64,000 bases of DNA from Methylocystis silviterrae (lineage in GTDB: Bacteria; Pseudomonadota; Alphaproteobacteria; Rhizobiales; Beijerinckiaceae): NCBI RefSeq assembly GCF_013350005.1, contig NZ_JABVWW010000003.1:1-64000 (forward strand), read 5' to 3'. Position numbers and translations under genes: made by a program. The notes under the pieces are model-generated. The model was given only the letters and a program-made list of their open reading frames with translations. It searched no databases and was not told the origin of the DNA. This document shows positions 1-64,000 of the stretch, piece after piece (position 1 is the stretch's first letter; the number at the start of each line of letters is the position of its first letter).

Positions 1-68
1 GCAAACACTTCTCAAGGGGGTCAATTTTGGACGCCGATCCCTCGGCTTAGGGGGTCAAAATTGCACGC
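1..68. mobile_element. IS21-like element terminus (partial)
   Basis: Two related short motifs occur here: one of the form GTCAATTTTGGACGCCGAT near 6-24 and a related GTCAAAATTGCACGCC near 53-68. Arrays of this kind are typical of the multi-repeat ends of IS21-family elements (family knowledge; element not identified). A third similar copy lies at 21842-21865. The parB-like reading frame ends exactly where this block begins, so the insertion probably truncated that gene. The rest of the element lies outside the window. Confidence 0.5.
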
Positions 69-575
69 CTAAACACACGCCGTCTCGACCCATTTCCAGC
101 CCTCTAGCCGAACAGGCTCGGCGTCGCAGGCCAGTTTTTCTACGACAAGGCGTTCGAGCAAGGCGACATCCTGCAACCAGCCGCCGTCGTCGCTCTGGAA
201 AAGATCGCGCATGATGGGGCCGCCGGCGGCGAGATAGGCTTCGCTGACATATTGCGCGCGCTTGTTCGAGGCCCGGACCGCGCCCTCGGTAAGAAGCCGG
301 CGAATCTGATAGGCTTCCTTGTTGTAGGAGCGCTGGATCGCCTCCCAGATCTGCTCCTGGCGCTCATGGTTGGGATTGACCGTGAAACCCATCAGCTGGT
401 CGAGCGTCTTGCCGTCTTCGGCATAGACGTCGAGCAGCGCCGGCGACACGGAGGCGAGACGCAGCCGCTGCTTGACGACGGCGACGCTGACAAAGAACGC
501 GGCGGCGATCTCCTCTTCGCTTTGCCCTTTCTCGCGAAGGGTCAAAAAGGCGCGAAACTGGTCGAGCGGATGCAA
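69..575 (-). pseudogene. ParB-like partition protein fragment, truncated at both ends
   Basis: The 168-codon frame opens with a plasmid-type ParB signature (HPLDQFRAF, then GQSEEEIAAAFFVSVAVVKQRLRLA, a helix-turn-helix that in the family binds centromere-like sites). The first usable codon is TTG and an in-frame stop lies about 25 bases upstream, so the N-terminal nuclease-like domain is missing. The 3' end stops at the IS21-like terminus. Family knowledge: such proteins segregate low-copy plasmids or occur as plasmid-borne ParB/RepB homologues. No parA is visible. I infer a relic of plasmid DNA; the fragment is unlikely to be functional. Confidence 0.75.
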
Positions 576-793
576 GGGGGATCGGGCTAGCTTGCGTCCT
601 TAACCTCGCCGGCTTCGCGCCGGCAGGCAACTGAGAGATACAAGGCGGAGGCGGGCTCCTGGATTTCGCTGGGGTTTTTCCCAGCTCTCAAATTGCAATT
701 CAAAAAGCTGAAAGCGGTCTTCCAAAATGAGACCCCGTCTCCGCGCGATAGTAAATTGCACGAATATTCAATGACATCCTGCCGGTCGGTCTC

Positions 794-857
794 CTGGCAC
801 GTTTCGTGAAACCTCTGGAGCATGAATGCCAACCACGGAGACCCCCAGAGGTCCGAA
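794..857 (+). promoter_or_regulatory. Conserved leader hairpin (copy A) before the WecG-like gene
   Basis: A block starting CTGGCAC at 794 recurs upstream of the sugar transferase at 19919. In this copy ACCTCTGG (811-818) is exactly complementary to CCAGAGGT (845-852), giving an 8-bp stem with a 26-nt loop. The right arm holds AGAGG (847-851), six bases before ATG 858, so folding would hide the ribosome binding site. ATG 822 lies in the loop and has only GGAG one base upstream, so 858 is the better start. The CTGGCACG also resembles a sigma-54 -24 half, but the expected -12 GC is absent. Confidence 0.55.
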
Positions 858-1688
858 ATGTCACTTAGCCAGGCGGAGATCTTCGATAGCGCGCTTCTTC
901 GCAACGCGGCCCGTTCGTCGCTGCTTTGGAAGGAGTCTGCGGCCTGTGAGCGCACGGTCGAGCTGTTCGATCTGACGATCACCAACACCAGCTTGGAGCA
1001 GGCGGCCTTCGACCTGGCCGAGCTCGCGCGCACGGATCGCCGCACGCGGGTCAGCTTCGTCAACGCGCATGTCATCAACGTCGCCGCGAGGAACGCCGCC
1101 TATGCCCGCGTTCTGCAGGGCATGGATCGCCTCTACGCCGACGGCAGCGGCATGGCGCTCGCCGCGCGCTGGGCCGGCTCGCCGCTCGCCTACAATGTAA
1201 ACGGCACCGATCTTTTTCCGCTGCTCTGCGCGGAGGCGGACAAGGCGGGCGTGAAGATTTTCCTCCTCGGCGGGAAGACCGGCGTGGCCGAGGCTACAGC
1301 GGAAACGGTGAAAGCAATGGGCCATAACGATGTGATCGCCGGCGTGCATCACGGCTACGTCAACAGCCCTGAAGACACGCAGCGCGTCATCGAAGAGATC
1401 AACGCCAGCGGCGCCTCGATCTTGCTGGTCGGCATGGGCGTGCCGATGCAGGACATCTGGATCACGCGCAACTCCGACTCGCTGCAGACTCCGGTCGTGG
1501 TCGCCGTCGGTGGTCTCTTCGACTTCTTCTCCGGGAACGTCTCGCGCGCTCCGACCTTCCTGCGCTCCATCGGCTGCGAATGGATGTGGCGTCTGCTGCA
1601 GGAGCCCGGCCGTCTGTGGTCGCGCTACCTGATCGGCAATGTGGCGTTCATCCTTCGGGCCTTGGCCTTGACGGTCGCGAGACGATGA
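858..1688 (+). CDS. WecG/TagA/CpsF-family glycosyltransferase (exopolysaccharide)
   Basis: Member of glycosyltransferase family 26, which adds a sugar from a nucleotide donor onto an undecaprenyl-diphosphate-linked intermediate at the cytoplasmic membrane face. Family hallmarks seen: VSFVNAHVINVAARN, a YADGSGMALAARWAG stretch (the usual D-G-x-G-x region), IFLLGGKTGVAEATAE, GVHHGYV and ILLVGMGVPMQDIWI, then VVAVGGLFDFFSG near the C-terminus. Length from ATG 858 is 276 residues, normal for the family. An in-frame ATG at 822 would add 12 residues encoded by the leader hairpin, but AGAGG six bases before 858 favours the shorter form. The N-terminal peptide LLRNAARSSL recurs in the sugar transferase at 19989. 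First gene of the polysaccharide region. Confidence 0.88.
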   Translation: MSLSQAEIFDSALLRNAARSSLLWKESAACERTVELFDLTITNTSLEQAAFDLAELARTDRRTRVSFVNAHVINVAARNAAYARVLQGMDRLYADGSGMALAARWAGSPLAYNVNGTDLFPLLCAEADKAGVKIFLLGGKTGVAEATAETVKAMGHNDVIAGVHHGYVNSPEDTQRVIEEINASGASILLVGMGVPMQDIWITRNSDSLQTPVVVAVGGLFDFFSGNVSRAPTFLRSIGCEWMWRLLQEPGRLWSRYLIGNVAFILRALALTVARR

Positions 1689-1819
1689 GGCGTTCGTTGC
1701 GCATATGATGGACGTCGACGTTCACCGCGACGCTTCTCCGAGCCTTCGCAATGTTGTTGAGCCTTGAAGGGGAGCCTCAAGGTTCGGATTGACCAATATG
1801 TCTCCAGGGAGAGGGTAAA

Positions 1820-2266
1820 ATGGTTCCTGAAAATTCGGAGAACGCGGGACCTCGATTATCAGGGCTCCGCTGCCTGGTGGTGGACGATACCCAGCTGAAC
1901 CGGCTGGCTGCCCAAAAAATACTGACCTTTGAAGGCGCCCGCGTTACTCTTGCCGTGGACGGGAAACAGGCAATACAGTTTCTGCGAGCAGAACCGAGGG
2001 GTTTTGACGTCGTGTTCATGGACGTGCAGATGCCGGTTATGGACGGTCTCTCCGCGACGCGCGCCATTCGGAAGGCCCTTGGACTGACAGACCTCCCCGT
2101 CATCGCGTGGACTGGTGAGGCATTGTCCGAACAACGCCAGAAAGCCCGGGAGGCCGGCTGCAATGGCATTCTGTCCAAGCCGGTCGATCTCAATGAGTTG
2201 GTTGCGACGCTGATTCTGCACCTTGATATCTCATCTGGACTTGCATCGAGCATCAATGGCGCGTGA
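1820..2266 (+). CDS. Single-domain response regulator (receiver only)
   Basis: A stand-alone CheY-like receiver of 148 residues. The acidic pair is in LVVDDTQ, the phospho-accepting aspartate in VVFMDVQMPVMDG, the conserved Thr in VIAWTGE and the Lys in LSKPVD. No output domain follows. A strong ribosome binding site (GGAGAGGG) sits before ATG 1820. The sequence is very like the receiver of the hybrid kinase at 11028-13198 (shared MDVQMPVM, GLTxLP, KPVDLxEL), so it may shuttle phosphate in the same relay or be a duplicated piece of such a kinase. Its output is unknown. Confidence 0.85.
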   Translation: MVPENSENAGPRLSGLRCLVVDDTQLNRLAAQKILTFEGARVTLAVDGKQAIQFLRAEPRGFDVVFMDVQMPVMDGLSATRAIRKALGLTDLPVIAWTGEALSEQRQKAREAGCNGILSKPVDLNELVATLILHLDISSGLASSINGA

Positions 2267-2654
2267 TTAGAGCTGGTCCATCGACGGCTCCAATTAAAAT
2301 GGTTCTGCCTTATTCTCTGGGTAGTGACCGCGGTCGTGGTGTAATTTCATCGGCAGCGCCGGTTTAACTTGTCGGCCGCCGCAACGCTCGCTACGCCGGC
2401 GGGGTTTTCATGGTCCATCTGCTGCAAAAAACGGAAGCATTGCAATTGAGGAGTGCAGCGCCTACCTATCTTTCAAGGCGATTCTTGCGCAGAGTTTCTC
2501 AAGGGAACGGCGTTCCCGTCCAGGCGAGCAAGCTCCTTGTCTAGTAGGTTCAGGTTTTGCGGGGGCTGGCATAAGCGGCCCATTGCTTTTACCCGAGGGA
2601 GTTAGATACTCTGGTTCGCCCTAATAAGTTTACCCAAGCCTCGGACGAAGTCGG
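2267..2654. other. Intergenic stretch between receiver gene and GumC-like gene
   Basis: No convincing gene. It holds a GC-rich hairpin followed by four T (CCGCCG 2376-2381 with CGGCGG 2397-2402, then GGTTTT), a weak candidate terminator for the receiver gene, and a short dyad GGGAAC-GGC-GTTCCC at 2503-2517 that could be an operator ahead of the GumC-like gene. Both are suggestions from pattern only. Confidence 0.4.
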
Positions 2655-4085
2655 ATGACTTGTAGTTTCGGTGCTCCCGCTCTTGGCGGCAGGTCGATGC
2701 TGCGGCATGCGATCGGGCGCGCAAAAGAACTGATCGCCAGCTTGACCCAGCGCGAGGACCTGAGACCCTATATTCATGGCGGGCTCATTTCCGTCAGCGT
2801 GATTTGGTTTCTTTGCGCGGCCTATCTGATCTTCCTGCCGAAGTCCTATGTCAGCAAGGGAATTTTCATTCTCCCTGGCGCTGGCGCAAATGTATCCGTG
2901 ACCCTCGAAACAATCGGGCAAACCTCGTCTGTCGTGCCGTCGCCTTTCTCATCCACGGGCTTGAGTCCCAAAGTTATCTACAGCGAAATCCTGACCAGTG
3001 ATCCAATAGTAGATAAAGCCGCCGCTTTGCTAAATATCAAACCGAGGTACTTCGGGGAGCCGAGGGTTAAACTGGTCGAGGAAGCGACGCTCATATTCTT
3101 TGAGATGAAAGGCCGCACGGCCGAATTGGCCCAACAAAAAGCGGTGGCGCTGGTCGATGTGTTCGAAAAGGAGCTGGACCGTCTGCGGCGCGATGAGACC
3201 GAGCGCCGTGACGCCAGCGTTCGGGATGCGATGAAGGGTTATCAGACGAACCTGCGTGCGGCACGCGAACGCATTTCCGAGTTCCAGCAAAAGAGCGACC
3301 TTGTTTCCCTCGAGCAATTCAACCAGATCACCTCGATACTCGAGGACACCAGGAAGAAGCTGACTGAAGCGCGAGTCGAGGCGGATCGTCTCGATGCGAC
3401 GCAGAAAGCGCTCGCCAAAAACCTGGGGATGGATCCAAAGCTGGCGTCCGTGGCGCTGTCTCTTTCTGCAAATTCGGTTTTCGCCAAGGCCCTTACCGAC
3501 TATGCGGATCTAACCGCGCAGGTCGCGGAGCAATCCAGGTTGTATGGGCTCCGAAATCCCTTGTTGCTCCAATCTCGGGCGAAGCAGTTGGCGGCGCTGC
3601 ATCTCGTGAAGACCATGGCGCGGCGCGCCGGAGTGAGCGTTGACGACCTGATTCGCCTGATGGCTCCTCTGGTGCAGAAGAGGCAGGAGGAGTTGTTGAA
3701 GGAGCTGGTCGCCGGAGCGGCGGAAGCCCAAGGCAAGCAACGGGAAGTCGCGGCGCTTAATAAGGAGGTCGACGCTCTCGACCGACGCATCAAGTCCCTC
3801 TCGTTGAACGCCGCCCGTCTGGAGGATCTCAAGAAGGAACACCTCGTCGCGGAGGCGGTGTTTTCCTCAGCTCTCGCGCGCGTTGACATGAACAAGGCGG
3901 ATATTTTCGCATCCTATCCCCTAACTCAGCTTCTCTCTCCGCCCAGTCTCCCCAAAAGGCCGGCCCAACCACGTCTGCTCTATGCCTTTCTCGGCGGCGT
4001 CGTGGGGACGCTGTTGGCCATCGCCGCATGGACACTCGCATGGATGCGCCAATCCTTCGCCCCGAAACCTCTGAAGAAAGAATAA
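2655..4085 (+). CDS. GumC/Wzz-like polysaccharide chain-length protein
   Basis: Inner-membrane polysaccharide co-polymerase expected to set chain length and link polymerase to the export channel. A first membrane segment lies near residues 40-62. A long periplasmic region rich in charged coiled coil (roughly 160-420, many E/K/R heptads) follows, then the family's proline-rich PPSLPKRPAQPR motif just before a second membrane segment near 443-465. There is no C-terminal tyrosine-kinase domain, so it is the GumC type and not the Wzc type. ATG 2655 is used; ATG 2697 with GGCAGG upstream is a good alternative, giving MLRHAIGRAKEL. The 3' end overlaps the polymerase gene by 58 bases, implying co-translation. 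Confidence 0.85.
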   Translation: MTCSFGAPALGGRSMLRHAIGRAKELIASLTQREDLRPYIHGGLISVSVIWFLCAAYLIFLPKSYVSKGIFILPGAGANVSVTLETIGQTSSVVPSPFSSTGLSPKVIYSEILTSDPIVDKAAALLNIKPRYFGEPRVKLVEEATLIFFEMKGRTAELAQQKAVALVDVFEKELDRLRRDETERRDASVRDAMKGYQTNLRAARERISEFQQKSDLVSLEQFNQITSILEDTRKKLTEARVEADRLDATQKALAKNLGMDPKLASVALSLSANSVFAKALTDYADLTAQVAEQSRLYGLRNPLLLQSRAKQLAALHLVKTMARRAGVSVDDLIRLMAPLVQKRQEELLKELVAGAAEAQGKQREVAALNKEVDALDRRIKSLSLNAARLEDLKKEHLVAEAVFSSALARVDMNKADIFASYPLTQLLSPPSLPKRPAQPRLLYAFLGGVVGTLLAIAAWTLAWMRQSFAPKPLKKE

Positions 4086-5398
4086 TCTACTATTCGATCC
4101 TCTGGACTTGGGGTTACTGGGTTCTCGGCGCTCTTTACATCGTCGGGCCGGTCATCGGCTGGTATCTCGCCTTCGTCGCTCTCTCGCGCTACGTGGGCGT
4201 TTCGGCTCGTCCCTCCGGGCGCTTGCAGAGAGTTCCCATCGGCGTCGTCATCTGGTGGGTGGCAATGGGGGTGATGCTCTTCGCGCTTCTCGCCGCGCAT
4301 CTTAATTTCGGTCTCGGCGTCGGCTCGCTGCTCAAGTCCTCGATCGGCTGGGCGAAAGGCTGGGCGCTCATGGCGGTTTTTCCTTTGATCGGCGCGATGC
4401 TGCCGATCCGCGCGGAGATCGTCTACCGCGCCACTAACAAACTTGCGCTCCAGACGCTGCTCCTCGTGCCCGTCTTCATTATCGCAGCTCTGGCGCGCGC
4501 GCCCACCCCGCTCTACGTCTCGCCGTTACAGATATTCGGCGGGGCGGGGCCCCAATTTTTTCAGGTCGCGCTCTATTCCATCGACGAGACTAACGGAAAT
4601 TTGCGTTGGAGCTTTTTCGCGCCTTGGTCGCCCGCGGCGGCGTTCATTTCGAATGTCTCTCTCGTTTTCGCGCTCTATGACCGCTCCCGCCTCTGGAAGT
4701 GCGTTGGCGTCGCTTCCTGCGTCACAATTTCTGTCATGTCCCAATCGCGTTTGGCGATCGTCGCCATTCCCGGAGTGATTCTGCTCCTCGCCGTATTTTG
4801 CAATCTGACGCGACCACTGACGCTGGGCGTCGCCTCGTTCGTCTCGACTCTCGGCATACTCTTCGCTACGCCCATCATGTCGCTCGTCGATGACTTCATT
4901 GAGAGATTCACCCGGGCGCGAGCCGCGTCATCCAAGGTGCGCGCTATTCTGAGGTCCATGGCGCTGCATCGCTGGGAAAGCGAGGCGCCGATATTTGGGC
5001 ACGGCGTCTTGGAGAGAGGTCCGCACATCGTCGAACATATGCCGATCGGCTCGCACGATTCTTGGTACGGGCTGCTATTCGTGAAAGGTATCGTCGGTTT
5101 CGCGGCGCTGGCGATTCCGCTCGCATGGACGTTCCTGGAGCTTCTCGCCAAGGCGCAGGCTGACCGTGTCGCCCGCTGCGCGCTTGGCGTCGTGATCATC
5201 ATTGGCTTCTACTCTTTCGGAGAAAATCTCGAAATTCTGTCCTATCTCTTTTGGCCTGGCCTCGTCGTCATCGGCATCGCCATGCGGAGACGCCTTTTTC
5301 ATCCGCTACGCCACCGATTCGCAGCCCCACTGGCGACTGAGCCCGAGGAGAGAAGCACGAACAAGACCCATTCGCCTGAGCCGCGGCTCGAGGCCTGA
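4028..5398 (+). CDS. Wzy-like exopolysaccharide polymerase (polytopic membrane protein)
   Basis: A 456-residue protein with about ten hydrophobic segments spread through its length and a short hydrophilic tail. A loop containing GHGVLERGPHIVEHMPIGSHDSWYGLL followed by a membrane segment is the type of large periplasmic loop seen in O-antigen ligases and polymerases (Wzy/WaaL superfamily). Sequence conservation in that family is low, so the role comes mainly from topology and position between chain-length and export genes. It probably joins repeat units in the periplasm. The start overlaps the GumC-like gene by 58 bases; ATG 4043 is an alternative. Confidence 0.7.
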   Translation: MDTRMDAPILRPETSEERIIYYSILWTWGYWVLGALYIVGPVIGWYLAFVALSRYVGVSARPSGRLQRVPIGVVIWWVAMGVMLFALLAAHLNFGLGVGSLLKSSIGWAKGWALMAVFPLIGAMLPIRAEIVYRATNKLALQTLLLVPVFIIAALARAPTPLYVSPLQIFGGAGPQFFQVALYSIDETNGNLRWSFFAPWSPAAAFISNVSLVFALYDRSRLWKCVGVASCVTISVMSQSRLAIVAIPGVILLLAVFCNLTRPLTLGVASFVSTLGILFATPIMSLVDDFIERFTRARAASSKVRAILRSMALHRWESEAPIFGHGVLERGPHIVEHMPIGSHDSWYGLLFVKGIVGFAALAIPLAWTFLELLAKAQADRVARCALGVVIIIGFYSFGENLEILSYLFWPGLVVIGIAMRRRLFHPLRHRFAAPLATEPEERSTNKTHSPEPRLEA

Positions 5399-5629
5399 GC
5401 GCGGCTCGCCCAGGCGGAGAGACGAACATTGGAAGTGAGCAGGCGCAGGCCTTTTTCGGCCGGACTCGAATTCCTTCGACCCCGGCCCCGCGCCCGCCGC
5501 TGTTATGCAACCGCGTGTGTGATTCTATAGGACACCACAGATACTACATCCCGTACTGAGGTCGCTGTTCCCCGGCGGCGGGGGGACCTTACCGCTCGTG
5601 ATTCGTTGGCCGACGAATGGAGAGCGGCG

Positions 5630-6064
5630 ATGAAAATGTATGCAGGATTGGACGTGGGTGGCAAGCGAACAGCGGTGTGCATTCTGGATGACGGGAGCAA
5701 GATCGTCTGGCGTGGAAAGACGGATACGCATCCGAAGATGAATGACGCTGTATTGCGACGCTTCAAGGGTGAGCTCGCGAAAGTCGGGTTGGAAAGCGGG
5801 CCGTTCACATCGCACCTCTTCCGTTCATTGGCGGCTATGGATTACCCGATGGTTTGCATGGATGCGCGACGTGCGGCAGATGCGATCAAGAGTCGCCGGA
5901 TCAAGAGCGACAAGGGCGACGCCTGGGCTCTTGCCGAGATGCTGAGGACCGGCTGGTTCACCTGCGTCTATGTCAAGTCTGATGACACGCACCGCCTGAA
6001 AGCGCTGCTTGGCGCGCGTGATCAACTGGTCAAGGACAAGCGTTTGTACGCGGCGGCGCAATAA
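5630..6064 (+). pseudogene. IS110-family transposase, N-terminal fragment
   Basis: Begins MKMYAGLDVGGKRTAVCILDD, the DEDD nuclease domain start of IS110-type transposases. It continues through KVGLESGP and AIKSRRIKSDKGDAWALAEMLR with the expected acidic residues. About 145 residues remain of roughly 340, and the C-terminal transposase domain is absent. The frame ends at TAA 6062-6064 and IS21-like sequence starts within 100 bases, so the element was cut by later rearrangement. Probably inactive. Confidence 0.85.
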
Positions 6065-6129
6065 TCGGCCAATGAGCGGCGCGAGGGGCGACCGCGTCGT
6101 GCCGACGTAAAACCCGGCCACATTGGCGT

Positions 6130-6916
6130 CTGCCCTCCCCAATTTGATTCGGGAGGGCAGCCGGGGATGTTTGCGGTGGAGACCTACGCGGCGGTTCGAC
6201 GCTTTGTTTTCATTCAGGGGAACAATCGGCGCGAAGCGGCGCAGGTGTTTGGACTGAGCCGGGATACGGTGGCGAAGATGTGCCGCTATTCGGCGCGCCC
6301 GGTTACGTGCGCACCAAGGCTCTCGAGCGGCCGAAGCTCGGGCCGCTGCTCCCGGTGATCGACGCCATCCTCGAGGTGGACAAGACCGCGCCGCCGAAGC
6401 AGCGGCATACGGCGAAACGGATTTTCGAACGGCAGCGGGATGAGTACGGCTTTGCTGGCGGCTACACGGTGGTGAAGGATTATGTGCGGCTGGCGCGCAC
6501 GCGCTCGCGCGAGGTGTTCGTGCCGCTCGCGCATCCGCTGGGTCATGCGCAGGTCGATTTTGGCGAATGCGTCGGCGTCATCGGCGGCGTGCGGATGAAG
6601 CTGCATGTGTTCTGCTTCGACCTGCCACATTCGGACGCCTGCTTTATCAAGGCCTATGCGGCGGAGACGACGGAGGCGTTTCTCGATGGCCATGTGTCGG
6701 CCTTCGCCTTTTTCGGCGGCGTTCCGCTGTCGATCCTCTATGACAATCTCAAGATCGCCGTGGCGAAGATTGTCGACGACGGCGAGCGATGCCGCACGCA
6801 GGCTTTCACCGAACTCGTCAGCCATTTTTTGTTCGACGATCGCTTTGGTCGCCCGGGCAAAGGGAACGATAAGGGCAAGGTTGAGGGCCTGGTGAAGTTC
6901 ATGCGGCTCAACAAAT
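6130..6916 (+). pseudogene. istA: IS21-family transposase istA, frameshifted and truncated
   Basis: A 10-bp hairpin (CTGCCCTCCC 6130-6139 with GGGAGGGCAG 6151-6160) precedes ATG 6167. The first frame encodes MFAVETYAAVRRFV, then REAAQVFGLSRDTVAKMCRYSA, the IstA helix-turn-helix. Near 6290 the frame shifts and continues as PGYVRTKALERPKLGPLLP up to the DDE core (VDFGE, YDNLK, KGKVEGLVKF). The tail is replaced near 6905-6917 by an oppositely oriented IS5 fragment and no istB follows. Inactive remnant. Confidence 0.85.
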
Positions 6917-7313
6917 TTGATCTTCTTGCTGGCGTCGAAGCCGCGTGGCCCGCCGCTTTCCGTCGTCTTCGCCGATTGGCTGTCGACGACCCCGGCGGTC
7001 GGGCTTGCCTCACATCTGCCTTTTCGCGCGACGCCATGACCAAGGCGTGATTGACGCGCGTGAACACGCCGCCGCGCGACCAAGCGTAGAAACAGCCCTG
7101 CGCGGTCGAGTAGGGCGGAAACTCCTTTGGCAATTGCGGCCACTGACAGCCTGTCGAGGCCATGTAGAGGATGGCGTTCACGACCGATCGCAAGTTGGTT
7201 TCGCGCAGGCTGCCAAGCGGCGATGCGGGCGGGAGTAGCGGCTCAAAAAGCGCCCATTCCGCATCCGTCAAATGACTTGCGTAATGCAGTCGGTCAAGCA
7301 GATACTTGCACAA
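6917..7313 (-). pseudogene. IS5-family transposase fragment
   Basis: Minus-strand codons from 7313 give LLDRLHYASHLTDAEWALFE, then LRSVVNAILYMASTGCQWPQLPKEFPP, the N-terminal half of an IS5-type transposase. Near 7000 the frame shifts to GVVDSQSAKTTESGGPRGFDASKKIK, the DDE-bearing part, and then ends against the IS21 fragment. Only about half the gene is left, with at least one frameshift, so it is dead. Confidence 0.82.
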
Positions 7314-7595
7314 AGTGATTCTAGTCTAGGCGCATCGCGCGCCCCTCGAATCTCGCAAATCCGAAGGAATCACAGTCTACTGAAATCACTCAATAACATT
7401 TTCGGTCAGCCTCTAAGGGAATTGGCGGCCTCATGGGTCAGAGAGCTGGGAATAACCGATCGAGGAGGCGTTTCGGTCGGGTGCGCCAGGAACAGGATCG
7501 GCTTGCCGCTAGAGAATGGCGCGCGTCGGGAGTCATGTGAAATTGGGTTGTGCAGGCAACATCCTTCGCCGGAAATTTGGCACAGAAATCACCAG
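7314..7595. other. Upstream region of the Wza-like gene
   Basis: The Wza frame stays open back to 7272, inside IS5 debris, but that extension has no secretion signal and poor coding character, so it is not part of the protein. TTGGCACA just before ATG 7596 resembles a sigma-54 -24 half without the -12 half. No other element is evident. Confidence 0.35.
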
Positions 7596-8864
7596 ATGAC
7601 AAAGGGAACCGCAGTGAGCCATCGCCACAAGGCATTGTGGATCACAGTCTTGGCGATGACGGCGCTGGCTGGCTGCGCTGTCGGAGACAATCCGGAGAAC
7701 AAGGCCGATACGTTATTTAGCCCCCAGCAGTTCGCCTACGGACGCGAATACGAAGGTCAAGTCGGCGGGACGCCGAGCTGGAACCCCATCCCAGGAGTGT
7801 GTCCACCAGCGGACATCATGAATTACATCGCTCCCCGCGCGCCGGGCAGGACCTCGGTGCCAGATTCGCACATGCGCTATTCCCCCGGCGATCGCTTTCA
7901 CATCCTGGTGCCGGGCCTTCCCGAATTTTCCGGCGAATATGCGATCAACGCGGATGGACGAGTCATCTTGCCCTTCGCCGGGGAAGTGAAAGCTGTTGGC
8001 CTGACCAACGCCGAACTCAACGAGACGATCGAACAAGCCTTCCTCGACGCCAACGTCCTGAAAGAGAGCGGCGCGCATGTCGCGGTGCGGCCGATCCAAT
8101 ACGCCCCGATAAACGTTTTTGTTTCGGGTGCCGTTTTCACTCCCGGCCGCGTGGCAATCAACAATCTGAGCGACACGAGTAAGTTGGGCCCGACGCGCGA
8201 GCAGTATGGCGACGCGCCGCTGGACCGCTTCGTCGCGGCCGGCCTGCGAGCGGCCGGCGGCGTGCGACCCGACGCCGATGTCTCCAGCATTTACCTGGTG
8301 CGCGGAGCCAGACGGTATCGGCTCAACTGGCGCGGTGCGTTCACGGGAGAAAAGGTGGATGACGTCGCCCTGGTCTCCGGCGACAAGCTCGAGGTCGCCG
8401 AGAGTCCCTGTTTCCAGACGGGCCTGATTCGACCGACACAAATCACGCCGCCCGGCATTCGGATCTTTCAGTCGAACTTGACGGTGCCGGCGACGAACAA
8501 CGCCAGCTCCAGCATCGGCCAGTTTTCCGGAAGCCTGCCCTACGGAACGCGGTTCCTTCAGGCGCTTGCCTCCGCCAATTGCATCGGCGGCACGATGTCG
8601 ACCAATGCGAGGCGACAAGCCGTGCTCATCAGCCGCAATCCGAAGACCTTGCAAACGCAAGTGATTCAGCGTTCGATCGAGGAACTCGTCCGCAGCGCCG
8701 ACCGTGACGCGGTAAACCCCCATCTGATGCCGGACGACGCCATCGCCTGTTACGACAGCAGCGTCACCGAATTCTCGGAAGTCCTTTCGGTTCTGGGTCA
8801 GGCTACTTACCCAGTGAACCAAAGCGCTAACTCGGCGTGGTATTTGTTCCATCTCCACAGATAG
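7596..8864 (+). CDS. Wza/GumB-like polysaccharide export lipoprotein
   Basis: Outer-membrane polysaccharide export protein. From ATG 7596 it begins MTKGTAVSHRHKALWITVLAMTALAGC, a lipoprotein signal with lipobox ALAGC. The mature part has the poly-export domain (YSPGDRFHILVPGLPEFSGEYAINADGRVILPFAGEV) and SLBB-type beta-grasp repeats (INVFVSGAVFTPGRV and the following RAAGGVRPDADVSSIYLVRG). About 422 residues, typical of GumB-like proteins. The C-terminal end (SAWYLFHLHR) is unlike usual relatives and may have been altered by drift. Expected to form the channel that works with the GumC-like protein at 2655. Confidence 0.85.
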   Translation: MTKGTAVSHRHKALWITVLAMTALAGCAVGDNPENKADTLFSPQQFAYGREYEGQVGGTPSWNPIPGVCPPADIMNYIAPRAPGRTSVPDSHMRYSPGDRFHILVPGLPEFSGEYAINADGRVILPFAGEVKAVGLTNAELNETIEQAFLDANVLKESGAHVAVRPIQYAPINVFVSGAVFTPGRVAINNLSDTSKLGPTREQYGDAPLDRFVAAGLRAAGGVRPDADVSSIYLVRGARRYRLNWRGAFTGEKVDDVALVSGDKLEVAESPCFQTGLIRPTQITPPGIRIFQSNLTVPATNNASSSIGQFSGSLPYGTRFLQALASANCIGGTMSTNARRQAVLISRNPKTLQTQVIQRSIEELVRSADRDAVNPHLMPDDAIACYDSSVTEFSEVLSVLGQATYPVNQSANSAWYLFHLHR

Positions 8865-9273
8865 TGAGTTGCGGCGGTTTGGGCTTCGCACGGCGATTGG
8901 ATGGGAGCCTCGGCCTGAGTGGCGCAGCCGCTCAGGTCGTCTTTCAAAGCCGCAGCTCGCATGCGACGCGGCGGCGGCGGCATGGGAGAGCGTCGGCCCC
9001 ACCACGAAAGGGCTATCTTGCGAGGCTGAAAGAATTCTTGACCGAATTCACGCGTATCGCCGCCGCCGATGATAATCGCCCGGCTCTGACGGCCAGAAGA
9101 GGACGTCGGTCCGGAGCGGATCGGAAGCAGGCGACGCGGATCGCAATTCAAACAAGCCGCATTTCCACTTGAAGCAATGAGAGGCAGTTCGTACAGTCTG
9201 CTCACGCCACACCTGCAAGTGAACAGACTTCGAGACGGCGCGCTAAAGCGATTGCGCGGTAAAGGCAAGAGAT
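8865..9273. other. Intergenic stretch between Wza-like and glycosidase genes
   Basis: No convincing gene. A 9-bp hairpin (CCTGAGTGG 8914-8922 with CCGCTCAGG 8928-8936) lies 50 bases after the Wza-like stop and is followed by TCGTCTTT. It is a possible weak intrinsic terminator. The short frames here look like shadows. Confidence 0.4.
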
Positions 9274-10755
9274 ATGAACCTTTCGTCCGTGAGATCGATC
9301 TTTAGTGCGCGCATCGGAGCCGCGCTGCTGGTCTTGCTCGCGACGCCGACAGCGGCGCATGCGCAGGCGATGGTCATCATCAATCCCGCGCAGGTGGGAG
9401 CTACCCTTACGAACCAGATTCTCGGCGCCAACATGGGGAACTGGTTCAATCCCACCCTGCCAGGTTTGGCCGCGGGCATGACGCAGGCCGGCATCACCGC
9501 AACACGCTGGCCCGGCGGCTCGAATAGCGATCTCTACCATCTCGCAACGAACAGCGACTGCTTCGGCGCCTACGTGGATCCCAACGCAACCTTCGACAAT
9601 TTCGTCAACTACATCGTCAAACCGGCCGGCCTCTCGCTCGCGATCACGCTAAACTACGGCACAAACGCCGCGTGCGACGGCGGCGGCGATCCGAAGGAGG
9701 CGGCGGCCTGGGTCGCCTATGCGAAAACCAAGGGCTATGCGGTAAGCCACTGGACGATCGGCAATGAAGTTTACGGAACCTGGGAAAAGGACCTGCACGC
9801 CGCTCCAAACGACCCGAAGACTTACGCCAACGCTGTGGCAACGGGCTTTTACCCCGCGATCAAGGCGGTCGATCCGAACGCACAGGTCGGCGTGGTCGTC
9901 GATGCCGGCGACCCTTGGGGAGCCCCGAACTGGGACCAAATCGTGCTGTCCCAGGCGCCATTTGATTTCGTCGAATACCACTGGTACGGGCAAGGCACCG
10001 GCCATGAGAGTGATGCTTGGCTGATCGGCTCCGCGCCGTCGGCGCTCGCGCAGCACATAGCGACGATCAAGCGGGAGCTTGCCGCCGCCGGCAAGCTAAA
10101 CACGCCAATTGTGATCGGTGAGCTCGGCTCGGTGGCCCAGAACCCCGGTAAGCAGTCGATGTCGATCACGCAGGCGCTATTCGCCGGCGAAGTTCTGGGC
10201 GAAATCATGCAGGCCGGCGTCCAGACGGCGGACTGGTGGATCGCTCACGGCGACTGCCGCGATCCCTTGAGCGGCGGCAACTACGCATCCTCGCTCTATG
10301 GCTGGCAGAATTTCGGGGGCTATCAGATCATTTCCGACGGCTTGCCCGAATATGGCTGCCCTAACGCACCGACAACTTGGCGCAACACCCTGTTGCCGAC
10401 GGCTCAGGCCTTCAAGCTCGCCAGCCTCGTCGCACTGAACGGCGAGCATATACTAGGCTCGACCGTCAGTGGCCCAGATGCAGCCAATTTGCGCGCCTAC
10501 GCCATGACCAACAAGGGAGGGACCGCCGTCATGCTGTTCAATCTCGGCCGGTCCAGGACCCTTCAAGTGACAATCGGCGTGACCGGCGTGACTTCTTCGT
10601 CCGATGTAACCGTCAGCTATTACGACCGCGCGACCTATGATCTGTCGAGAAAAAACATCTGGCGAGGCATCACCACCACTTCGCTCGGGGCGAGAACCCT
10701 ACCGCTTACGTGGACGCTGACGCCTTGGAGCATGACCGTGGTGCAGTTCAAATAG
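9274..10755 (+). CDS. Secreted clan GH-A glycoside hydrolase (GH39/GH51-like)
   Basis: A secreted enzyme likely to trim or cut the polysaccharide made by this region. The N-terminal signal peptide ends near AAHAQA (residues 28-32). A beta/alpha-barrel follows: HWTIGNEVYGTWE contains the Asn-Glu pair that is the acid/base in clan GH-A, and TPIVIGELGS supplies the nucleophile Glu. FVEYHWYG is also typical. The C-terminal ~90 residues look like a beta-sandwich accessory domain. Specificity cannot be read; arabinofuranosidase- or xylosidase-type families are nearest. Glycosidases are often embedded in exopolysaccharide clusters to control chain length or release. Confidence 0.75.
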   Translation: MNLSSVRSIFSARIGAALLVLLATPTAAHAQAMVIINPAQVGATLTNQILGANMGNWFNPTLPGLAAGMTQAGITATRWPGGSNSDLYHLATNSDCFGAYVDPNATFDNFVNYIVKPAGLSLAITLNYGTNAACDGGGDPKEAAAWVAYAKTKGYAVSHWTIGNEVYGTWEKDLHAAPNDPKTYANAVATGFYPAIKAVDPNAQVGVVVDAGDPWGAPNWDQIVLSQAPFDFVEYHWYGQGTGHESDAWLIGSAPSALAQHIATIKRELAAAGKLNTPIVIGELGSVAQNPGKQSMSITQALFAGEVLGEIMQAGVQTADWWIAHGDCRDPLSGGNYASSLYGWQNFGGYQIISDGLPEYGCPNAPTTWRNTLLPTAQAFKLASLVALNGEHILGSTVSGPDAANLRAYAMTNKGGTAVMLFNLGRSRTLQVTIGVTGVTSSSDVTVSYYDRATYDLSRKNIWRGITTTSLGARTLPLTWTLTPWSMTVVQFK

Positions 10756-10905
10756 CCCGCAAGGGGCCGGCTTGCCCGGGGGCGTGTTTGATTTGACGGT
10801 TATACCTTTTTCGCCTCGGGAGTTTTTGCGCTCAGGGCTATTATTAAACCGGTTCCTGCGAAAGAGGCATAGAGACCGCTCGTCCAGTCGAGATCGCGTT
10901 AAAAT

Positions 10906-10960
10906 CGGCGGTCGAAATACTCGACCGCCGTTGACAGGCGATCCGCGTCCTCCGTTAAAT
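10906..10960 (+). promoter_or_regulatory. Hairpin followed by sigma-70-like promoter for the hybrid kinase
   Basis: A perfect 10-bp inverted repeat (10906-10915 with 10921-10930, 5-nt loop) is directly followed by TTGACA (10931-10936), an 18-base spacer and TTAAAT (10955-10960). This is a plausible housekeeping promoter for the kinase gene at 11028, with the hairpin as an operator or as a terminator for upstream transcription. Pattern-based only. Confidence 0.45.
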
Positions 10961-11027
10961 CGCTGCACAGACTGTCTCAAATCATTCGACGACGGGCAGC
11001 CCAAAAGCGAGTTAGGAGCCTGCAATC

Positions 11028-13198
11028 GTGTCGGAAAATTCAAGGGTGCGACCGCTCGATCCGGAAAGCGCTGAGCGCGTGCACAAGGAACAGCTTGCCG
11101 CAGTTCGTAACAACACTCCGACGATGCTCGTCGCCAATACATGCAACGGCGCGGTTGTAGTGATTGGGATGTGGAGCCATGCCGATATTTCGATCGTTAT
11201 CTGGTATTCTGTGCTATCGATCACAGCAGGCTATATCTACTTCAAAAATTACGTAGGCCACGCGCGGCGAGAACAGAGAAAAGATCACGCCAAGTCCATA
11301 AAGAGGGCGATCACCAATGGACTTGCTTTAGGAGCGCTTTGGGGAATGCTTCCCTTTTTTTCTTTGTGGACGCCGATGCTAGCGAACGCCTTCTCATTAC
11401 CAGCGTGACTGCTGGGATGATGTGCGGGGGCGCCTTCGTGCTCGCCGCCATCCCGTCAGCGGCCCTCTCCTTCGTCGGGCCAGTGACTACATGTTCGTTG
11501 ATCGCTCTCGCGCGCAGCGGCGACAAAGAGTGGACGTTGGTGGCGTTTCTGCTCTGTGTATACACGCTGGTGCTTCTCAAGGGGGCGCGCTCCCAAGCTG
11601 CAGCGCTCACGACGCGCGTTTTGACCGAGATCGCCCGCACAAAGGAACTCACCATGTTAAGCGAAATGAAAAGCGCTTTCACGGCGAATGTGAGTCATGA
11701 GATCCGAACGCCGCTGAACGGGATTCTTGGGCTCGCTCAACTGCTTGAGCGAGAGCCGCTCTCCTCCGATCACATCGAAATAGTGCGGCGACTGCGAAAG
11801 GCTGGGGAATCCCTGCTGGCTATCCTCAATGATATTCTCGACTTTTCAAAGCTCGAGGCGGGGCAGTTTCGGCTCGACAGGAAGCCATTCGACCTTGGTT
11901 CGACTTTGAGCCACATCGGCAGCCTGTTCAGCGGCACCGCGCGCGCCAAGGGCCTCGAACTCGTCGTCGAGGCGATGCCGCAATTGGGAGGGGTGCCGAT
12001 CGGCGACGCGCTGCGAGTTGAACAAGTGTTGATGAATCTTGTCGGCAACGCCCTAAAATTCACAGAGCAAGGCGAGGTTCGCCTGTGCGTCCGAGCGATT
12101 GCGCTTGATGATGCGAGGGTGAAGCTTCGCTTCGAGGTCCGCGACACCGGAATCGGCGTCGCGCCGGAGAGCCTCACCGAATTGTTCAAGCCGTTTACCC
12201 AAGCCCACCGTTCAATGAGCGGTCGTTTTGGCGGCACTGGACTTGGCCTGTCCATCTGCAAGCGCCTTGTCGAATTGATGGGCGGCGAAATTGGGGCCTC
12301 GAGCAAATTTGGACAAGGGAGCACATTCTGGTTCGAGGTTGCTTTCGAGCTGTCGCCCGCGGAGACGCACGCTCCGCGATTACCGCGGCCGACCAACGCG
12401 CCCGGATGCGCACGCCTGGGCGGCCTCCGTTTCCTGGTCGTCGACGATAGCGAGACGAATCGAGATGTCTTGGAGCGCTTGCTCGCGCTGGAGGGCGCTC
12501 GAGTAGTCGTGGCGCGGAATGGCCAGGAGGCGCTCGAGTTCCTGAGACGCGGGAAAGAGGCGGTCGACGCCGTTCTGATGGATGTCCAAATGCCGGTCAT
12601 GAACGGACTTACAGCGATCCGAAACATTCGCGGCGATCTCGGACTCAGAGCGTTGCCCATTATCGCGCTGACCGCAGGAATTCTCAGTGAAGAGCGACAT
12701 CAAGTCCTCGGCGCGGGCGCCAATGATTTTATCCCTAAGCCAGTCGATCTCGAGGAGTTGGTCTACACCCTGCTGCTACAGGTGAGCCAGTCGCCCTCGG
12801 GCGACCGCGCTATGATATCCGAGCCTCTGGCTGAATTCCCCGTTGTCGCGGGGCTGAACAGTTCGTGGGTCGAAAAAACCCTGGACGGCGATAGAGACCT
12901 CTTTGTAGCTCTACTCATGAGCTTCAAAGAGGAATTCATCGACGCTGCGTCACAAGTGGAAGATAGCCTTGCGCGCGGCGATAGAGAGGACGCCGCGCAT
13001 CGGCTTCATACGCTTCGCGGTGGCGCGGGTTACATTGGCGCTGAAGACTTGGTTGAGGCGGCTAGTGCGTTAGAGCGCGCGATTGTCGAGCGGCAACCTC
13101 AGTTTGAAACCCTCATTGCGGAATTCGTGAGGAACCACGATCTCGTCATTGAGGCCATAACGTCGGCTCTGGCGGAAATCAACCTATCGCGGAAGTAG
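11028..13198 (+). pseudogene. Hybrid sensor histidine kinase, frameshifted in a T-run
   Basis: GTG start with TAGGAG upstream. The first frame covers 11028-11408 and encodes an N-terminal membrane sensor with several hydrophobic helices. The remainder is in another frame, joined near the seven-T run at 11355-11361. Repairing one base would read through GMLPFF into FVDADASERLLITSVTAGMMCGGAF. The rest is intact: HisKA with NVSHEIRTPLNGI, HATPase (NLVGNALKFTEQG, DTGIGV, GGTGLGLSI), a receiver (VLMDVQMPVMNG, KPVD) and a C-terminal HPt domain (HRLHTLRGGAGYIGA). Complete phosphorelay architecture. If the frameshift is real, the sensor is cut off from the kinase, unless slippage restores it. Confidence 0.85.
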
Positions 13199-13404
13199 GC
13201 AGATGGTCAGCGGCCGAGGACGTTGCTGATTTGTGGGATGTTCCGGATCGGGGACCGGGCTTGGAAGGTCGATCCATTAGGACGATCGATCACTATTCTA
13301 AGGTTGATTGCAATGTTGTTTTTCGAAATCATCGCCGCGCCGGAGCGCCACGCGGGCACGGAGCCAATTGGAAGAGGAGCGCGAGTTTGCGGCGCGGTGG
13401 GTCG

Positions 13405-14865
13405 ATGAAGCAAGTTGCCAAAGCAAAAGTGTTGGTCGTCGAAGACGTGTCAACGATATCACGAGTTTATTGTGCCTTTCTCGAACGCGCGGGTTATGCT
13501 GTCGCGACAGCCGCGAGCGGCTCCGAAGGGATCAGTAAGATTAAGACGGAGTCCCCCGGCGTCGTTATACTGGACCTCAACCTGCCCGACATGCGCGGGC
13601 TCGAGACTCTTCAGCAGTTCATCGCGAGTGCGGGTTCGGCGATCGTAATCGTCGCGACGTCGGAAGGGTCGATCAAGGTCGCAGTCGATGCCATGCGGTT
13701 CGGCGCGTACGACTTCGTCGTGAAGCCGGTCAGCGCGGAGAGAATGGTGACGAGTGTCCAACAAGCGCTCGAGCATTCGATTCTTAAAGCCGAGCTCAAG
13801 TTAATGCGCGAGAATTTTTCGCGCGATACATTTTGTGGATTCATCGGCAAATCCTTCGCGATGCAGGCTGTATACCGTTCGATAGAATCGGTCGCCGCAT
13901 CGGACGCGACGGTGTTCATCACCGGAGAGAGCGGCACGGGCAAGGAACTAGCCGCCGAGGCCATCCACAAGCTTGGCCGGCGCAGCGCCAAGCCCTTCGT
14001 CGCGATCAACTGCGGAGCCATTCCGCGAGAGTTGATTTCGAGTGAGCTGTTTGGACATGTGAAAGGCAGCTTCACCGGAGCGATCGCCGACCGGGCCGGC
14101 GCGGTGAAACAAGCCGACGGCGGCACGCTGTTCCTTGACGAAATTTGTGAAATGCAGCTCGATCTCCAGCCCGAACTCCTGCGGTTCCTGCAAATGGGAA
14201 CCTTCCGAGCCGTGGGATCGGCGCGCGCGGAAAACGTCGACGTGCGAGTGGTTTGCGCGACTAATCGGGATCCTCTGGCCGAAGTCTCAGCGGGACGTTT
14301 TCGGGAGGACCTTTACTACCGCTTGCATGTGATTCCTCTTTCAATGCCGCCGCTGCGCGATCGCGACGAGGACGTCTTGGAGATCGCGGAAGAGTTCCTT
14401 GCGCGGTTTTCGGAACGTGAGGGAAAGACTCCGCGCTCTCTGTCGGGCGAGGCGGCGGAAAAGTTGCTCGCCTACAGTTGGCCGGGCAATGTAAGGCAAC
14501 TACAAAACGTCATCCGCAACGTCATCGTCATGAACGACGCCCAGATCATCGACGCGCCGATGCTAGCGATCCCCGACGATACCTGCCTCGAGCCGCAGCC
14601 TGAGATAAGACCGGCGAAACCAGTCACCTCTGGTCTATTCACCCCTCGAGCGAGTCTAGACGTCTCCACCGATGAGAGTTCTGACAGAGTTTTGCTCGAC
14701 CCCTGGAGATGGAAGGGCACTTCGGACGTAGTTCCATTGGACGTGATCGAGCGGGTCGCGATCGAGCGCACGATCCAAATTTGCGACGGCAACATACCGC
14801 GTGCAGCGACCTATCTTGGACTCAGTCCATCGACGATTTACCGCAAGCGCGAACTAAAAAAATAG
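13405..14865 (+). CDS. NtrC-family sigma-54-dependent response regulator
   Basis: Order: receiver (VLVVEDV near residue 10, phospho-acceptor Asp57 in VILDLNLPD, KPVS), AAA+ domain with Walker A GESGTGKE and Walker B GGTLFLDE, then a Fis-type helix-turn-helix (NIPRAATYLGLSPSTIYRKR). The sigma-54 contact loop reads GSFTGA, not the usual GAFTGA. The frame stays open upstream to 13231, but ATG 13405 begins a proper receiver. Lying 200 bases after the hybrid kinase, it is the likely final acceptor of that relay and a regulator of the polysaccharide genes; its target promoters are not identified. Confidence 0.88.
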   Translation: MKQVAKAKVLVVEDVSTISRVYCAFLERAGYAVATAASGSEGISKIKTESPGVVILDLNLPDMRGLETLQQFIASAGSAIVIVATSEGSIKVAVDAMRFGAYDFVVKPVSAERMVTSVQQALEHSILKAELKLMRENFSRDTFCGFIGKSFAMQAVYRSIESVAASDATVFITGESGTGKELAAEAIHKLGRRSAKPFVAINCGAIPRELISSELFGHVKGSFTGAIADRAGAVKQADGGTLFLDEICEMQLDLQPELLRFLQMGTFRAVGSARAENVDVRVVCATNRDPLAEVSAGRFREDLYYRLHVIPLSMPPLRDRDEDVLEIAEEFLARFSEREGKTPRSLSGEAAEKLLAYSWPGNVRQLQNVIRNVIVMNDAQIIDAPMLAIPDDTCLEPQPEIRPAKPVTSGLFTPRASLDVSTDESSDRVLLDPWRWKGTSDVVPLDVIERVAIERTIQICDGNIPRAATYLGLSPSTIYRKRELKK

Positions 14866-14991
14866 CCTTTTGCTCGTCGAGGGTTCCAGGCCCAAAGACA
14901 CTTTCGAAAAAGGGGCGCTCGGCGGGCTCGCCCGGAGCATCACGCGCAGAGCGACCAATGTGCGGATTCCGTCGAAGGCGCCCGTCTGTAG

Positions 14992-15058
14992 CGGGATAAT
15001 GCCCGCCCGGGGATTACTGGATAATGGCGCCCCCTGTAACGGAATGATCCCGCCCGGG
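14992..15058. repeat. Three imperfect short repeats, possible IS terminus
   Basis: Motifs GGATAATGCCCGCCC (from 14994), GGATAATGGCGCCCC (from 15019) and GGAATGATCCCGCCC (from 15041) recur every 22-25 bases in the otherwise featureless stretch 14866-15221. Arrays like this occur at ends of IS21-type elements, and no transposase adjoins. The stretch otherwise shows nothing. Confidence 0.4.
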
Positions 15059-15221
15059 CGCCGCGTTCGTTGACCTACGAGATTTGTCTCTCCTGTTCCG
15101 GATTTCGGTCAAGCCGGGCATGATCGAGATCTTTTATCGCGGTCAGCGCGCCGCAATAAGCGCCGGCGTTTGCGTCATTTGCAACCATTTTTCGAGCTCC
15201 TCGACAGAAACTCATGCAGTT

Positions 15222-16403
15222 TCAAGCCGTCGCCCAGGCGTGTTTATCGATCCCGCGTCGCATCCGGTCAAGCAACCCCGGATCGTCCAGCGGCGCGTCC
15301 ACGAAGCCGGGGAAATCTTCGAGCGCCGCGGGATCGCGCCGCCATTCCTGCGGGAACAGCGCCACGATTTCTTCGCGGTCCGCAGGCGGGCGAGGCGTGG
15401 CGGCACCGCGGATCGCATCGGCGAGAGCGCTGCAAAGGTCCACGCCGATGCGTGGGCCAAGGTGACAGACTGGCACGGGTCTCAAATTGCATTCGAGAAA
15501 CAACGCCTTCCCCGTCGCGGCTTCGATCATGAAATCGAAACCGATGAAGCCAGTCGCACCTGTTGCTGCGATGAGCACGCAAGATGTGCGCGCCATCTCC
15601 TCATGCCTTGCAAGACGCACGACGCAGCTCGGACCGGTCGCAGAGCTCGTCCGCTCAACCAAGCTTGCGAAGCCGGCTAGCAGCTCCCCTTTCCACGCCA
15701 GGGCCGTAAAGAAGGCGGGAAAGCCGTCGACGGCCTGCTGGACGTCGACCCCCGAGCCGACCGGATACCAGTCGCGGTGCAAGAGGCGCCGGGCCAGCGT
15801 ATAAAGGAACCTTCCGCGACGCGGCTGCATGGAGGTGAAGGCGGTGGCGACGTCCTCGGGGGTCTCGCAGCGAATGACGCCCATACCCGCCCAGCTGAAG
15901 GACTGTTTGACGTAAACTGGAAAACCGGTGCGCTCGGCGAGCGTCACGGCTTCCTCGGCAGAGGTCGCGGTTCCGCCCTTGGGCGTTTTCAGCCCGCATC
16001 GACGCGCCAGAGCGACGGTCTCGCTTTTCATGAGCAGCGTGCTGTAGTAGGCGGGATTGCCGAGCGAACTAATCAATGTCGAGAGCGAATGGGCATCGAG
16101 CGGCGCGCACTCGCCGTCTTTCGCACGGCGAACCAACGCGTGGAGGAAGGCCACCGCACGCTCGTCTCCCGGAATGACGAACACCGGCTTCCAGTCGCGC
16201 ATCGCCTCCGCCAGTGCCGGCTCTATACGTCGTGCGTTTTTCACGTCGCTGAGGACATAGTGCCGCTGTAAGAAACGTGTTTGCGTCAGCGCGTCGTTTG
16301 GCGCGCATAGCGCCGCGACCGCAAAACCCGATGCCGCCAGCGGTTTGACAAGGCGAATTGCGCCCCAGCGCTCGTCCTCGAATGAAACGATCAGAATATT
16401 CAT
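15222..16403 (-). CDS. ATP-grasp-domain protein
   Basis: A 393-residue protein with the three-part ATP-grasp layout. An N-terminal Rossmann-like part (ILIVSFEDERWGAIRLVKPL) is followed by a lysine-containing central part (TGFPVYVKQSFSWAGMGVIR) and a metal-binding C-terminal strand (GFDFMIEAATGKALFLECNLRP, with the E-x-N pair). The family joins a carboxylate to an amine or other nucleophile using ATP. In polysaccharide clusters such enzymes may decorate sugars with amino acids, but the substrate is unknown here. It lies last in a minus-strand run of two glycosyltransferases and a flippase. Confidence 0.75.
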   Translation of the reverse strand: MNILIVSFEDERWGAIRLVKPLAASGFAVAALCAPNDALTQTRFLQRHYVLSDVKNARRIEPALAEAMRDWKPVFVIPGDERAVAFLHALVRRAKDGECAPLDAHSLSTLISSLGNPAYYSTLLMKSETVALARRCGLKTPKGGTATSAEEAVTLAERTGFPVYVKQSFSWAGMGVIRCETPEDVATAFTSMQPRRGRFLYTLARRLLHRDWYPVGSGVDVQQAVDGFPAFFTALAWKGELLAGFASLVERTSSATGPSCVVRLARHEEMARTSCVLIAATGATGFIGFDFMIEAATGKALFLECNLRPVPVCHLGPRIGVDLCSALADAIRGAATPRPPADREEIVALFPQEWRRDPAALEDFPGFVDAPLDDPGLLDRMRRGIDKHAWATA

Positions 16404-16448
16404 TGCCGCCCTTCCTTCTAGCCGCGCCTTCCACTCTGCGAGCCAAGA

Positions 16449-17438
16449 TCAAACCCGCATGCTTGCCGCGCAGCTCATTGCTACGCGCGCCATTCTTTCG
16501 ACCAAGGCGCGGGGCAAAATCACGCCGACGATCCCCGCCGTCAGAGTCGTCAGCGTTCGCGTGGGTTCGACCAGAAGAATCCTTGGCTCCAGCATCAAGG
16601 CCTCCCAAACGAGCGTGAGTCCTTGAGCGTACCGGGAGGAACGAATGGCGCGACGCGCCAGGTAGCGTAGCTGATAGGCTTCGGCGAGGTTGCCGGCGCC
16701 CGCCTCGAGCGCGGGCGCATACGATGCGACCTTCCTGCGGAAGCGCCGCCAAGTCGCCAGCTGCGCTTCGACATTTGCAGAAAGCCCCTGTAGATTGACG
16801 CGATAGCGCGTCAACGGGGCGTCCACGTAGCCGAATTTCCAATCTGTTGTCGCAGCGATCCGCGTCCAGCACTCGATGTCCTCGGACTGCCTGAAGCTTT
16901 CGTCAAACCAGCAGTTGCGACCACGTTCCTTGTCGAAGAAGGCGATCGCGTCCAAGGTTTCTCGCCTAATGACGGGCGCGGATCCATTGCCGACCGGATT
17001 GCGGCAAAAGACGCTGACGGCGTCGAAGGTCGATCCGATCGGCTTTTGCACGAGGCCTATGTCCTTGGCGTCGTCGTCCATGAGCGCTGAGGCACTGAAG
17101 CTCACGCCGATCTGCGGATCGGAGTCGAGATGTTCGACGTGGCGCTGCAGTTTTGTCGGCAACCAGAGATCGTCGGCGTCGAGGAAGGCGAGATACTCCC
17201 CCTTCGCATGCGCAATGCCGCCGTTGCGGGCGCCGGCGAGCCCGCGGTTCTCCTGATGCACAACACGCAGGCGCGGTTCGCCAAACTCCTCGGCGAGCGC
17301 CGGCCCCCCATCACTGGAGCCGTCGTTGACGACGACGATCTCGAAATCCGTGAAGGTTTGCGCCTGAACCGAGCGAAGCGTGTCGCATATGAACCGTTCG
17401 CTTTGGTAAAGCGGGATGATGACGGAGACTTTCGGAAT
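16449..17438 (-). CDS. Family-2 glycosyltransferase with apparent ATT start
   Basis: A GT2 enzyme transferring a sugar from a nucleotide donor in the cytoplasm. The frame is open upstream of the first ATG/GTG/TTG-type codon (GTG 17261) and encodes the essential N-terminus PKVSVIIPLYQSERF and VVVNDGSSDGG, followed by LAFLDADDLW (DxD-like) and a later ED motif in SEDIECW. A start at 17261 would remove the nucleotide-binding strand. AGGAG lies seven bases before ATT 17438, giving (M)PKVSVIIP, exactly where relatives start. CTG 17453, overlapping the upstream stop, is the alternative. It pairs with the paralogue just upstream. Confidence 0.78.
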   Translation of the reverse strand: MPKVSVIIPLYQSERFICDTLRSVQAQTFTDFEIVVVNDGSSDGGPALAEEFGEPRLRVVHQENRGLAGARNGGIAHAKGEYLAFLDADDLWLPTKLQRHVEHLDSDPQIGVSFSASALMDDDAKDIGLVQKPIGSTFDAVSVFCRNPVGNGSAPVIRRETLDAIAFFDKERGRNCWFDESFRQSEDIECWTRIAATTDWKFGYVDAPLTRYRVNLQGLSANVEAQLATWRRFRRKVASYAPALEAGAGNLAEAYQLRYLARRAIRSSRYAQGLTLVWEALMLEPRILLVEPTRTLTTLTAGIVGVILPRALVERMARVAMSCAASMRV

Positions 17439-17449
17439 GGAGGGTCTCC

Positions 17450-18385
17450 TCAGGCCTTGCGCATGATGTTGAATAGATAGTCGCAGCCGGGAACGAAGGC
17501 GGCGATCAAGGTGGCGAGCGTCTGCTTCGGCTCAAGGAGAATGATCGCCGGGCCTTCCCGCAGCGCGCGGATGACATAGTGTTGAGCTCGAGCCCGGGAG
17601 TGATCCACACGAAGGGCGCGCCTGGCGAGATAGCGCAGCATGCGGGCGCTCGCGATCTTGCCATGCTGATCGACAAGCGCCGGGTTCAGGCGGCGGGCTT
17701 TCGCCAGCATTTCTTCAAAGCTGTCATACATCGCGGGGAGGTTGGACGAGAGGCCGCCTACGCTCTGCCGATAGGAGACCAGGGGCTCAGCGTCCCCTTC
17801 AATTTTCCACTTCGTCAACGCCACGCGGAAGAGCCACTCCTGATCCTCCGCGCGACGCAAGCTGGTGTCGAACAGGCCCGCCTCGTCAAGGGTCGCGCGA
17901 CGCACGACGATAGCCGACGTCGTTGTGCAGGGGTTTGTCGCCAACATCTCCGCGGGAGTCAGGTCATGTAGCTTTGGCCGGGAGATTTGGCCGGTGTCCT
18001 GACCGTCCGCGCGCATGATCCGAGCCACCGAGAAGGACAGACCCAAGGAAGGGTCCGCCTCGAAGCGCTGCGAATGCGTTTCGAGATAACGGGGATCCCA
18101 AAGGTCGTCCGAATCGAGGAAGGCGATAAGGCTTCCGCGAGCTTCCGTCATCCCGCGATTGCGTGACGCGGAGACTCCTGCGTTGGCCTGGCGAACAAGC
18201 CTCAAGCGCGGCTCGGATTGAGCATACCGCGCAACGATCTCGGCGCTCTCATCGGTCGAGCCGTCATCAATCACGATGATCTCGATGTCTCTGATTGTTT
18301 GCGCCGAGGCGCTTTTGAGCGTCTCGACAATGGTTGAGGAGCAGTTGTAGCAAGGGATGACAATGGAGAAGCGAGGTGTTTTCAT
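17450..18385 (-). CDS. Family-2 glycosyltransferase
   Basis: Starts MKTPRFSIVIPCYNCSSTIV, with the GT-A signatures IIVIDDGSTDES, LIAFLDSDDLWDPRY (donor and metal-binding acidic residues) and RRAEDQEWLFRVAL (likely catalytic acid). 311 residues, normal for the family. The C-terminal ~100 residues resemble those of the neighbour at 16449 (LRYLARRALR, LEPKQTLATLIA), so the two are paralogues. Its ATG overlaps the flippase stop by four bases (ATGA), implying translational coupling in a minus-strand operon: flippase, GT2, GT2, ATP-grasp. Confidence 0.85.
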   Translation of the reverse strand: MKTPRFSIVIPCYNCSSTIVETLKSASAQTIRDIEIIVIDDGSTDESAEIVARYAQSEPRLRLVRQANAGVSASRNRGMTEARGSLIAFLDSDDLWDPRYLETHSQRFEADPSLGLSFSVARIMRADGQDTGQISRPKLHDLTPAEMLATNPCTTTSAIVVRRATLDEAGLFDTSLRRAEDQEWLFRVALTKWKIEGDAEPLVSYRQSVGGLSSNLPAMYDSFEEMLAKARRLNPALVDQHGKIASARMLRYLARRALRVDHSRARAQHYVIRALREGPAIILLEPKQTLATLIAAFVPGCDYLFNIMRKA

Positions 18386-19764
18386 CGAAGAAACACCCTC
18401 CTATTGAAGGAGAAGACCTTGCGATCCGGCTCCTCGATCCCCTGCAGCGCGATCCAAGCGAAGTAGATCGTGGAGACCGTCGTCGCGATGAGCAGGGACC
18501 AGGCGACGCCCATGACGCCAAAAGGAAGGCCGACGAACAGGGCGGCGAAGGAGACGAGCGTCGACAGCTTTGATATGCCGAGCTCCATCGAGACGTGGCC
18601 GACCGCGCGCAGCATCTGGGACGTCGCCACGGCCACCGGACGGGCCAGCGTCGCGAGGCACATCAGGATCAGCACGGGGATCGCCGGACGCCAGCGCTCG
18701 CCAAATACCAGTGGAACATAGATCGGCGCGAGAGACGCCTGCAGCAGAATCACCGGCCCGATCACCGCGCCCATTCCCTTTAAGCTGATCCAGAAGCGCT
18801 TGCGCACATTCTCATGGCCAGCCGGACCCTTGGCGAGGAACGGCAGAACGACTCGGCTGAGCGCGATGGAAAGTCCGGTGGCGATCCCGGCGCCGGCGTT
18901 GGAGGCGAAGGAGTAGAGAGCGAAGGCGTCGGCCCCAAGCACTTTGCCGACAATCATGCGGTCGCCGTTGATGCGCACCGTATTCAGCGCTTCTGACATG
19001 AACACGGTGAGCGCATATCGGGTGACCTCGCGGAAAACGCCGCGCGAAAGGGTCGTGCGCCGCCAGCCGGGGGCCATAACGAGCATTCCCCACACCCAGG
19101 CGATGGCGATGACGATCTTGGGGACCACGACGGCCCAAACGCCAAGTCCGGCTAGCGCCAATACGGCGGTGAGCAGATTGTCGCCAGTGATCTGCAAAAA
19201 CATCAATCCGGCAATCAAACCGAATTGCTCGCGCCGTTGCGCCAGGCAGGCGTGCGTCAGCGCGATCGGATAGATGAGATGCACGACAGAGAGCACCGCC
19301 AAAGTCGTGGCGATGTCGGCGTTATAGAAGCCGGCCAGAGGGCGGGCCAGCAAAAGCTGGAGGATGAACATCCCGACGCCAACGAACCAGTTGATGCGAT
19401 GCACCGCTTCGGAGACTTCGTCGAGCTCCCCTTCAGGGGCGGCGACAAGCCGTGCACCCACGCCATTGTGGATGAACATGCGCACGAGCTCATAGGTCGT
19501 CAGCACGAGCGACATGGCGGCGAATTGCTGCAGGGAAAAGGCGCGCGCAAGCGCCACGGCCGTCACGATGCGCGAAACGCGATTACCGATCTCCGCGATA
19601 GAGACCCAACCCGCGCCGCGAACGCTCGAGTGGGCGTTGCGTATCCTTTGCAGCCCGCGTTGAGGTAGCAGGAATATGCGAGCGCGTAGACGTCCGAGCA
19701 TTTGCGAAGCGTCCCTAAAGCGGCGCTTTTTAAGGCGATGCAGCCGCCCCAGAGATACTGACAA
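18382..19764 (-). CDS. Wzx-like oligosaccharide flippase
   Basis: Polytopic membrane protein of the polysaccharide transporter/MATE-like superfamily with about 12 hydrophobic segments. The diagnostic early stretch GAGWVSIAEIGNRVSRIVTAVALARAF and the mid-protein INGDRMIVGKVLGADAFALYSFA are typical of lipid-linked repeat-unit flippases. It should move undecaprenyl-linked units to the periplasm for the polymerase at 4028. The N-terminal ~45 residues are basic and poorly conserved, and the true start may be the internal ATG giving MLGRLRARIF. It is divergent from the sugar transferase at 19989, with a 180-base shared control region. Confidence 0.82.
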   Translation of the reverse strand: MSVSLGRLHRLKKRRFRDASQMLGRLRARIFLLPQRGLQRIRNAHSSVRGAGWVSIAEIGNRVSRIVTAVALARAFSLQQFAAMSLVLTTYELVRMFIHNGVGARLVAAPEGELDEVSEAVHRINWFVGVGMFILQLLLARPLAGFYNADIATTLAVLSVVHLIYPIALTHACLAQRREQFGLIAGLMFLQITGDNLLTAVLALAGLGVWAVVVPKIVIAIAWVWGMLVMAPGWRRTTLSRGVFREVTRYALTVFMSEALNTVRINGDRMIVGKVLGADAFALYSFASNAGAGIATGLSIALSRVVLPFLAKGPAGHENVRKRFWISLKGMGAVIGPVILLQASLAPIYVPLVFGERWRPAIPVLILMCLATLARPVAVATSQMLRAVGHVSMELGISKLSTLVSFAALFVGLPFGVMGVAWSLLIATTVSTIYFAWIALQGIEEPDRKVFSFNRRVFLR

Positions 19765-19812
19765 TCCACTAGTTGGGCTATAGTCAATTTGCGAAAAGAC
19801 CGAGCGTTCGCA

Positions 19813-19827
19813 TTTTGCGACGCAAAA
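19813..19827. promoter_or_regulatory. Palindromic operator-like site between divergent genes
   Basis: TTTTGCG-A-CGCAAAA is a perfect dyad in the divergent control region between the flippase operon and the sugar-transferase gene. Its placement suits a regulator acting on both directions. No cognate protein can be named from sequence alone. Confidence 0.35.
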
Positions 19828-19918
19828 ATGTTGAAACGGGCCTCAAAAATGCCTGTCGGGGTGACGATCTAATACATATTAACGAACAAAATCAAGTGAT
19901 TATGCAGGAAGGCGCCTA

Positions 19919-19988
19919 CTGGCACATCTCGTGAAGACCTCGGGGCATGAACGCCGGTCACGGCGAGTTCCAGAGGTCAAAGGTCCAG
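19919..19988 (+). promoter_or_regulatory. Conserved leader hairpin (copy B) before the sugar transferase
   Basis: Aligns without gaps to the block at 794 from CTGGCAC through CCAGAGGTC. GACCTC (19936-19941) pairs with GAGGTC (19973-19978), and an inner stem CGCCG/CGGCG (19952-19956 with 19961-19965) adds stability. The stem register is shifted by one base relative to copy A, yet ACCTC/GAGGT pairing is kept. AGAGG (19972-19976) is sequestered, while a second AAAGG (19979-19983), five bases before ATG 19989, lies just outside the stem. Confidence 0.5.
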
Positions 19989-20678
19989 ATGTCGTTCACC
20001 ACCGCCTTCGCCGCCCCCATTGATATTCATCCCCCCATTAATATTCATCATGGCGAGCTTCTTCGTTCTGCGGCTCGTTCGTCGCTGGTGAAGCGGGCCG
20101 TCGACATCGTCGGCGCTCTCGCTGCGCTCATGCTGTTTACCCCGGTGTTCCTGTTGACGGCGATCGCGATCAAGATGGAGTCGTCGGGTCCAATCTTCTT
20201 CCGTCAGACGCGGATCGGCAAAAACGGCGTTCCTTTCACCATGGTGAAGTTCCGCTCCATGGTCGTCGGCGCCGACGCTCTGCATGCGAAAATGCAAGGT
20301 GCGACCACCACTCGCCACGAGATCCGTTACAAGAACCAGAACGACCCCCGCATCACGCGGATCGGCCGCTTCATCCGCAGATACTCGATTGACGAACTTC
20401 CTCAGTTCTGGAACGTCCTTACGGGCGACATGTCCCTCGTCGGTCCGCGTCCGGCGCTTCCGTCGGAAGTGGCGAAATATGCCCCCAGCGACCGGGATCG
20501 GCTGCTCGTGAAGCCTGGCATCACCTGCCTCTGGCAGGTTGGAGGACGCGCCAACATCGACTTTGTCGGTCAAGTTGCGCTCGACCGCCAATATATCCGC
20601 GATCGATCGATCTTCCTCGATCTATGGATCCTCCTGCGCACTCCCTATGCCGTGCTAGCCGGCGAGGGCGCCTACTAA
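19989..20678 (+). CDS. ExoY/WbaP-like priming sugar-phosphate transferase
   Basis: Starts polysaccharide synthesis by moving a sugar-1-phosphate onto undecaprenyl phosphate at the inner membrane. One membrane hairpin (VDIVGALAALMLFTPVFLLTAIAI) is followed by the catalytic domain with SSGPIFFRQTRIGKNG, FTMVKFRSM, DPRITRIGRFIRRYSIDELPQFWNVL and GDMSLVGPRP, all hallmarks of the bacterial sugar transferase family. 229 residues from ATG 19989; the in-frame ATG 19947 lies inside the leader hairpin. The N-terminus has an IDIHPPINIHH insertion built from a near-direct repeat, then LLRSAARSSLVKR, matching the WecG-like protein's N-terminus. Confidence 0.9.
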   Translation: MSFTTAFAAPIDIHPPINIHHGELLRSAARSSLVKRAVDIVGALAALMLFTPVFLLTAIAIKMESSGPIFFRQTRIGKNGVPFTMVKFRSMVVGADALHAKMQGATTTRHEIRYKNQNDPRITRIGRFIRRYSIDELPQFWNVLTGDMSLVGPRPALPSEVAKYAPSDRDRLLVKPGITCLWQVGGRANIDFVGQVALDRQYIRDRSIFLDLWILLRTPYAVLAGEGAY

Positions 20679-20679
20679 A

Positions 20680-21030
20680 GGTGATTGGACGATCATAGAC
20701 TTTCGACGCTTGGAGACCGCGAAGGGGCAACCCCGCGACCAGCGTGACCGTCTTGTAGTGGCCGTGCGGCACTGCGGCGCGCAGCCGTCGTCCTCGCCGG
20801 CAATGTCCGGCTTTTCGGGCCAGATTGGTCGAGGCGCCGGTCTCGTCGATGAACACAAGTTTCGCAGGGTCGAGATCGGGCTGTCTCTCGAACCATGTCC
20901 GTCGTCGAACCATTCGAGGCGGCGCTTCAGCACGTCCGGACGTTGCTTCTCGGCGGCGTGCGCGTTCTTTTTTTGAACGTGGCCCCGTGCCGATCGAAGA
21001 AACGCCACAACACCGAGCTCGAAAAATGCT
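20680..21030 (-). pseudogene. IS630-family transposase remnant
   Basis: Minus-strand frames give RPDVLKRRLEWFDDG, then in a neighbouring frame DLDPAKLVFIDETGASTNLAR and HYKTVTLVAGLPLRGL. These are consecutive parts of an IS630-type DDE transposase (VFIDET is the second acidic motif). At least two frameshifts and missing ends show it is dead. It begins within a few bases of the sugar-transferase stop. Confidence 0.75.
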
Positions 21031-21215
21031 CACCGCTATTCTTGATCAAACGCTCATGGCTCTCAAGGAGGGTAACGTCCGGCGTGCGCCGGATCAGTCC
21101 CATGAGATAATCGTGATGGATCTAATCGTTGACAATCATTAGGGAGAAGTTTACAATCAAAAACACTTATGCAGCATAGAGTTAGGCGTCGTGGACCGCG
21201 CTTGCTCGGTTCCAA

Positions 21216-21722
21216 GTGGCGGAGTTAGCAATTCTGCGCCTCCTAGTTCTCTGGAGACGTTGCACAATGTGCTCAAGTCATTTCGGGGACTCATTTCCCC
21301 TCAGAAAGACTCCCACTGAGCATTCAGCGAATCGAGTGCGAGTTTTATTAGTCGAAGACACCGACGCCATTCAATTGGTCATCGAAGCCTTGCTGACCAA
21401 GCTTGGGTTGCATGTAGACGTTGCAAAGAATGGGCGAGTCGCCGTCGAAAGGGCCACGACGGAATCGTATGATTTGATATTCATGGATGGTCAATTGCCG
21501 GAATTGGATGGCTATGAAGCGACGCGAAGGATCCGCAAACACGAAAGCCTATCAAATGCCCCCCGTCAGATCATCATTGCGATGACCGCTGACGTCATGC
21601 CCGGCAACCGAGCGGCGTTCTTGAAAGCTGGTATGGACGACTACGTTGCCAAACCGATCTCGGAGTCGATCCTGAGCGCAATTTTGGACCGCTGGCTGGT
21701 TAGGCGGTGTGGACGAATTTGA
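21216..21722 (+). CDS. Single receiver-domain protein
   Basis: Receiver domain with VRVLLVEDTDAIQ, phospho-acceptor Asp in LIFMDGQLPELDG, conserved Thr in IAMTAD and Lys in YVAKPIS. About 50 non-conserved residues precede it, so the true start may be ATG 21267 (MCSSHFGDSF) or later, and neither has a clear ribosome site. The C-terminus ends soon after the fold (RWLVRRCGRI) where mobile-element debris begins. It may be the receiver left over from a larger hybrid kinase. It differs clearly from the receiver at 1820. Confidence 0.7.
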   Translation: MAELAILRLLVLWRRCTMCSSHFGDSFPLRKTPTEHSANRVRVLLVEDTDAIQLVIEALLTKLGLHVDVAKNGRVAVERATTESYDLIFMDGQLPELDGYEATRRIRKHESLSNAPRQIIIAMTADVMPGNRAAFLKAGMDDYVAKPISESILSAILDRWLVRRCGRI

Positions 21723-21841
21723 GATTGGAGATCGGACGAGGATTGAACGAAGCCGCTATCGCGGCGCGAGTGGCGAGGTCGCGTGATTGGCCTCCTGACA
21801 CCCGACTTATCGGGGGGAACCGCACCAACTTTGCGTCAGAG

Positions 21842-21865
21842 CCAATTTTGCGCGCCGATTGACAA
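21842..21865. mobile_element. IS21-like terminal motif, isolated
   Basis: CCAATTTTGCGCGCCGATTG followed by ACAA resembles the motifs at 6-24 and 53-68. It probably marks the lost end of an IS21-type element. The surrounding 21723-21920 shows no gene. Confidence 0.4.
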
Positions 21866-21961
21866 TATTGCCGATGGTGCGCGCTGGCGGCAGGATTACG
21901 AGGTGATGGTTGATGCGTTTTCAAGCCTCCTCGACGCCCGCCCAGTGGGCCAGAATTCGGG

Positions 21962-22478
21962 TCAGGCGGACGATCGGAGACGATAGCGTATGTTCGGGCA
22001 TTGTGGGGAAAGGCGGTAGCGCTCCTCCGCTACCACCGTTCTCCCCGACGCGGCGATGCGCATGTTGGGGTAGGCATTCGGCGCACCCATAAGCAAAGTA
22101 AGGCGTCCCTGAAGCTTGATCTTGAACCCATGATCGGACGGCGACTTTCGCCACCAGTTCACGGATTTTCTCCGCCGCCTCCTCGTTGTCAGGCGTCACC
22201 CCGCGCCCGAAAACTTCGCCTAACTGTCCGACCAGCTTTTCGAAGTGCTGAAGCGCGGCGGGGTGCAGTCCGACGATCTTTTCCACCTCAGGCTGTGCCT
22301 CCAGCTCAGCCAGGAGCGCCACTATTTCCGCCTGGGCTTCCTTCATCCGCGCCTTGAGATGCTGTTGCAGACCAGTGAGGACGGCCTTCTCGATCTCGTC
22401 GAGATAAAGAATTTTGCGGTTCGAGCAGTTTCGTCCGCGACATATCGCAATGACCATCGCAACGAACTTCGACCGCAC
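21962..22478 (-). pseudogene. Large serine recombinase, degraded C-terminal part
   Basis: Minus-strand reading gives CRGRNCSNRKILYLDEIEKAVL, a remnant of the recombinase zinc-ribbon region, then a long charged coiled coil (QQHLKARMKEAQAEIVALLAELE) and NEEAAEKIRELVAKVAV. After a frameshift near 22130 it continues as SDHGFKIKLQGRLTLLMGA to the C-terminus. The N-terminal catalytic resolvase domain is absent. Such enzymes integrate phages or mobile islands, so this may be the scar of an integration event. Confidence 0.6.
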
Positions 22479-22701
22479 TGGTTGTAAGCGGTGCGAAAAA
22501 GACCCCCCCCTGATCGCTTGTGGACATTTTGATGGGGCGGATCTCGCCGCCGCGCTAATTCATGAAACGCGGCGCCAAGACGCTTCTTGATCAGCCCAAA
22601 TCGCTTTCTTGCGGTTTTTGGGATCGAAAGCACATTCAGGCCGTGTGAAAGCTCTAGCTGAGGGGGATTCTGCGGGCGTGAGCGTCTTAGTAGAATCGGG
22701 C

Positions 22702-22860
22702 ATGACGCACATTCCCGGTTCTGATCGCTCGCAGTTGCTGCTCCTGCCCGAGGCAATCGACGATTACGTCACCGCCGACGTCCCGGTCCGCTTCATTGAC
22801 GCCTTCGTGGGCGGGCTCGACTTGAAGGCGACGGGTCGGCGATGGCGGGCTGATATTTAA
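22702..22860 (+). pseudogene. IS1182-like transposase, N-terminal fragment
   Basis: ATG 22702 begins MTHIPGSDRSQLLLLPEAID, followed by DYVTADVPVRFIDAFVGGLD, the characteristic start of IS1182-group transposases. Only about 52 residues remain before a stop; the DDE core is absent. The hydrogenase control region begins immediately downstream. Confidence 0.75.
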
Positions 22861-22963
22861 TCGAGCCCGCCTATTTTTGAACTTCGTTCACGTGGAAACT
22901 TCATTATCAAAAAGAAAAGGAAGATTCCATCCCAATAGCAGCGCATGAATTTAAATTCTTTAA

Positions 22964-22976
22964 AAATGCATTGATT
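22964..22976. promoter_or_regulatory. Candidate IHF site upstream of hupG
   Basis: On the minus strand this reads AATCAATGCATTT, matching the IHF consensus WATCAANNNNTTR at all but the last base. It lies about 40 bases upstream of the -24/-12 promoter in an AT-rich tract, the usual place for IHF to bend DNA so that an NtrC-type activator reaches sigma-54 polymerase. Confidence 0.5.
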
Positions 22977-23012
22977 TCAATGTGTAGTAAATAAATGCGC
23001 TGTGGCTCCGCC

Positions 23013-23029
23013 TTGGCGCCCTCATTGCA
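23013..23029 (+). promoter_or_regulatory. Sigma-54 (-24/-12) promoter for the hupG-hyp-hox block
   Basis: TTGGCGCCCTCATTGCA: GG at 23015-23016 and GC at 23027-23028 separated by exactly ten bases, close to the TTGGCACG-N4-TTGCA consensus. Transcription would begin near 23040, leaving a ~25-base leader before hupG. HoxA, encoded downstream, is the expected activator. Confidence 0.75.
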
Positions 23030-23065
23030 ATTTCTCCAAAAAAAGAAAGCTGGGAGGAGTTGCCG

Positions 23066-23503
23066 ATGTCGCCTTTGCTGCGGCGCCTGATCGAACGGGC
23101 GCGGTTGCCGCTCGTGGATGAGTTGAGCCTCGAAGAATTTCTCGACGGCGTGTCCAAGGAGCGCGCGCAGGCCCTGCTGTTCCTTTCCGGCGATGGCGCG
23201 AATCGTCCCGAGACCGGCGATGTCGCAGTCGTGCTGCCCGAACTGTTGTCGCATTTTTCGGATCGCCTGCGCGGCGCTGTGATCGCGCCCGAAGCCGAAG
23301 AAAGACTGCGTCCGCGGCTTCACGCCTATGTGTCGCCAAGCCTCGTCGTCATGCGGGGACGCGAGCCCGTCGGCGTCATGCCGAAAATCTGGGACTGGGC
23401 CGATTACCTCGCGAAGATCGAGGGTTTTCTCGACCCTTGCGCGCCTGTGCTCGCCGGACCGAAAAGGCCGCAGGTCGAGATCTCTTTCAGCTCGGGAGCC
23501 TGA
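23066..23503 (+). CDS. hupG: HupG/HyaE-family hydrogenase maturation protein
   Basis: A thioredoxin-fold chaperone of the HyaE/HupG family, which in relatives helps the Tat-exported small subunit mature, especially under oxygen. The 145-residue protein has PLVDELSLEEFL, DVAVVLPELLSHFSDRL, SLVVMRGREPVGVMPKIWDW and DYLAKI, as in family members, but lacks a redox CxxC. GGAGGAG precedes ATG 23066 at seven bases, better than the TTG two codons upstream. First gene of the hydrogenase block; hupH follows after three bases. Confidence 0.85.
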   Translation: MSPLLRRLIERARLPLVDELSLEEFLDGVSKERAQALLFLSGDGANRPETGDVAVVLPELLSHFSDRLRGAVIAPEAEERLRPRLHAYVSPSLVVMRGREPVGVMPKIWDWADYLAKIEGFLDPCAPVLAGPKRPQVEISFSSGA

Positions 23504-23506
23504 CCC

Positions 23507-24364
23507 GTGAAGGCAGGATTTTGGGCGGCGCCCGAAGGCGCGGACGAGGCGATGCCGGTCGTGCCGATCGGCCTCGACGACGTTTTTTCCGCGGGAGCCA
23601 GTCTTCGCCTCGGCAGTCTTGCGAATAAAGAGTCGGAAGACCTCATTCGTCGTTGCGCCGGCGTTGGAAGCCTTCTCCTCGAACTCGCGGAGGCGCTCGC
23701 CCTTCAGAAGGCGGAAGAGCAGGGTCGTCTCTTTGACATTACCGATCGCACCGCGGACGAGCGCGAACTCCTCGACCAGGCGCTCGGCGCGGGCGAGGTG
23801 AGCGGTGTCGTCGCGTTGCCGAACGGCGTTACGGCGCAAATCGCGGAGTCGACCATGGCCGGGCTCTGGCGCGTGCGCTTCAGCGACGCCGACGATCGGC
23901 TCGTCGGCGATTATCTTGAGGTCGGCGACATTCCCGAGATCGTTAAGCGCGCGGCCATCGTCAATGCGCGCGACGTTTCCTTTGGCGAAGCGCCTGAAGG
24001 CGTCATGAACGTCATGCCGCTCCTCGCGGAAATTCGCGCGCGCGTCGCGGCCTTCACGCCGGGCGCCAAGTCTCACATCGTCAATTTCATGCTGTTTCCG
24101 ATGGCGCCGGAAGACATGGGCTTCCTGCAGGCTTCGCTCGGAGAGGGCCCTGTCGGCCTCCTGTCGCGCGGCTACGGCAAGTGCCGCATTCATGCGACAG
24201 CGACGCGCCACGTCTGGTCCGTGCAATATTTCAACGCCATGGACGAGATCGTTCTCGATACGTTGGAAATCGGCGATGTGCCTGTCGTCGCTTTGGCGGC
24301 GACCGAGGATTTTCATGATTCGAGCGAGCGGCTCCGCGAGATCTATGAGGCCTATTTCCAATGA
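23507..24364 (+). CDS. hupH: HupH/HyaF-family hydrogenase maturation protein
   Basis: GTG start. Two copies of a HyaF-type domain fill the 285 residues: the second half carries GEGPVGLLSRGYGKCRIHATATRHVWSVQYFN and LDTLEIGDVPVVALAA, the best-conserved part of the family, and the first half has the related GLWRVRFSDADDRLVGDYLEVGDIPEIV. HupH is needed for processing of the small subunit in Rhizobium under oxygen (family knowledge). It lies three bases after hupG and overlaps rubredoxin hupI by four bases. Confidence 0.88.
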   Translation: MKAGFWAAPEGADEAMPVVPIGLDDVFSAGASLRLGSLANKESEDLIRRCAGVGSLLLELAEALALQKAEEQGRLFDITDRTADERELLDQALGAGEVSGVVALPNGVTAQIAESTMAGLWRVRFSDADDRLVGDYLEVGDIPEIVKRAAIVNARDVSFGEAPEGVMNVMPLLAEIRARVAAFTPGAKSHIVNFMLFPMAPEDMGFLQASLGEGPVGLLSRGYGKCRIHATATRHVWSVQYFNAMDEIVLDTLEIGDVPVVALAATEDFHDSSERLREIYEAYFQ

Positions 24365-24579
24365 GCTTCGAGAATTTCGATGCGCCTCGCGATTTAGACG
24401 GCAGCGCCAAAATGGAATGCGGCGTGTGCTGGCATGTCTATGATCCCTCGCTTGGCGACGACGTCTGGCAGATTCCGCCTGGCGTATCCTTCAGCGCATT
24501 GCCTGCGGATTGGCGCTGTCCGAATTGCGACGCGCCGCAGGCGAAATTCATGAGGCTCGCCGATGAGCGCGATGGTTGA
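24361..24579 (+). CDS. hupI: Rubredoxin HupI
   Basis: 72-residue rubredoxin with two iron-binding pairs, CGVCWHVYDP near residues 20-29 and CPNCDAP near 54-60, which together hold a single Fe. The aromatic residues W24, Y27 and W37 fit the small fold. In hup clusters this protein supports small-subunit maturation in air, probably as an electron donor or shield. Overlaps hupH by four and hupJ by 17 bases. Confidence 0.9.
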   Translation: MSFENFDAPRDLDGSAKMECGVCWHVYDPSLGDDVWQIPPGVSFSALPADWRCPNCDAPQAKFMRLADERDG

Positions 24580-25087
24580 CGCAGCGCGCGAAGCGGCGGC
24601 GACGCTCGCCGGCGCGCGGCTCGCCGATCACTACCGGCGCGTCCATGAAGCGATGCGCGATCTGCCGATCTGCAATCCGGCGCTGGCGATAGAAGCGATC
24701 GGCTTCCGGCCCTATGGTGGCCAAGCGCTCGGCGTCGTTCTCACGCCCTGGTTCATGAACCTTATGATCTGCGCAGCGGACGCCGAGGAGCTCCCGCCGA
24801 AGGCTCCAGGCGAAACGGCCTATTGGCCGCTGACTGCCGGGCGCGTGGGCTTTGTCGTTGGACGGCTCGAAGGCTTCGGCCGCGTCGACAGCTGCTCGCT
24901 CTTTTTTCCGATGGACGATTTTGCTGATCACGCCGCGGCGCGCGCCGTCGCTCTCGCCGCGCTTGATCAATTGTTCGATCCCGCTTTAGCGGACGCACGC
25001 GCCGCGGCGGCGCGGAGACCTGCGTTGCTGGATCGCCGTTCGCTTATTTTCGGCGCGAAGCGCGACGAAACGCATGTCGCGCCATGA
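24563..25087 (+). CDS. hupJ: HupJ/HybE-family hydrogenase assembly chaperone
   Basis: 174 residues with the HybE/HupJ core: LPICNPALAIEAIGFRPYGGQALGVVLTPWFMNLM, where the PWFMN motif is diagnostic, then FVVGRLEGFGRVDSCSLFFPM. Members bind a Tat-directed subunit before export. An alanine/arginine-rich C-terminal tail is less conserved. The start overlaps rubredoxin, as usual in these tightly packed clusters. Confidence 0.85.
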   Translation: MSAMVDAAREAAATLAGARLADHYRRVHEAMRDLPICNPALAIEAIGFRPYGGQALGVVLTPWFMNLMICAADAEELPPKAPGETAYWPLTAGRVGFVVGRLEGFGRVDSCSLFFPMDDFADHAAARAVALAALDQLFDPALADARAAAARRPALLDRRSLIFGAKRDETHVAP

Positions 25088-25097
25088 GCGACGGGCC

Positions 25098-26183
25098 ATG
25101 AGCGAGTCACCGGAGATGTCGACGAGCATTGGCGTCGAGGTGACGCGCATTGAGGACAGGGTGGAAGAGGCGAAGGTCACGCCGCGACGACAAATCGACG
25201 CCACCCGAATTCTCTATGGGAAGGCGGCGAGCGCCGCGCCGAGTCTGATCGGCTCGGTCTTCACCCTCTGCGCCGCCTCGCAGCGCATCGCAAGCGAAGC
25301 GGCGATCGCTGCGGCGCAGTCGCGATCCACGCCTGACGCCTTGCGTTGGCGTTGGAGACGCATGCTCTACGCCGAGCGCGTCGCCGAACATTTGCGCGCG
25401 AGTCTGCTGGATTGGCCCGGCGAGAAAAGCGATCCCCGTCGTCTTGCGCATCTGCCGGCCTTGCGCAAGGCGCTTGGGGCCGCCCGCGCGGCCGGCGAAG
25501 GGAACGACAATTCTCTCCACGCCGCTTTGAAGGAGGCGGCATGCGAAGTTGGCGCGCCGCTTGAAGCGGGTCAGAATCCTACAGCCTGGTTCGCTGAGTT
25601 ATGGCGAGAGGCCTTGCAATATGCGCAGATCGCGCCTTGGTTAAGCGGCGTCGACTTTCTTGCGATTGACGACATAGAGTCCGTGCATCGCGCGCTATGT
25701 GAGCGAAACGCCGATTTTCTCTCCCGCCCGCGTCTGCCGGGACGCGTCGTCGAAACCGGGCCCTTCGCGCGTCAATTCGCTTACCTGCGCCGCAACGTCG
25801 GCCTGCTTGCGGCAAGACTTCAGGCGCGCTTCAGCGACATCGCCCAGGCTCTGGACGCGTTGGCGAGCAGGGAGCTCTTGGCCGGCGAGGGAGATCTCGT
25901 CGTTGCAGGTTCGCGTCGGCTTGGCGAAGGCTTCGCCATGGTGGACTCGCCACGCGGATTTTTGTTCCATCGCGTCGAAATCGACGCATCGGGCGCCGTG
26001 ACGACATATGATATTCTTGCGCCTACGGAATGGAACTTCCATCCCGACGGGCCTTTCGCCCAAGCGCTTGCGGCGACTAAGCTCGACGTCGCCGAGCCCC
26101 GGCGGTTCGTCGCGACGCTTGCGGCAGTGTTCGATCCCTGCGCATCCTGCGACATCAGACTTCGCGAGGCGTTGCATGCATGA
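25098..26183 (+). CDS. hupK: HupK-family hydrogenase accessory protein
   Basis: HupK proteins resemble a worn hydrogenase large subunit and may act as a scaffold when the Fe(CN)2CO group is built. Here the C-terminus keeps TTYDILAPTEWNFHPDGPFAQAL and FDPCASC, the counterpart of the large-subunit L5/DPCxxC end. The N-terminal RxCGxC is reduced to SVFTLCAASQRIA, with one cysteine. No cleavable tail follows. ATG 25098 is chosen; ATG 25074, overlapping hupJ, would add eight residues. Overlaps hypA by eight bases. Confidence 0.83.
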   Translation: MSESPEMSTSIGVEVTRIEDRVEEAKVTPRRQIDATRILYGKAASAAPSLIGSVFTLCAASQRIASEAAIAAAQSRSTPDALRWRWRRMLYAERVAEHLRASLLDWPGEKSDPRRLAHLPALRKALGAARAAGEGNDNSLHAALKEAACEVGAPLEAGQNPTAWFAELWREALQYAQIAPWLSGVDFLAIDDIESVHRALCERNADFLSRPRLPGRVVETGPFARQFAYLRRNVGLLAARLQARFSDIAQALDALASRELLAGEGDLVVAGSRRLGEGFAMVDSPRGFLFHRVEIDASGAVTTYDILAPTEWNFHPDGPFAQALAATKLDVAEPRRFVATLAAVFDPCASCDIRLREALHA

Positions 26184-26517
26184 AATGTCGCTGATGGAAG
26201 CGCTTGTCGATCTCGCCGAGGAGGAAGCGCGCAAGGCTGACGCGCGCCGCGTCGCCGTCCTGCGCGTCGCCGTCGGCGCGCTGAGCCATGTCGATCCGCA
26301 CGCCTTGCGCTTTTGCTTTGAGGCAGTAGTTCGCGGCTCGATGTGCGAAGGCGCCGCCCTGGATTTGGCGGATGTTCCGGGCGCCGGCTGGTGTCTCGAC
26401 TGCGGCAAGGAAGTCGCGTTGACCGAGCGCTTTGGAGTTTGCCCCGAATGCGGACGCCATCGCGTTCAAATGACGCGCGGCGACGATTTTCGCCTCATCG
26501 AACTGGAGGTCGCCTGA
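26176..26517 (+). CDS. hypA: Nickel insertion protein HypA
   Basis: Delivers nickel to the hydrogenase large subunit with HypB. Begins [12 protein letters not shown], the universal HypA N-terminus whose His2 binds Ni. The zinc site is formed by CLDCGKEV and CPECGRH near residues 73-95. 113 residues, the normal length. The frame stays open upstream inside hupK, but the MHEMS start is unambiguous. Its stop overlaps hypB's start by one base. Confidence 0.95.
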
Positions 26518-27452
26518 TGTGCACTGTCTGCGGTTGCGGAACGAGCCTCGTCGAAGACAAGGACAAGACCCAAAAACGCGATGCTCAGGCGCATGATCAC
26601 GCCGGCCCTGGCCGTCATCATCATCATGGACACGACCACGATCACCATCATCCTGACCATGAACATCACGACCATGACCATCATCACCAACATGCCGCGG
26701 AGCGCCATGGCGTGAAGAGCCATGGCGTCGACTCGATCCACTATGGCGCCGGACTGGCCGGCGTTCATGCGCCCGGCCTCAGCCAGGAGCGCATCGTCAA
26801 GATCGAGCGCGACATTCTGTCGAAGAACGACGCCTATGCGCGCGAAAACCGTCATCGTCTCGCGGCCAACGGCAATTTCGCGCTGAATTTCGTTTCCAGT
26901 CCCGGTTCGGGAAAAACCAGTCTTCTCGTGCGCGCAATCGAGGATTTGAAGGCGCGACGCGAGATCGTCGTGATCGAGGGCGACCAGCAAACCTCGAACG
27001 ACGCGGAGCGCATTCGCACGACCGGCGCGCGCGCCTTGCAGATCAACACCGGCAAGGGCTGCCACCTCGACGCGCATATGGTTGGAAATGCGATCGATAC
27101 GCTCGCGCCGGAAAAGAATGCGCTGCTCTTCATCGAGAATGTCGGAAATCTTGTCTGTCCGTCGGCCTTCGATCTTGGCGAAGCGCATAAGGTCGTCGTG
27201 CTGTCGGTGACGGAAGGCGAGGACAAGCCGCTCAAATATCCAGACATGTTCGCCGCCGCCGATCTGATGCTGCTCAACAAGGCCGATCTTCTACCGCATC
27301 TCGATTTCGATGTCGGCGCTTGCATCGCCGCGGCGCTCACGGTCAATCCCGATCTGCAGACGCTTGTCGTTTCGGCGCGAAGCGGCGAAGGCATGCAGGC
27401 CTTCTACGCCTGGATCGAAGCGCGCGCCGCGCGCATGGCGGTCGCGGAGTAA
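26517..27452 (+). CDS. hypB: GTPase HypB with histidine-rich nickel-binding stretch
   Basis: GTPase that supplies nickel. The N-terminal MCTVCGCG is the high-affinity Ni motif (C2, C5, C7). Residues ~33-60 are mostly His/Asp, the nickel-storage region. The G domain shows Walker [35 protein letters not shown] (Walker B and conserved Cys) and NKADLLPH. 311 residues. A start upstream at 26343 would be in hypA's shadow and is rejected. Overlap with hypA and a five-base gap to hypF indicate one operon. Confidence 0.95.
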
Positions 27453-27457
27453 GGCGA

Positions 27458-29740
27458 ATGGCTCAAGCGGACGCCGTGCAAGCCGCCACGCAGCGCCTGC
27501 GGGTGCGCGTGCGCGGCGCCGTGCAGGGCGTCGGCTTTCGGCCTTTCGTCTATGATCTTGCGACGCGCATGCGGCTCGATGGCTTCGTCAAGAATGACGC
27601 GGCCGGCGTCCTCTTCGAAGTTCAGGGCGAGCGCGTCGCCGCCTTTCTCGAGTCGCTGTCCTGCCGCCCGCCTCCGCTCGCGCGCGTCGACGCCATTGAC
27701 GTCGAAGAAGTCGCGCCGCGCGAATCTTCGAGCTTCGTCATTCTCGACTCGGTCGATGGCCGGAGCGAGACGCGCATCGTTCCCGATGCGGCCGTTTGCG
27801 AAGACTGTCTCGACGACCTCTTCGATCCTACGAGCCGCTTTTATCTCTATCCCTTCGTCACCTGCACGCATTGCGGGCCGCGCTATACGCTGACGCGGCG
27901 GCTCCCTTATGATCGCGCGCGGACCTCCATGGCGCCCTTCGCCATGTGTCCCGATTGCGCGCGCGATTATCGCGATCCGGCAAACCGGCGCTTCCACGCG
28001 GAGCCCCTCTGCTGTTCCGCCTGCGGACCAAAGCTCTCGTCTTCGCCGGCGGAGATCGTCGCGGCGCTGCGCGCCGGCAAGATCGTCTCGACGAAGGGAA
28101 TAGGCGGCTTTCATTTGATGTGCGATGCTCGTAACCGAGCGGCGGTGGAAGAATTACGCCGTCGCAAGGCGCGGGACGCGAAGCCCTTCGCGGTCATGGC
28201 GGCCAATGTCTCCTCCGTCGCGACGATCGCGCGCGCGACCGAACAGGAACTCGCTTTGCTCCAGGATGTGGCCCGGCCCATCGTGCTGACGCAAAGCAGA
28301 GGCGTCCTCGCCGACGCCGTCGCGCCGCGCTTGAATCGCATCGGCGTCATGCTGCCCTATACGCCGCTCCATCATCTCATCTTTCACGCGGCGGCGGGCG
28401 CGCCCGTGGCGCGCGGCTGGCGCGACGCGCCGCAAGAGCTGGTCCTTGTCGCGACAAGCGCCAATTTCGGCGGCGATCCGTTGGTGAAGGACAATGAGGA
28501 GGCGCAGGAGCGCCTCGCCGCCATCGCCGATCTGATCGTGACGCATGATCGCGAGATCGTGACGCGCGTCGACGATTCGGTCATGAGCGTCGTCGCCGGC
28601 GCGCCGGCCTTTCTGCGCCGCGCGCGCGGCTTCGCGCCCGAGCCGATCGAACTTGGCGGAGACGGTCCCTGCGTTGTCGCCGCTGGCGCGCATCTTAAGG
28701 CGACGATCACGGTGACGCGTGGCCGCGAGGCTTTCGTCTCGCAGCATATCGGCGATCTCTCGAACGCTGCGACGGGGCGTTTTTATCGCGAGACGGCGCA
28801 GCGGCTCATCGAGCTTCTCGACGTGACGCCGCAGCTTGTCGCCTGCGATCTCCATCCCGATTATCATTCGACGCGCTGGGCCGAAGAGTTGGGATTGCCG
28901 CTCGTTCGCGCGCAACATCATGCGGCGCATCTTGCCGCCATTCTCGCGGAGCATCGCATCGAGGCGCCCGCGCTCGGTCTCGCGCTCGACGGACATGGGC
29001 TTGGCGACGCCGGGCAGTCCTGGGGCGGCGAATTGATGCGCCTCGACGGCGCGTCATGGCGACGACTGGGAGGACTCGCGCCGCTGCCAGCGCCGGGCGG
29101 CGAGCGAGCCGCGCGCGAGCCCTGGCGGATGGGCGTCGGCGCGCTCGCAAAGCTCAGGCGTCTTGATGAAGCGACGCGCCTCTTCGCGGATGAGCCGCGC
29201 GCGCTGGAGATGGCGCGACTCATCGACCATGGATATGCGCCGCCGGCGACGAGCAGCATGGGCCGCCTTTTCGACGCGGCCGCGGCTCTCCTTGGGCTCT
29301 CGACGCAGCAGCGTTATGAAGCGCAAGCGGCGATGGAGATGGAAGCGCTCGTCAATACGCCGCGCGTTATGGAAGAAGGCTTTCGTCTCCTGGGCGATCA
29401 ACTCGATTTCTCGCCGCTTCTTGGCGCTCTCGCCGACGGGCGCATGGCGCCGCGCGAAGGCGCGGAGTTCTTTCACGGCACACTCATCGAAGGGCTCGCG
29501 CAATTCGTCGCGAAGGCCGCGACGGCGCAGAAGCTCGACGTTGTCGCGCTTGGCGGCGGCTGCATGATGAATCGCATTCTCGCCGAAGGTCTGACGGAGC
29601 GGCTGCAACGCCTCTGCTTGCGGACTCTGCTCGCCCGAAAGCTGCCGCCCAACGACGGCGGTCTATCGCTGGGGCAGGCGGCTATGGCGCGCGCCTTCGC
29701 GCAATCTCGAATTCCCAAGGAAATTGCTCTATGTGTCTAG
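27458..29740 (+). CDS. hypF: Carbamoyltransferase HypF
   Basis: Makes the thiocarboxamide on HypE's C-terminal cysteine that becomes the Fe cyanide ligands. Order: acylphosphatase domain (RVRGAVQGVGFRPFVYDLA), two zinc fingers (CEDC...CTHCG and CPDC...CSACG), YrdC-like domain (IVSTKGIGGFHLMCDARN, KPFAVM) and Kae1-like carbamoyl transfer domain (HHAAHLAAILAEH, ALDGHGLGDAGQSWGGE, ALGGGCMMNRIL). 760 residues, full length. ATG 27458 lies five bases after hypB. The stop overlaps hypC by ten bases. Confidence 0.95.
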   Translation: MAQADAVQAATQRLRVRVRGAVQGVGFRPFVYDLATRMRLDGFVKNDAAGVLFEVQGERVAAFLESLSCRPPPLARVDAIDVEEVAPRESSSFVILDSVDGRSETRIVPDAAVCEDCLDDLFDPTSRFYLYPFVTCTHCGPRYTLTRRLPYDRARTSMAPFAMCPDCARDYRDPANRRFHAEPLCCSACGPKLSSSPAEIVAALRAGKIVSTKGIGGFHLMCDARNRAAVEELRRRKARDAKPFAVMAANVSSVATIARATEQELALLQDVARPIVLTQSRGVLADAVAPRLNRIGVMLPYTPLHHLIFHAAAGAPVARGWRDAPQELVLVATSANFGGDPLVKDNEEAQERLAAIADLIVTHDREIVTRVDDSVMSVVAGAPAFLRRARGFAPEPIELGGDGPCVVAAGAHLKATITVTRGREAFVSQHIGDLSNAATGRFYRETAQRLIELLDVTPQLVACDLHPDYHSTRWAEELGLPLVRAQHHAAHLAAILAEHRIEAPALGLALDGHGLGDAGQSWGGELMRLDGASWRRLGGLAPLPAPGGERAAREPWRMGVGALAKLRRLDEATRLFADEPRALEMARLIDHGYAPPATSSMGRLFDAAAALLGLSTQQRYEAQAAMEMEALVNTPRVMEEGFRLLGDQLDFSPLLGALADGRMAPREGAEFFHGTLIEGLAQFVAKAATAQKLDVVALGGGCMMNRILAEGLTERLQRLCLRTLLARKLPPNDGGLSLGQAAMARAFAQSRIPKEIALCV

Positions 29741-29958
29741 CGATCCCCGCTCAAGTGACGGAGCTGCTCGACGACGGCATGGCCCGCATCGATTTGGACG
29801 GCGTGTCCAAGGCGATCAGCGTCGCGCTTGTCGAAAACGTCGCGGTCGGCGACTTCGTCGTCGTTCACGTCGGCTACGCTTTGTCGAAGATCGACGCCGA
29901 GGAGGCCGAGCGCACCTTGGCGCTGTTGCGCGAGGCCGCGTCGATGGAGTCGCCGTGA
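29731..29958 (+). CDS. hypC: Hydrogenase maturation chaperone HypC
   Basis: Small chaperone beginning MCLAIPAQV, whose Cys2 holds the Fe(CN)2CO intermediate and contacts HypD and the large-subunit precursor. 75 residues with the expected beta-barrel pattern (VSKAISVALVENVAVGDFVVVHVGYALSKI). It overlaps hypF upstream and shares its stop with the hypD start (TGATG). A second member, HupF, lies at 42217; such clusters typically divide work between the two. Confidence 0.94.
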   Translation: MCLAIPAQVTELLDDGMARIDLDGVSKAISVALVENVAVGDFVVVHVGYALSKIDAEEAERTLALLREAASMESP

Positions 29959-31103
29959 TGAAATATGTGGACGAATATCGCGATCCGAAACTCGCGAAGG
30001 GCGTCGCGGCGGCGATCGCCGCCGAAGTCGACTCTGGGAGAATCTACCGTTTCATGGAGTTTTGCGGCGGCCATACGCATGCGATTTCGCGCTATGGCGT
30101 CGAGGACATGCTGCCGAACAATGTCGCGATGATCCATGGTCCCGGTTGCCCCGTCTGCGTCCTGCCGGTGGGGCGCATTGATGACGCGATCAGGCTCGCG
30201 TCCGATCCGCGCGTTACGCTTTGCACCTATGCCGATCTGATGCGCGTGCCGGCGTCGCGCGGCGCGAACCTGCTGAAAGCGCGCGCGGGCGGCGCCGACA
30301 TCCGCATGGTCTATTCGACCCTCGACGCATTGCGCATCGCCGAGGCGGAGCCCGAGCGCGAAGTGGTGTTTCTCGCCATTGGCTTCGAGACCACGACGCC
30401 GCCGACGGCGCTCGCGATCAAACAAGCGAAGGCGAAAGCGCTGCGCAATTTCTCCGTCTTCTGCAATCATGTGCTGACGCCCGTCGCCATGCGCGCGATA
30501 TTGGCGGGCGAGAGCGATGAGGCGACGGCGCTCGATGGGATCGTCGGCCCCGCGCATGTCAGCACGGTGATCGGCGCGCGTCCTTACGAATTCGTCGCGA
30601 ATGAATATGGGAAGCCCGTGGTCATCTCCGGCTTCGAGCCGCTCGACGTGATGCAATCGATCCTAATGCTCGTCCGCCAAATCAACGAGGGCCGCTGCGC
30701 CGTCGAAAATCAATATCTCCGCGCCGTGACGCACGATGGCAACGCAAGAGCGCAAAGGGAGATGGACGAAGTCTTCGAATTGCGTGAAAGCTTCGAGTGG
30801 CGCGGTCTCGGCGTGGTGCCGCATAGCGCGCTCCGCCTTGCCGACGCTTTCGCCGAGTTCGACGCTGAGAAGCGCTTCGGCGTTCATACGGTCGCCGCCG
30901 CCGACAATCCGGCCTGCGAGTGCGGCGCCATTCTGCGCGGCGCGAAGAAGCCCACGGACTGCAGGCTCTTCGGTTCGCTCTGCACGCCAGAGACGCCGAT
31001 GGGCTCCTGCATGGTGTCGTCGGAGGGCTCCTGCGCGGCGCATTACGCCTATGGCCGGTTCCGGGACCGCAGCCGCGCGCGAATGGAAAGGGCAGCTTCA
31101 TGA
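29958..31103 (+). CDS. hypD: Hydrogenase maturation protein HypD
   Basis: Iron-sulfur scaffold where Fe receives its CN and CO ligands together with HypC. Shows FMEFCGGHTHAISRYG (catalytic Cys), IHGPGCPVCVLP, GFETTTP, and the C-terminal cysteines of the 4Fe-4S site (CECG, TDCRLFGSLCTP, GSCMVSSEGSCAA). 381 residues, full length. The ATG overlaps the hypC stop and the stop overlaps hypE's ATG (ATGA). Confidence 0.95.
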   Translation: MKYVDEYRDPKLAKGVAAAIAAEVDSGRIYRFMEFCGGHTHAISRYGVEDMLPNNVAMIHGPGCPVCVLPVGRIDDAIRLASDPRVTLCTYADLMRVPASRGANLLKARAGGADIRMVYSTLDALRIAEAEPEREVVFLAIGFETTTPPTALAIKQAKAKALRNFSVFCNHVLTPVAMRAILAGESDEATALDGIVGPAHVSTVIGARPYEFVANEYGKPVVISGFEPLDVMQSILMLVRQINEGRCAVENQYLRAVTHDGNARAQREMDEVFELRESFEWRGLGVVPHSALRLADAFAEFDAEKRFGVHTVAAADNPACECGAILRGAKKPTDCRLFGSLCTPETPMGSCMVSSEGSCAAHYAYGRFRDRSRARMERAAS

Positions 31104-32152
31104 GCCTCGTCATGAAACCCGTTCGGCGCAAGCTCGACGTGCGAAATGGGCGCGTCGATCTTTCGCATGGCTCGGGCGGGCGCGCCATGGCGCAGCTCAT
31201 CGCAGATATTTTTCATGACGCCTTCGGCAACGACTGGCTGCGTCGCAACGACGATCAGGCGTCGCTCGACGCGCAGGACGGCTGTCTCGTGATGACGACC
31301 GACGGCTACGTCGTTTCGCCGCTGTTTTTCCCGGGCGGCGATATCGGCTCTCTATCCGTCCATGGCACGATCAACGATATCGCCATGGCCGGCGCGACGC
31401 CGAAATATCTTTCCGCGAGTTTCATCATCGAGGAAGGCTTTGCGCTCGCCGATCTGAAGCGTATCGCCCAAAGCATGGGCGACGCCTCGCGCGCAGCCGA
31501 TGTTCCGATTGTCGCCGGAGACACGAAAATCGTCGAGCGCGGCAAGGCGGACGGCGTCTTTATCTCGACCGCGGGCGTGGGCGTCTTGCCGCACGGCCTG
31601 TCGCTGTCGAGCGACAAGGCGCGCCCTGGAGATGCGGTGCTTATCTCTGGTTCAATGGGCGATCATGGCGTCGCCATCATGTCGCGGCGCGAAAATCTCG
31701 AATTCGGCGTCGAGATCATGTCCGACTCCGCGGCGCTACACGGACTCACCGCCGCCATGGTCGGGGCGGCAGGCGACGCTTTGCGCGTGATGCGCGATCC
31801 GACACGCGGCGGCCTCGCCGCGGCGCTCAACGAAATCGCGCATCAGTCGAACGTGGGCTTCATGATCGACGAGGAGCTGATTCCGGTGAAGCCGCAGGTC
31901 GCCGCCGCATGCGAATTTCTGGGGCTCGACCCCCTCTATGTGGCCAATGAGGGAAAGCTCATGGCAATATGCGCGCCCGAGGCCGCCGACGTGCTGCTCG
32001 ACGCCATGCGCGCACATCCGCTCGGCCGCGAAGCGACGCTGATCGGCCATGTCGTCGAAGACGAGCGAAACTTCGTCGAGATGACGACGCGCTTTGGCGG
32101 CGGGCGCATCGTCGATTGGCTGTCGGGAGAACAGCTTCCTCGCATATGTTAA
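31100..32152 (+). CDS. hypE: Hydrogenase maturation protein HypE
   Basis: ATP-dependent dehydratase that turns the carbamoyl group supplied by HypF into thiocyanate. Shows LSHGSGGRAM, MTTDGYVVSPLFFPGGDIG, VAGDTKIVERGKADG and MRDPTRGGLAAALNEIA, and ends PRIC, whose last residue is the modified cysteine. 350 residues. Overlaps hypD by four bases. The next gene, hoxA, follows after 30 bases. Confidence 0.95.
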   Translation: MSLVMKPVRRKLDVRNGRVDLSHGSGGRAMAQLIADIFHDAFGNDWLRRNDDQASLDAQDGCLVMTTDGYVVSPLFFPGGDIGSLSVHGTINDIAMAGATPKYLSASFIIEEGFALADLKRIAQSMGDASRAADVPIVAGDTKIVERGKADGVFISTAGVGVLPHGLSLSSDKARPGDAVLISGSMGDHGVAIMSRRENLEFGVEIMSDSAALHGLTAAMVGAAGDALRVMRDPTRGGLAAALNEIAHQSNVGFMIDEELIPVKPQVAAACEFLGLDPLYVANEGKLMAICAPEAADVLLDAMRAHPLGREATLIGHVVEDERNFVEMTTRFGGGRIVDWLSGEQLPRIC

Positions 32153-32182
32153 GACGCGGCGCGCCGCGCACCGGATGACGCG

Positions 32183-33625
32183 ATGACCTCTTCTTCGACC
32201 GTGCTGGTGATCGACGACGAGCTTCGCTCGCGCGAGGCGCTGCAACGCGTCCTTTCCGACGAATTCGACGTGATCTGCGTCTCAAAGGCGAAGGAGGCGG
32301 AAGGCGTCCTCGACGGCGAACTCGTGCAGGTCATTCTCTGCGATCACAGAATGGCGGGCGAATCAGGCGTCGATTTCCTAAAGCGCGCGCGCATCTCCTG
32401 GCCCGATCCGATTCGCATCATCATCTCCGGCTATACCGAGTCCGAAGATATCATCGCCGGCGTCAATGAAGCAGGCATCTACCAATATATCACCAAGCCA
32501 TGGGAGCCGGAGAAGCTGATCGCCAGCGTGCGCGACGCGGCGCAGCTCTATCGCTACCAGAAGGAGGTCGGCGCAGGTCTCGACAATAAGCCCGCTGCGG
32601 AGTTGCTCAAGGAGCAGATCGCGACTCGGCACCACAAGGAGAAGCGGCTCTTTGAATTCAGCCGCATCATTCACCATCCCGAAAGCCCCGTAGCGCCCGT
32701 CGTGGCGCTCGCGCGCAAGGCGACGGAATATGACATCTCGGTCCTCATCACCGGCGCGTCGGGAACCGGCAAGGAGCTTCTCGCGCGCGCGATCCATTAC
32801 GGCTCCGATCGCGCCGACAAGCCTTTTGTCGTGCAGAACTGCGGCGCTTTGCCCGACGAACTGCTGGAGAGCGAACTCTTCGGCTGCAAGAAGGGCGCTT
32901 ACACCGGCGCCTATCAGGATCGCGTCGGTCTGTTCGAACTCGCCAATGGGGGTTCGATCTTCCTTGACGAAATCGGCGAAACCTCCTCTGCCTTTCAAGT
33001 GCGATTGCTGCGCGTCTTACAGGAGGGGGAAATCCGCCCGCTTGGCGCGCAACGGCAGCGCAAAGTCAATGTGCGGCTGATCGCGGCGACGAACCGAAGT
33101 CTTGAAGACGAAGTCGCGGTGGGACGATTCCGGCGCGACCTCTATTATCGCATCGCCGCTTTCCCGATCCATTTGCCGCCGCTCTGCGAGCGCCGGCGGG
33201 ACATAGAATTGATCGCGATGCGCATTCTCGCCGACGTCAACCGTAGCTTCAGGCGCGGCGTCAAAGGCTTCACGGTCGAGACGCTGGCGCGCCTTTCGAG
33301 CTACGATTGGCCAGGAAACGTGCGCGAGCTGCATAATGAAATTCAGCGCATGGTGACGCTCTCGGAAGATGACGGACTGCTGTCTGCAAGCCTATTGTCG
33401 CCGCGCATTCTCGCCCCGCGACTGACGAACGGGGCTGCAAGCGCGGCCCGTATGCTCAAGACGCGCGTCGAGGCGCTCGAACGCGAGATGATCGAGGACG
33501 CGTTGCGCCGTTTCGACGGCAATATCAGCCGCGCGTCGGAGGAGCTTGGCCTTTCCCGTGTCGGAATGCGCAACAAGATCGAACGCTATGGCGTCGAGCG
33601 GGATTTGCGCGATGACGAAGAGTAA
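32183..33625 (+). CDS. hoxA: NtrC-family hydrogenase regulator HoxA/HupR
   Basis: Activates the sigma-54 promoters of the hydrogenase genes. Receiver (VLVIDDE near residue 8, Asp54 in LCDHRM, Lys in YITKPW), a linker, AAA+ domain with Walker A GASGTGKELL, sigma-54 contact loop GAYTGA, Walker B GGSIFLDEIGE, and a Fis-type DNA-binding helix pair (NISRASEELGLSRVGMRNKI). In studied relatives the unphosphorylated form is the active one. It overlaps the kinase gene hoxJ by 14 bases. Confidence 0.92.
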   Translation: MTSSSTVLVIDDELRSREALQRVLSDEFDVICVSKAKEAEGVLDGELVQVILCDHRMAGESGVDFLKRARISWPDPIRIIISGYTESEDIIAGVNEAGIYQYITKPWEPEKLIASVRDAAQLYRYQKEVGAGLDNKPAAELLKEQIATRHHKEKRLFEFSRIIHHPESPVAPVVALARKATEYDISVLITGASGTGKELLARAIHYGSDRADKPFVVQNCGALPDELLESELFGCKKGAYTGAYQDRVGLFELANGGSIFLDEIGETSSAFQVRLLRVLQEGEIRPLGAQRQRKVNVRLIAATNRSLEDEVAVGRFRRDLYYRIAAFPIHLPPLCERRRDIELIAMRILADVNRSFRRGVKGFTVETLARLSSYDWPGNVRELHNEIQRMVTLSEDDGLLSASLLSPRILAPRLTNGAASAARMLKTRVEALEREMIEDALRRFDGNISRASEELGLSRVGMRNKIERYGVERDLRDDEE

Positions 33626-34994
33626 AATTCACCGTCCGACCAACATGATTGATCTACTCTCGGAGAGCGCGGGGCTGCCGGACGACGCGCAGACGGAGAA
33701 TATGTGGCTTGAAGTCATTCATAAGGTCGATGAGGTTTATTCCGATCTCATTCGTTATGAGTCAGATCTCGAAATCAAGAACGCCGAGCTTGAGGAAGCA
33801 CAGCAGTTTATTTCAAGCGTTATCGCTTCGGTTTCCGATATCCTTGTCGTGTGCGACGAAAAGGGCCGCATCCTTCAGGTCAATCCCGCCTTTCAGCGCA
33901 TCGCCGGCTTGAGCCAGAAGGACTTGCTCGGCGCGAGTCTTGCGGATTTCCTGGTCGAGGAGGATCGCGCGAGCGCGTTGCAGAAGATCGCCGAAGGCGT
34001 CGCTGGCAAGGTCACGGAATGCGAGCTGCGATTTTTCGCCGGGGACGGCGCCTCCGATCTCATGGCGATCAATTGCTCTGCTCGGTTCGATCATACCGGG
34101 CGGCGCGTCGGCGCCGTGCTCACTGGACGCCCGATCGGTGAGTTGAAACGCGCTTATGAGGCGCTGCACCGCGCGCATCGTGAATTGCAGCAGGCGCAGC
34201 GCAAACTCATCGAGCAGGAAAAAATGGCGAGCCTGGGTCGGCTCGTCGCGGGCGTCGCGCATGAGCTCAACAATCCCATCAGTTTCATTTATGGAAATAT
34301 CCATACGCTCGACAAATATCGCGGGGCGCTCGCTGAATATTTCGAGAATTCTAACGTGAAAGCGCAGAATGAAGAGTTACGGCGCCGCTACAGGATCGAC
34401 GCCATTCTTGCCGATCTTCCATCGCTCATCGAAGGGACGATGGACGGCGCCGTTCGCATCAGCGACATTGTAAGGAATTTGCGGCGCCTCTCGTTCAGCC
34501 GGCCCGCCGAAACCCAGCGCGTCGATCTTGAACGCATCGCACGCACGGCGGCAAATTGGGCGGCGCGCAGCAAGAAGACGCGCGCGGAAATCGTTTTCGA
34601 TTGTGACGAGAGCGTGGTTGTCGATGCGCATGAGGGGCAGATTCATCAAGTGCTCGTCAATCTGATCGACAACGCTTTCGATGCGACGAAGGATGTCGTT
34701 ACGCCTCGCATTCGCGTCGCGATCCGCAAGACGAGCGCGCACGCAGAAATCATCGTCGAGGATAATGGGCGCGGAATGTCAGATGTCGTGCTGGACAAGG
34801 TGTTCGAGCCTTTTTTCACCACCAAAGTGGTCGGCGAAGGGACGGGCCTTGGCCTTTGGATCAGCTATTCCATCGTCAAGGAACATGGCGGCTCCATTGT
34901 CGTCGCCAATCAGCCGAGCGGGGGCGCAATTTTTACGGTGCAGTTTCCGATGAGCAGTGCGCAACAGCAGTTGCGGGCGGATGAAGGCGGATGA
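33612..34994 (+). CDS. hoxJ: Hydrogenase-associated histidine kinase HoxJ/HupT
   Basis: Soluble kinase receiving the H2 signal from the regulatory hydrogenase. A coiled-coil N-terminus is followed by a PAS domain (about residues 68-170, DILVVCDEKGRILQVNPAFQRIAG), HisKA with phospho-accepting His217 in VAGVAHELNNPISF, and HATPase boxes NLIDNAFDAT, DNGRGM and GEGTGLGLWIS. No membrane segments. ATG 33612 overlaps hoxA; ATG 33645 would give MIDLLSESAG and is possible. The stop overlaps hoxB's ATG by four bases. Confidence 0.92.
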   Translation: MTKSKIHRPTNMIDLLSESAGLPDDAQTENMWLEVIHKVDEVYSDLIRYESDLEIKNAELEEAQQFISSVIASVSDILVVCDEKGRILQVNPAFQRIAGLSQKDLLGASLADFLVEEDRASALQKIAEGVAGKVTECELRFFAGDGASDLMAINCSARFDHTGRRVGAVLTGRPIGELKRAYEALHRAHRELQQAQRKLIEQEKMASLGRLVAGVAHELNNPISFIYGNIHTLDKYRGALAEYFENSNVKAQNEELRRRYRIDAILADLPSLIEGTMDGAVRISDIVRNLRRLSFSRPAETQRVDLERIARTAANWAARSKKTRAEIVFDCDESVVVDAHEGQIHQVLVNLIDNAFDATKDVVTPRIRVAIRKTSAHAEIIVEDNGRGMSDVVLDKVFEPFFTTKVVGEGTGLGLWISYSIVKEHGGSIVVANQPSGGAIFTVQFPMSSAQQQLRADEGG

Positions 34995-35998
34995 GCGCGG
35001 GCGCCTTCAACATACTATGGCTTCAGGCCGGAAGTTGCGGCGGCTGCACCATGTCCATGCTTGAACATGGCTCGGGCGGATGGTTTCGCGAGCTGGACAC
35101 GCTCGGCGTCAACCTCCTCTGGCATCCAAGCGTCAGCGAGGAGACCGGAACGGAAGCGCGCGTCGTTCTGGAGCGCGTCGAGGCCGGGGAAACGCCGCTT
35201 CACGCGCTTTGCATCGAAGGCGCGATTCTCTGCGGACCCGACGGAACGGGTTTCTTCAATCGTCTCGCCGGCACGGGACGCGCCATGCTCGATTGGGCGC
35301 GCGCTCTCGCCGCCAAAGCGGATTATTGCGTCGCCATTGGCTCCTGCGCGACCTTTGGCGGCGTTCCCGCCGCCGATCCCGATCCGACTGACGCCGTCGG
35401 TCTGCAATATCGCAAGGCCGTGGCGGGCGGGGCGCTCGGCGCCGATTATCGATCGCGGCGCGGTCTGCCCGTCATCAATATCGCGGGCTGCGCGCCCCAT
35501 CCCGGCTGGATCATGGAGACGCTCGCGGCGCTGGCGCTGGACGTTCTGACGGCGGACGATCTTGACGCCCTCGGACGGCCGAAATTCTATGTCGATCATC
35601 TCGCGCATCACGGATGCAGCCGCAACGAATTTTATGAATTCAAGGCGAGCGCGGAGACTTTGTCGCAGCGCGGCTGTCTGATGGAGCATCTTGGCTGCAA
35701 GGCGACGCAGGCTGCTGGCGACTGCAATCAGCGCGGCTGGAACGGTTCCGGCTCCTGCACCAAAGGCGGCTTCGCCTGTATCGCCTGCACGTCTCCCGGC
35801 TTCGAGGACATTCGCGACTATCACCGCACGCCGAAAATCGGCGGCGTGCCCATAGGGCTGCCGCTCGACATGCCGAAGGCCTGGTTCATGGCGCTCGCGG
35901 CCTTGTCGAAATCGGCGACGCCGCAGCGGGTGCGTAAGAACGCCACGGCCGATCATGTCGTCGTGCCGCCGCGCGGCGCGAGAAGGCCAAAGGAATGA
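34991..35998 (+). CDS. hoxB: Regulatory [NiFe]-hydrogenase small subunit HoxB/HupU
   Basis: Electron-transfer subunit of the cytoplasmic H2 sensor. It starts directly with NILWLQAGSCGGCTMSMLEH (Cys16 and Cys19 begin the proximal cluster) and has no Tat signal and no C-terminal anchor, as expected for a sensor. Further cluster cysteines occur in IGSCATFGG, AGCAPHPGW, HHGCSRNEFYEF, CLMEHLGCK and GGFACIACTSPGF. 335 residues, normal for HupU. The extra cysteines of the oxygen-tolerant HupS are absent here. Confidence 0.94.
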   Translation: MSAGAFNILWLQAGSCGGCTMSMLEHGSGGWFRELDTLGVNLLWHPSVSEETGTEARVVLERVEAGETPLHALCIEGAILCGPDGTGFFNRLAGTGRAMLDWARALAAKADYCVAIGSCATFGGVPAADPDPTDAVGLQYRKAVAGGALGADYRSRRGLPVINIAGCAPHPGWIMETLAALALDVLTADDLDALGRPKFYVDHLAHHGCSRNEFYEFKASAETLSQRGCLMEHLGCKATQAAGDCNQRGWNGSGSCTKGGFACIACTSPGFEDIRDYHRTPKIGGVPIGLPLDMPKAWFMALAALSKSATPQRVRKNATADHVVVPPRGARRPKE

Positions 35999-37446
35999 CG
36001 CGGCTTCTCGTCGGCCCCTTCAATCGCGTCGAGGGAGATCTCGAAGTGTCGCTCGACATCAAGGACGACGCGATCGCTTCGGCGCGCGTGACGACGCCGC
36101 TCTATCGCGGCTTCGAGCAAATCCTCGTCGGCCGCCCGGCGGTGGACGCTCTCGCCATCGCGCCGCGCATCTGCGGCATTTGCTCCGTCTCTCAATCCAT
36201 GGCGGCCGCGGCGGCGCTGCGCGCGCTTTATGGCGTCGCGCCCGCGCGTAATGGGATCGTCGCGGCCAATCTCGCGCATGCGGCTGAGAACATGGCCGAT
36301 CATCTCACGCATTTTTATATTTTCTTCATGCCGGATTTCGCGCGCGCGCAATATGCGGGACAGGCCTGGCATGAGGCCGCCATGCGCCGCTTCAAGGCGA
36401 TCGAAGGCGCGGCGGCGAACGAGGTTCTGCAGGCGCGCCGGCGTCTTCTCGAAATCATGGGGATACTCGCCGGCAAATGGCCGCATAGTCTCGCCTTTCA
36501 GCCGGGCGGAACGACATGCGCCGTCGATCTTGGGCAGAAGGCGCAGCTCGTCGCAATCGCTCGCGACTTTCGTCGCTTTCTTGAAGCCTCGGTGTTCGCG
36601 GCCCCGCTTGAGGCGCCCCTTGACCTCAAGACGCCCGAGGAATTGGAACGCTTTTGCGAAGGACGGGGCGCGGATGGCGATTTCGCCGCCTTCTGCCGCA
36701 TCGCGCGCGCGCTTGATCTCGAAAATCTGGGCCGCGCCGCCAATCCTTTGATGAGCTATGGCGCCTATCGCGACGAGACAGGCGCTTTTCTGAACGCGGG
36801 CGTGTTCGATCCCCTCAACGGCGCGCTGTCCCCGCTTGACGCGCGTGCGATCCGCGAAGACGTGTCGCACGCCTATATGCGTGACGGGCCGGAAGAGCCG
36901 TCACTCGCGCGTACCGAGCCCTTTGTCGATAAGCCCGACGCATACTCTTTTGCGAAGGCGCCACGTCTTCACGGGCGTCCGGCGGAGGTCGGCGCGATCG
37001 CGCGGCTGGCGGTCCATGGCCATCCGCTTGTGCGCGCCCTTCTTGAGCGTTCGCGTGCCTCTAATGTTTTCGTGCGCGTCGTCGCGCGCCTCATCGAGCT
37101 TGCGATGGTGGCGGAGGCGGCCGAAGGCTGGGCGAAGGCGCTGGCGCTGAACGAGCCTTTCTGCGCCTCGGCGCCCCAGGAAGCGGACGGCGACGGCGTT
37201 GGCCTCGTCGAAGCCGCCCGAGGCTCGCTCGGACATTGGCTTGGCGCACAGAAGGGAAAGATCCGCGCCTATCAAATCATCGCGCCGACGACGTGGAATT
37301 TCTCGCCGCGCGACGCTTCCGGCGTGGCCGGTCCGGTCGAGCAGGCGCTCGTCGGCGCGCCGCTCGAAGGCCATGGCGCGCGCGCCGCTTCCGTGCAGCA
37401 TGTGATCCGTTCCTTTGATCCCTGCATGGTCTGCACGGCGCATTGA
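35995..37446 (+). CDS. hoxC: Regulatory [NiFe]-hydrogenase large subunit HoxC/HupV
   Basis: H2-binding subunit of the sensor. The nickel ligands are in RICGIC (Cys60, Cys63) and DPCMVC (Cys477, Cys480). The protein ends CTAH, so there is no C-terminal peptide to cleave, which is diagnostic for regulatory hydrogenases that mature without a protease. FNRVEGDLEV, PTTWNFSPRD and other large-subunit blocks are present. 483 residues. It overlaps hoxB by four bases and ends the first hydrogenase transcription block. Confidence 0.94.
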   Translation: MTRLLVGPFNRVEGDLEVSLDIKDDAIASARVTTPLYRGFEQILVGRPAVDALAIAPRICGICSVSQSMAAAAALRALYGVAPARNGIVAANLAHAAENMADHLTHFYIFFMPDFARAQYAGQAWHEAAMRRFKAIEGAAANEVLQARRRLLEIMGILAGKWPHSLAFQPGGTTCAVDLGQKAQLVAIARDFRRFLEASVFAAPLEAPLDLKTPEELERFCEGRGADGDFAAFCRIARALDLENLGRAANPLMSYGAYRDETGAFLNAGVFDPLNGALSPLDARAIREDVSHAYMRDGPEEPSLARTEPFVDKPDAYSFAKAPRLHGRPAEVGAIARLAVHGHPLVRALLERSRASNVFVRVVARLIELAMVAEAAEGWAKALALNEPFCASAPQEADGDGVGLVEAARGSLGHWLGAQKGKIRAYQIIAPTTWNFSPRDASGVAGPVEQALVGAPLEGHGARAASVQHVIRSFDPCMVCTAH

Positions 37447-37575
37447 GGCGGCTGGCAAGCGCCTTTCCGGCGATTGAAAATCGACTAGCCGCTCTCGCGC
37501 GAAAATTCTCATCGAGACGCGCCTCGAACTCTCCTAACTTATTGGAATTAAATCAATTTCAATCAGCCAGCGCGC

Positions 37576-37592
37576 TTGGCCCGGACCTTGCT
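37576..37592 (+). promoter_or_regulatory. Sigma-54 (-24/-12) promoter for hupSLCD
   Basis: TTGGCCCGGACCTTGCT: GG at 37578-37579 and GC at 37590-37591 separated by ten bases; differs from TTGGCACG-N4-TTGCW at one core position. Transcription would start near 37604, about 60 bases before hupS. The AT-rich tract at 37535-37570 could hold an IHF site but no good consensus match was found. Likely activated by HoxA. Confidence 0.78.
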
Positions 37593-37662
37593 CACCCTTT
37601 GAAAACAAAGCGCGACGCGAGATCGCGACGAAGGGACGAAGACGCCATCAGGAGGAGCGGGA

Positions 37663-38745
37663 ATGGCCGCAATCGAGACTTTTTACGACGTCATTCGCCG
37701 ACAGGGAGTGACGCGCAGAAGCTTCACGAAATTTTGCAGCCTGACCGCCGCCAGTCTCGGCATGGGTCCGATCGGCGCCGCGAAGATCGCCAACGCGCTC
37801 GAAACCAAGGAGCGTACGCCCGTCATTTGGATGCATGGGCTCGAATGCACCTGCTGTTCGGAAAGCTTCATCCGCTCGGCGCATCCGCTGGTCAAAGACG
37901 TCGTTCTGTCGATGATCTCGCTCGATTACGACGATACGATCATGGCCGCCGCCGGCCATCAGGCAGAAGCGATCCTCCAAGAGACGAAAGAGAAATACAA
38001 AGGCAAATATATTCTCGCCGTCGAGGGCAATCCGCCGCTCAATGAAGGCGGCATGTTCTGCATCGACGGCGGCAAGCCTTTCGTCGAAAAGTTGAAATGG
38101 ATGGCGGAGGACGCCATGGCGATCATCGCCTGGGGCGCCTGCGCCTCTTGGGGTTGCGTGCAGGCGGCGAAACCCAATCCGACGCAGGCGACGCCGATCG
38201 ACAAAGTCATCCACGACAAGCCGATCATCAAGGTGCCGGGGTGCCCGCCGATCGCCGAGGTCATGACCGGCGTCGTTACTTATATTACGACCTTCGGCAG
38301 ATTGCCCGAACTCGACCGGCAAGGCCGGCCGAACATGTTCTATTCGCAGCGCATCCATGACAAATGCTACCGCCGTCCGCATTTCGACGCCGGCCAGTTC
38401 GTCGAGCAATGGGACGACGAAAGCGCCCGCAAAGGCCATTGCCTCTATAAAATGGGCTGCAAGGGGCCGACGACCTATAACGCCTGTTCGACGGTGCGCT
38501 GGAACGGCGGCGTGTCTTTCCCCATCCAGTCGGGCCATGGCTGCATTGGCTGTTCGGAAGACGGCTTCTGGGACAAGGGGCCCTTCTATGAACGGTTGAC
38601 CAATATACATCAATTCGGCGTCGAGAAGAACGCGGATGAGATTGGGCTTGCGGCTGCCGGCGTCGTCGGCGCGGCGGTCGTGACGCATGCAGCGGCGACC
38701 GCGGTTAAGCGTATCGTCTCGAAGAACAACGATCATTCGGCCTGA
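37663..38745 (+). CDS. hupS: Oxygen-tolerant uptake [NiFe]-hydrogenase small subunit
   Basis: Carries electrons from the active site to cytochrome b. Residues 18-23 RRSFTK form the Tat export motif and the mature protein starts near residue 46. Cysteines 62, 64, 65, 160, 165 and 194 match the six-cysteine proximal cluster of Ralstonia MBH (17, 19, 20, 115, 120, 149), including the two extra ones that convey oxygen tolerance (group 1d). Distal and medial ligands lie around 232-297. A C-terminal hydrophobic helix (residues ~327-348) anchors it on the periplasmic side. AGGAGG precedes ATG 37663. Confidence 0.95.
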
Positions 38746-38768
38746 CGCCGCTCTCCAGGACAATAGCC

Positions 38769-40640
38769 ATGACGCAGCAGCGCATCTCGCAAAATCGCGC
38801 GGACCAAGTAGCTCAAGCAGCCGCGCCCGCCGTCGCCGCAACGGCTTCCGCCGGAGTCGACACGCCCAACGGCTTCAGGCTCGACAACAGCGGCAAGCGC
38901 GTCGTCGTCGATCCCGTGACGCGCATCGAAGGCCATTTGCGCGTCGAAGTGAATGTCGACTCCGACAATGTCATCCGCAATGCGGTCTCGACCGGAACGA
39001 TGTGGCGCGGCATCGAAGTGATCCTGAAGAATCGCGACCCGCGCGACGCCTGGGCCTTCACCGAGCGGATTTGCGGCGTTTGCACCGGCACCCATGCGCT
39101 CACCTCGGTGCGCGCAGTTGAAGACGCGCTCGGGATCGCCATCCCGGAGAACGCCAATTCGATCCGCAATCTCATGCAGCTCGCACTGCAGGTGCACGAT
39201 CACATCGTGCATTTCTATCACCTTCATGCGCTCGACTGGGTCGATGTGGTTTCGGCGCTGAGCGCCGATCCGAAGGCCACTTCCGCTCTCGCGCAATCGA
39301 TTTCGAGCTGGCCGCTGTCCTCCCCCGGCTATTACAAGGACTTGCAAACGCGCCTGAAAAAGTTTGTCGAGTCCGGCCAGCTCGGTCCCTTCAAGAACGG
39401 CTATTGGGGCAGCAAGGCCTATCGGCTGCCGCCCGAAGCCAATCTGATGGCTGTCGCGCATTATCTCGAGGCGCTCGACTTCCAAAAGGAGATCGTGAAA
39501 ATCCATACGATCTTCGGCGGCAAGAATCCGCATCCCAATTGGCTCGTCGGCGGCGTTCCATGCGCGATCAATATTGACGGAATCGGCGCGGTCGGCGCGA
39601 TCAATATGGAGCGTCTAAACCTTGTCGACGGCATCATCGATCAACTGATCGAATTCAACGACAAGGTCTATATCCCCGACATCATGGCCATCGGCTCCTT
39701 CTATAAGGACTGGCTCTATGGCGGCGGCCTCTCCGGCAAATCCGTGCTTGCCTATGGAGACGTGCCGGAACACGCCAACGACTATACGGACAAGAACCTG
39801 CTCTTGCCGCGCGGCGCGATCATCAACGGCAAGCTCGACGAGATCCATCCCGTCGATCATCGCGATCCAGAGGAGATACAGGAGTTTGTGACGCACTCCT
39901 GGTATAAATACGGCGACGAAACCAAGGGCCTGCATCCCTGGGACGGCGTCACCGAGCCGCACTACGAACTCGGACCGAACGCCAAAGGCACGAAAACCAA
40001 TATCATCGAGCTCGACGAAGGCGGCAAATATTCCTGGATCAAGGCGCCGCGCTGGCGCGGTCACGCAATGGAAGTCGGCCCGCTGGCGCGCTGGGTGGTC
40101 GGCTATGCGCAGGGCAAGCCGCAATTCAAGGAGCCGGTCGAGAAAGTGCTGCACGATCTCGGGCTGCCCACTTCCGCGCTCTTCTCGACGCTTGGCCGCA
40201 CGGCGGCGCGCGCGCTCGAGAGCCAGTGGGCCGGCTATCAGATGCGGCATTTCTTCGACAAGCTGATCGCCAATATCAAGGCCGGCGATCTTGCGACCGC
40301 CAATGTCGAGAAGTGGGAGCCCAAAAGCTGGCCCAAAGAAACAAAGGGCGTCGGCTTCACCGAGGCGCCGCGCGGCGCGCTGGCGCATTGGATCAAGATC
40401 AAGGACGGCAAGATCGACAATTACCAATGCGTCGTGCCGACCACATGGAACGGCTCGCCGCGCGATCCCGCCGGCAATATCGGCGCCTTCGAGGCTTCGC
40501 TGATGAACACGCCGATGGTCGATCCCGCGCAGCCGCTCGAAATCCTGCGCACGATCCACTCCTTCGATCCCTGTCTCGCCTGTTCGACGCATGTGATGAG
40601 CGAGGACGGACAAGAGATGGCGAAGGTGCAGGTGCGCTAA
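38769..40640 (+). CDS. hupL: Uptake [NiFe]-hydrogenase large subunit
   Basis: Bears the NiFe centre that oxidises H2. The nickel ligands are in RICGVC (Cys102, Cys105) and DPCLAC (Cys602, Cys605). HupD should cut after His608, releasing the 15-residue tail starting VMSEDG. It carries about 35 extra Ala/Gln-rich residues before the conserved [23 protein letters not shown]. The rest tracks HoxG of membrane-bound group 1d enzymes closely. It has no signal of its own and is exported with HupS. 623 residues. Confidence 0.95.
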
Positions 40641-40651
40641 AGGAGGGGTTC

Positions 40652-41371
40652 ATGACCGACATTTCGCGCATCGATGTCGCCGATTCTCATGGCGAGAGGG
40701 TCGTGTCGCAGCCGACCGTCTATGTCTATGAGGCGCCGGTGCGGCTCTGGCATTGGCTCAACGCCCTCGCCATCTTGGTTCTGATCGTCACCGGCTATCT
40801 GATCGGCTCTCCCTTGCCGACCGTCGCCGGCGAGGCGTCGCAGCATTTCGTCATGGGCTACATCCGCTTCGCCCATTTCACCGCGGGCCAGATCATGGCC
40901 GTCGGCTTTCTGCTGCGCGGCTATTGGGCTTTCATGGGCAACGAGCATTCGCGGCAGATCTATTATGTGCCGGTTTGGCGCGCCTCCTTCTGGAAAGAAC
41001 TCGCGCATGAAATCCGCTGGTACGCCTTCCTTGAAAAGGCGCCCAAGAAATATGTCGGCCATAATCCGTTGGCGCAGACGGCGATGTTCGCCATGTATAC
41101 GCTAATGTCGGCGTTCATGATCGTCACGGGCTTCGCGCTCTATTCGGAAGGAGAAGGCGCCGACAGTTGGGAGGCGAAGCTCTTCGGCTGGGTCTTCTAT
41201 ATCTGGCCCAACAGCCAGGAAGTGCACACTTGGCATCACCTCGGCATGTATGTGATCGTCACTTTCATCATCATCCACATCTACGCGGCCGTGCGCGAAG
41301 ACATCATGTCGCGCCAGAGCATCATCTCGTCGATGGTCTCGGGCGAACGTCATTTCAAGGATGGAGCCTGA
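40652..41371 (+). CDS. hupC: Hydrogenase cytochrome b subunit
   Basis: Di-heme membrane cytochrome that anchors HupSL and passes electrons to quinone. 239 residues with four hydrophobic segments. Heme-ligand histidines are seen in RLWHWLNALAI (helix 1), MGYIRFAHFTAGQIM (helix 2) and the final pair TWHHLGMYVIVTFIIIHIYAAVRED (helix 4). AGGAGGGG lies before ATG 40652, 11 bases after the hupL stop. Same family as HoxZ/HyaC. Confidence 0.94.
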   Translation: MTDISRIDVADSHGERVVSQPTVYVYEAPVRLWHWLNALAILVLIVTGYLIGSPLPTVAGEASQHFVMGYIRFAHFTAGQIMAVGFLLRGYWAFMGNEHSRQIYYVPVWRASFWKELAHEIRWYAFLEKAPKKYVGHNPLAQTAMFAMYTLMSAFMIVTGFALYSEGEGADSWEAKLFGWVFYIWPNSQEVHTWHHLGMYVIVTFIIIHIYAAVREDIMSRQSIISSMVSGERHFKDGA

Positions 41372-41374
41372 TCT

Positions 41375-41965
41375 GTGACGCGGCGCGTTCTCATCCTTGG
41401 CATCGGCAACATCCTTTGGGGAGATGAAGGTTTTGGCGTGCGCGCGGTAGAGGCGTTTCACCGTCGCTACGCCCTTCCGGAACACGTCACAGTTCTCGAC
41501 GGCGGAACGCAAGGGCTTTATCTCGTGCAATTTGTCCGCGAAGCCGATGACCTTCTGGTTTTCGACGCGATCGATTACGGCCTTGCGCCCGGAACGCTGA
41601 AGATCGTGCGTGACGGCGAAGTGCCGAAATTCACCGGTTCAAAAAAGATGAGCCTGCATCAGACCGGCTTTCAGGAAGTGCTGAGCGCCGCCGATCTCCT
41701 TGGCGATTATCCTTCGCGCCTCGCGCTCGTCGGCTGCCAGCCGCTCGATCTCGAAAACTGGGGCGGTCCGCTCACCGAGCCGGTGCGCGGCGCGATCGAC
41801 GCCGCTGTCACGGCGGCGCATGACATCCTGCTGGAATGGGGCGTCGATTGCGTCCGGCGCGCCGAACCGCTGTCGCCGGAACTGGCGCTGTTAAAGCATG
41901 ACATCGATCATCAGAGCTATGAGAGCCGGAGAGGCGTCAACGCTGCCGGCGAATGGAGGGATTGA
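41375..41965 (+). CDS. hupD: Hydrogenase maturation endopeptidase
   Basis: Nickel-dependent protease that removes the C-terminal peptide of HupL. GTG start three bases after hupC. LGIGNILWGDEGFG contains Glu18; Asp64 (VFDAIDYG) and His95 (MSLHQTG) complete the metal-sensing triad at the spacing known from HyaD (16, 62, 93). VGCQPLDLENWGGPLTEPV is typical of the family. 196 residues with a polar tail. Confidence 0.94.
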   Translation: MTRRVLILGIGNILWGDEGFGVRAVEAFHRRYALPEHVTVLDGGTQGLYLVQFVREADDLLVFDAIDYGLAPGTLKIVRDGEVPKFTGSKKMSLHQTGFQEVLSAADLLGDYPSRLALVGCQPLDLENWGGPLTEPVRGAIDAAVTAAHDILLEWGVDCVRRAEPLSPELALLKHDIDHQSYESRRGVNAAGEWRD

Positions 41966-41966
41966 C

Positions 41967-42194
41967 ATGAGCTTCCTGCGAATGATCCTCGTCGCGGCGG
42001 CGCTCGCGCCTGTCATGGCGGAGGCGCATCCGGGCGCGCATCCATATGGGCTCGCCGAGAGCCTCACGCATATCGCCACCCAGTCTGATCACCTTCTCGC
42101 GCTTGCCGTCGCTTTCGGCTGGATTTCCATCGTCGCGACGGGCGCGCTTGGCGTCGCCTATGCGAGCCGCAAGGCTTTGCGCGCGCACGACTGA
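41967..42194 (+). CDS. Small HupE-like membrane protein (75 residues)
   Basis: Starts one base after the hupD stop, in the place hupE holds in Rhizobium hup clusters. A signal peptide (MSFLRMILVAAALAPVMAEA) is followed by HPGAHPYGLAESLTHIATQSDHLLALAVAFGWISI. The DHLLALAVAFGW segment resembles the DHxLAMxAVGLW first-helix signature of HupE/UreJ nickel permeases. The remaining helices are missing, leaving two hydrophobic segments at most. Either a truncated hupE or a genuine mini-protein that assists nickel entry or hydrogenase assembly. Too short for confident family assignment. Confidence 0.65.
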   Translation: MSFLRMILVAAALAPVMAEAHPGAHPYGLAESLTHIATQSDHLLALAVAFGWISIVATGALGVAYASRKALRAHD

Positions 42195-42216
42195 AGCATC
42201 GGACGGACGGATTCCC

Positions 42217-42582
42217 ATGTGCCTTGGCGTTCCGATGCGCGTGATCGACGGCGACGACATGTCGGCGCTCTGCGAAGGCGCCGGCCGCACCGAGCGCATT
42301 TCCATGCTGCTTATCGGCGCGCAGCCTCCCGGCGCGCATGTGCTCGTTCATCTCGGCACGGCGATGCGCGTGCTTGAGGAAGAAGAAGCCGCTCTGATCA
42401 CGGCCGCGCTCAAAGGCCTTGACGCGGCGCTCGCCGGACGGACCTTCGAAGCGCATTTCGCCGATCTTATCGACCGCGAGCCGCAATTGCCCGCCCATCT
42501 GGTGCGGTCCGACGAACCCGATCGTGATGTTCCAGCACCGAAACAACCCGTATCAGAATCATCGTCCACGCAGGCGAGTTAA
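42217..42582 (+). CDS. hupF: HupF (HypC-family hydrogenase chaperone)
   Basis: Begins MCLGVPMRVIDGDD, the HypC/HupF signature with functional Cys2, and continues GAHVLVHLGTAMRVLEEEEA. At 121 residues it is longer than HypC, with a C-terminal extension ending in a polar SESSSTQAS tail, as typical for HupF. It protects or stabilises HupL during maturation, particularly in air. Last gene of the hydrogenase block. Confidence 0.88.
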   Translation: MCLGVPMRVIDGDDMSALCEGAGRTERISMLLIGAQPPGAHVLVHLGTAMRVLEEEEAALITAALKGLDAALAGRTFEAHFADLIDREPQLPAHLVRSDEPDRDVPAPKQPVSESSSTQAS

Positions 42583-42676
42583 GTTTGCGCTTCGAAAAGA
42601 TATTGCTCTTCGTCGCGCTCCGATCGCCATGCCACTCGGCCAGCATCGATCTCGCACTCGCAGGACATGGATTGCT

Positions 42677-43636
42677 TTACACCTTCCGAAACTGGCTCGA
42701 TCCGCATTTTGACAGCGCCTTCCACCAGGGAATTTGATTCTGCGCAATGTGCAGACCTGCTGCCTCACTAACAAGTCCACCATGCGCATAAAGCACGATC
42801 GGGAGGGTCTTGCCGGCAGGTAGCGAGTGAAGCATGGCAGGCAAATGGTGCGAAAAGATGCGCGTCACCTGTTCCGCCGAACTCGAATAGGCGCCGCCAG
42901 CGGCGAATCTGCCATTCCAAATGTTAATCACATGCGGCTGCAGAATGTCGGGATCCAATTCTCCACCCCGCATAGCGCTGTCGCGTCGCGCCAGCTTGCA
43001 GCAGTTAGGTTCATGCAAATGTATATGCGCATCAGTCTGCGGGGCCGCTCCGAGCCAGTCGCGCAAAGCCGTGCGACTTGGACCTGACTGGCTGCGGCGC
43101 GCGCGGGGTAGCGCAGTTCCTCGGAAGGCGCGGACAGCGACGACAATCTCCGGATAGGAAATTCCAGATCCCGGGCAGGTCTTGGATATGCCCAGCATAT
43201 TGTGGAATTGCACGGACTCCGGCGCTAGCTCGAACCGGTCCTGAACTAGCGCAATGACACGTAGCGTCGCTTCTCGTTGAACCCCGTCGAACTTTTCCTT
43301 CCCATCGTCGAAGTCGCCAACGACGCTCACCATGAACGGTCCTGCCTTAGCATCACCGTTGCGCCCGCTCGCCGAAGCGGGCGGCGCATCCCAATGGCGG
43401 CCCGTCCAGATCATGCCTTCGGGGTCGATCGTGATGTGCTGCGCGATATCGGACCAGCCCTTCTCTTCCGTGTCGCGCCGCCACATCTCTTCGATCGAGG
43501 CGCGCCCTTCGAAGGCCGCATGATTCGGCCCCCATGTATGATGCATATGCACTTCGATGATGGAGCGACGCCGGTTTGGAAACCAGTCGTCGAGGAGCCG
43601 CTTGAACTCATGAATATCGATTCGATGGAATGGCAT
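42677..43636 (-). CDS. Amidase/PGRP-domain protein, probably C-terminally truncated
   Basis: The N-terminal half resembles an N-acetylmuramoyl-L-alanine amidase type 2/PGRP fold: EVHMHHTWGPNH, DIAQHITIDPEGMIWTGRHW, FMVSVVGDFDDG and FHNMLGISKTCPGSGISY, with candidate zinc ligands His33, the later FHN His and Cys. The C-terminal part shows TLPIVLYAHGGLVSEAAGL, like the start of an alpha/beta-hydrolase-type domain, but the frame ends 30 residues later (SSQFRKV). Substrate unknown. No signal peptide. It converges with hupF and may be unrelated to either neighbour. Confidence 0.6.
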   Translation of the reverse strand: MPFHRIDIHEFKRLLDDWFPNRRRSIIEVHMHHTWGPNHAAFEGRASIEEMWRRDTEEKGWSDIAQHITIDPEGMIWTGRHWDAPPASASGRNGDAKAGPFMVSVVGDFDDGKEKFDGVQREATLRVIALVQDRFELAPESVQFHNMLGISKTCPGSGISYPEIVVAVRAFRGTALPRARRSQSGPSRTALRDWLGAAPQTDAHIHLHEPNCCKLARRDSAMRGGELDPDILQPHVINIWNGRFAAGGAYSSSAEQVTRIFSHHLPAMLHSLPAGKTLPIVLYAHGGLVSEAAGLHIAQNQIPWWKALSKCGSSQFRKV

Positions 43637-43653
43637 CTCTTCATCTCAAAACG

Positions 43654-44886
43654 TCAATGACGCGCCGCACCGGCGCCCAACTCGATCCTGTTCGTTTCAA
43701 CGACGCCCGAGAGGCGATACTGCCGATAATCGATCTTTCGCCATCCAGGCGGCGCAAGGACGGCGGTATCCAGCGCCTGCATGAATCGACTACGCGTAAG
43801 GCGTCTCCCGGCTCTGATGAGTCCATCAACAAGAACGAGCGCGCCAGCATCGGCAAAGCGCTGTGCATCGCTAAGCACTCTTATCTCGACCGTTGTATCC
43901 TCGCTGGAAGCGGGGCGAATATCGATGAGGGTCGCGCCCGCCTGACGCGCCTTGATTTCGTCGAGGCGCCCCGCGACGACATCCAACGGCGCGATGAGAT
44001 GTTCATCTTCAACGAGCGATGGAACGCCGCCGAGCGCAATCCGGCATTTTCGTGCCATGGACGGCCCGGGTTTAAGCTCCCGCTTCATCGCCGCAAAAAG
44101 CGAAGGCGCGCGGCGGGCGTCGTCATCGTCGATCGATACAGAACCGCATCCCGCCGCCGCCGCGCCGAGCGCCTGCCCGAGCGCCGTAAAATCCGGGGTG
44201 AGGCCACGATTGCGATCGGCGTCTTCATCTCCCTCGAACGGATGGCGGGGGAACAGATTCAGCAGTCCGCTTTTCGTGAGGGGGGCTTCGATCTCGCGTT
44301 GGGCCGCCGTCAAGCCGACAATTGCGAAAAGTGACGACGCCCTCTCGCGCAAGTCCGCTTCATTCACGGGCTCGACCAGAATGCGTCGACCAAAAATTTG
44401 TCCGCCTTCGCTCCATCTCATAACGGCCGCGGCGAAGAGCGCGGGAAGCGCGTCATCCGTACGCGCCACGAATACGCCAATGCGAATACCTTCCTGCTCA
44501 ACTCCGGCGCTGTCTTCGGCGCGCACGGAGCCAAGAAACCCCAGAAGCTCATCCGCAAGCTGCGCGTCGATTACGATGCGCGGCATGACGCGATCGATAT
44601 TGCGTCCGTCGGGCGTGCGCCCGTCCGCGAGAAGACGCGCCAACGCGCCGCCATCATATCCGGACGCGCCCGCACGATCAGTCAGACTTTCCATGTCGAG
44701 CGCCGGCGCCTGCAGGCCTCCCTCCCGCCGACCGCCGCCATCAAGCCCATGGCAGCCTGCACAAGGCTGCGTGTGGCCTCCGCCGGGAAGCTCGCCGCGC
44801 AGGAAGAGCGCGCGCGCATAGCTCGCGCAGGCTTGCGACGCCCAAAGACAGACACAAAGCAGTATTGCTACGCTCGGAGCTTTCAT
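43654..44886 (-). CDS. Cytochrome c domain fused to periplasmic-binding-protein-like domain
   Basis: Secreted protein. A signal peptide (about residues 1-21) is followed by a small class-I cytochrome c domain: heme motif CAGCH at 42-46, with M101 in DRVMPR a possible axial ligand. From about residue 132 (GIRIGVFVARTDD) it has the pattern of a type-I periplasmic binding protein of the branched-chain amino acid kind, but the body is short and divergent (to 410). A heme domain on a ligand-binding domain suggests a redox partner or sensor for the oxidase encoded upstream. Overlaps the SCO gene by four bases. Confidence 0.72.
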   Translation of the reverse strand: MKAPSVAILLCVCLWASQACASYARALFLRGELPGGGHTQPCAGCHGLDGGGRREGGLQAPALDMESLTDRAGASGYDGGALARLLADGRTPDGRNIDRVMPRIVIDAQLADELLGFLGSVRAEDSAGVEQEGIRIGVFVARTDDALPALFAAAVMRWSEGGQIFGRRILVEPVNEADLRERASSLFAIVGLTAAQREIEAPLTKSGLLNLFPRHPFEGDEDADRNRGLTPDFTALGQALGAAAAGCGSVSIDDDDARRAPSLFAAMKRELKPGPSMARKCRIALGGVPSLVEDEHLIAPLDVVAGRLDEIKARQAGATLIDIRPASSEDTTVEIRVLSDAQRFADAGALVLVDGLIRAGRRLTRSRFMQALDTAVLAPPGWRKIDYRQYRLSGVVETNRIELGAGAARH

Positions 44887-45416
44887 GACGTGAGACGTTT
44901 GATAAGCGCGACAATCTCGCGCGCGTCCGGCTGGCCGTTCAAGCGGAACAGCTGTCCATGCACGGCGAGGAAGATGACTGTCGGATGCTCGTCGAGCGCG
45001 CCAAAGCGGACATCGAGCCGGTCGAGCAATGCGTCAACCGCTTCGCGGTCGCCTGTCAGGAACCGCCAGCGCGCGCTTGCGCCAGTCTGTGCGGCATGGT
45101 GCGCCAGGCGCTCTACAGTGTCGCGCAATGGATCAAGCGTCAGGGTCAGGAGCCGCGCGTGCGGCGCAAGCTGCGTATCGAGGAAGTGCATCTCTGCTTC
45201 AGTGACGGGACAAGCCGCCTTGCAGCCCTGGAAAAAGAAGCTGAGCACGGCGACGCCGTCAGGCGCCATCAACTCCTGCCCGAGGTCCACGTGGCGACCA
45301 AGTTGGTCCGACAGTTCGACCGATGGCAATGTGACGTGAAAAGATTGAAACGCCGATGCGCCCGCTGCTAAAAAAACGAAGAGCGATGTGGCGGCAATAC
45401 GCTGCAAGGCCATCAT
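44883..45416 (-). CDS. SCO1/SenC-type copper chaperone
   Basis: Thioredoxin-fold protein with N-terminal signal (MMALQRIAATSLFVFLAAGASAF). The copper motif C-x3-C is in FFFQGCKAACP, and a candidate third ligand His lies in LDEHPTVIFL. 177 residues. SCO proteins deliver copper to CuA sites or similar centres, or keep cysteines reduced. Here the partner is likely the giant multicopper oxidase of the same operon, not a terminal oxidase. ATG 45416 overlaps the stop of the upstream gene (ATGA). The long upstream extension of the frame is a shadow of that gene. Confidence 0.82.
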   Translation of the reverse strand: MMALQRIAATSLFVFLAAGASAFQSFHVTLPSVELSDQLGRHVDLGQELMAPDGVAVLSFFFQGCKAACPVTEAEMHFLDTQLAPHARLLTLTLDPLRDTVERLAHHAAQTGASARWRFLTGDREAVDALLDRLDVRFGALDEHPTVIFLAVHGQLFRLNGQPDAREIVALIKRLTS

Positions 45417-47185
45417 GGCGCCGACTCCACCAGCTTTGGCGACGTCTTCATGCCGTCGCCATAGATAGCATAAAGCGCGAGAGGCCCTGGGCCCGCGCGA
45501 CGAAGAACCACATGATGTCTCCCGTCCGCAATCGTCACCGGCGCCTCGGCGCGCCATGGAGAGAGAAGACCCTGCGCGATCAACGCATGCGCAGCCGCCC
45601 CCTCCGATTCGAGCGTGAAGTCGACTTCCAAGCCTTGCGCAGTCCGACGCAGAACTTCGATATTGAGGCCGATTTCCTGGGAAACCTGCGCCTGTGACGC
45701 GTCTACCGCGCTTGGCCGCACGGCAATATCGCGGCAAAGCAGCGGGCTCCTGGCGTCGTCAAAGATGAGGAGCCGATGCGGTCCGCCGCGCGCAAAGGTC
45801 ACCAGCGCCTCATACTGTCCGGGCGCCGTCTCGCGGAGGCCACGCGGCACGGCAAGAAGGCGCACGGGCGGGTCGCCCTTGAGATTGACCGAGTGTAGCG
45901 AGGCGCTGTCGTGGACTCCGGCGTCAGCAAGGAACAGGACGGCGTCGCGCGAGGGCGAAACGATCAGAAGCGTCTCGCTATCGGGAGCATGCGCCACGAG
46001 CCCCCGATCCGCTTCACCCGACGCGCCGTCTTGCGGACCGAGCGGAATTCGGCGCACCATCGGCTCTTGTCCCTTGCGAATGCTGTCGCGCGCAATGAGC
46101 GCCGCGGTTCTGCGGCCCTCGAGAATCATTGCGATCGAATGCTCCGTGAAGCTGAGGTCTTCGAGCGCGACGCCAAACGCAATGGCCTGGACCATCTGGC
46201 CGAGCGCCAGATCGATGATGCTCGCCTTCCCCTCGCGGCGGAGCGCCGCGATCGCATAGCGGCCATCGGGCGTCAGCGTCAGCATGTCGGCTCGATTAGC
46301 GAGCGCGATCTTTTGGGCGGGCGCGCCATCAAAATAGCGCAGCATCGCGACTGGCGCGGTTCTGTCCAGCTCAAGTACAGCATTTGCGAGCGGCGAATAG
46401 GCGATCTTGCTCGCGGTCTCGAATGGCGCCGTAGCGACGACGCGCCCTCGCGCATTGACGAGAGCAATCGTTTGCGCGCCCTCAAACAGCAGCGCGTTGT
46501 CTTGCGTCGCCCGTACGTCGTGCGCCTCGAAACTCAGTGCAATGCGCTGAACCTTGTCGTTGCGCAGGAGTAATGCTGCGCTATCGCGCGTTACGACGCC
46601 AACGCCATCCGGCGTCGGCGCGATCGCGCGTGGCGCGGAAACGCCATCAACGGGCGCCACGACGCCCGAGGCGACGTCGATCCGGGCGAGAATGTCGCGC
46701 TTCGGCAGGATCGCGTGGAGTGCGCCTCGCGCGTTTACGACGAGGTCGGACGGCGCTTCCTTCAGGTCGATGATGCGTAGAATGTTGCTCGTCGCGAGCG
46801 AAATTTGCGGATCGACAACGCTGATATGCCCCTCTTTTGAGAGCAGCGCAAGAAACTGCCCGTCGAGCGCGATATCGCCGCGCGCGAGAGCGCCCGTCGC
46901 GCGGAGCGCCCGCGCCGTTTCGGCGCAATCGCCGCCGACTCCGTCCGTCGGCCTCAGCAATCCGCGTGGTTGCTGCAGGCTCTGCGGACGGTCCAGCAAC
47001 GCGTTGCGGAACGCCGCCTTGAGTAGCAGCGGCGTGCCGGAGACGGCCTCGCTTTCCCGTCCGGTCGTGGGATCGATAAAGGTCGTTTCGAGGACGATCG
47101 GCGTCACCAGCTCTTCGGTCCGAGCCAAGTCGACGGCGCCGATAATCAGTGCGAAGACGCCTGCTGCCGCTCCGAACCGGGACAT
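45413..47185 (-). CDS. Secreted protein, possible beta-propeller, oxidase-operon partner
   Basis: 590 residues with a signal-like N-terminus (MSRFGAAAGVFALIIGAVDLART). Through about residues 100-440 short repeats of the form 'hydrophobic strand - D/E/N turn' recur (FLALLSKEGHISVVDPQ, RIDVASGVVAPVDG, ADMLTLTPDGRYAIAALRREGKASIIDLALGQ). This suggests a YVTN/WD-type propeller, although no single motif is strict. The C-terminal part is a beta-rich region with no named family. It sits between the giant oxidase (40-base overlap) and the SCO chaperone (four-base overlap), so all are probably made together. Function unassigned; could bind substrate or tether the oxidase. Confidence 0.6.
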   Translation of the reverse strand: MSRFGAAAGVFALIIGAVDLARTEELVTPIVLETTFIDPTTGRESEAVSGTPLLLKAAFRNALLDRPQSLQQPRGLLRPTDGVGGDCAETARALRATGALARGDIALDGQFLALLSKEGHISVVDPQISLATSNILRIIDLKEAPSDLVVNARGALHAILPKRDILARIDVASGVVAPVDGVSAPRAIAPTPDGVGVVTRDSAALLLRNDKVQRIALSFEAHDVRATQDNALLFEGAQTIALVNARGRVVATAPFETASKIAYSPLANAVLELDRTAPVAMLRYFDGAPAQKIALANRADMLTLTPDGRYAIAALRREGKASIIDLALGQMVQAIAFGVALEDLSFTEHSIAMILEGRRTAALIARDSIRKGQEPMVRRIPLGPQDGASGEADRGLVAHAPDSETLLIVSPSRDAVLFLADAGVHDSASLHSVNLKGDPPVRLLAVPRGLRETAPGQYEALVTFARGGPHRLLIFDDARSPLLCRDIAVRPSAVDASQAQVSQEIGLNIEVLRRTAQGLEVDFTLESEGAAAHALIAQGLLSPWRAEAPVTIADGRHHVVLRRAGPGPLALYAIYGDGMKTSPKLVESAP

Positions 47186-50100
47186 GCGCCCTCGCCATTT
47201 TCATCTGTTACTTCGAGGAGTCCCCACGCGCCATGGCCAGCCATCAGGCGCGGACCGTCGTGCCAGAAATGGCATCCCGGTCCGAGCGGGCGACGCAGCG
47301 CGGCGGTGATCGCCTTGCCAGGCGCGAGCAGCGCCGCGTTCGGGAACCCGAACCCCGGGAAAAGATCGTCAAAGCCGTTGCCCGTGATGATGAAGGCGCG
47401 CTGACGCGCCCGCCCGCCGGGATGGACGACACGAAACATGACTTCCTCCCCGGCCCTTGCGCTCAGAACGATCGGCGTGCGCTCCGCGCCTTTGCCCTTC
47501 ACATGGAAAATATCCGCGCCAAGTTCGACGGCGTTGGCGTCGGCGGCGCCATTCAGCACGCCCTGTGTATAGGGCGCTTCGCCTCTAAGATTCTTTCGGG
47601 CGAAGATTGGCGTCGATCGATAGTTCACGCCCTTCTTGCCGAAATCGTATGTGTCATCGCAGATGTGGCAGTCCGCGACAGGCATGTCTCCGCTCGAATT
47701 CTCGGCGTGAAGGTTGAGCCCATCCTGCCAAAGTAACACATGCTCGCTCAACGCGGCCTCAGGGGGCGGCACATGCTCCCCGGCATTGTCGAACCCCTGC
47801 TTCAGCGTGATCGACGCGCTCCCTTTCATCTGCGACGGGACCAGCGTGACGGCTTGACCAGGCTCCGCCTGCTGCGCTGGCTTGCCATCGACGCAAACGC
47901 CAGGCTGATTGCGTCCGGCGTAGCAGGCGCCCTGCGGCTCGACGATGAGCGCGCCCGCGAGGCCATGCGGCAGCTGGTTGAAAACATCGCCAAGCGGCCG
48001 GATCGGCAGCGCGCCGAAAGCGTAAGGTTGAAATCCCTTTTTCTGCATTTCAAATTTCGCAATCGTGTCGCTGATGCATTGGGCCAGGGCTTGATGATGC
48101 GCAGCGTCAGGAAGCGCGTCGCCATTCATGGAGAGGGCGAACCAACGTCCCAGAACGTCTATGATGAAGGCATTTTGCTCATTCTTGCCGGGGTCATACT
48201 TTGTGAGACGCGCCGATTGCAGTCCCTCTGCATCGCAGAACGGTTGGGCAAATTGCCGTGCGAGATCGTCAAAATAATTTTGTTGCGACTCATCCTTGGG
48301 GCTTAGCACGCCGGCATAGAAGAACATGCGCGCCGCTTTGTCCGGCGTCACGCTCCCGCCCGCGTCAACGCCGACCGGGCTGGGCGTCGTGCTCATATTT
48401 GATGTTGCGGTGAGGGGAATGGACAGCGCCAGATGGCTCGACGGCCGCGCATTCCGCGCCGCCGGTTCATTTCCCGCAAGAAATTCGCCTGTCTCGACAT
48501 TCCATCCGTCATGCGTATCGACGTTGAGCGGCGTGATCTTCGGCATGAGAGCGTCGCCCGGTTTGTCTTCGCCATTCTTATCGAGCGCGTTGACCAAGGT
48601 GAGATCCAGGCAGTCGCCGGCGTTTATGCGCAGCACGAGCGGCTGGATCGCCGACGTCGGGAGCGCGCCCGAAAAATTCTGGCTCGCAGAGAGCGAGTCC
48701 TTGACCTTTTGGATGACGCTCTTCCGACTTGCGGCAGGCGCGGCGAGACTTGCCGCCGGCCAAATTTCGGCGTTCTGCTCCGAGTCGATGAGCACCAGCA
48801 GGCGACCATTGGGGTCACGCAGAACCGGCGCCTGCGGATGATAGACGACGCCTTTGGCGTTCAGCGCCGTCGCCTCCACGGCCGCCACGGTCGCCCGCAC
48901 ATGCGGCGCGCCGGGCAGACAGGTCACGCCGAATTTAGGCGTCGGACGCCTCGCGGGCAAAGACGGTGCAAGCGTCGTTTCTTCGGCTCCCGGCGGCGGC
49001 ATATTCCGCGCATCCTCCGTTCCCAGGATCGCACGCGCGGTCGTGAGCGACGTGAGCCGCTGAGACGCAGGCCTCAACTTGCTTCCAGGCGCCTGCGGAT
49101 TGGCCTTGATGCAGTTCAGCGCCTTACTGGGGTCGTCGCTCGGCGCGTCGAGGCATGCGCCGATGTCATAGGCGACGCGCGGCCGTTTCGACTCTTCATA
49201 CACGCGCAGAAGTCCCCATGCGCCGTTCCAGATCGCATCAAGCGTGCCGAAATGATAGAGGAAGTCCGATGCCGTCATGCGATTGGCGAAAACCGGATCG
49301 GCCATCAGATCTTTGAGCGGCGCGGCGCGCGTGACCTTGCCTCGTGGCGCGGCCCGCGCAAGCGATTCAACCACCGGCAACGCCGCCTGCATAACCCCTT
49401 CCCGGCGCATCGGCGCTTCGAATTCGAAGTGCTCCGAGATGCCGATCTCCTGCCCCGTCTCACGACCATCGACATTGTCGCACGCCGCTACCAGTGAAGC
49501 CCGCGCGGACCTGTCGGCGCCCGCCAGCGCCACCGTGGCGTCATGACACCGGCGCCACCATGTCGGATTCGCCTCCGCTTCCTGGTTCTGCGACGTGAAA
49601 TCACGATGCGACACAAAGTGCTGATCGAGATTACGGGGGAAGGTCACGCCTTCGAGCGTGAAGACGTGCTGAACCTCCTGTGCGCCTTGAATGAGACGGA
49701 TCTGAATATTTTCATTCTCGTAGACGTCAAGGATCGGCGTGCAAGGATCGCCATGGGTCTGCCCGGCTTGCGTTCCGGTGAGCATGATGCTGCGGAAAGT
49801 CTCGCCGAAGTCGCCCATGTCGTCCATCCGCTGAGCGGCGACGCTACGATCCTCTTCCTTGCGATCACCCGCTGCGGCAAAGCCACAGGGTCCGTAACCC
49901 AACCCTTCGTTCTCATGTCCGGCGCGCGCGCCGACACGCAGCGGCACAGGCTCATTGCGATAATTCACGAGGTAAGGATCGTGATGGTCGACTGAAATCG
50001 ACTCTGGACGTTCGGGCGCGGCGATCGGCCGGCCATGGATGCGCCGCTGATCCAGAGCTGCGCTGCGCATCTGCGCCGCGACGCTCTGCGCTTCGTCGGA

Positions 50101-53100
50101 CGTGTAGTGCGTATGCAGAACGGGTGACGCCGAAACGCCGTCCGCGCCGCCGCCATTGTGTCCGCTGCAGATGGAAGCAAGACTCAGTTTGCCGCTGTCA
50201 TAGGCCGCTTTGTCCCTGGCGTAAGCTTCGGCCTCCTTCGCGAGACAGACAAGGCCCTTTGCGGGAGTCGCCTCCCGATACTGGATCTCGGCTTTCGGCG
50301 CTTTTGGATCGTAGAGCAGCGCGAAGTCGGCAATCGCCAGCGCATATTCGCGCGTATCGGCGACATGAGGTTTGCGGTCTGGATCGCCTCGCTCGAGCAC
50401 GAGCTTGCGCGGTCCGACGAGCTTTTCATCCCCGATGCGGAGCTTTATGCCGGCGTCCTCTTTCGCCAGCCTGTCACAATCCTCCTTATTCGTCACATGC
50501 TCGGGGCAGATGCTTGCATGTGTCGGCTCTATGACGAGCGCCGAGTAGAAGCCGTGCTGCTGGATCGATGACGGACCGAAGTGATCATGCGTGAAGACTG
50601 TTCGCATGGTGCGGTCCGTCGGCTTCGCGCCAACAATCTCCTCAGACAGGATCGGATCCGCGAACCAGCGTTGGACCGTAGTCTGGAACCATCCCGGCTG
50701 GCCGCCGGCGCCAAGACGTGGCGTTTTCCAGTGATCCTTCCTGCCGCAGACTCGACCGCGCAGCTGGGTCGATCCTCCTGTTACAGAGCCGCCATGAGAC
50801 GGCTGGCTCGCACAGATGCGTTCGGAGATTTCGTCAGGCGCAAAGGTGCCGTCTTCATAGTTCCAGCCATTGGCCGAGCCGTCGGAAGACGTCACGTCGA
50901 ATTTTACGAGATGAATGTGCTGCCCGACAGTGTCGGTCGGCGTTTCGACCTGAAAGTCATCTCGCGCCAAAGTCTTGGGCATTTCATTGGTGTGGCGCAG
51001 CTCGATGCATTCGCCCGAGCGCGCCCGGAAGAAGAAGGGCGCCGCGTCTGCGCGGATCTTGTTTTTGTAATCTCCGGCCTCGCTGCTCAACACATCGATG
51101 CGCGCCTGCGGATCGTGCCAGCCAGCGCGATTGACGATCATCTTCTGCAACTGGACCGCGGACACATCATAGCGACGGAAGCCGATCATCTTGGGATCGG
51201 GCGTGAACTCGACGCCATCGTTGGTGAGCGGGTCCGATTTCGCCGTGCCCGCGTTTAGCCCATCGGCGATTGCGCAAGGGTCGGCAAAGGGCGCGCCCGG
51301 ACGTGGTGGAGCGCCATTTACGTAGAACCAACCCGGAGCCGCGGCGCCGCCAGCAGCAGTGGCCGTCGCCGCGGAGATTGTGACCGTTGAATACCCGCCT
51401 TTGTCTTTGTCGAATTGCGCCGGCGATCCGTCGATCTGGCGCAGCAGCAGCGGCTTCGTCTCGCCCGACGCGCCGGCGAGAAGCCCATTATGATGAAAAG
51501 CCATGCCGCGCTTTTCAACGTCGGAGCCGTCATATGGCAGAATATTGAGATGCAACTTCGTGTAATCCGCCGAGAGATCGCCGATGGCGAGCGAGCGGGC
51601 GAGAAGCGCATTAACATTTTGCGCGCCATCAATAATCGGCGCGGCGCCCGCCGCGAATTCGCGCTCGCCGTCCTTCACGACATGACGCGGCAGGCCCGCA
51701 TCCAACGGCTTGCCATTATCCAGCGCCATGTCGAGCGGCGGCTGCGGCGCACGGTGGCCCGGCTTACCGTCGATGTAGAAAGGATAGCCTGGCATGCCCT
51801 TGTCGCCATAGGTCGGTAGCAACGGCAGCGGTTCCTCCGGCAGCGGCACAAGCGCAGGTATCGGCGTGCCTTCGGCGTTCGCCAAATTCGAACCATCCGG
51901 CAAGGTGCCCGCGCGCGTCTTGTGTTCATCGTCCGACGCGGTCGGATTTATCGACAGTCCCGGGCTCTTCTGTCCGTCCGGCAGTTTGCGCGAGCCGTCC
52001 TCGAAAACATCATGCGTGCGCCAGAGCTCCCACATGCCCTGCGCGAAATGCGGATAGAGATGGCAATGGAAAATCGAGTCGCCCGGCGCGCGATTGCGAT
52101 TACCGGCGCCATGCGTCTCCCACCATCCCCCCGGCCCTTGATCGCGCAGGCCGCCATGATAGATGCGGTAGGTGAAGCCCTGCTGTGGCCCCACCGTCTG
52201 ACTGTCGAGATAGGCGCCGCGTCCGGAATCATTGCCCGCGAACCACTGGTGCGCATGCAGGTGGAAGACATGCGTCTCCTTGGGGCCTGCGTGGAAATTT
52301 CGGAAAACGACGCGGTCATTCAGATAGGAGTGATGGACATTCGACGGATCGTCCGGGAACTGTTCGAGCAGCGCCGGATCGCCATTCGCCCATGACTGCA
52401 GGAAGAATTCTTCGTAGAGGCATTCCACGCAATCGGCGGCCGGCCCCATTTTCTTGCGGTTGGCGATGAGCATGGGGCCCATGCCGCCAGAGCCATAATT
52501 GACTCCGAACCCGTCACGTACGCCAGCGAGCTGCTTGAACTGCGCATCGGCGCCGCCGAGCATTCGGTAGGCTTCCGCGTAGTAGGTCTTCATCTCATCA
52601 TGGAGCACGACGGTAAATTCGCGGAAGGCGGAGAAGCGCCCACGATCCTTGGCGGGCTCGCGCACGATTGCGTTCAGATCGCTATGCGCAAGGCGATAAC
52701 GCGCTTCGCCGTCCTTGCTCTCCTCCGCGCTCAGCATGTTGAGATAGGGGAAACCGGCTCCGTCTTTCGCTTCGTAGTCGAGTTTGCCCTTGCGCGCATG
52801 CGGCTCGGTCGCGCCTTCCTTTGGCCAGGCGGCTTCAAGAACGCCGTGCGAGACCTGACTCCTGTACCACGCGCTGCCTTTGGGCTCTGCGATGACGGAT
52901 GCGAAAAGTCCGTGCGTAAGCGAGCCGCCGTCGCCTTCCCCGCCGGACATCGCCGCATTCGACGTTGCAAAGAAGGGCCCCTCGTGATTGATCTCAAATC
53001 GACAAACGACAATACGTCCGCCTGGCGGCAGCGCCGAGACGCCGAGACAGATGTCGCGGTCGAATCCATCGGTCTGCTTGGCCGCAAGCTTGAGACCCGC

Positions 53101-53739
53101 AACGGCGAAATTTGCCAATCGCGTTTTCGGCCAATCCTTATCGATCTCAGGCTTGGTCGGCTCGCCGCCAGCTTCTTCCTTCTTCGCCTTGCAATGCTGC
53201 CGGGCGGACGACTGGCCATTTGGAAATTCGTCTTTCCATACGGCGTCGTTCAAATTGTCTTTACCGGCAGGCGGCTCGCGGAAAGAGTTCGGACAGAAGT
53301 CCTTCGTAAGTCCCGGCTGCAGCGGCCTGAGAAGATTTTGAAAATGGACCTCGAGCGTGTCGCCGACGTTGACCCTCAACGCCAAAGGACGCGGGCGTTT
53401 GCAGTCGCGCAGCCGAACCGCTCCGGGCTCGAGCGCAGCGCCAATCGCGCGGGAATTCGTTTCGGCTTCGGGTTTTTCGCAGTCTGAGGCGGACGTGTAC
53501 GCGACAGCCGTGTCGACCGGCACGACATCTTCGCGTAGCGCGTAGATCATCCCGAAGGGATTGAACGACCCAAAACGGTTGTAGACGAGCAGCTGGTCGA
53601 GCGCGACAACATTTGCGATGATCAGAGCGCCATCGCGTCCTGCGAGCGGTGAGGGCTCTTTGGCCGGCAAAGGCTTCGAAATAGCCCAAAGGATCACGCC
53701 ACTGAAAAGAATGGCGCTCAGCAAAAATATCTTTTTCAT
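47146..53739 (-). CDS. Giant secreted multicopper-oxidase-like protein (~2,197 residues)
   Basis: Signal peptide MKKIFLLSAILFSGVILWA; ATG 53739 is chosen because AGGA lies nine bases before it and only one base before ATG 53748. Copper motifs appear in unusual order. First comes H490-x2-H493-x-H495 (HVFHLHAH), then H558-C559-H560-x3-H564-x4-M569, the type 1 and trinuclear ligands normally at the C-terminus. Later come H941-x-H943 and H1051-x-H1053, ligands normally at the N-terminus. A degenerate third set ends near C2156-x3-H2160 and M2166. HG-x6-EP modules recur at 276, 1062 and 1925. Closest known type is the very large MnxG/McoA-like metal oxidase group (by architecture, not database search). 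Probably oxidises metal ions or organics outside the membrane. Confidence 0.8.
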   Translation of the reverse strand: MKKIFLLSAILFSGVILWAISKPLPAKEPSPLAGRDGALIIANVVALDQLLVYNRFGSFNPFGMIYALREDVVPVDTAVAYTSASDCEKPEAETNSRAIGAALEPGAVRLRDCKRPRPLALRVNVGDTLEVHFQNLLRPLQPGLTKDFCPNSFREPPAGKDNLNDAVWKDEFPNGQSSARQHCKAKKEEAGGEPTKPEIDKDWPKTRLANFAVAGLKLAAKQTDGFDRDICLGVSALPPGGRIVVCRFEINHEGPFFATSNAAMSGGEGDGGSLTHGLFASVIAEPKGSAWYRSQVSHGVLEAAWPKEGATEPHARKGKLDYEAKDGAGFPYLNMLSAEESKDGEARYRLAHSDLNAIVREPAKDRGRFSAFREFTVVLHDEMKTYYAEAYRMLGGADAQFKQLAGVRDGFGVNYGSGGMGPMLIANRKKMGPAADCVECLYEEFFLQSWANGDPALLEQFPDDPSNVHHSYLNDRVVFRNFHAGPKETHVFHLHAHQWFAGNDSGRGAYLDSQTVGPQQGFTYRIYHGGLRDQGPGGWWETHGAGNRNRAPGDSIFHCHLYPHFAQGMWELWRTHDVFEDGSRKLPDGQKSPGLSINPTASDDEHKTRAGTLPDGSNLANAEGTPIPALVPLPEEPLPLLPTYGDKGMPGYPFYIDGKPGHRAPQPPLDMALDNGKPLDAGLPRHVVKDGEREFAAGAAPIIDGAQNVNALLARSLAIGDLSADYTKLHLNILPYDGSDVEKRGMAFHHNGLLAGASGETKPLLLRQIDGSPAQFDKDKGGYSTVTISAATATAAGGAAAPGWFYVNGAPPRPGAPFADPCAIADGLNAGTAKSDPLTNDGVEFTPDPKMIGFRRYDVSAVQLQKMIVNRAGWHDPQARIDVLSSEAGDYKNKIRADAAPFFFRARSGECIELRHTNEMPKTLARDDFQVETPTDTVGQHIHLVKFDVTSSDGSANGWNYEDGTFAPDEISERICASQPSHGGSVTGGSTQLRGRVCGRKDHWKTPRLGAGGQPGWFQTTVQRWFADPILSEEIVGAKPTDRTMRTVFTHDHFGPSSIQQHGFYSALVIEPTHASICPEHVTNKEDCDRLAKEDAGIKLRIGDEKLVGPRKLVLERGDPDRKPHVADTREYALAIADFALLYDPKAPKAEIQYREATPAKGLVCLAKEAEAYARDKAAYDSGKLSLASICSGHNGGGADGVSASPVLHTHYTSDEAQSVAAQMRSAALDQRRIHGRPIAAPERPESISVDHHDPYLVNYRNEPVPLRVGARAGHENEGLGYGPCGFAAAGDRKEEDRSVAAQRMDDMGDFGETFRSIMLTGTQAGQTHGDPCTPILDVYENENIQIRLIQGAQEVQHVFTLEGVTFPRNLDQHFVSHRDFTSQNQEAEANPTWWRRCHDATVALAGADRSARASLVAACDNVDGRETGQEIGISEHFEFEAPMRREGVMQAALPVVESLARAAPRGKVTRAAPLKDLMADPVFANRMTASDFLYHFGTLDAIWNGAWGLLRVYEESKRPRVAYDIGACLDAPSDDPSKALNCIKANPQAPGSKLRPASQRLTSLTTARAILGTEDARNMPPPGAEETTLAPSLPARRPTPKFGVTCLPGAPHVRATVAAVEATALNAKGVVYHPQAPVLRDPNGRLLVLIDSEQNAEIWPAASLAAPAASRKSVIQKVKDSLSASQNFSGALPTSAIQPLVLRINAGDCLDLTLVNALDKNGEDKPGDALMPKITPLNVDTHDGWNVETGEFLAGNEPAARNARPSSHLALSIPLTATSNMSTTPSPVGVDAGGSVTPDKAARMFFYAGVLSPKDESQQNYFDDLARQFAQPFCDAEGLQSARLTKYDPGKNEQNAFIIDVLGRWFALSMNGDALPDAAHHQALAQCISDTIAKFEMQKKGFQPYAFGALPIRPLGDVFNQLPHGLAGALIVEPQGACYAGRNQPGVCVDGKPAQQAEPGQAVTLVPSQMKGSASITLKQGFDNAGEHVPPPEAALSEHVLLWQDGLNLHAENSSGDMPVADCHICDDTYDFGKKGVNYRSTPIFARKNLRGEAPYTQGVLNGAADANAVELGADIFHVKGKGAERTPIVLSARAGEEVMFRVVHPGGRARQRAFIITGNGFDDLFPGFGFPNAALLAPGKAITAALRRPLGPGCHFWHDGPRLMAGHGAWGLLEVTDENGEGACPGSERQQASSH

Positions 53740-53748
53740 CGCAGTCAT

Positions 53749-54153
53749 TCCTACTCTGGTTGACCGCTACAAAACCGCATCTATCAAACGGCTTAGGAAC
53801 GCACGGAGCAGGGGCGTTGTCAACACATGAGCGCGGACGACGTCCGACTGGCGCGCTGAAATTTTCGATGTAGGCACGGCTTTTGGTGTAGGCGCGACTC
53901 TTGGTCTGATGGCGGAAGGCTGGCCCGTTGTTCAGCAGAGACGATCAGCCTTATTTGTGCTGAGTTCGGCGAACCGGATCGGTAACGCGATCGGCCACAA
54001 CAGTTTCGCAGCCTCGGATGCGCTTCACGCGAATAGCCGATTCATTATCCGATTTGTGTGCGCCCCCAGTTCATTAGACTGGGTTACGTGCGCGGCTGAT
54101 CGAAGAGCTGAGCGTTTCCTTCGTAAACTGCGTCATCGCCGCGCCAAGCAGAG
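53749..54153. other. Upstream region of the giant oxidase operon
   Basis: About 400 bases with no convincing gene. On the minus strand a TTGACA at 53823-53818 lies about 80 bases before the oxidase start but lacks a clear -10 partner at the right distance, so a promoter is only suggested. Short frames here look random. Confidence 0.4.
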
Positions 54154-54819
54154 CTAACCCATTTTGCCGTCCAGCAGGCCGACGAGCGGATTTGGCGTCG
54201 GGGGCGCGATCCGCCGCAGTGTATTTGTGTCGTGGTGGTTGAATGTTGGCGTGACGCCGCGCAGGGCGAGGTCCGTTCGCGTCACATAGGTCCAGCTGCC
54301 ATCGTCGTTGAAGGCGATGTCGATTCGGTAATAGTCGGTGCGAAACGCTTCTTCCAGGAAGGTCGTCGAGCAAATGCCGAAGCGACTATCGCCGCGCCGC
54401 GCCTCGACTGAAATGCGCGCGTCATCGGGTTTCGCCGTTCCGCCCGCCAGCACGACTTGTCCTCGCGGGATCGCGATGGTCTGCATAATCAGGCCTGTGG
54501 CTGGCTCCCAGAGCCAATAGCCGACCTGGTCGTGAAAGGTGATCGCCTCCTCCGGCGCGTTGATATGGATGTGATAGCGCAAACCATAGAGGAGCTGGGG
54601 CCCGTTCGTCTGCGGGTCGATCGGATCCATCCGGATATGCTCCCGGAACGTCCGCGTTTCAGGCCCTTCGGCCTTGGGATTAACGTCCACGCCTCCATCG
54701 GACTGCCACACGCCGGCCAAGCGGCGTAGCGGACCTAGATTGGCGAGCGTATCGGGGGAGAACTCAGGCTCGGTAAAAATATCGTCCGGAATGCTGCACA
54801 CTTTTGTGTCCCTTCCCAC
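54154..54819 (-). CDS. Nitrobindin/FABP-like beta-barrel protein
   Basis: 221-residue protein with GTG start. The stretch LGPLRRLAGVWQSDGGVDVNP is like the opening of nitrobindin/THAP4-type and FABP-like barrels (L-x-G-x-W near the first strand). Alternating strands follow, including LLYGLRYHIHIN, ITFHDQVGYWLWEPATGLIMQTIAIPRGQVVLAGG and SWTYVTRTDLALRG. Members bind heme or small hydrophobic ligands. No signal peptide, so cytoplasmic. Isolated on the minus strand, with no obvious operon partner; role unknown. Confidence 0.65.
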   Translation of the reverse strand: MGRDTKVCSIPDDIFTEPEFSPDTLANLGPLRRLAGVWQSDGGVDVNPKAEGPETRTFREHIRMDPIDPQTNGPQLLYGLRYHIHINAPEEAITFHDQVGYWLWEPATGLIMQTIAIPRGQVVLAGGTAKPDDARISVEARRGDSRFGICSTTFLEEAFRTDYYRIDIAFNDDGSWTYVTRTDLALRGVTPTFNHHDTNTLRRIAPPTPNPLVGLLDGKMG

Positions 54820-55075
54820 TCATCTGATCGCGCTGGGGATTGAGAAGCGTGCGCGGCCTGATTTCAAGCGGCAAATTTACCCAATCTGCTGCCGACATTT
54901 ATCGCAGCGGCTTTTGACTGAGACAGGGGACCATCGACGCAAATAGACGCCGGCTTGGCGGGCGCTTCGGACATGGGCCGCGCCGCATGCACAAGTGCGC
55001 CGGCGCACTGCGCCTTTCAACGAGACGCGCGATGATCCGAAGGTTGCAAAAACCCATAGCTTTTCGAAGGGGTCG
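54820..55075 (+). other. Possible small-RNA region ahead of a strong terminator
   Basis: No protein gene is convincing on the plus strand, yet a perfect terminator follows at 55076. A self-complementary GTGCGCCGGCGCAC is present near 54990-55005. If a transcript arises here it would be a short untranslated RNA. Promoter not identified, so this is a suggestion from context only. Confidence 0.3.
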
Positions 55076-55104
55076 GGGCCGGCCGTTGCGGCCGGCCCTT
55101 TTTT
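55076..55104 (+). terminator. Strong rho-independent terminator
   Basis: Perfect 10-bp GC stem (55076-55085 with 55089-55098), loop TTG, followed by six T (55099-55104). It terminates plus-strand transcription entering from 54820-55075, where no gene is found, and lies about 140 bases before the glycerol dehydrogenase start. Confidence 0.85.
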
Positions 55105-55241
55105 GCGCCGCCGACTCGGCCTCTTGAGTGCAGCGCCCGGGTAAGCGAGCGCGATCACCCGAATGATGGGTGATCTCAAGCCGATGCGTTGCGTTGCGAC
55201 ATCATTTGCTCTCAAATCGCCGCCTGCACGGATGACGACGG

Positions 55242-56360
55242 ATGGCCCGTATGTTGAAGGTTTTCTGCTCCCCCGCGAGATATGTTCAGGGCCGCGATGC
55301 GACGATGTCGCTCGCCGCTGAGCTGGTAAGGCTCGGCATTTCAGGAAAAGCGCTGATCGTCGCGAGTCCGACCGCGCGCAAGGCGTTGGAGCCGGTGTGG
55401 CGCGAGACGTTCCAAGCCGCCGGACTCGACTATACGATTCTGGATTTCGGCGGAGAGTGCTCGTTTGCGGAGATTTCCCGGGGCAAGGAAGAGGCGCGCC
55501 GAGTCTCGGCCGCGTCAATTGTCGGCGCCGGCGGCGGCAAGACGTTGGACGCCGCCCGCGCCGTCGCCGCGGAACTTGAGCTTCCCGTCGCCTGCTGTCC
55601 AACGACGGCGTCGAGCGACGCGCCCTGCAGCGCGCTTTCCGTCGTCTACAGCGATGATGGGGTGTTCGAGAAATGCCTCTTTTACCGGCGCAACCCCGAT
55701 CTCGTGCTTGTCGACAGCACGGTCATCGCGCGCGCGCCGGCGCGCCTGCTGATCTCGGGCATGGGCGACGCGCTCGCCACTTTTTTCGAAGCGGACGCCG
55801 CCATCCGCGCGCATCGCAAGAACGTCGCTGGGGGCCTGAGCACGATCGCCGCGGCCGCGATCGCCGAGCTCTGCTACAAAACGCTGCTCAACGACGGGAT
55901 ATCCGCCGTCGCCGCGGCGCGGGCAGGGTCGATCACGCCGGCGCTGGAACGGATCATCGAAGCCAACACGCTGCTCTCCGGCCTCGGGTTCGAGTCGGGC
56001 GGCCTTGCGGTGGCGCATTCGGTCCACAATGGGCTGACGGCCGCGCCGGAAACGCATGATCGGCTGCATGGCGAAAAGGTCGCTTTCGGCACGTTGGTGC
56101 AGCTCGTTCTGGAAGGACGGCCGCGTTCGACGGTCGATGAAGCGATGGGATTTTGCCTCTCGGTCGGCTTGCCTGTGACGCTTGCCGAACTCGGGCTGGC
56201 AAATCTATCGCGCGACACGGCGCGGGCGATCGCCGAGCGCGCCGTCGCCGTCGGCGAGAGCGCGCATAATGAACCCTTTGAGGTGACCGCCGCGACTCTC
56301 ATGGACGCGATTTATGCCGCCGACTCCATGGGCGTCGCCTTCAAGGCGCGCGCTTCATAG
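55242..56360 (+). CDS. gldA: Glycerol dehydrogenase (iron-containing ADH family)
   Basis: NAD-dependent oxidation of glycerol to dihydroxyacetone. 372 residues with the family's GAGGGKTLDAARAVA nucleotide loop and CCPTTASSDAPCSALSVVY. The metal site consists of Asp in SGMGDALATFFEA, His in GGLAVAHSVHNGL and His in HDRLHGEKVAFG. Length and motifs match GldA well. It converges with the GMC dehydrogenase gene 21 bases away. The FSA-like aldolase at 58492 may act on the dihydroxyacetone it makes. Confidence 0.9.
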   Translation: MARMLKVFCSPARYVQGRDATMSLAAELVRLGISGKALIVASPTARKALEPVWRETFQAAGLDYTILDFGGECSFAEISRGKEEARRVSAASIVGAGGGKTLDAARAVAAELELPVACCPTTASSDAPCSALSVVYSDDGVFEKCLFYRRNPDLVLVDSTVIARAPARLLISGMGDALATFFEADAAIRAHRKNVAGGLSTIAAAAIAELCYKTLLNDGISAVAAARAGSITPALERIIEANTLLSGLGFESGGLAVAHSVHNGLTAAPETHDRLHGEKVAFGTLVQLVLEGRPRSTVDEAMGFCLSVGLPVTLAELGLANLSRDTARAIAERAVAVGESAHNEPFEVTAATLMDAIYAADSMGVAFKARAS

Positions 56361-56381
56361 CAGGCAGGCTGCAGCGCGCGC

Positions 56382-57995
56382 CTATTCCGTCAAGGAAGAA
56401 AGAATGGCGTCGGCGGCGCGAAGGGCGAGCGCGGCGATGGTGAGCGTCGGGTTGGCGGTTCCGCCGGTCGGGAACACGGCGGCGCCAACCAGAAAAAGAT
56501 TGCGGTGCGCGTGCGCGCGCAGGTCTTTGTCGACGACGGACGTCGCCGGGTCCGCGCCCATGCGCGCCGTGCCCATGATATGGCCTGCGGCTTGGGCGTC
56601 GTCCTTGTGCCAAAACGCCTCCACGCCGATCTTCGCAAACATGTCTTCATGCAGATGTTTGGCGTTGCCGAGCGCGTGTTCGGTGTAGCGGTCGAGTTGA
56701 AAGTAGATCGCCGGGCGCGGCAGACCGGTCTTTTCGATTTGCGCCCGATCCAGCGTCACCCTGTTGCTCGCCAGAGGGAGTTGCTCCGTCAATGCGGCCA
56801 CGCGAATGTGCCGCGACGTCTGCTCCTTAAGAGCCGTGTCGAGCGCCTTTCCGCGCAGGCCGCTCAGCGCGAGTTCGCGCGCGGTCGATTCGGGCGCTCC
56901 CTTCGGCCAGCTCCACCCTTCATTGCCGAATTCGAATCTCAAAGCCGAATTTACGCCGCGGTCTTTCAGATCTCGATAATTCTCGATCCCCGATGTCGCT
57001 CCAGGTCCCCGATAAGGCCAGACGGGTTGGCGCGTGAGGGCCCAGCTGAGCTGGATCGGATGATCCATCAGATTTCGGCCGAGCTGATCCGAGCGATTGG
57101 CGACGCCGCCAGGAAAGGCCTCGGAGGCCGAGGCCAGCAGGAGTCGCGGCGTCTCGACGCCATTGCCGGCGACGCAGACGGCGCGCGCGAACACGCGTCC
57201 GGTAGAGCCATCGGATCGTATGAACCTGACCGCTTCGACACGCCCGTCCGGGCGGCATTCGATGAAATTGGCGCAGGTCTCCGTCAGCAGCCTCGCGCCG
57301 AGAGATTGGGCGCGCGCGACGTGAATGGTCGCGTCATATTTCGCTTGGATCGGACAGATCGGAATGCAGCTGGCGCTGCCGTGACAGGCCGGTCGGTCGC
57401 CGGACGCCTTCGAGAGACGCGCCTGCGGAGTCGGGCGGACCTTATAGTCGGACTCCTGCAACGCGTTGCGCCATGCGTGATCGAGGAAGCTCTGTGCGAT
57501 CGGCGGAAAGGGGTAGGGCGCGGAGCGTGGCGAGCCAAGATCGTCGTCATTGTCTCCGGCGACTTCGAGCTCCTGTTCCGCCTGGCAATACCATGGCTCG
57601 AGATCCGCGTATGAGATCGGCCAATCAACGCCGAGGCCGAAGCGCGATTTCATCTCGAAATCGTCGGGAACCAGCCGAATGGCGGTTCCCAGCCAGTGCC
57701 ACGTCGTGCCGCCCACCTGTCGCAAATAGGTCGAACCGAAGGGATGAGCGCCTCTCTGCGCGTAGAACGCATAGGGCTTGTCGGTTTCGGGATGCGGCGC
57801 GAACGCGGCCTGCTCATAGGCCGATTCGGGAGTCTTTGCAGAAGCGCTCTGGAATCGTCTCACCGAGGCGGCGCGGTCCACGCGAGGGCCGGCCTCCATA
57901 ACAACGACTGTCGCGCCTTTGCGCGCGACGCGAGAGGCGACCAACGCGCCGGCGACGCCAGAGCCTATGACCAATACGTCGGCATGAATATCCAT
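56382..57995 (-). CDS. GMC-family FAD dehydrogenase, large subunit
   Basis: Glucose-methanol-choline oxidoreductase. N-terminal FAD-binding GSGVAGALVASRVARKGATVVVMEAG; VGGTTWHWLG; a CHGSASCIPICP cysteine cluster as in membrane-linked sugar/gluconate dehydrogenases; C-terminal HIMGTARMGADPATSVVD and LFLVGAAVFPTGGTANPTLT. 537 residues from ATG 57995, ten bases after the upstream stop. No signal peptide itself, so it is probably carried across by the Tat-signalled small subunit encoded just upstream. Substrate is not readable: likely a sugar, polyol or gluconate. Confidence 0.85.
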   Translation of the reverse strand: MDIHADVLVIGSGVAGALVASRVARKGATVVVMEAGPRVDRAASVRRFQSASAKTPESAYEQAAFAPHPETDKPYAFYAQRGAHPFGSTYLRQVGGTTWHWLGTAIRLVPDDFEMKSRFGLGVDWPISYADLEPWYCQAEQELEVAGDNDDDLGSPRSAPYPFPPIAQSFLDHAWRNALQESDYKVRPTPQARLSKASGDRPACHGSASCIPICPIQAKYDATIHVARAQSLGARLLTETCANFIECRPDGRVEAVRFIRSDGSTGRVFARAVCVAGNGVETPRLLLASASEAFPGGVANRSDQLGRNLMDHPIQLSWALTRQPVWPYRGPGATSGIENYRDLKDRGVNSALRFEFGNEGWSWPKGAPESTARELALSGLRGKALDTALKEQTSRHIRVAALTEQLPLASNRVTLDRAQIEKTGLPRPAIYFQLDRYTEHALGNAKHLHEDMFAKIGVEAFWHKDDAQAAGHIMGTARMGADPATSVVDKDLRAHAHRNLFLVGAAVFPTGGTANPTLTIAALALRAADAILSSLTE

Positions 57996-58005
57996 ATGGA
58001 ACGCC

Positions 58006-58434
58006 TCACTCCTTGGTCGGTGCAAGCGCCCAACTCGCGGCTTCGCCGGGAACGCCGCCTGGCCGCGCAAAGCCCATCGCGTCCCACATCAGCGCGCCGG
58101 TGTAATCGACGCAAATCACGCGTCCAGAGTCGACGGTTTGACCGGAATACCAATCCGCCACAATTCTTCGCGCAAGACCCTCCGAGTCTTTATCTTGTAG
58201 AGGGCCCAAGCTGCTCAATGCGCCGCGATCGAGTCCAAGACTCTGCAGATAAATCCGAGCCGAATCGATCTGAAGACGCGTGCGTCCAGTTAGCTCAGCG
58301 CTGAGGCGAAGAAAATCGGCGAGATCGGAGGTCTCGGCCAAACCGGGCCGATCTGCAATACAGGGCGTGAGCGCGCCGAGCGCGCAGCCGATCAGAAGCT
58401 TTCGACGCGAGACGTCACGATTCTTTGCGCGCAT
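58006..58434 (-). CDS. Tat-exported small subunit of the GMC dehydrogenase
   Basis: Starts MRAKNRDVSRRKLLIGCALGALTPCIA, a Tat signal (SRRKLLIG). The mature part has DLADFLRLSAELTGRTRL, a helix pair, and LARRIVADWYSGQTVDSGRVICVDYTGALMWDAMG, like subunit 3 of gluconate 2-dehydrogenase and the small subunit of fructose or sorbitol dehydrogenases. An in-frame codon at 58467 would extend the N-terminus by 11 residues. Immediately upstream of the flavoprotein, so the pair forms a complex exported folded; no cytochrome subunit follows. Confidence 0.78.
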   Translation of the reverse strand: MRAKNRDVSRRKLLIGCALGALTPCIADRPGLAETSDLADFLRLSAELTGRTRLQIDSARIYLQSLGLDRGALSSLGPLQDKDSEGLARRIVADWYSGQTVDSGRVICVDYTGALMWDAMGFARPGGVPGEAASWALAPTKE

Positions 58435-58491
58435 GGCATTCTCGTTTTTCGAAGGGCCCTTCGGCATGGCTGCGACAAGCTCGTTTGCCCT

Positions 58492-59169
58492 TCAGCGTTC
58501 CATTAAGATTCTCTTGTCGAAGGCTTCGATAGCCTCCTGCGACAGGGCGGACGTCAACACTTCGTTGAGAACAGACGGCGGCGCCGTGATGTCGTGACTA
58601 TACCGCAGCCCAGCTTCTACGGTTTGTCGATCGGGAAAACTCGCAAGCAGCAAGGTCCGGTCGGCGCTCTTGACGATCGCGGCGACGCTTTCGAGCTGCT
58701 TCTCCCAATCTCTTTCACGCCGCATGAGCCTGCCGAGATATACCGCGACGCCATCCGCGCCCGCCTCCATTGCGACATAGGCCTGCGCCGCCGTGAACAC
58801 CGCTGTCGCCAGAGATGCGCAGCCTATGTCTTTCAGCGCCCGGCAGCACGCGAGGCTCGGTGCAGTTGGCGCAAGTTTGATCCAAAGTTTTTTTTCGCGG
58901 GCGGTCTTCAGGTCGTCGAGATAGAGAATTGCTTGCCGCCGGGTCTCGTCGGGACCTCCAACCGCCTGAATCATCAGCTGCCGAATTGCGCCGATCTTGG
59001 CGGACATTCCGCAGAGCTTGCGGGCCGCGGCGACGTACTCATCCAACGACAACGCTTCCGCGCCGGCGGCGCGGGCGATCAATGTCGGATTGGTGGTGAA
59101 TCCCTGCACGCCCGGAAATTTCAGCGCGTCCAGGATAGCATTTTGATCCGCCGTATCGACGAGAAGCAT
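58492..59169 (-). CDS. Transaldolase-family protein (FSA-like aldolase)
   Basis: 225-residue beta/alpha-barrel of the fructose-6-phosphate aldolase/TalC subfamily. The N-terminal LLVDTADQNAILDALKFPGVQGFTTNPTLIA, the Schiff-base lysine in LWIKLAPT, and the LATAVFTAAQAYVAMEAGADGVAVYLGRL and LLLASFPDRQTVEAGL blocks all align with FSA. These enzymes join dihydroxyacetone to glyceraldehyde-3-phosphate or exchange C3 units. It lies on the minus strand about 60 bases upstream of the GMC small-subunit gene. Confidence 0.82.
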   Translation of the reverse strand: MLLVDTADQNAILDALKFPGVQGFTTNPTLIARAAGAEALSLDEYVAAARKLCGMSAKIGAIRQLMIQAVGGPDETRRQAILYLDDLKTAREKKLWIKLAPTAPSLACCRALKDIGCASLATAVFTAAQAYVAMEAGADGVAVYLGRLMRRERDWEKQLESVAAIVKSADRTLLLASFPDRQTVEAGLRYSHDITAPPSVLNEVLTSALSQEAIEAFDKRILMER

Positions 59170-59223
59170 CGCGCCCTCACATTGGAATATTGTTTATCTT
59201 GACCGTACTCGCCGCGGACGTGT

Positions 59224-59970
59224 TCACGCAGGCTTTTTCCTTGCGCTCAACACGACGCTTTTCGGATTGGCGAGAATTGCGTCCCAGAATTGTTGTCCGT
59301 AACGCTGAATTCCTTCCTTAGACACGGCGAAGGGCGTCCATTTGGCGTCAGCAAACCCCGCCTGCGTCAGCGCGTCCTCGTAAGCGCGACGGCTCCACTG
59401 GGTGAATTCGATCCAGAATTGTTCTTCCCCGACAAACGTCATCCGAACGCGCAGGCGCATGGGACCTTCCCCGATCTCTTCGAGAAAGAATCCATACGGG
59501 AGCGTATCATCTCGACCGTTGACGAAGTCCGGATTGGGCACGACGGCGACCAATCTGCCGTCGGGAATCACATTCGCCGCTACAGACCTGAACATTTGCG
59601 CAAGCGTCTGCTCGTCCTCGGCATAATTGAACAGAAAGGCGGCGGTCGCGACGTCGAATGCCCCCAAGACCGCCATCGTTGCGGCGTCGCCGACTTCGTA
59701 GGCGACGCCAAGTGGATTTTGGATCTCTTCATGTCGGGCGACGTCAATCATCGCGGGCGACAAATCCACGCCGAGCACATTCTTTGCGCCAAGTCTTTTG
59801 AGAAGCCGGGAATAATGGCCAGTCCCGCATGCGTAGTCGATGGCGCTCGCGCCTGAAAGATCGCCGAGAACCGATTGGACGGTTGGCGTTTCAAGGAAAT
59901 TCGTATCGTCATCCTTCCGCGCTGCCGAATATTGCCGGCTGATTGTTCGATATTGGTCGCTCATGCGCAT
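59224..59970 (-). CDS. SAM-dependent methyltransferase (class I)
   Basis: Cytoplasmic methyltransferase with SAM-binding motif I SAIDYACGTGHYSRLLKRLG, motif II LGVDLSPAMIDVA and a later GAFDVATAAFLFNYAEDEQTL. The start is placed at ATG 59970 (MRMSDQYRTIS); the frame stays open to 60081 across a palindromic repeat, which is not coding. Substrate unknown; the closest type is the generic small-molecule methyltransferase family. It sits just before the transaldolase-like gene on the minus strand, 54 bases away. Confidence 0.78.
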   Translation of the reverse strand: MRMSDQYRTISRQYSAARKDDDTNFLETPTVQSVLGDLSGASAIDYACGTGHYSRLLKRLGAKNVLGVDLSPAMIDVARHEEIQNPLGVAYEVGDAATMAVLGAFDVATAAFLFNYAEDEQTLAQMFRSVAANVIPDGRLVAVVPNPDFVNGRDDTLPYGFFLEEIGEGPMRLRVRMTFVGEEQFWIEFTQWSRRAYEDALTQAGFADAKWTPFAVSKEGIQRYGQQFWDAILANPKSVVLSARKKPA

Positions 59971-59990
59971 GTCCCGGAAAGTCGCTGCTA

Positions 59991-60102
59991 GATCACGCTG
60001 CATTTGGGCGGAATCGCCCAAATGCAGCGTGATCGATTCCCAAAGTTTAGAGCGCGCGCTACGCGAAAAACCGGTTCCCACTTTTTCGCGAGCCGCGCTC
60101 TA
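59991..60102. repeat. Large palindromic interspersed element (RIME-like)
   Basis: A perfect 20-bp inverted repeat (59991-60010 with 60015-60034, loop GAAT) is followed by a second nested palindrome: TAGAGCGCG (60048-60056) with CGCGCTCTA (60094-60102), and within it CGCGAAAAA (60062-60070) with TTTTTCGCG (60082-60090). This layout, with ACCGGTTCCCAC in the loop, is typical of interspersed palindromic repeats in Rhizobiales genomes. It lies between the divergent methyltransferase and cytochrome c genes; the rest of 60103-60377 shows nothing definite. Confidence 0.75.
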
Positions 60103-60377
60103 GGCTTCAAGACTGGAACTTATTCCTTCAGCTCGACAGTGGCCATGGGTTCGCCAAAGGAGGAACGCCTCTGCCAAGACGGCCTCTTAAGGCAATTTGG
60201 CGCGGCCTGCGCTTGAGAGCTGATCGCTTCGTGTTCCAACCCTATCTCTCTTACGGACGCGACTGCGTCGGCGACGCTGCTAGGCTCGCGCCAAGTGGGG
60301 AGATCGGTATGGAGAGAACCGAACAGTCAAACGCAACGGGCCCCCGATGCGCCGGCGCAGCGCGGCGGTGACGCCAG

Positions 60378-61535
60378 GTGGCGTTCGCCGGAAAAGCTCT
60401 ACTCGCCGGAGTCGGGGTCGCCCTCGTTCTAGCTTTGGCCCTCCTGTTCTTCGCTTGGTCGGGTCTCTACAACGTTGCAGCCAGCCAGCCTCATTGGGCG
60501 CTCACGCGCTGGTTCCTGGACTTTGGTTTGCGGCGTTCCGTCGAGACGCACAGCGCCTCCATCACGCCGCCGACGCTCGATGATAAAAATCTGGTGATCC
60601 TCGGCGCGGGCCATTTCGACGGAGGCTGCGCGCCTTGCCATGGCGCGCCGGGGGGGCACAGCGACCCGATCGTTGATCGCATGCTCCCGGCGCCGCCCGA
60701 ACTCAACCGCGCCGCATTCAACTGGTCGACAGAGCAGCTCTTCTGGATCGTCAAGCATGGCCTGAAGTATACTGGAATGCCGGCGTGGGTCGCGCAGCAG
60801 CGCGACGACGAAGTGTGGGCCGTTGTCGCTTTTCTGCGCGCCCTTCCGCAGATGAGCGCGAGCCAATATCGGCTGTTCGCCATCGGCGATCCCGAGGCGC
60901 GGCTGAATGATGGCGCTGAGATCGCCCGGAACGGCATGACGATGGAGGCGCTGACCCGATGCGTGCGCTGCCATCGTGGCGATGCGCAGCCCAGAAGCGC
61001 GCTCGTGCCCCGCCTCGCCGGGCAATCACAGGCCTATGTCGAACGCGCGCTGCGCGATTTCGCCAGCGGTTCGAGGCCGAGCGGCATCATGGAGCCGATC
61101 GCCGTGGCGCTGGACGATGCTGCGATCGCGGCGCTGAGTGAATATTACGCGCGCGCGTCGGACCCGGCGCCGAGCGCGACGCCGATAGCGCCGAACGCTG
61201 ATCAGATTGCGCGCGGCAAAGAAATCGCGACCAAAGGCGTCGCGGAATCGGGCGTCCCGCCCTGTCTGGTTTGCCATGGCGACACACGCGCGCCGTCCTT
61301 TCCCAAGCTCGACGGCCAATACGCGCCCTATATCGTCGGCCAGATCGAAATCTGGAAACGCGGACTGCGCAAGAAGTCGGGATATGGAGCGATCATGGGG
61401 ACGATCGCTTCGCGTCTGACCGACGAGCAGGCGCGAGACGTCGCCGCCTATTTCGCGAGCGTCGCGGCGCCAACCGCGGAAAAGCTGGAACGGCCCATCC
61501 CACCGTCTCGCCGTGGAGGCCCGCGTGCGCGATAG
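60378..61535 (+). CDS. Membrane-anchored three-heme cytochrome c
   Basis: An N-terminal signal/anchor helix (GVALVLALALLFFAWSG) is followed by three cytochrome c domains with heme motifs CAPCH (residues 84-88), CVRCH and CLVCH, each with a downstream Met candidate ligand (for example YTGMPAW). 385 residues. GTG start with weak ribosome site. It ends overlapping the oxidase subunit II gene by 23 bases, so both are likely co-expressed. It may carry electrons to that subunit. Confidence 0.85.
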   Translation: MAFAGKALLAGVGVALVLALALLFFAWSGLYNVAASQPHWALTRWFLDFGLRRSVETHSASITPPTLDDKNLVILGAGHFDGGCAPCHGAPGGHSDPIVDRMLPAPPELNRAAFNWSTEQLFWIVKHGLKYTGMPAWVAQQRDDEVWAVVAFLRALPQMSASQYRLFAIGDPEARLNDGAEIARNGMTMEALTRCVRCHRGDAQPRSALVPRLAGQSQAYVERALRDFASGSRPSGIMEPIAVALDDAAIAALSEYYARASDPAPSATPIAPNADQIARGKEIATKGVAESGVPPCLVCHGDTRAPSFPKLDGQYAPYIVGQIEIWKRGLRKKSGYGAIMGTIASRLTDEQARDVAAYFASVAAPTAEKLERPIPPSRRGGPRAR

Positions 61536-62523
61536 ACAGCGATCCTTGCGCATCACGCGCGCCGCTCCGGCCTGCCTCCTGCTCGCGGGATGCGAGGGCG
61601 TTCAATCGACGCTCGCGCCGACCGGACCGCAGGCGCAACATGTTGCGCAACTCTTCTGGGTCATGGTCGCGGGAAGCGGCGCGATCCTGCTCCTGGTCAC
61701 TCTCCTGACGGCGATCGCGCTATTTGCGCCGCCGCGCCGCCGGGCGTTCCTGGCCGGCGATACTGTCGTGCTTGCCGGCGGGCTGATCCTCCCCGTCGTC
61801 ACGCTCTCCGCGCTCCTCGTCTACGGACTGGTTATGCTTGGCGCGGGGCCGGGAAAGATGGCGGCGAGTCCGATTGGAATAGAGGTGGCGGGCGAGCGCT
61901 GGTGGTGGCGCGTCGTCTATCACGACGACGCCGGCTCTGCGGTCGAGAGCGCCAATGAATTGCGCATTCCGGTCGGCCGCGCGGTCGAGATCGAACTCAC
62001 GAGCGACAATGTCATCCATAGTTTCTGGGCGCCGAGATTGGCCGGCAAGCTCGATATGATTCCCGGCCGCAAGACCGCGCTGACGCTGAGCGCCGAAAAA
62101 GCTGGCGTGAGCAGGGGCCAATGCGCGGAATATTGCGGCGGGGCGCATGCGCTGATGGCGTTCAACGTCGTGGCGATGCCGCAGAATGAATATGAGGAAT
62201 GGCGTTTACGGGAGTTCCAGCCAGCGCAGGAGCCCGCAACGCAGGAGACGCGAGAGGGCAAGGCGCTGTTTCTTTCGCACGGCTGCGGCGCGTGCCACAC
62301 AATCCGCGGAACGCCTGCGGTCGGCCGGCTCGGACCCGATCTTACGCATGTGGGCGGCAGGATCTCGATTGGCGCCGCGATCCTCGCGACGGATGAAGCC
62401 TCCATCGCGCGATGGATCACGCACAATCAAGACATCAAGCCCGGCAATCTGATGCCGGCCTTTGACATCTTCAGCGGAAGCGAACTGCTCGCCCTGTCGC
62501 GCTATCTCGCGAGCCTGCGTTGA
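61513..62523 (+). CDS. Cytochrome c oxidase subunit II with C-terminal cytochrome c (caa3-like)
   Basis: A lipoprotein-like start (ACLLLAGC), two transmembrane helices (VMVAGSGAILLLVTLLTAIALF and VVLAGGLILPVVTLSALLVYGLVML), then the CuA domain: WWWRVVYHD, VIHSFWAPRLAGKLDMIPG and GQCAEYCGGAHALM, carrying the usual His, Cys, Cys, His and Met ligands. A fused cytochrome c domain follows (CGACH, with MPAF Met). GTG start at 61513. Such subunits normally sit beside subunits I and III, but the next gene is an oppositely oriented rhodanese, so the catalytic subunit must be elsewhere. Confidence 0.85.
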   Translation: MEARVRDRQRSLRITRAAPACLLLAGCEGVQSTLAPTGPQAQHVAQLFWVMVAGSGAILLLVTLLTAIALFAPPRRRAFLAGDTVVLAGGLILPVVTLSALLVYGLVMLGAGPGKMAASPIGIEVAGERWWWRVVYHDDAGSAVESANELRIPVGRAVEIELTSDNVIHSFWAPRLAGKLDMIPGRKTALTLSAEKAGVSRGQCAEYCGGAHALMAFNVVAMPQNEYEEWRLREFQPAQEPATQETREGKALFLSHGCGACHTIRGTPAVGRLGPDLTHVGGRISIGAAILATDEASIARWITHNQDIKPGNLMPAFDIFSGSELLALSRYLASLR

Positions 62524-62550
62524 AGCTGCGCCGCCGTCCGGGCGCGTCTT

Positions 62551-62889
62551 TTACATGCCCTGGACGACAGGTTCGCCGGCGTTGAGCCAGGCGAGGATGC
62601 CGCCGCCAAAATGGGTATTGGCGTCGCGACGGCCCAAGAGCCGCGCCTGTTCCATCGCAGACACCGAGCGCTTGCCGGAGCGGCAATAGATGACCACTTG
62701 CTGGCCCTCGCCTGCGATCGGCAGCTGGCTCGGATCGAATTTCGACAGCGGATTGAAAATCGCGCCGGCGATATGGCCCGCCGCATATTCGTCAGCCTCT
62801 CGCACGTCGACAAGCAAGACCGCGCCCGTCGCAAGGCCCGCTTTCAGCTCTTCGAGGCTGATGTCATTGAATGGACTACCTGTGCTCAT
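62551..62889 (-). CDS. Single-domain rhodanese
   Basis: Small sulfurtransferase-type domain with the active loop IYCRSGKRSVSA, whose Cys accepts sulfur. VLLVDVREADEYAAGHIAGAIFNPLSKF is the family's first signature. 112 residues from ATG 62889 (MSTGSPFNDISL). Cytoplasmic. It converges on the oxidase subunit II gene, and a link to it is not obvious. Confidence 0.85.
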   Translation of the reverse strand: MSTGSPFNDISLEELKAGLATGAVLLVDVREADEYAAGHIAGAIFNPLSKFDPSQLPIAGEGQQVVIYCRSGKRSVSAMEQARLLGRRDANTHFGGGILAWLNAGEPVVQGM

Positions 62890-62922
62890 GATGCTCAATC
62901 CTCCTATGATCCAGCATGACAT

Positions 62923-63286
62923 TCTCGGCGCCTCGCGCTTAGAAGTCCTGTGGCTGACGCGATGCTTGCGTCTGACGATGCGCTATCGGGCCTATACCAC
63001 GGTTCGCGGCGCGCTCCAGGCGTTCCGTCGCCATCTTTATTGCAGGCTCGATCCGCTTTACGGGCAGGCGGCCCCATTCTAGAAATTCTCGCTGCCGACA
63101 GGAACACCGAAAAACCGTAGCATTCATCTGACCGCCAAGAACGAAAAAAGGGCGACGGTCAAAAGCTCGACCGAGCGCCGTCGCACGCGACGGTCGTCGA
63201 CTTTGGAACGTTGCATATGCCGGGCACTCTTGAGATTGCCGGGACCGAATCCTCTCCATTGCCCCTATGCACGGGAAACACAGATC
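62923..63286. other. Intergenic stretch before the alpha/beta hydrolase
   Basis: About 360 bases with no convincing gene, promoter or terminator. The frames crossing it are shadows without family motifs. Confidence 0.5.
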
Positions 63287-64000
63287 ATGAGCATGGAACG
63301 CCGCGCCTTTCTTCTTGGAGCGTCGACTTTCGCGGCCGGCGCGGCCGCGACCGCTTCGCCGACGACAAGCGCCACGAGTTCGCCGGCCGCGGTGGATTAC
63401 CAAGACGGCGCGCTGGCGCCCAATGGCGGCCAGAGCCTCTTCGCGCGAGTCAATGGCGTCAAGCTGCATTATGTGCGCGTCGGGGTCGGCCCTAACGTGG
63501 TCTTGCTTCACGGTTGGCCGCAGACCTGGTTTGCGTGGCGCTCCACGATGGAGCGCCTCTGCTCGCGGTTTACGCTGATCGCCCCCGATCTGCGCGGCCT
63601 CGGCCTGTCCGAACGAACCGCCGCGGGATATGACAAGCAAACCATCGCTGGCGACGTTCGAGCGCTCATTGACCAGACGGCCGGGGGGCGCGCCCATGTC
63701 GTTGGCCATGATATGGGCGGGAAAGCCGCCTTCATGCTCGCCCATCTTCACCCTGAGCATGTCGAAAAGCTCGTCCTGGTGGATTGCCTGGTTCCGGGCA
63801 CGGAGAACATGGATGCGTTGCGCGCCGGCGCCTGGCATTACGGATTTCACATGGCGCCAGATTTTCCGGAAATGCTGACCAAGGGCCGCGAGCGCGATTA
63901 TATCGCGGCGCAGATCCGCGCCTGGTCCCACAAGAAGGACGCGGTCCCAGACGCCGCGATCGCAGAATTCGCCAAACATTACGCCTCGGAGGGCGGCATG
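63287..64000 (+). CDS. Tat-exported alpha/beta hydrolase, partial (runs off the window)
   Basis: Open from ATG 63287 to the window edge, at least 238 residues. Starts MSMERRAFLLGASTFAAGAAA, a Tat-type signal (ERRAFLLG). The hydrolase fold shows VVLLHGWPQTWFAWRSTM (oxyanion HGWPQ as in epoxide hydrolases), LIAPDLRGLGLSERT and HVVGHDMGGKAAFMLA, where the Asp in GHDMG is the nucleophile. This fits epoxide hydrolase or haloalkane/fluoroacetate dehalogenase-like enzymes. Acid and His of the triad lie outside the window. Confidence 0.85.
   Translation, partial: MSMERRAFLLGASTFAAGAAATASPTTSATSSPAAVDYQDGALAPNGGQSLFARVNGVKLHYVRVGVGPNVVLLHGWPQTWFAWRSTMERLCSRFTLIAPDLRGLGLSERTAAGYDKQTIAGDVRALIDQTAGGRAHVVGHDMGGKAAFMLAHLHPEHVEKLVLVDCLVPGTENMDALRAGAWHYGFHMAPDFPEMLTKGRERDYIAAQIRAWSHKKDAVPDAAIAEFAKHYASEGGM

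Follow-up and report, generated by a model that had tools for sequence, protein, structure and literature searches.

What kind of system is formed by the four overlapping genes of Methylocystis silviterrae that encode a giant copper protein, a propeller-like protein, a SCO-type chaperone for copper, and a heme-domain fusion? The genes lie in positions 1 to 64,000 of contig NZ_JABVWW010000003.1 (assembly GCF_013350005.1), and this whole stretch of 64,000 nucleotides is referred to here as the window. The initial annotation interpreted them as a possible undescribed periplasmic oxidation module that would feed electrons from a substrate outside the cell into the respiratory chain. What stands from that interpretation is a co-directional cluster for a copper oxidase, its chaperone, and a heme protein, which are likely exported and are conserved together, but neither the novelty nor the electron path to the respiratory chain is supported. 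We consider with good confidence that the mnxG operon of manganese-oxidizing Pseudomonas has a divergent version in an alphaproteobacterial clade, and that the cluster is of this kind. Its host is a probable methanotroph, as suggested by two PF02461 matches.

The four genes and their predicted products

All four genes are on the minus strand, and their open-frame positions give successive overlaps of 40, 4, and 4 bases, in agreement with the arrangement initially described. The parts also proved to be those claimed, namely a copper oxidase of ~2,197 residues (MCO), a propeller protein, a SCO chaperone, and a heme/ligand-binding fusion protein (Table 1). An additional in-frame ATG at 53748 would give an MCO of 2,200 residues, and the ligand residues of the MCO are numbered from this ATG, while the start of the SCO gene was placed inside a longer open frame starting at 45737. 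A crude Kyte-Doolittle scan found an N-terminal hydrophobic stretch in each of the four proteins (best 12-residue means of 2.58, 2.53, 2.30, and 2.60), with weaker hydrophobicity beyond residue 40 (best 19-residue means of 1.29, 1.78, 1.26, and 1.30). Such stretches fit the likely export signals proposed for all four proteins.

Table 1 Positions in the window of the genes and motifs of the cluster
Feature	Position	Strand	Basis
MnxG-type giant multicopper oxidase (MCO), 2,197 aa	47146..53739	-	Open frame and MnxG family matches
First copper-ligand block: H493, H496, H498, H561-C562-H563, H567, M572	52033..52272	-	Each identical in 78/78
Second copper-ligand block: H944, H946, H1054, H1056	50581..50919	-	Each identical in 78/78
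Beta-propeller protein with likely export signal, 590 aa	45413..47185	-	Open frame, fold of predicted structure
SCO1/SenC copper chaperone, 177 aa	44883..45416	-	Open frame, PF02630
Cytochrome c fused to ABC-type amino-acid-binding-protein domain, 410 aa	43654..44886	-	Open frame, motif, fold
Heme c attachment motif CAGCH	44749..44763	-	C, C, and H invariant in 31/31

Judging from its sequence, the MCO is distantly related to the manganese(II) oxidase MnxG. The matches with the NCBIfam model NF041487 (copper_ox_MnxG; 580.2 bits, E 7.4e-174, 8 stretches) and with Bacillus MnxG (PDB 9bxa; E 3.4e-60) led us to reject a separate new oxidase family, and none of the 14 control genomes matched in the MnxG-family search. 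The score, however, falls short of the equivalog cut-off of NF041487, which is 3100 bits, so strict membership in the MnxG equivalog was also rejected. The MCO from a Pseudomonas monteilii locus (L065) exceeds this cut-off with 3894.9 bits, and that from a Paracoccaceae locus (L007) is below it with 483.4 bits. The match with Pfam Cu-oxidase_2 (E 6.6e-4, 19.9 bits) is slightly below the cut-off of 20.4. The MCO shares ~35% identity with a Pseudomonas MnxG over the trimmed alignment columns, is longer than the open frames of 1,943–2,017 residues in 29 Pseudomonas loci, and belongs to a clade that stands well apart from Pseudomonas MnxG (path support 0.99–1.0) in a tree drawn without functionally characterized MofA, McoA, OmpB, and MnxG proteins.

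When only open frames of at least 1,500 residues were aligned, which gave 78 MCOs (77 from the 80 loci described below and that of the window), 12 copper-ligand positions were identical in all of them, and the same positions are kept in three further MCOs from the same genus. The first block presumably contains the type 1 copper ligands and half of the trinuclear center, and the second block the other half, whose ligands line up with the same residues in MnxG 9bxa. The MCO has the residues for a single type 1 and a single trinuclear copper site, and its O2-reducing copper center appears complete.

The designation “propeller-like” was borne out by an AlphaFold2 model (pLDDT 82.9), whose best Foldseek match is a YVTN propeller (1l0q, E 5.5e-14). 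Of the 94 loci scanned, those from its own genome being counted in, 75 have a relative of this protein, and it is the counterpart of the YVTN beta-propeller gene product of the mnxG operon. The SCO protein matches PF02630 (E 1.8e-11), and in an alignment restricted to matched domains of about 131–171 residues, C65 and H144 are conserved in 103 of 103 domain rows and C69 in 101, so that these residues likely form the SCO copper site. The whole window holds one SCO frame, and three further SCO genes are on other contigs. In the fusion protein, C42, C45, H46, and M101 are invariant in all 31 aligned proteins. Foldseek searches with its model (pLDDT 81.3) found branched-chain amino-acid-binding proteins and the ligand-binding regions of glutamate receptors (best 4kv7, E 3.8e-8), and Peripla_BP_6 was detected in 20 of the 31 aligned members, the window protein itself giving no match. 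The joining of a heme domain to a ligand-binding domain is therefore supported by the CxxCH motif in 31 of 31 proteins, by Pfam matches of relatives, and by the fold.

Conservation and surroundings of the gene set

The four genes do stay together across taxa. Among the 80 loci, which are the best of 272 matching stretches, all four families are present in 55 (26 of 29 Pseudomonas loci and 29 of 51 others), although the counts lean toward Pseudomonas because 29 of the loci are from this genus. Of the 62 loci in which 5.5 kb or more of DNA follows the MCO gene on its 3′ side, 53 have the complete set, and the part missing from the other 9 is the cytochrome gene every time. It is also complete in all 8 whole genomes whose large MCO was traced, and the P. 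monteilii locus has the same set with two SCOs. In a 289-genome sample of the class, matches that extend into the cytochrome part of the fusion protein or span the propeller model were, among those listed, confined to the two MCO-bearing genomes; G406 (E 7.5e-4, 29% identity, 374-aa frame) was left out as an MCO carrier. A gene content that recurs in 55 of 80 loci goes beyond chance. A fortuitous gathering of unrelated exported proteins, for which no point in favor was found, is rejected by these locus counts and the whole genomes, and the 289-genome sample, among the matches listed, concurs; its probability is negligible. The three accessory proteins accompany the oxidase across phyla, and none of the literature passages found gives them a tested role. 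It is a puzzle why a manganese oxidase is so frequently accompanied by a propeller protein and by a cytochrome c fused to an amino-acid-binding fold.

The gene next downstream of the cluster (P0005), whose sole Pfam match is Amidase_2, was considered as a fifth part. Its relatives were found in 5 scanned loci besides the window, one of the same genus (L097) and four of Paracoccus/Paracoccaceae, in which they lie upstream of the MCO gene on the opposite strand, and with so few relatives it was not counted as part of the cluster. The known mnxG operon is controlled by MnxS1/MnxS2/MnxR and sigma-54. No MnxS/MnxR-like regulator directly adjoins the cluster, and the window has no exact match to a sigma-54 consensus. 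Pattern scans for sigma-70, terminators, and sigma-54 gave nothing exceeding shuffled sequence, and searches for Rfam families (gathering threshold) and tRNA had no match in the window. Genes for a sigma-54 regulator and for a histidine kinase lie next to hydrogenase genes at 32183–34994. A foreign base composition was rejected because the GC content of the cluster, 0.595–0.648 in 2-kb steps, is within that of the rest of the window, 0.571–0.663.

Possible reaction and alternative readings

We infer both the substrate and the electron route: the MCO probably oxidizes Mn(II) with O2. Its type 1 copper would accept electrons singly from Mn(II) and send them on to the trinuclear center, where O2 would be reduced to water, and Mn(III)/Mn(IV) oxide would be left outside the cell. 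The SCO protein would supply copper to the exported MCO, while the propeller protein and the fusion protein might aid assembly or shuttle electrons to or from the MCO in the periplasm. No Mn(II)-oxidation test for the strain or the probable genus was found among the literature matches listed, in which PMC12569786 contains “Methylocystis” and “mnxG” once each.

The substrate of the MCO could have changed, given the 35% identity and the score below the equivalog cut-off, and the clade might put the same scaffold to use on a different donor of electrons, for example Fe(II), a phenol, or a copper(I) complex, while Mn(II) would be a side substrate or no substrate at all. The separation of the clade from Pseudomonas MnxG with a support of 0.99–1.0 would agree with such a change, as would the scores of the clade members tested (580 bits for the window and 483 for L007, under the cut-off of 3100), and MCOs of other kinds act on many substrates. 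However, neither of the copper blocks has changed, nor has the gene set, and the published members with tested oxidase activity, among the passages found, oxidize Mn(II); we regard another donor as unlikely. An improbable reading, which is compatible with an mnxG-type cluster, is that a dedicated path leads electrons from a substrate outside the cell via the heme protein into the respiratory chain, with conservation of energy. In 55 of 80 loci, a c-type cytochrome does form part of the set, genes for cytochrome c oxidase subunit II and another cytochrome c exist at 60378–62523, and the same idea is in print for MofC (PMC5566968). The MCO, however, retains the residues of its own, seemingly complete O2-reducing center, so the respiratory chain need not be used, and the dedicated path proposed initially is not supported. 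Moreover, the potential of Mn(II)/Mn(III) is high for feeding the bc1 complex, the cytochrome gene is missing in 9 of 62 loci with enough DNA, and the fusion to a binding-protein domain could point to sensing, binding, or assembly just as well as to electron transfer. A still bolder scenario, to which we give very little credence, is that an aerobic methanotroph genus has two separate lineages of MnxG-type operons, one of the clade described here and one near those of gammaproteobacterial methanotrophs, and that Mn(II) or another donor feeds electrons into respiration through the fusion protein, tying methane oxidation to manganese cycling in one cell.

Comparison with known manganese oxidase systems

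The divergent mnxG-type cluster can be compared with several known systems. Bacillus MnxG, whose partner proteins are MnxE and MnxF, is homologous over the copper blocks, but the chain in 9bxa is shorter (1,227 aa) and has alanine at the H567 position. McoA of Pseudomonas putida GB-1, an MCO that oxidizes Mn(II), likewise has a SCO gene after it, whereas its putative operon as tabulated contains neither the propeller nor the cytochrome/binding-protein fusion (PMC11409713 Table 4). Proteins like MofC, with cytochrome c and periplasmic binding domains, are described as adjoining mofA/ompB-like genes, sometimes with a SCO gene, and a role of MofC as an electron carrier has already been put forward (PMC5566968, citing Brouwers 2000). 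Likened by description, the Leptothrix discophora mofABC and the ompB/mofA clusters share a large MCO and a MofC-like protein with the window, and some share a putative copper chaperone (PMC5566968, PMC8218464). The mof clusters carry the PPIase gene mofB, in contrast to the cluster of the window: no PPIase domain was found among the neighboring genes scanned, and two of the small upstream frames among these gave no Pfam match.

The closest likeness is found in P. putida GB-1, whose putative mnxG operon is tabulated as mnxG, a YVTN beta-propeller gene, SCO1, SCO1, a gene for an ABC substrate-binding protein with a cytochrome c domain, and SurA (PMC11409713 Table 4). A double knockout of mnxG and mcoA in GB-1 is reported to give no Mn oxide under the conditions tested, with MnxG named as the main oxidase (PMC11930936), and in P. 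putida MnB1, genes for cytochrome c maturation are reported to play a part in oxidizing Mn (PMC11409713). The GB-1 operon includes two SCO genes and SurA, whereas the window has one SCO gene and then the amidase-domain gene downstream; neither a second SCO gene nor a SurA gene was found beside the cluster in the window. The copper ligands of the MCO are the same as those of the aligned Pseudomonas loci, a group that does not include GB-1. In the window, the propeller, SCO, and cytochrome c/binding-protein genes follow the MCO gene on one strand, and the order of MCO, propeller, SCO, and cytochrome/binding protein is identical with that given for GB-1 (PMC11409713 Table 4; PMC8218464 Fig. 2 legend). 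The statement that no system with these four parts was known was therefore wrong, and the GB-1 operon and the MofC-type sets show that the oxidase is of a known kind whose accessory genes had been described, an outcome that the initial annotation itself named as refuting its claim (PMC11409713, PMC5566968). Because its parts and their order match the Pseudomonas mnxG gene set, the module is related to a known system rather than being a new one. With it, the known range of mnxG-type sets comes to include a probable methanotroph and a distinct clade whose members are mostly Alphaproteobacteria.

Composition of the four-gene cluster

The four genes overlap on the minus strand by 40, 4 and 4 bases at the coordinates that the initial annotation had assigned, and an N-terminal hydrophobic stretch in each product, found by a crude hydropathy scan, fits the export signals predicted for all of them. 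The anatomy proposed for the feature proved correct, and the feature is real and well conserved. The neighboring Amidase_2 gene matches in part large other-strand ORFs upstream of the oxidase gene in four Paracoccus/Paracoccaceae loci, and the DNA similarity between the window and the sister genome G023 ends within this gene.

Features of the cluster and its surroundings
Feature	Coordinates	Strand	Length (aa)	Remark
Four-gene cluster	43654..53739	-
Giant multicopper oxidase (MCO)	47146..53739	-	2,197	residues numbered from ATG at 53748
Propeller protein	45413..47185	-
SCO chaperone	44883..45416	-	177	start placed at 45416
Cytochrome c/ABC-type binding-protein fusion	43654..44886	-	410
Amidase_2-domain gene	42677-43636	-		17 bases 3' of cluster
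Hydrogenase region	32183-42582	+		adjoins cluster; sigma-54 response regulator, histidine kinase, two NiFe-hydrogenase subunit sets, cytochrome b561, HycI protease, HypC
Cytochrome c and cytochrome c oxidase subunit II genes	60378-62523	+		~6.6 kb from cluster

The MCO matched a single NCBIfam model, that of the manganese-oxidizing MCO MnxG (NF041487; E 7.4e-174), with 580.2 bits against an equivalog cut-off of 3100, and its single match among sequences of solved structures was MnxG 9bxa (E 3.4e-60). Pfam gave Cu-oxidase_2 alone, slightly below the cut-off. When the protein was aligned with those from the 77 of 80 related loci whose open frame is no shorter than 1,500 residues, H493, H496, H498, H561, C562, H563, H567, M572, H944, H946, H1054 and H1056 were identical in all 78 MCOs, and all twelve positions are also kept in three further MCOs of the same genus. 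We take these residues to be the type 1 copper ligands, including an axial methionine, and the trinuclear center's eight histidines, according to the standard MCO pattern. In the Bacillus MnxG chain 9bxa, however, the residue aligned with H567 is alanine, which counts against full identity with all MnxG proteins. The NF041487 search found no second giant MCO in the host's own genome, where the model's remaining two matches were short frames (362-366 residues, 26-29 bits) on one other contig.

The propeller protein itself had no weighty Pfam match, and its relatives from L007 (Paracoccaceae) and the related locus L026 had none at all; the relative from the Pseudomonas monteilii locus L065 matched Cytochrom_D1, Lactonase and YNCE-like propellers, with FixH/YtkA at the C-terminal end. 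Its predicted structure is mostly beta (mean pLDDT 82.9), and the top Foldseek match was the YVTN propeller 1l0q (E 5.5e-14), with modest TM-scores (query 0.37, target 0.52), so that the model bears out the description of the product as propeller-like. The third protein is SCO1/SenC by Pfam and keeps the Cys-Cys-His residues (C65 and H144 in 103/103 domain rows, C69 in 101/103), a likely copper site. At seven loci (L013, L014, L022, L033, L035, L037 and L063) the SCO model spans ~300-350 residues of one frame versus ~148, as if two SCO domains had been fused.

For the fusion protein from the window, Pfam returned no domain at E 0.01, and among 31 aligned members it recognized Cytochrom_C in 27 and Peripla_BP_6 in 20. 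The CxxCH motif and a later methionine are invariant in all 31. In the structural model (pLDDT 81.3), the second domain has a fold resembling that of branched-chain amino-acid-binding proteins and of the glutamate-receptor regions related to them, the best match being 4kv7 (E 3.8e-8), with TM-scores by query of 0.36-0.51 across the 50 matches listed. The suggested union of a heme domain with a ligand-binding domain is thus upheld by the invariant motif, the predicted fold and the Pfam matches of the relatives.

Conservation of the gene set

Across taxa, the four genes recur together both at related loci and in whole genomes. In a protein-based scan of genome contigs, the complete set was found in 55 of the 80 loci counted (the best 80 of 272 matching stretches), namely in 26/29 Pseudomonas loci and 29/51 others, and in 53 of the 62 that have at least 5.5 kb of DNA 3' of the MCO gene. 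Among these 62, eight have the propeller gene only (L020, L023, L024, L032, L034, L036, L038 and L043) and L049 has SCO only. By database record, the complete loci are assigned to Alpha-, Beta- and Gammaproteobacteria, Acidobacteriota, Myxococcota, Nitrospirota, Bacteroidota and further groups. In 54 of these 55 loci, the parts lie 3' of the MCO gene in like order; in L031 they are on the other strand, before the MCO gene. L026 appears swapped when judged from long stop-to-stop frames, but by its domain positions it follows the usual order; L037 carries an additional, second propeller frame further along. The two archaeal Methanoperedens loci, L032 and L036, carry MCO and propeller genes, without SCO or fusion in the available DNA.

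Among whole genomes, an MCO match was obtained in 4/37 of the genus (4/61 in all), 2/289 of the class sample and 6/199 of the family sample, these samples overlapping. When the weak family-sample match in G406 was left out, all eight remaining genomes (G000, G023, G013, G021, G191, G420, G450 and G525) had adjoining propeller, SCO and fusion genes. The fusion and propeller profiles matched 181 and 137, respectively, of the same 289 class genomes. Among the matches listed, the cytochrome portion at the N-terminus of the fusion was covered, and the propeller model spanned, only in the two MCO-bearing genomes, no other fusion-profile match starting before model position 73. Thus the binding-protein fold and the propeller fold are common, while these particular versions track the oxidase.

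Phylogenetic placement and host

In a midpoint-rooted FastTree phylogeny, the window MCO groups with those of Methylobacterium, Paracoccus, Jannaschia, Aurantiacibacter, Roseomonas and Belnapia (support 0.99-1.0), so that its clade is mostly alphaproteobacterial; the alphaproteobacterial L040 (Paracraurococcus) and L027 (Rhodospirillales) are placed outside it. Over trimmed columns, the protein is 52-53% identical to the clade members L005, L007 and L008 and 35% to that of Pseudomonas L065. The open frames of 11 clade loci (L026 left out) span 1,915-2,477 residues, the shortest being the split frame of L012; ten reach at least 2,000 residues and nine exceed the Pseudomonas range (1,943-2,017, n=29 loci). 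The genomes G013 and G021 of the same genus (loci L099 and L100) carry a different MnxG-type cluster, whose MCO is ~42% identical to that of the window over trimmed columns and groups with those of the gammaproteobacterial methanotrophs Methylomonas, Methyloglobulus and Methylococcaceae, which suggests two separate gains of the cluster within one genus.

PF02461 (AMO), the family that holds particulate methane monooxygenase subunit A, was matched twice in the host's own genome (E 5.4e-108 and 1.1e-107), and the host is therefore probably a methanotroph such as Methylocystis. A literature search combining Methylocystis with mnxG, multicopper oxidase or manganese oxidation gave no dedicated paper among the matches listed, which is weak evidence; "Methylocystis" and "mnxG" each occur once in PMC12569786.

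Possible function and relation to mnxG and mof gene sets

The MCO would probably oxidize Mn(II) outside the inner membrane with O2 as the acceptor, and the SCO protein would probably supply copper. According to PMC11409713, which cites earlier work, cytochrome c maturation genes have a role in Mn oxidation by P. putida; this would fit, without proving, a function of the fusion in that reaction. A direct route of electrons into the respiratory chain is conceivable.

The initial annotation regarded the four-part module as possibly undescribed, but the set is already in print, as three papers show. The putative operon of P. putida GB-1 consists of mnxG and genes for a 40-residue YVTN beta-propeller protein, two SCO1/SenC proteins, an ABC substrate-binding protein with a cytochrome c domain and a SurA domain protein, and is conserved in two further Pseudomonas strains (PMC11409713). 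A similar operon is predicted in Pseudomonas OF001, where a figure legend names a beta-propeller "lactonase family" gene, SCO, ABC and SurA (PMC8218464). MofC-like proteins, which join cytochrome c and periplasmic binding domains, are encoded beside ompB/mofA-like genes, in some clusters with SCO genes, and an older hypothesis repeated there makes MofC an electron carrier during Mn(II) oxidation (PMC5566968). The four parts therefore constitute a described set. The GB-1 operon has two SCO genes and a SurA gene, whereas the window cluster has one SCO gene and no adjoining SurA gene; the four-gene feature is related to a known kind of gene set, from which it has diverged.
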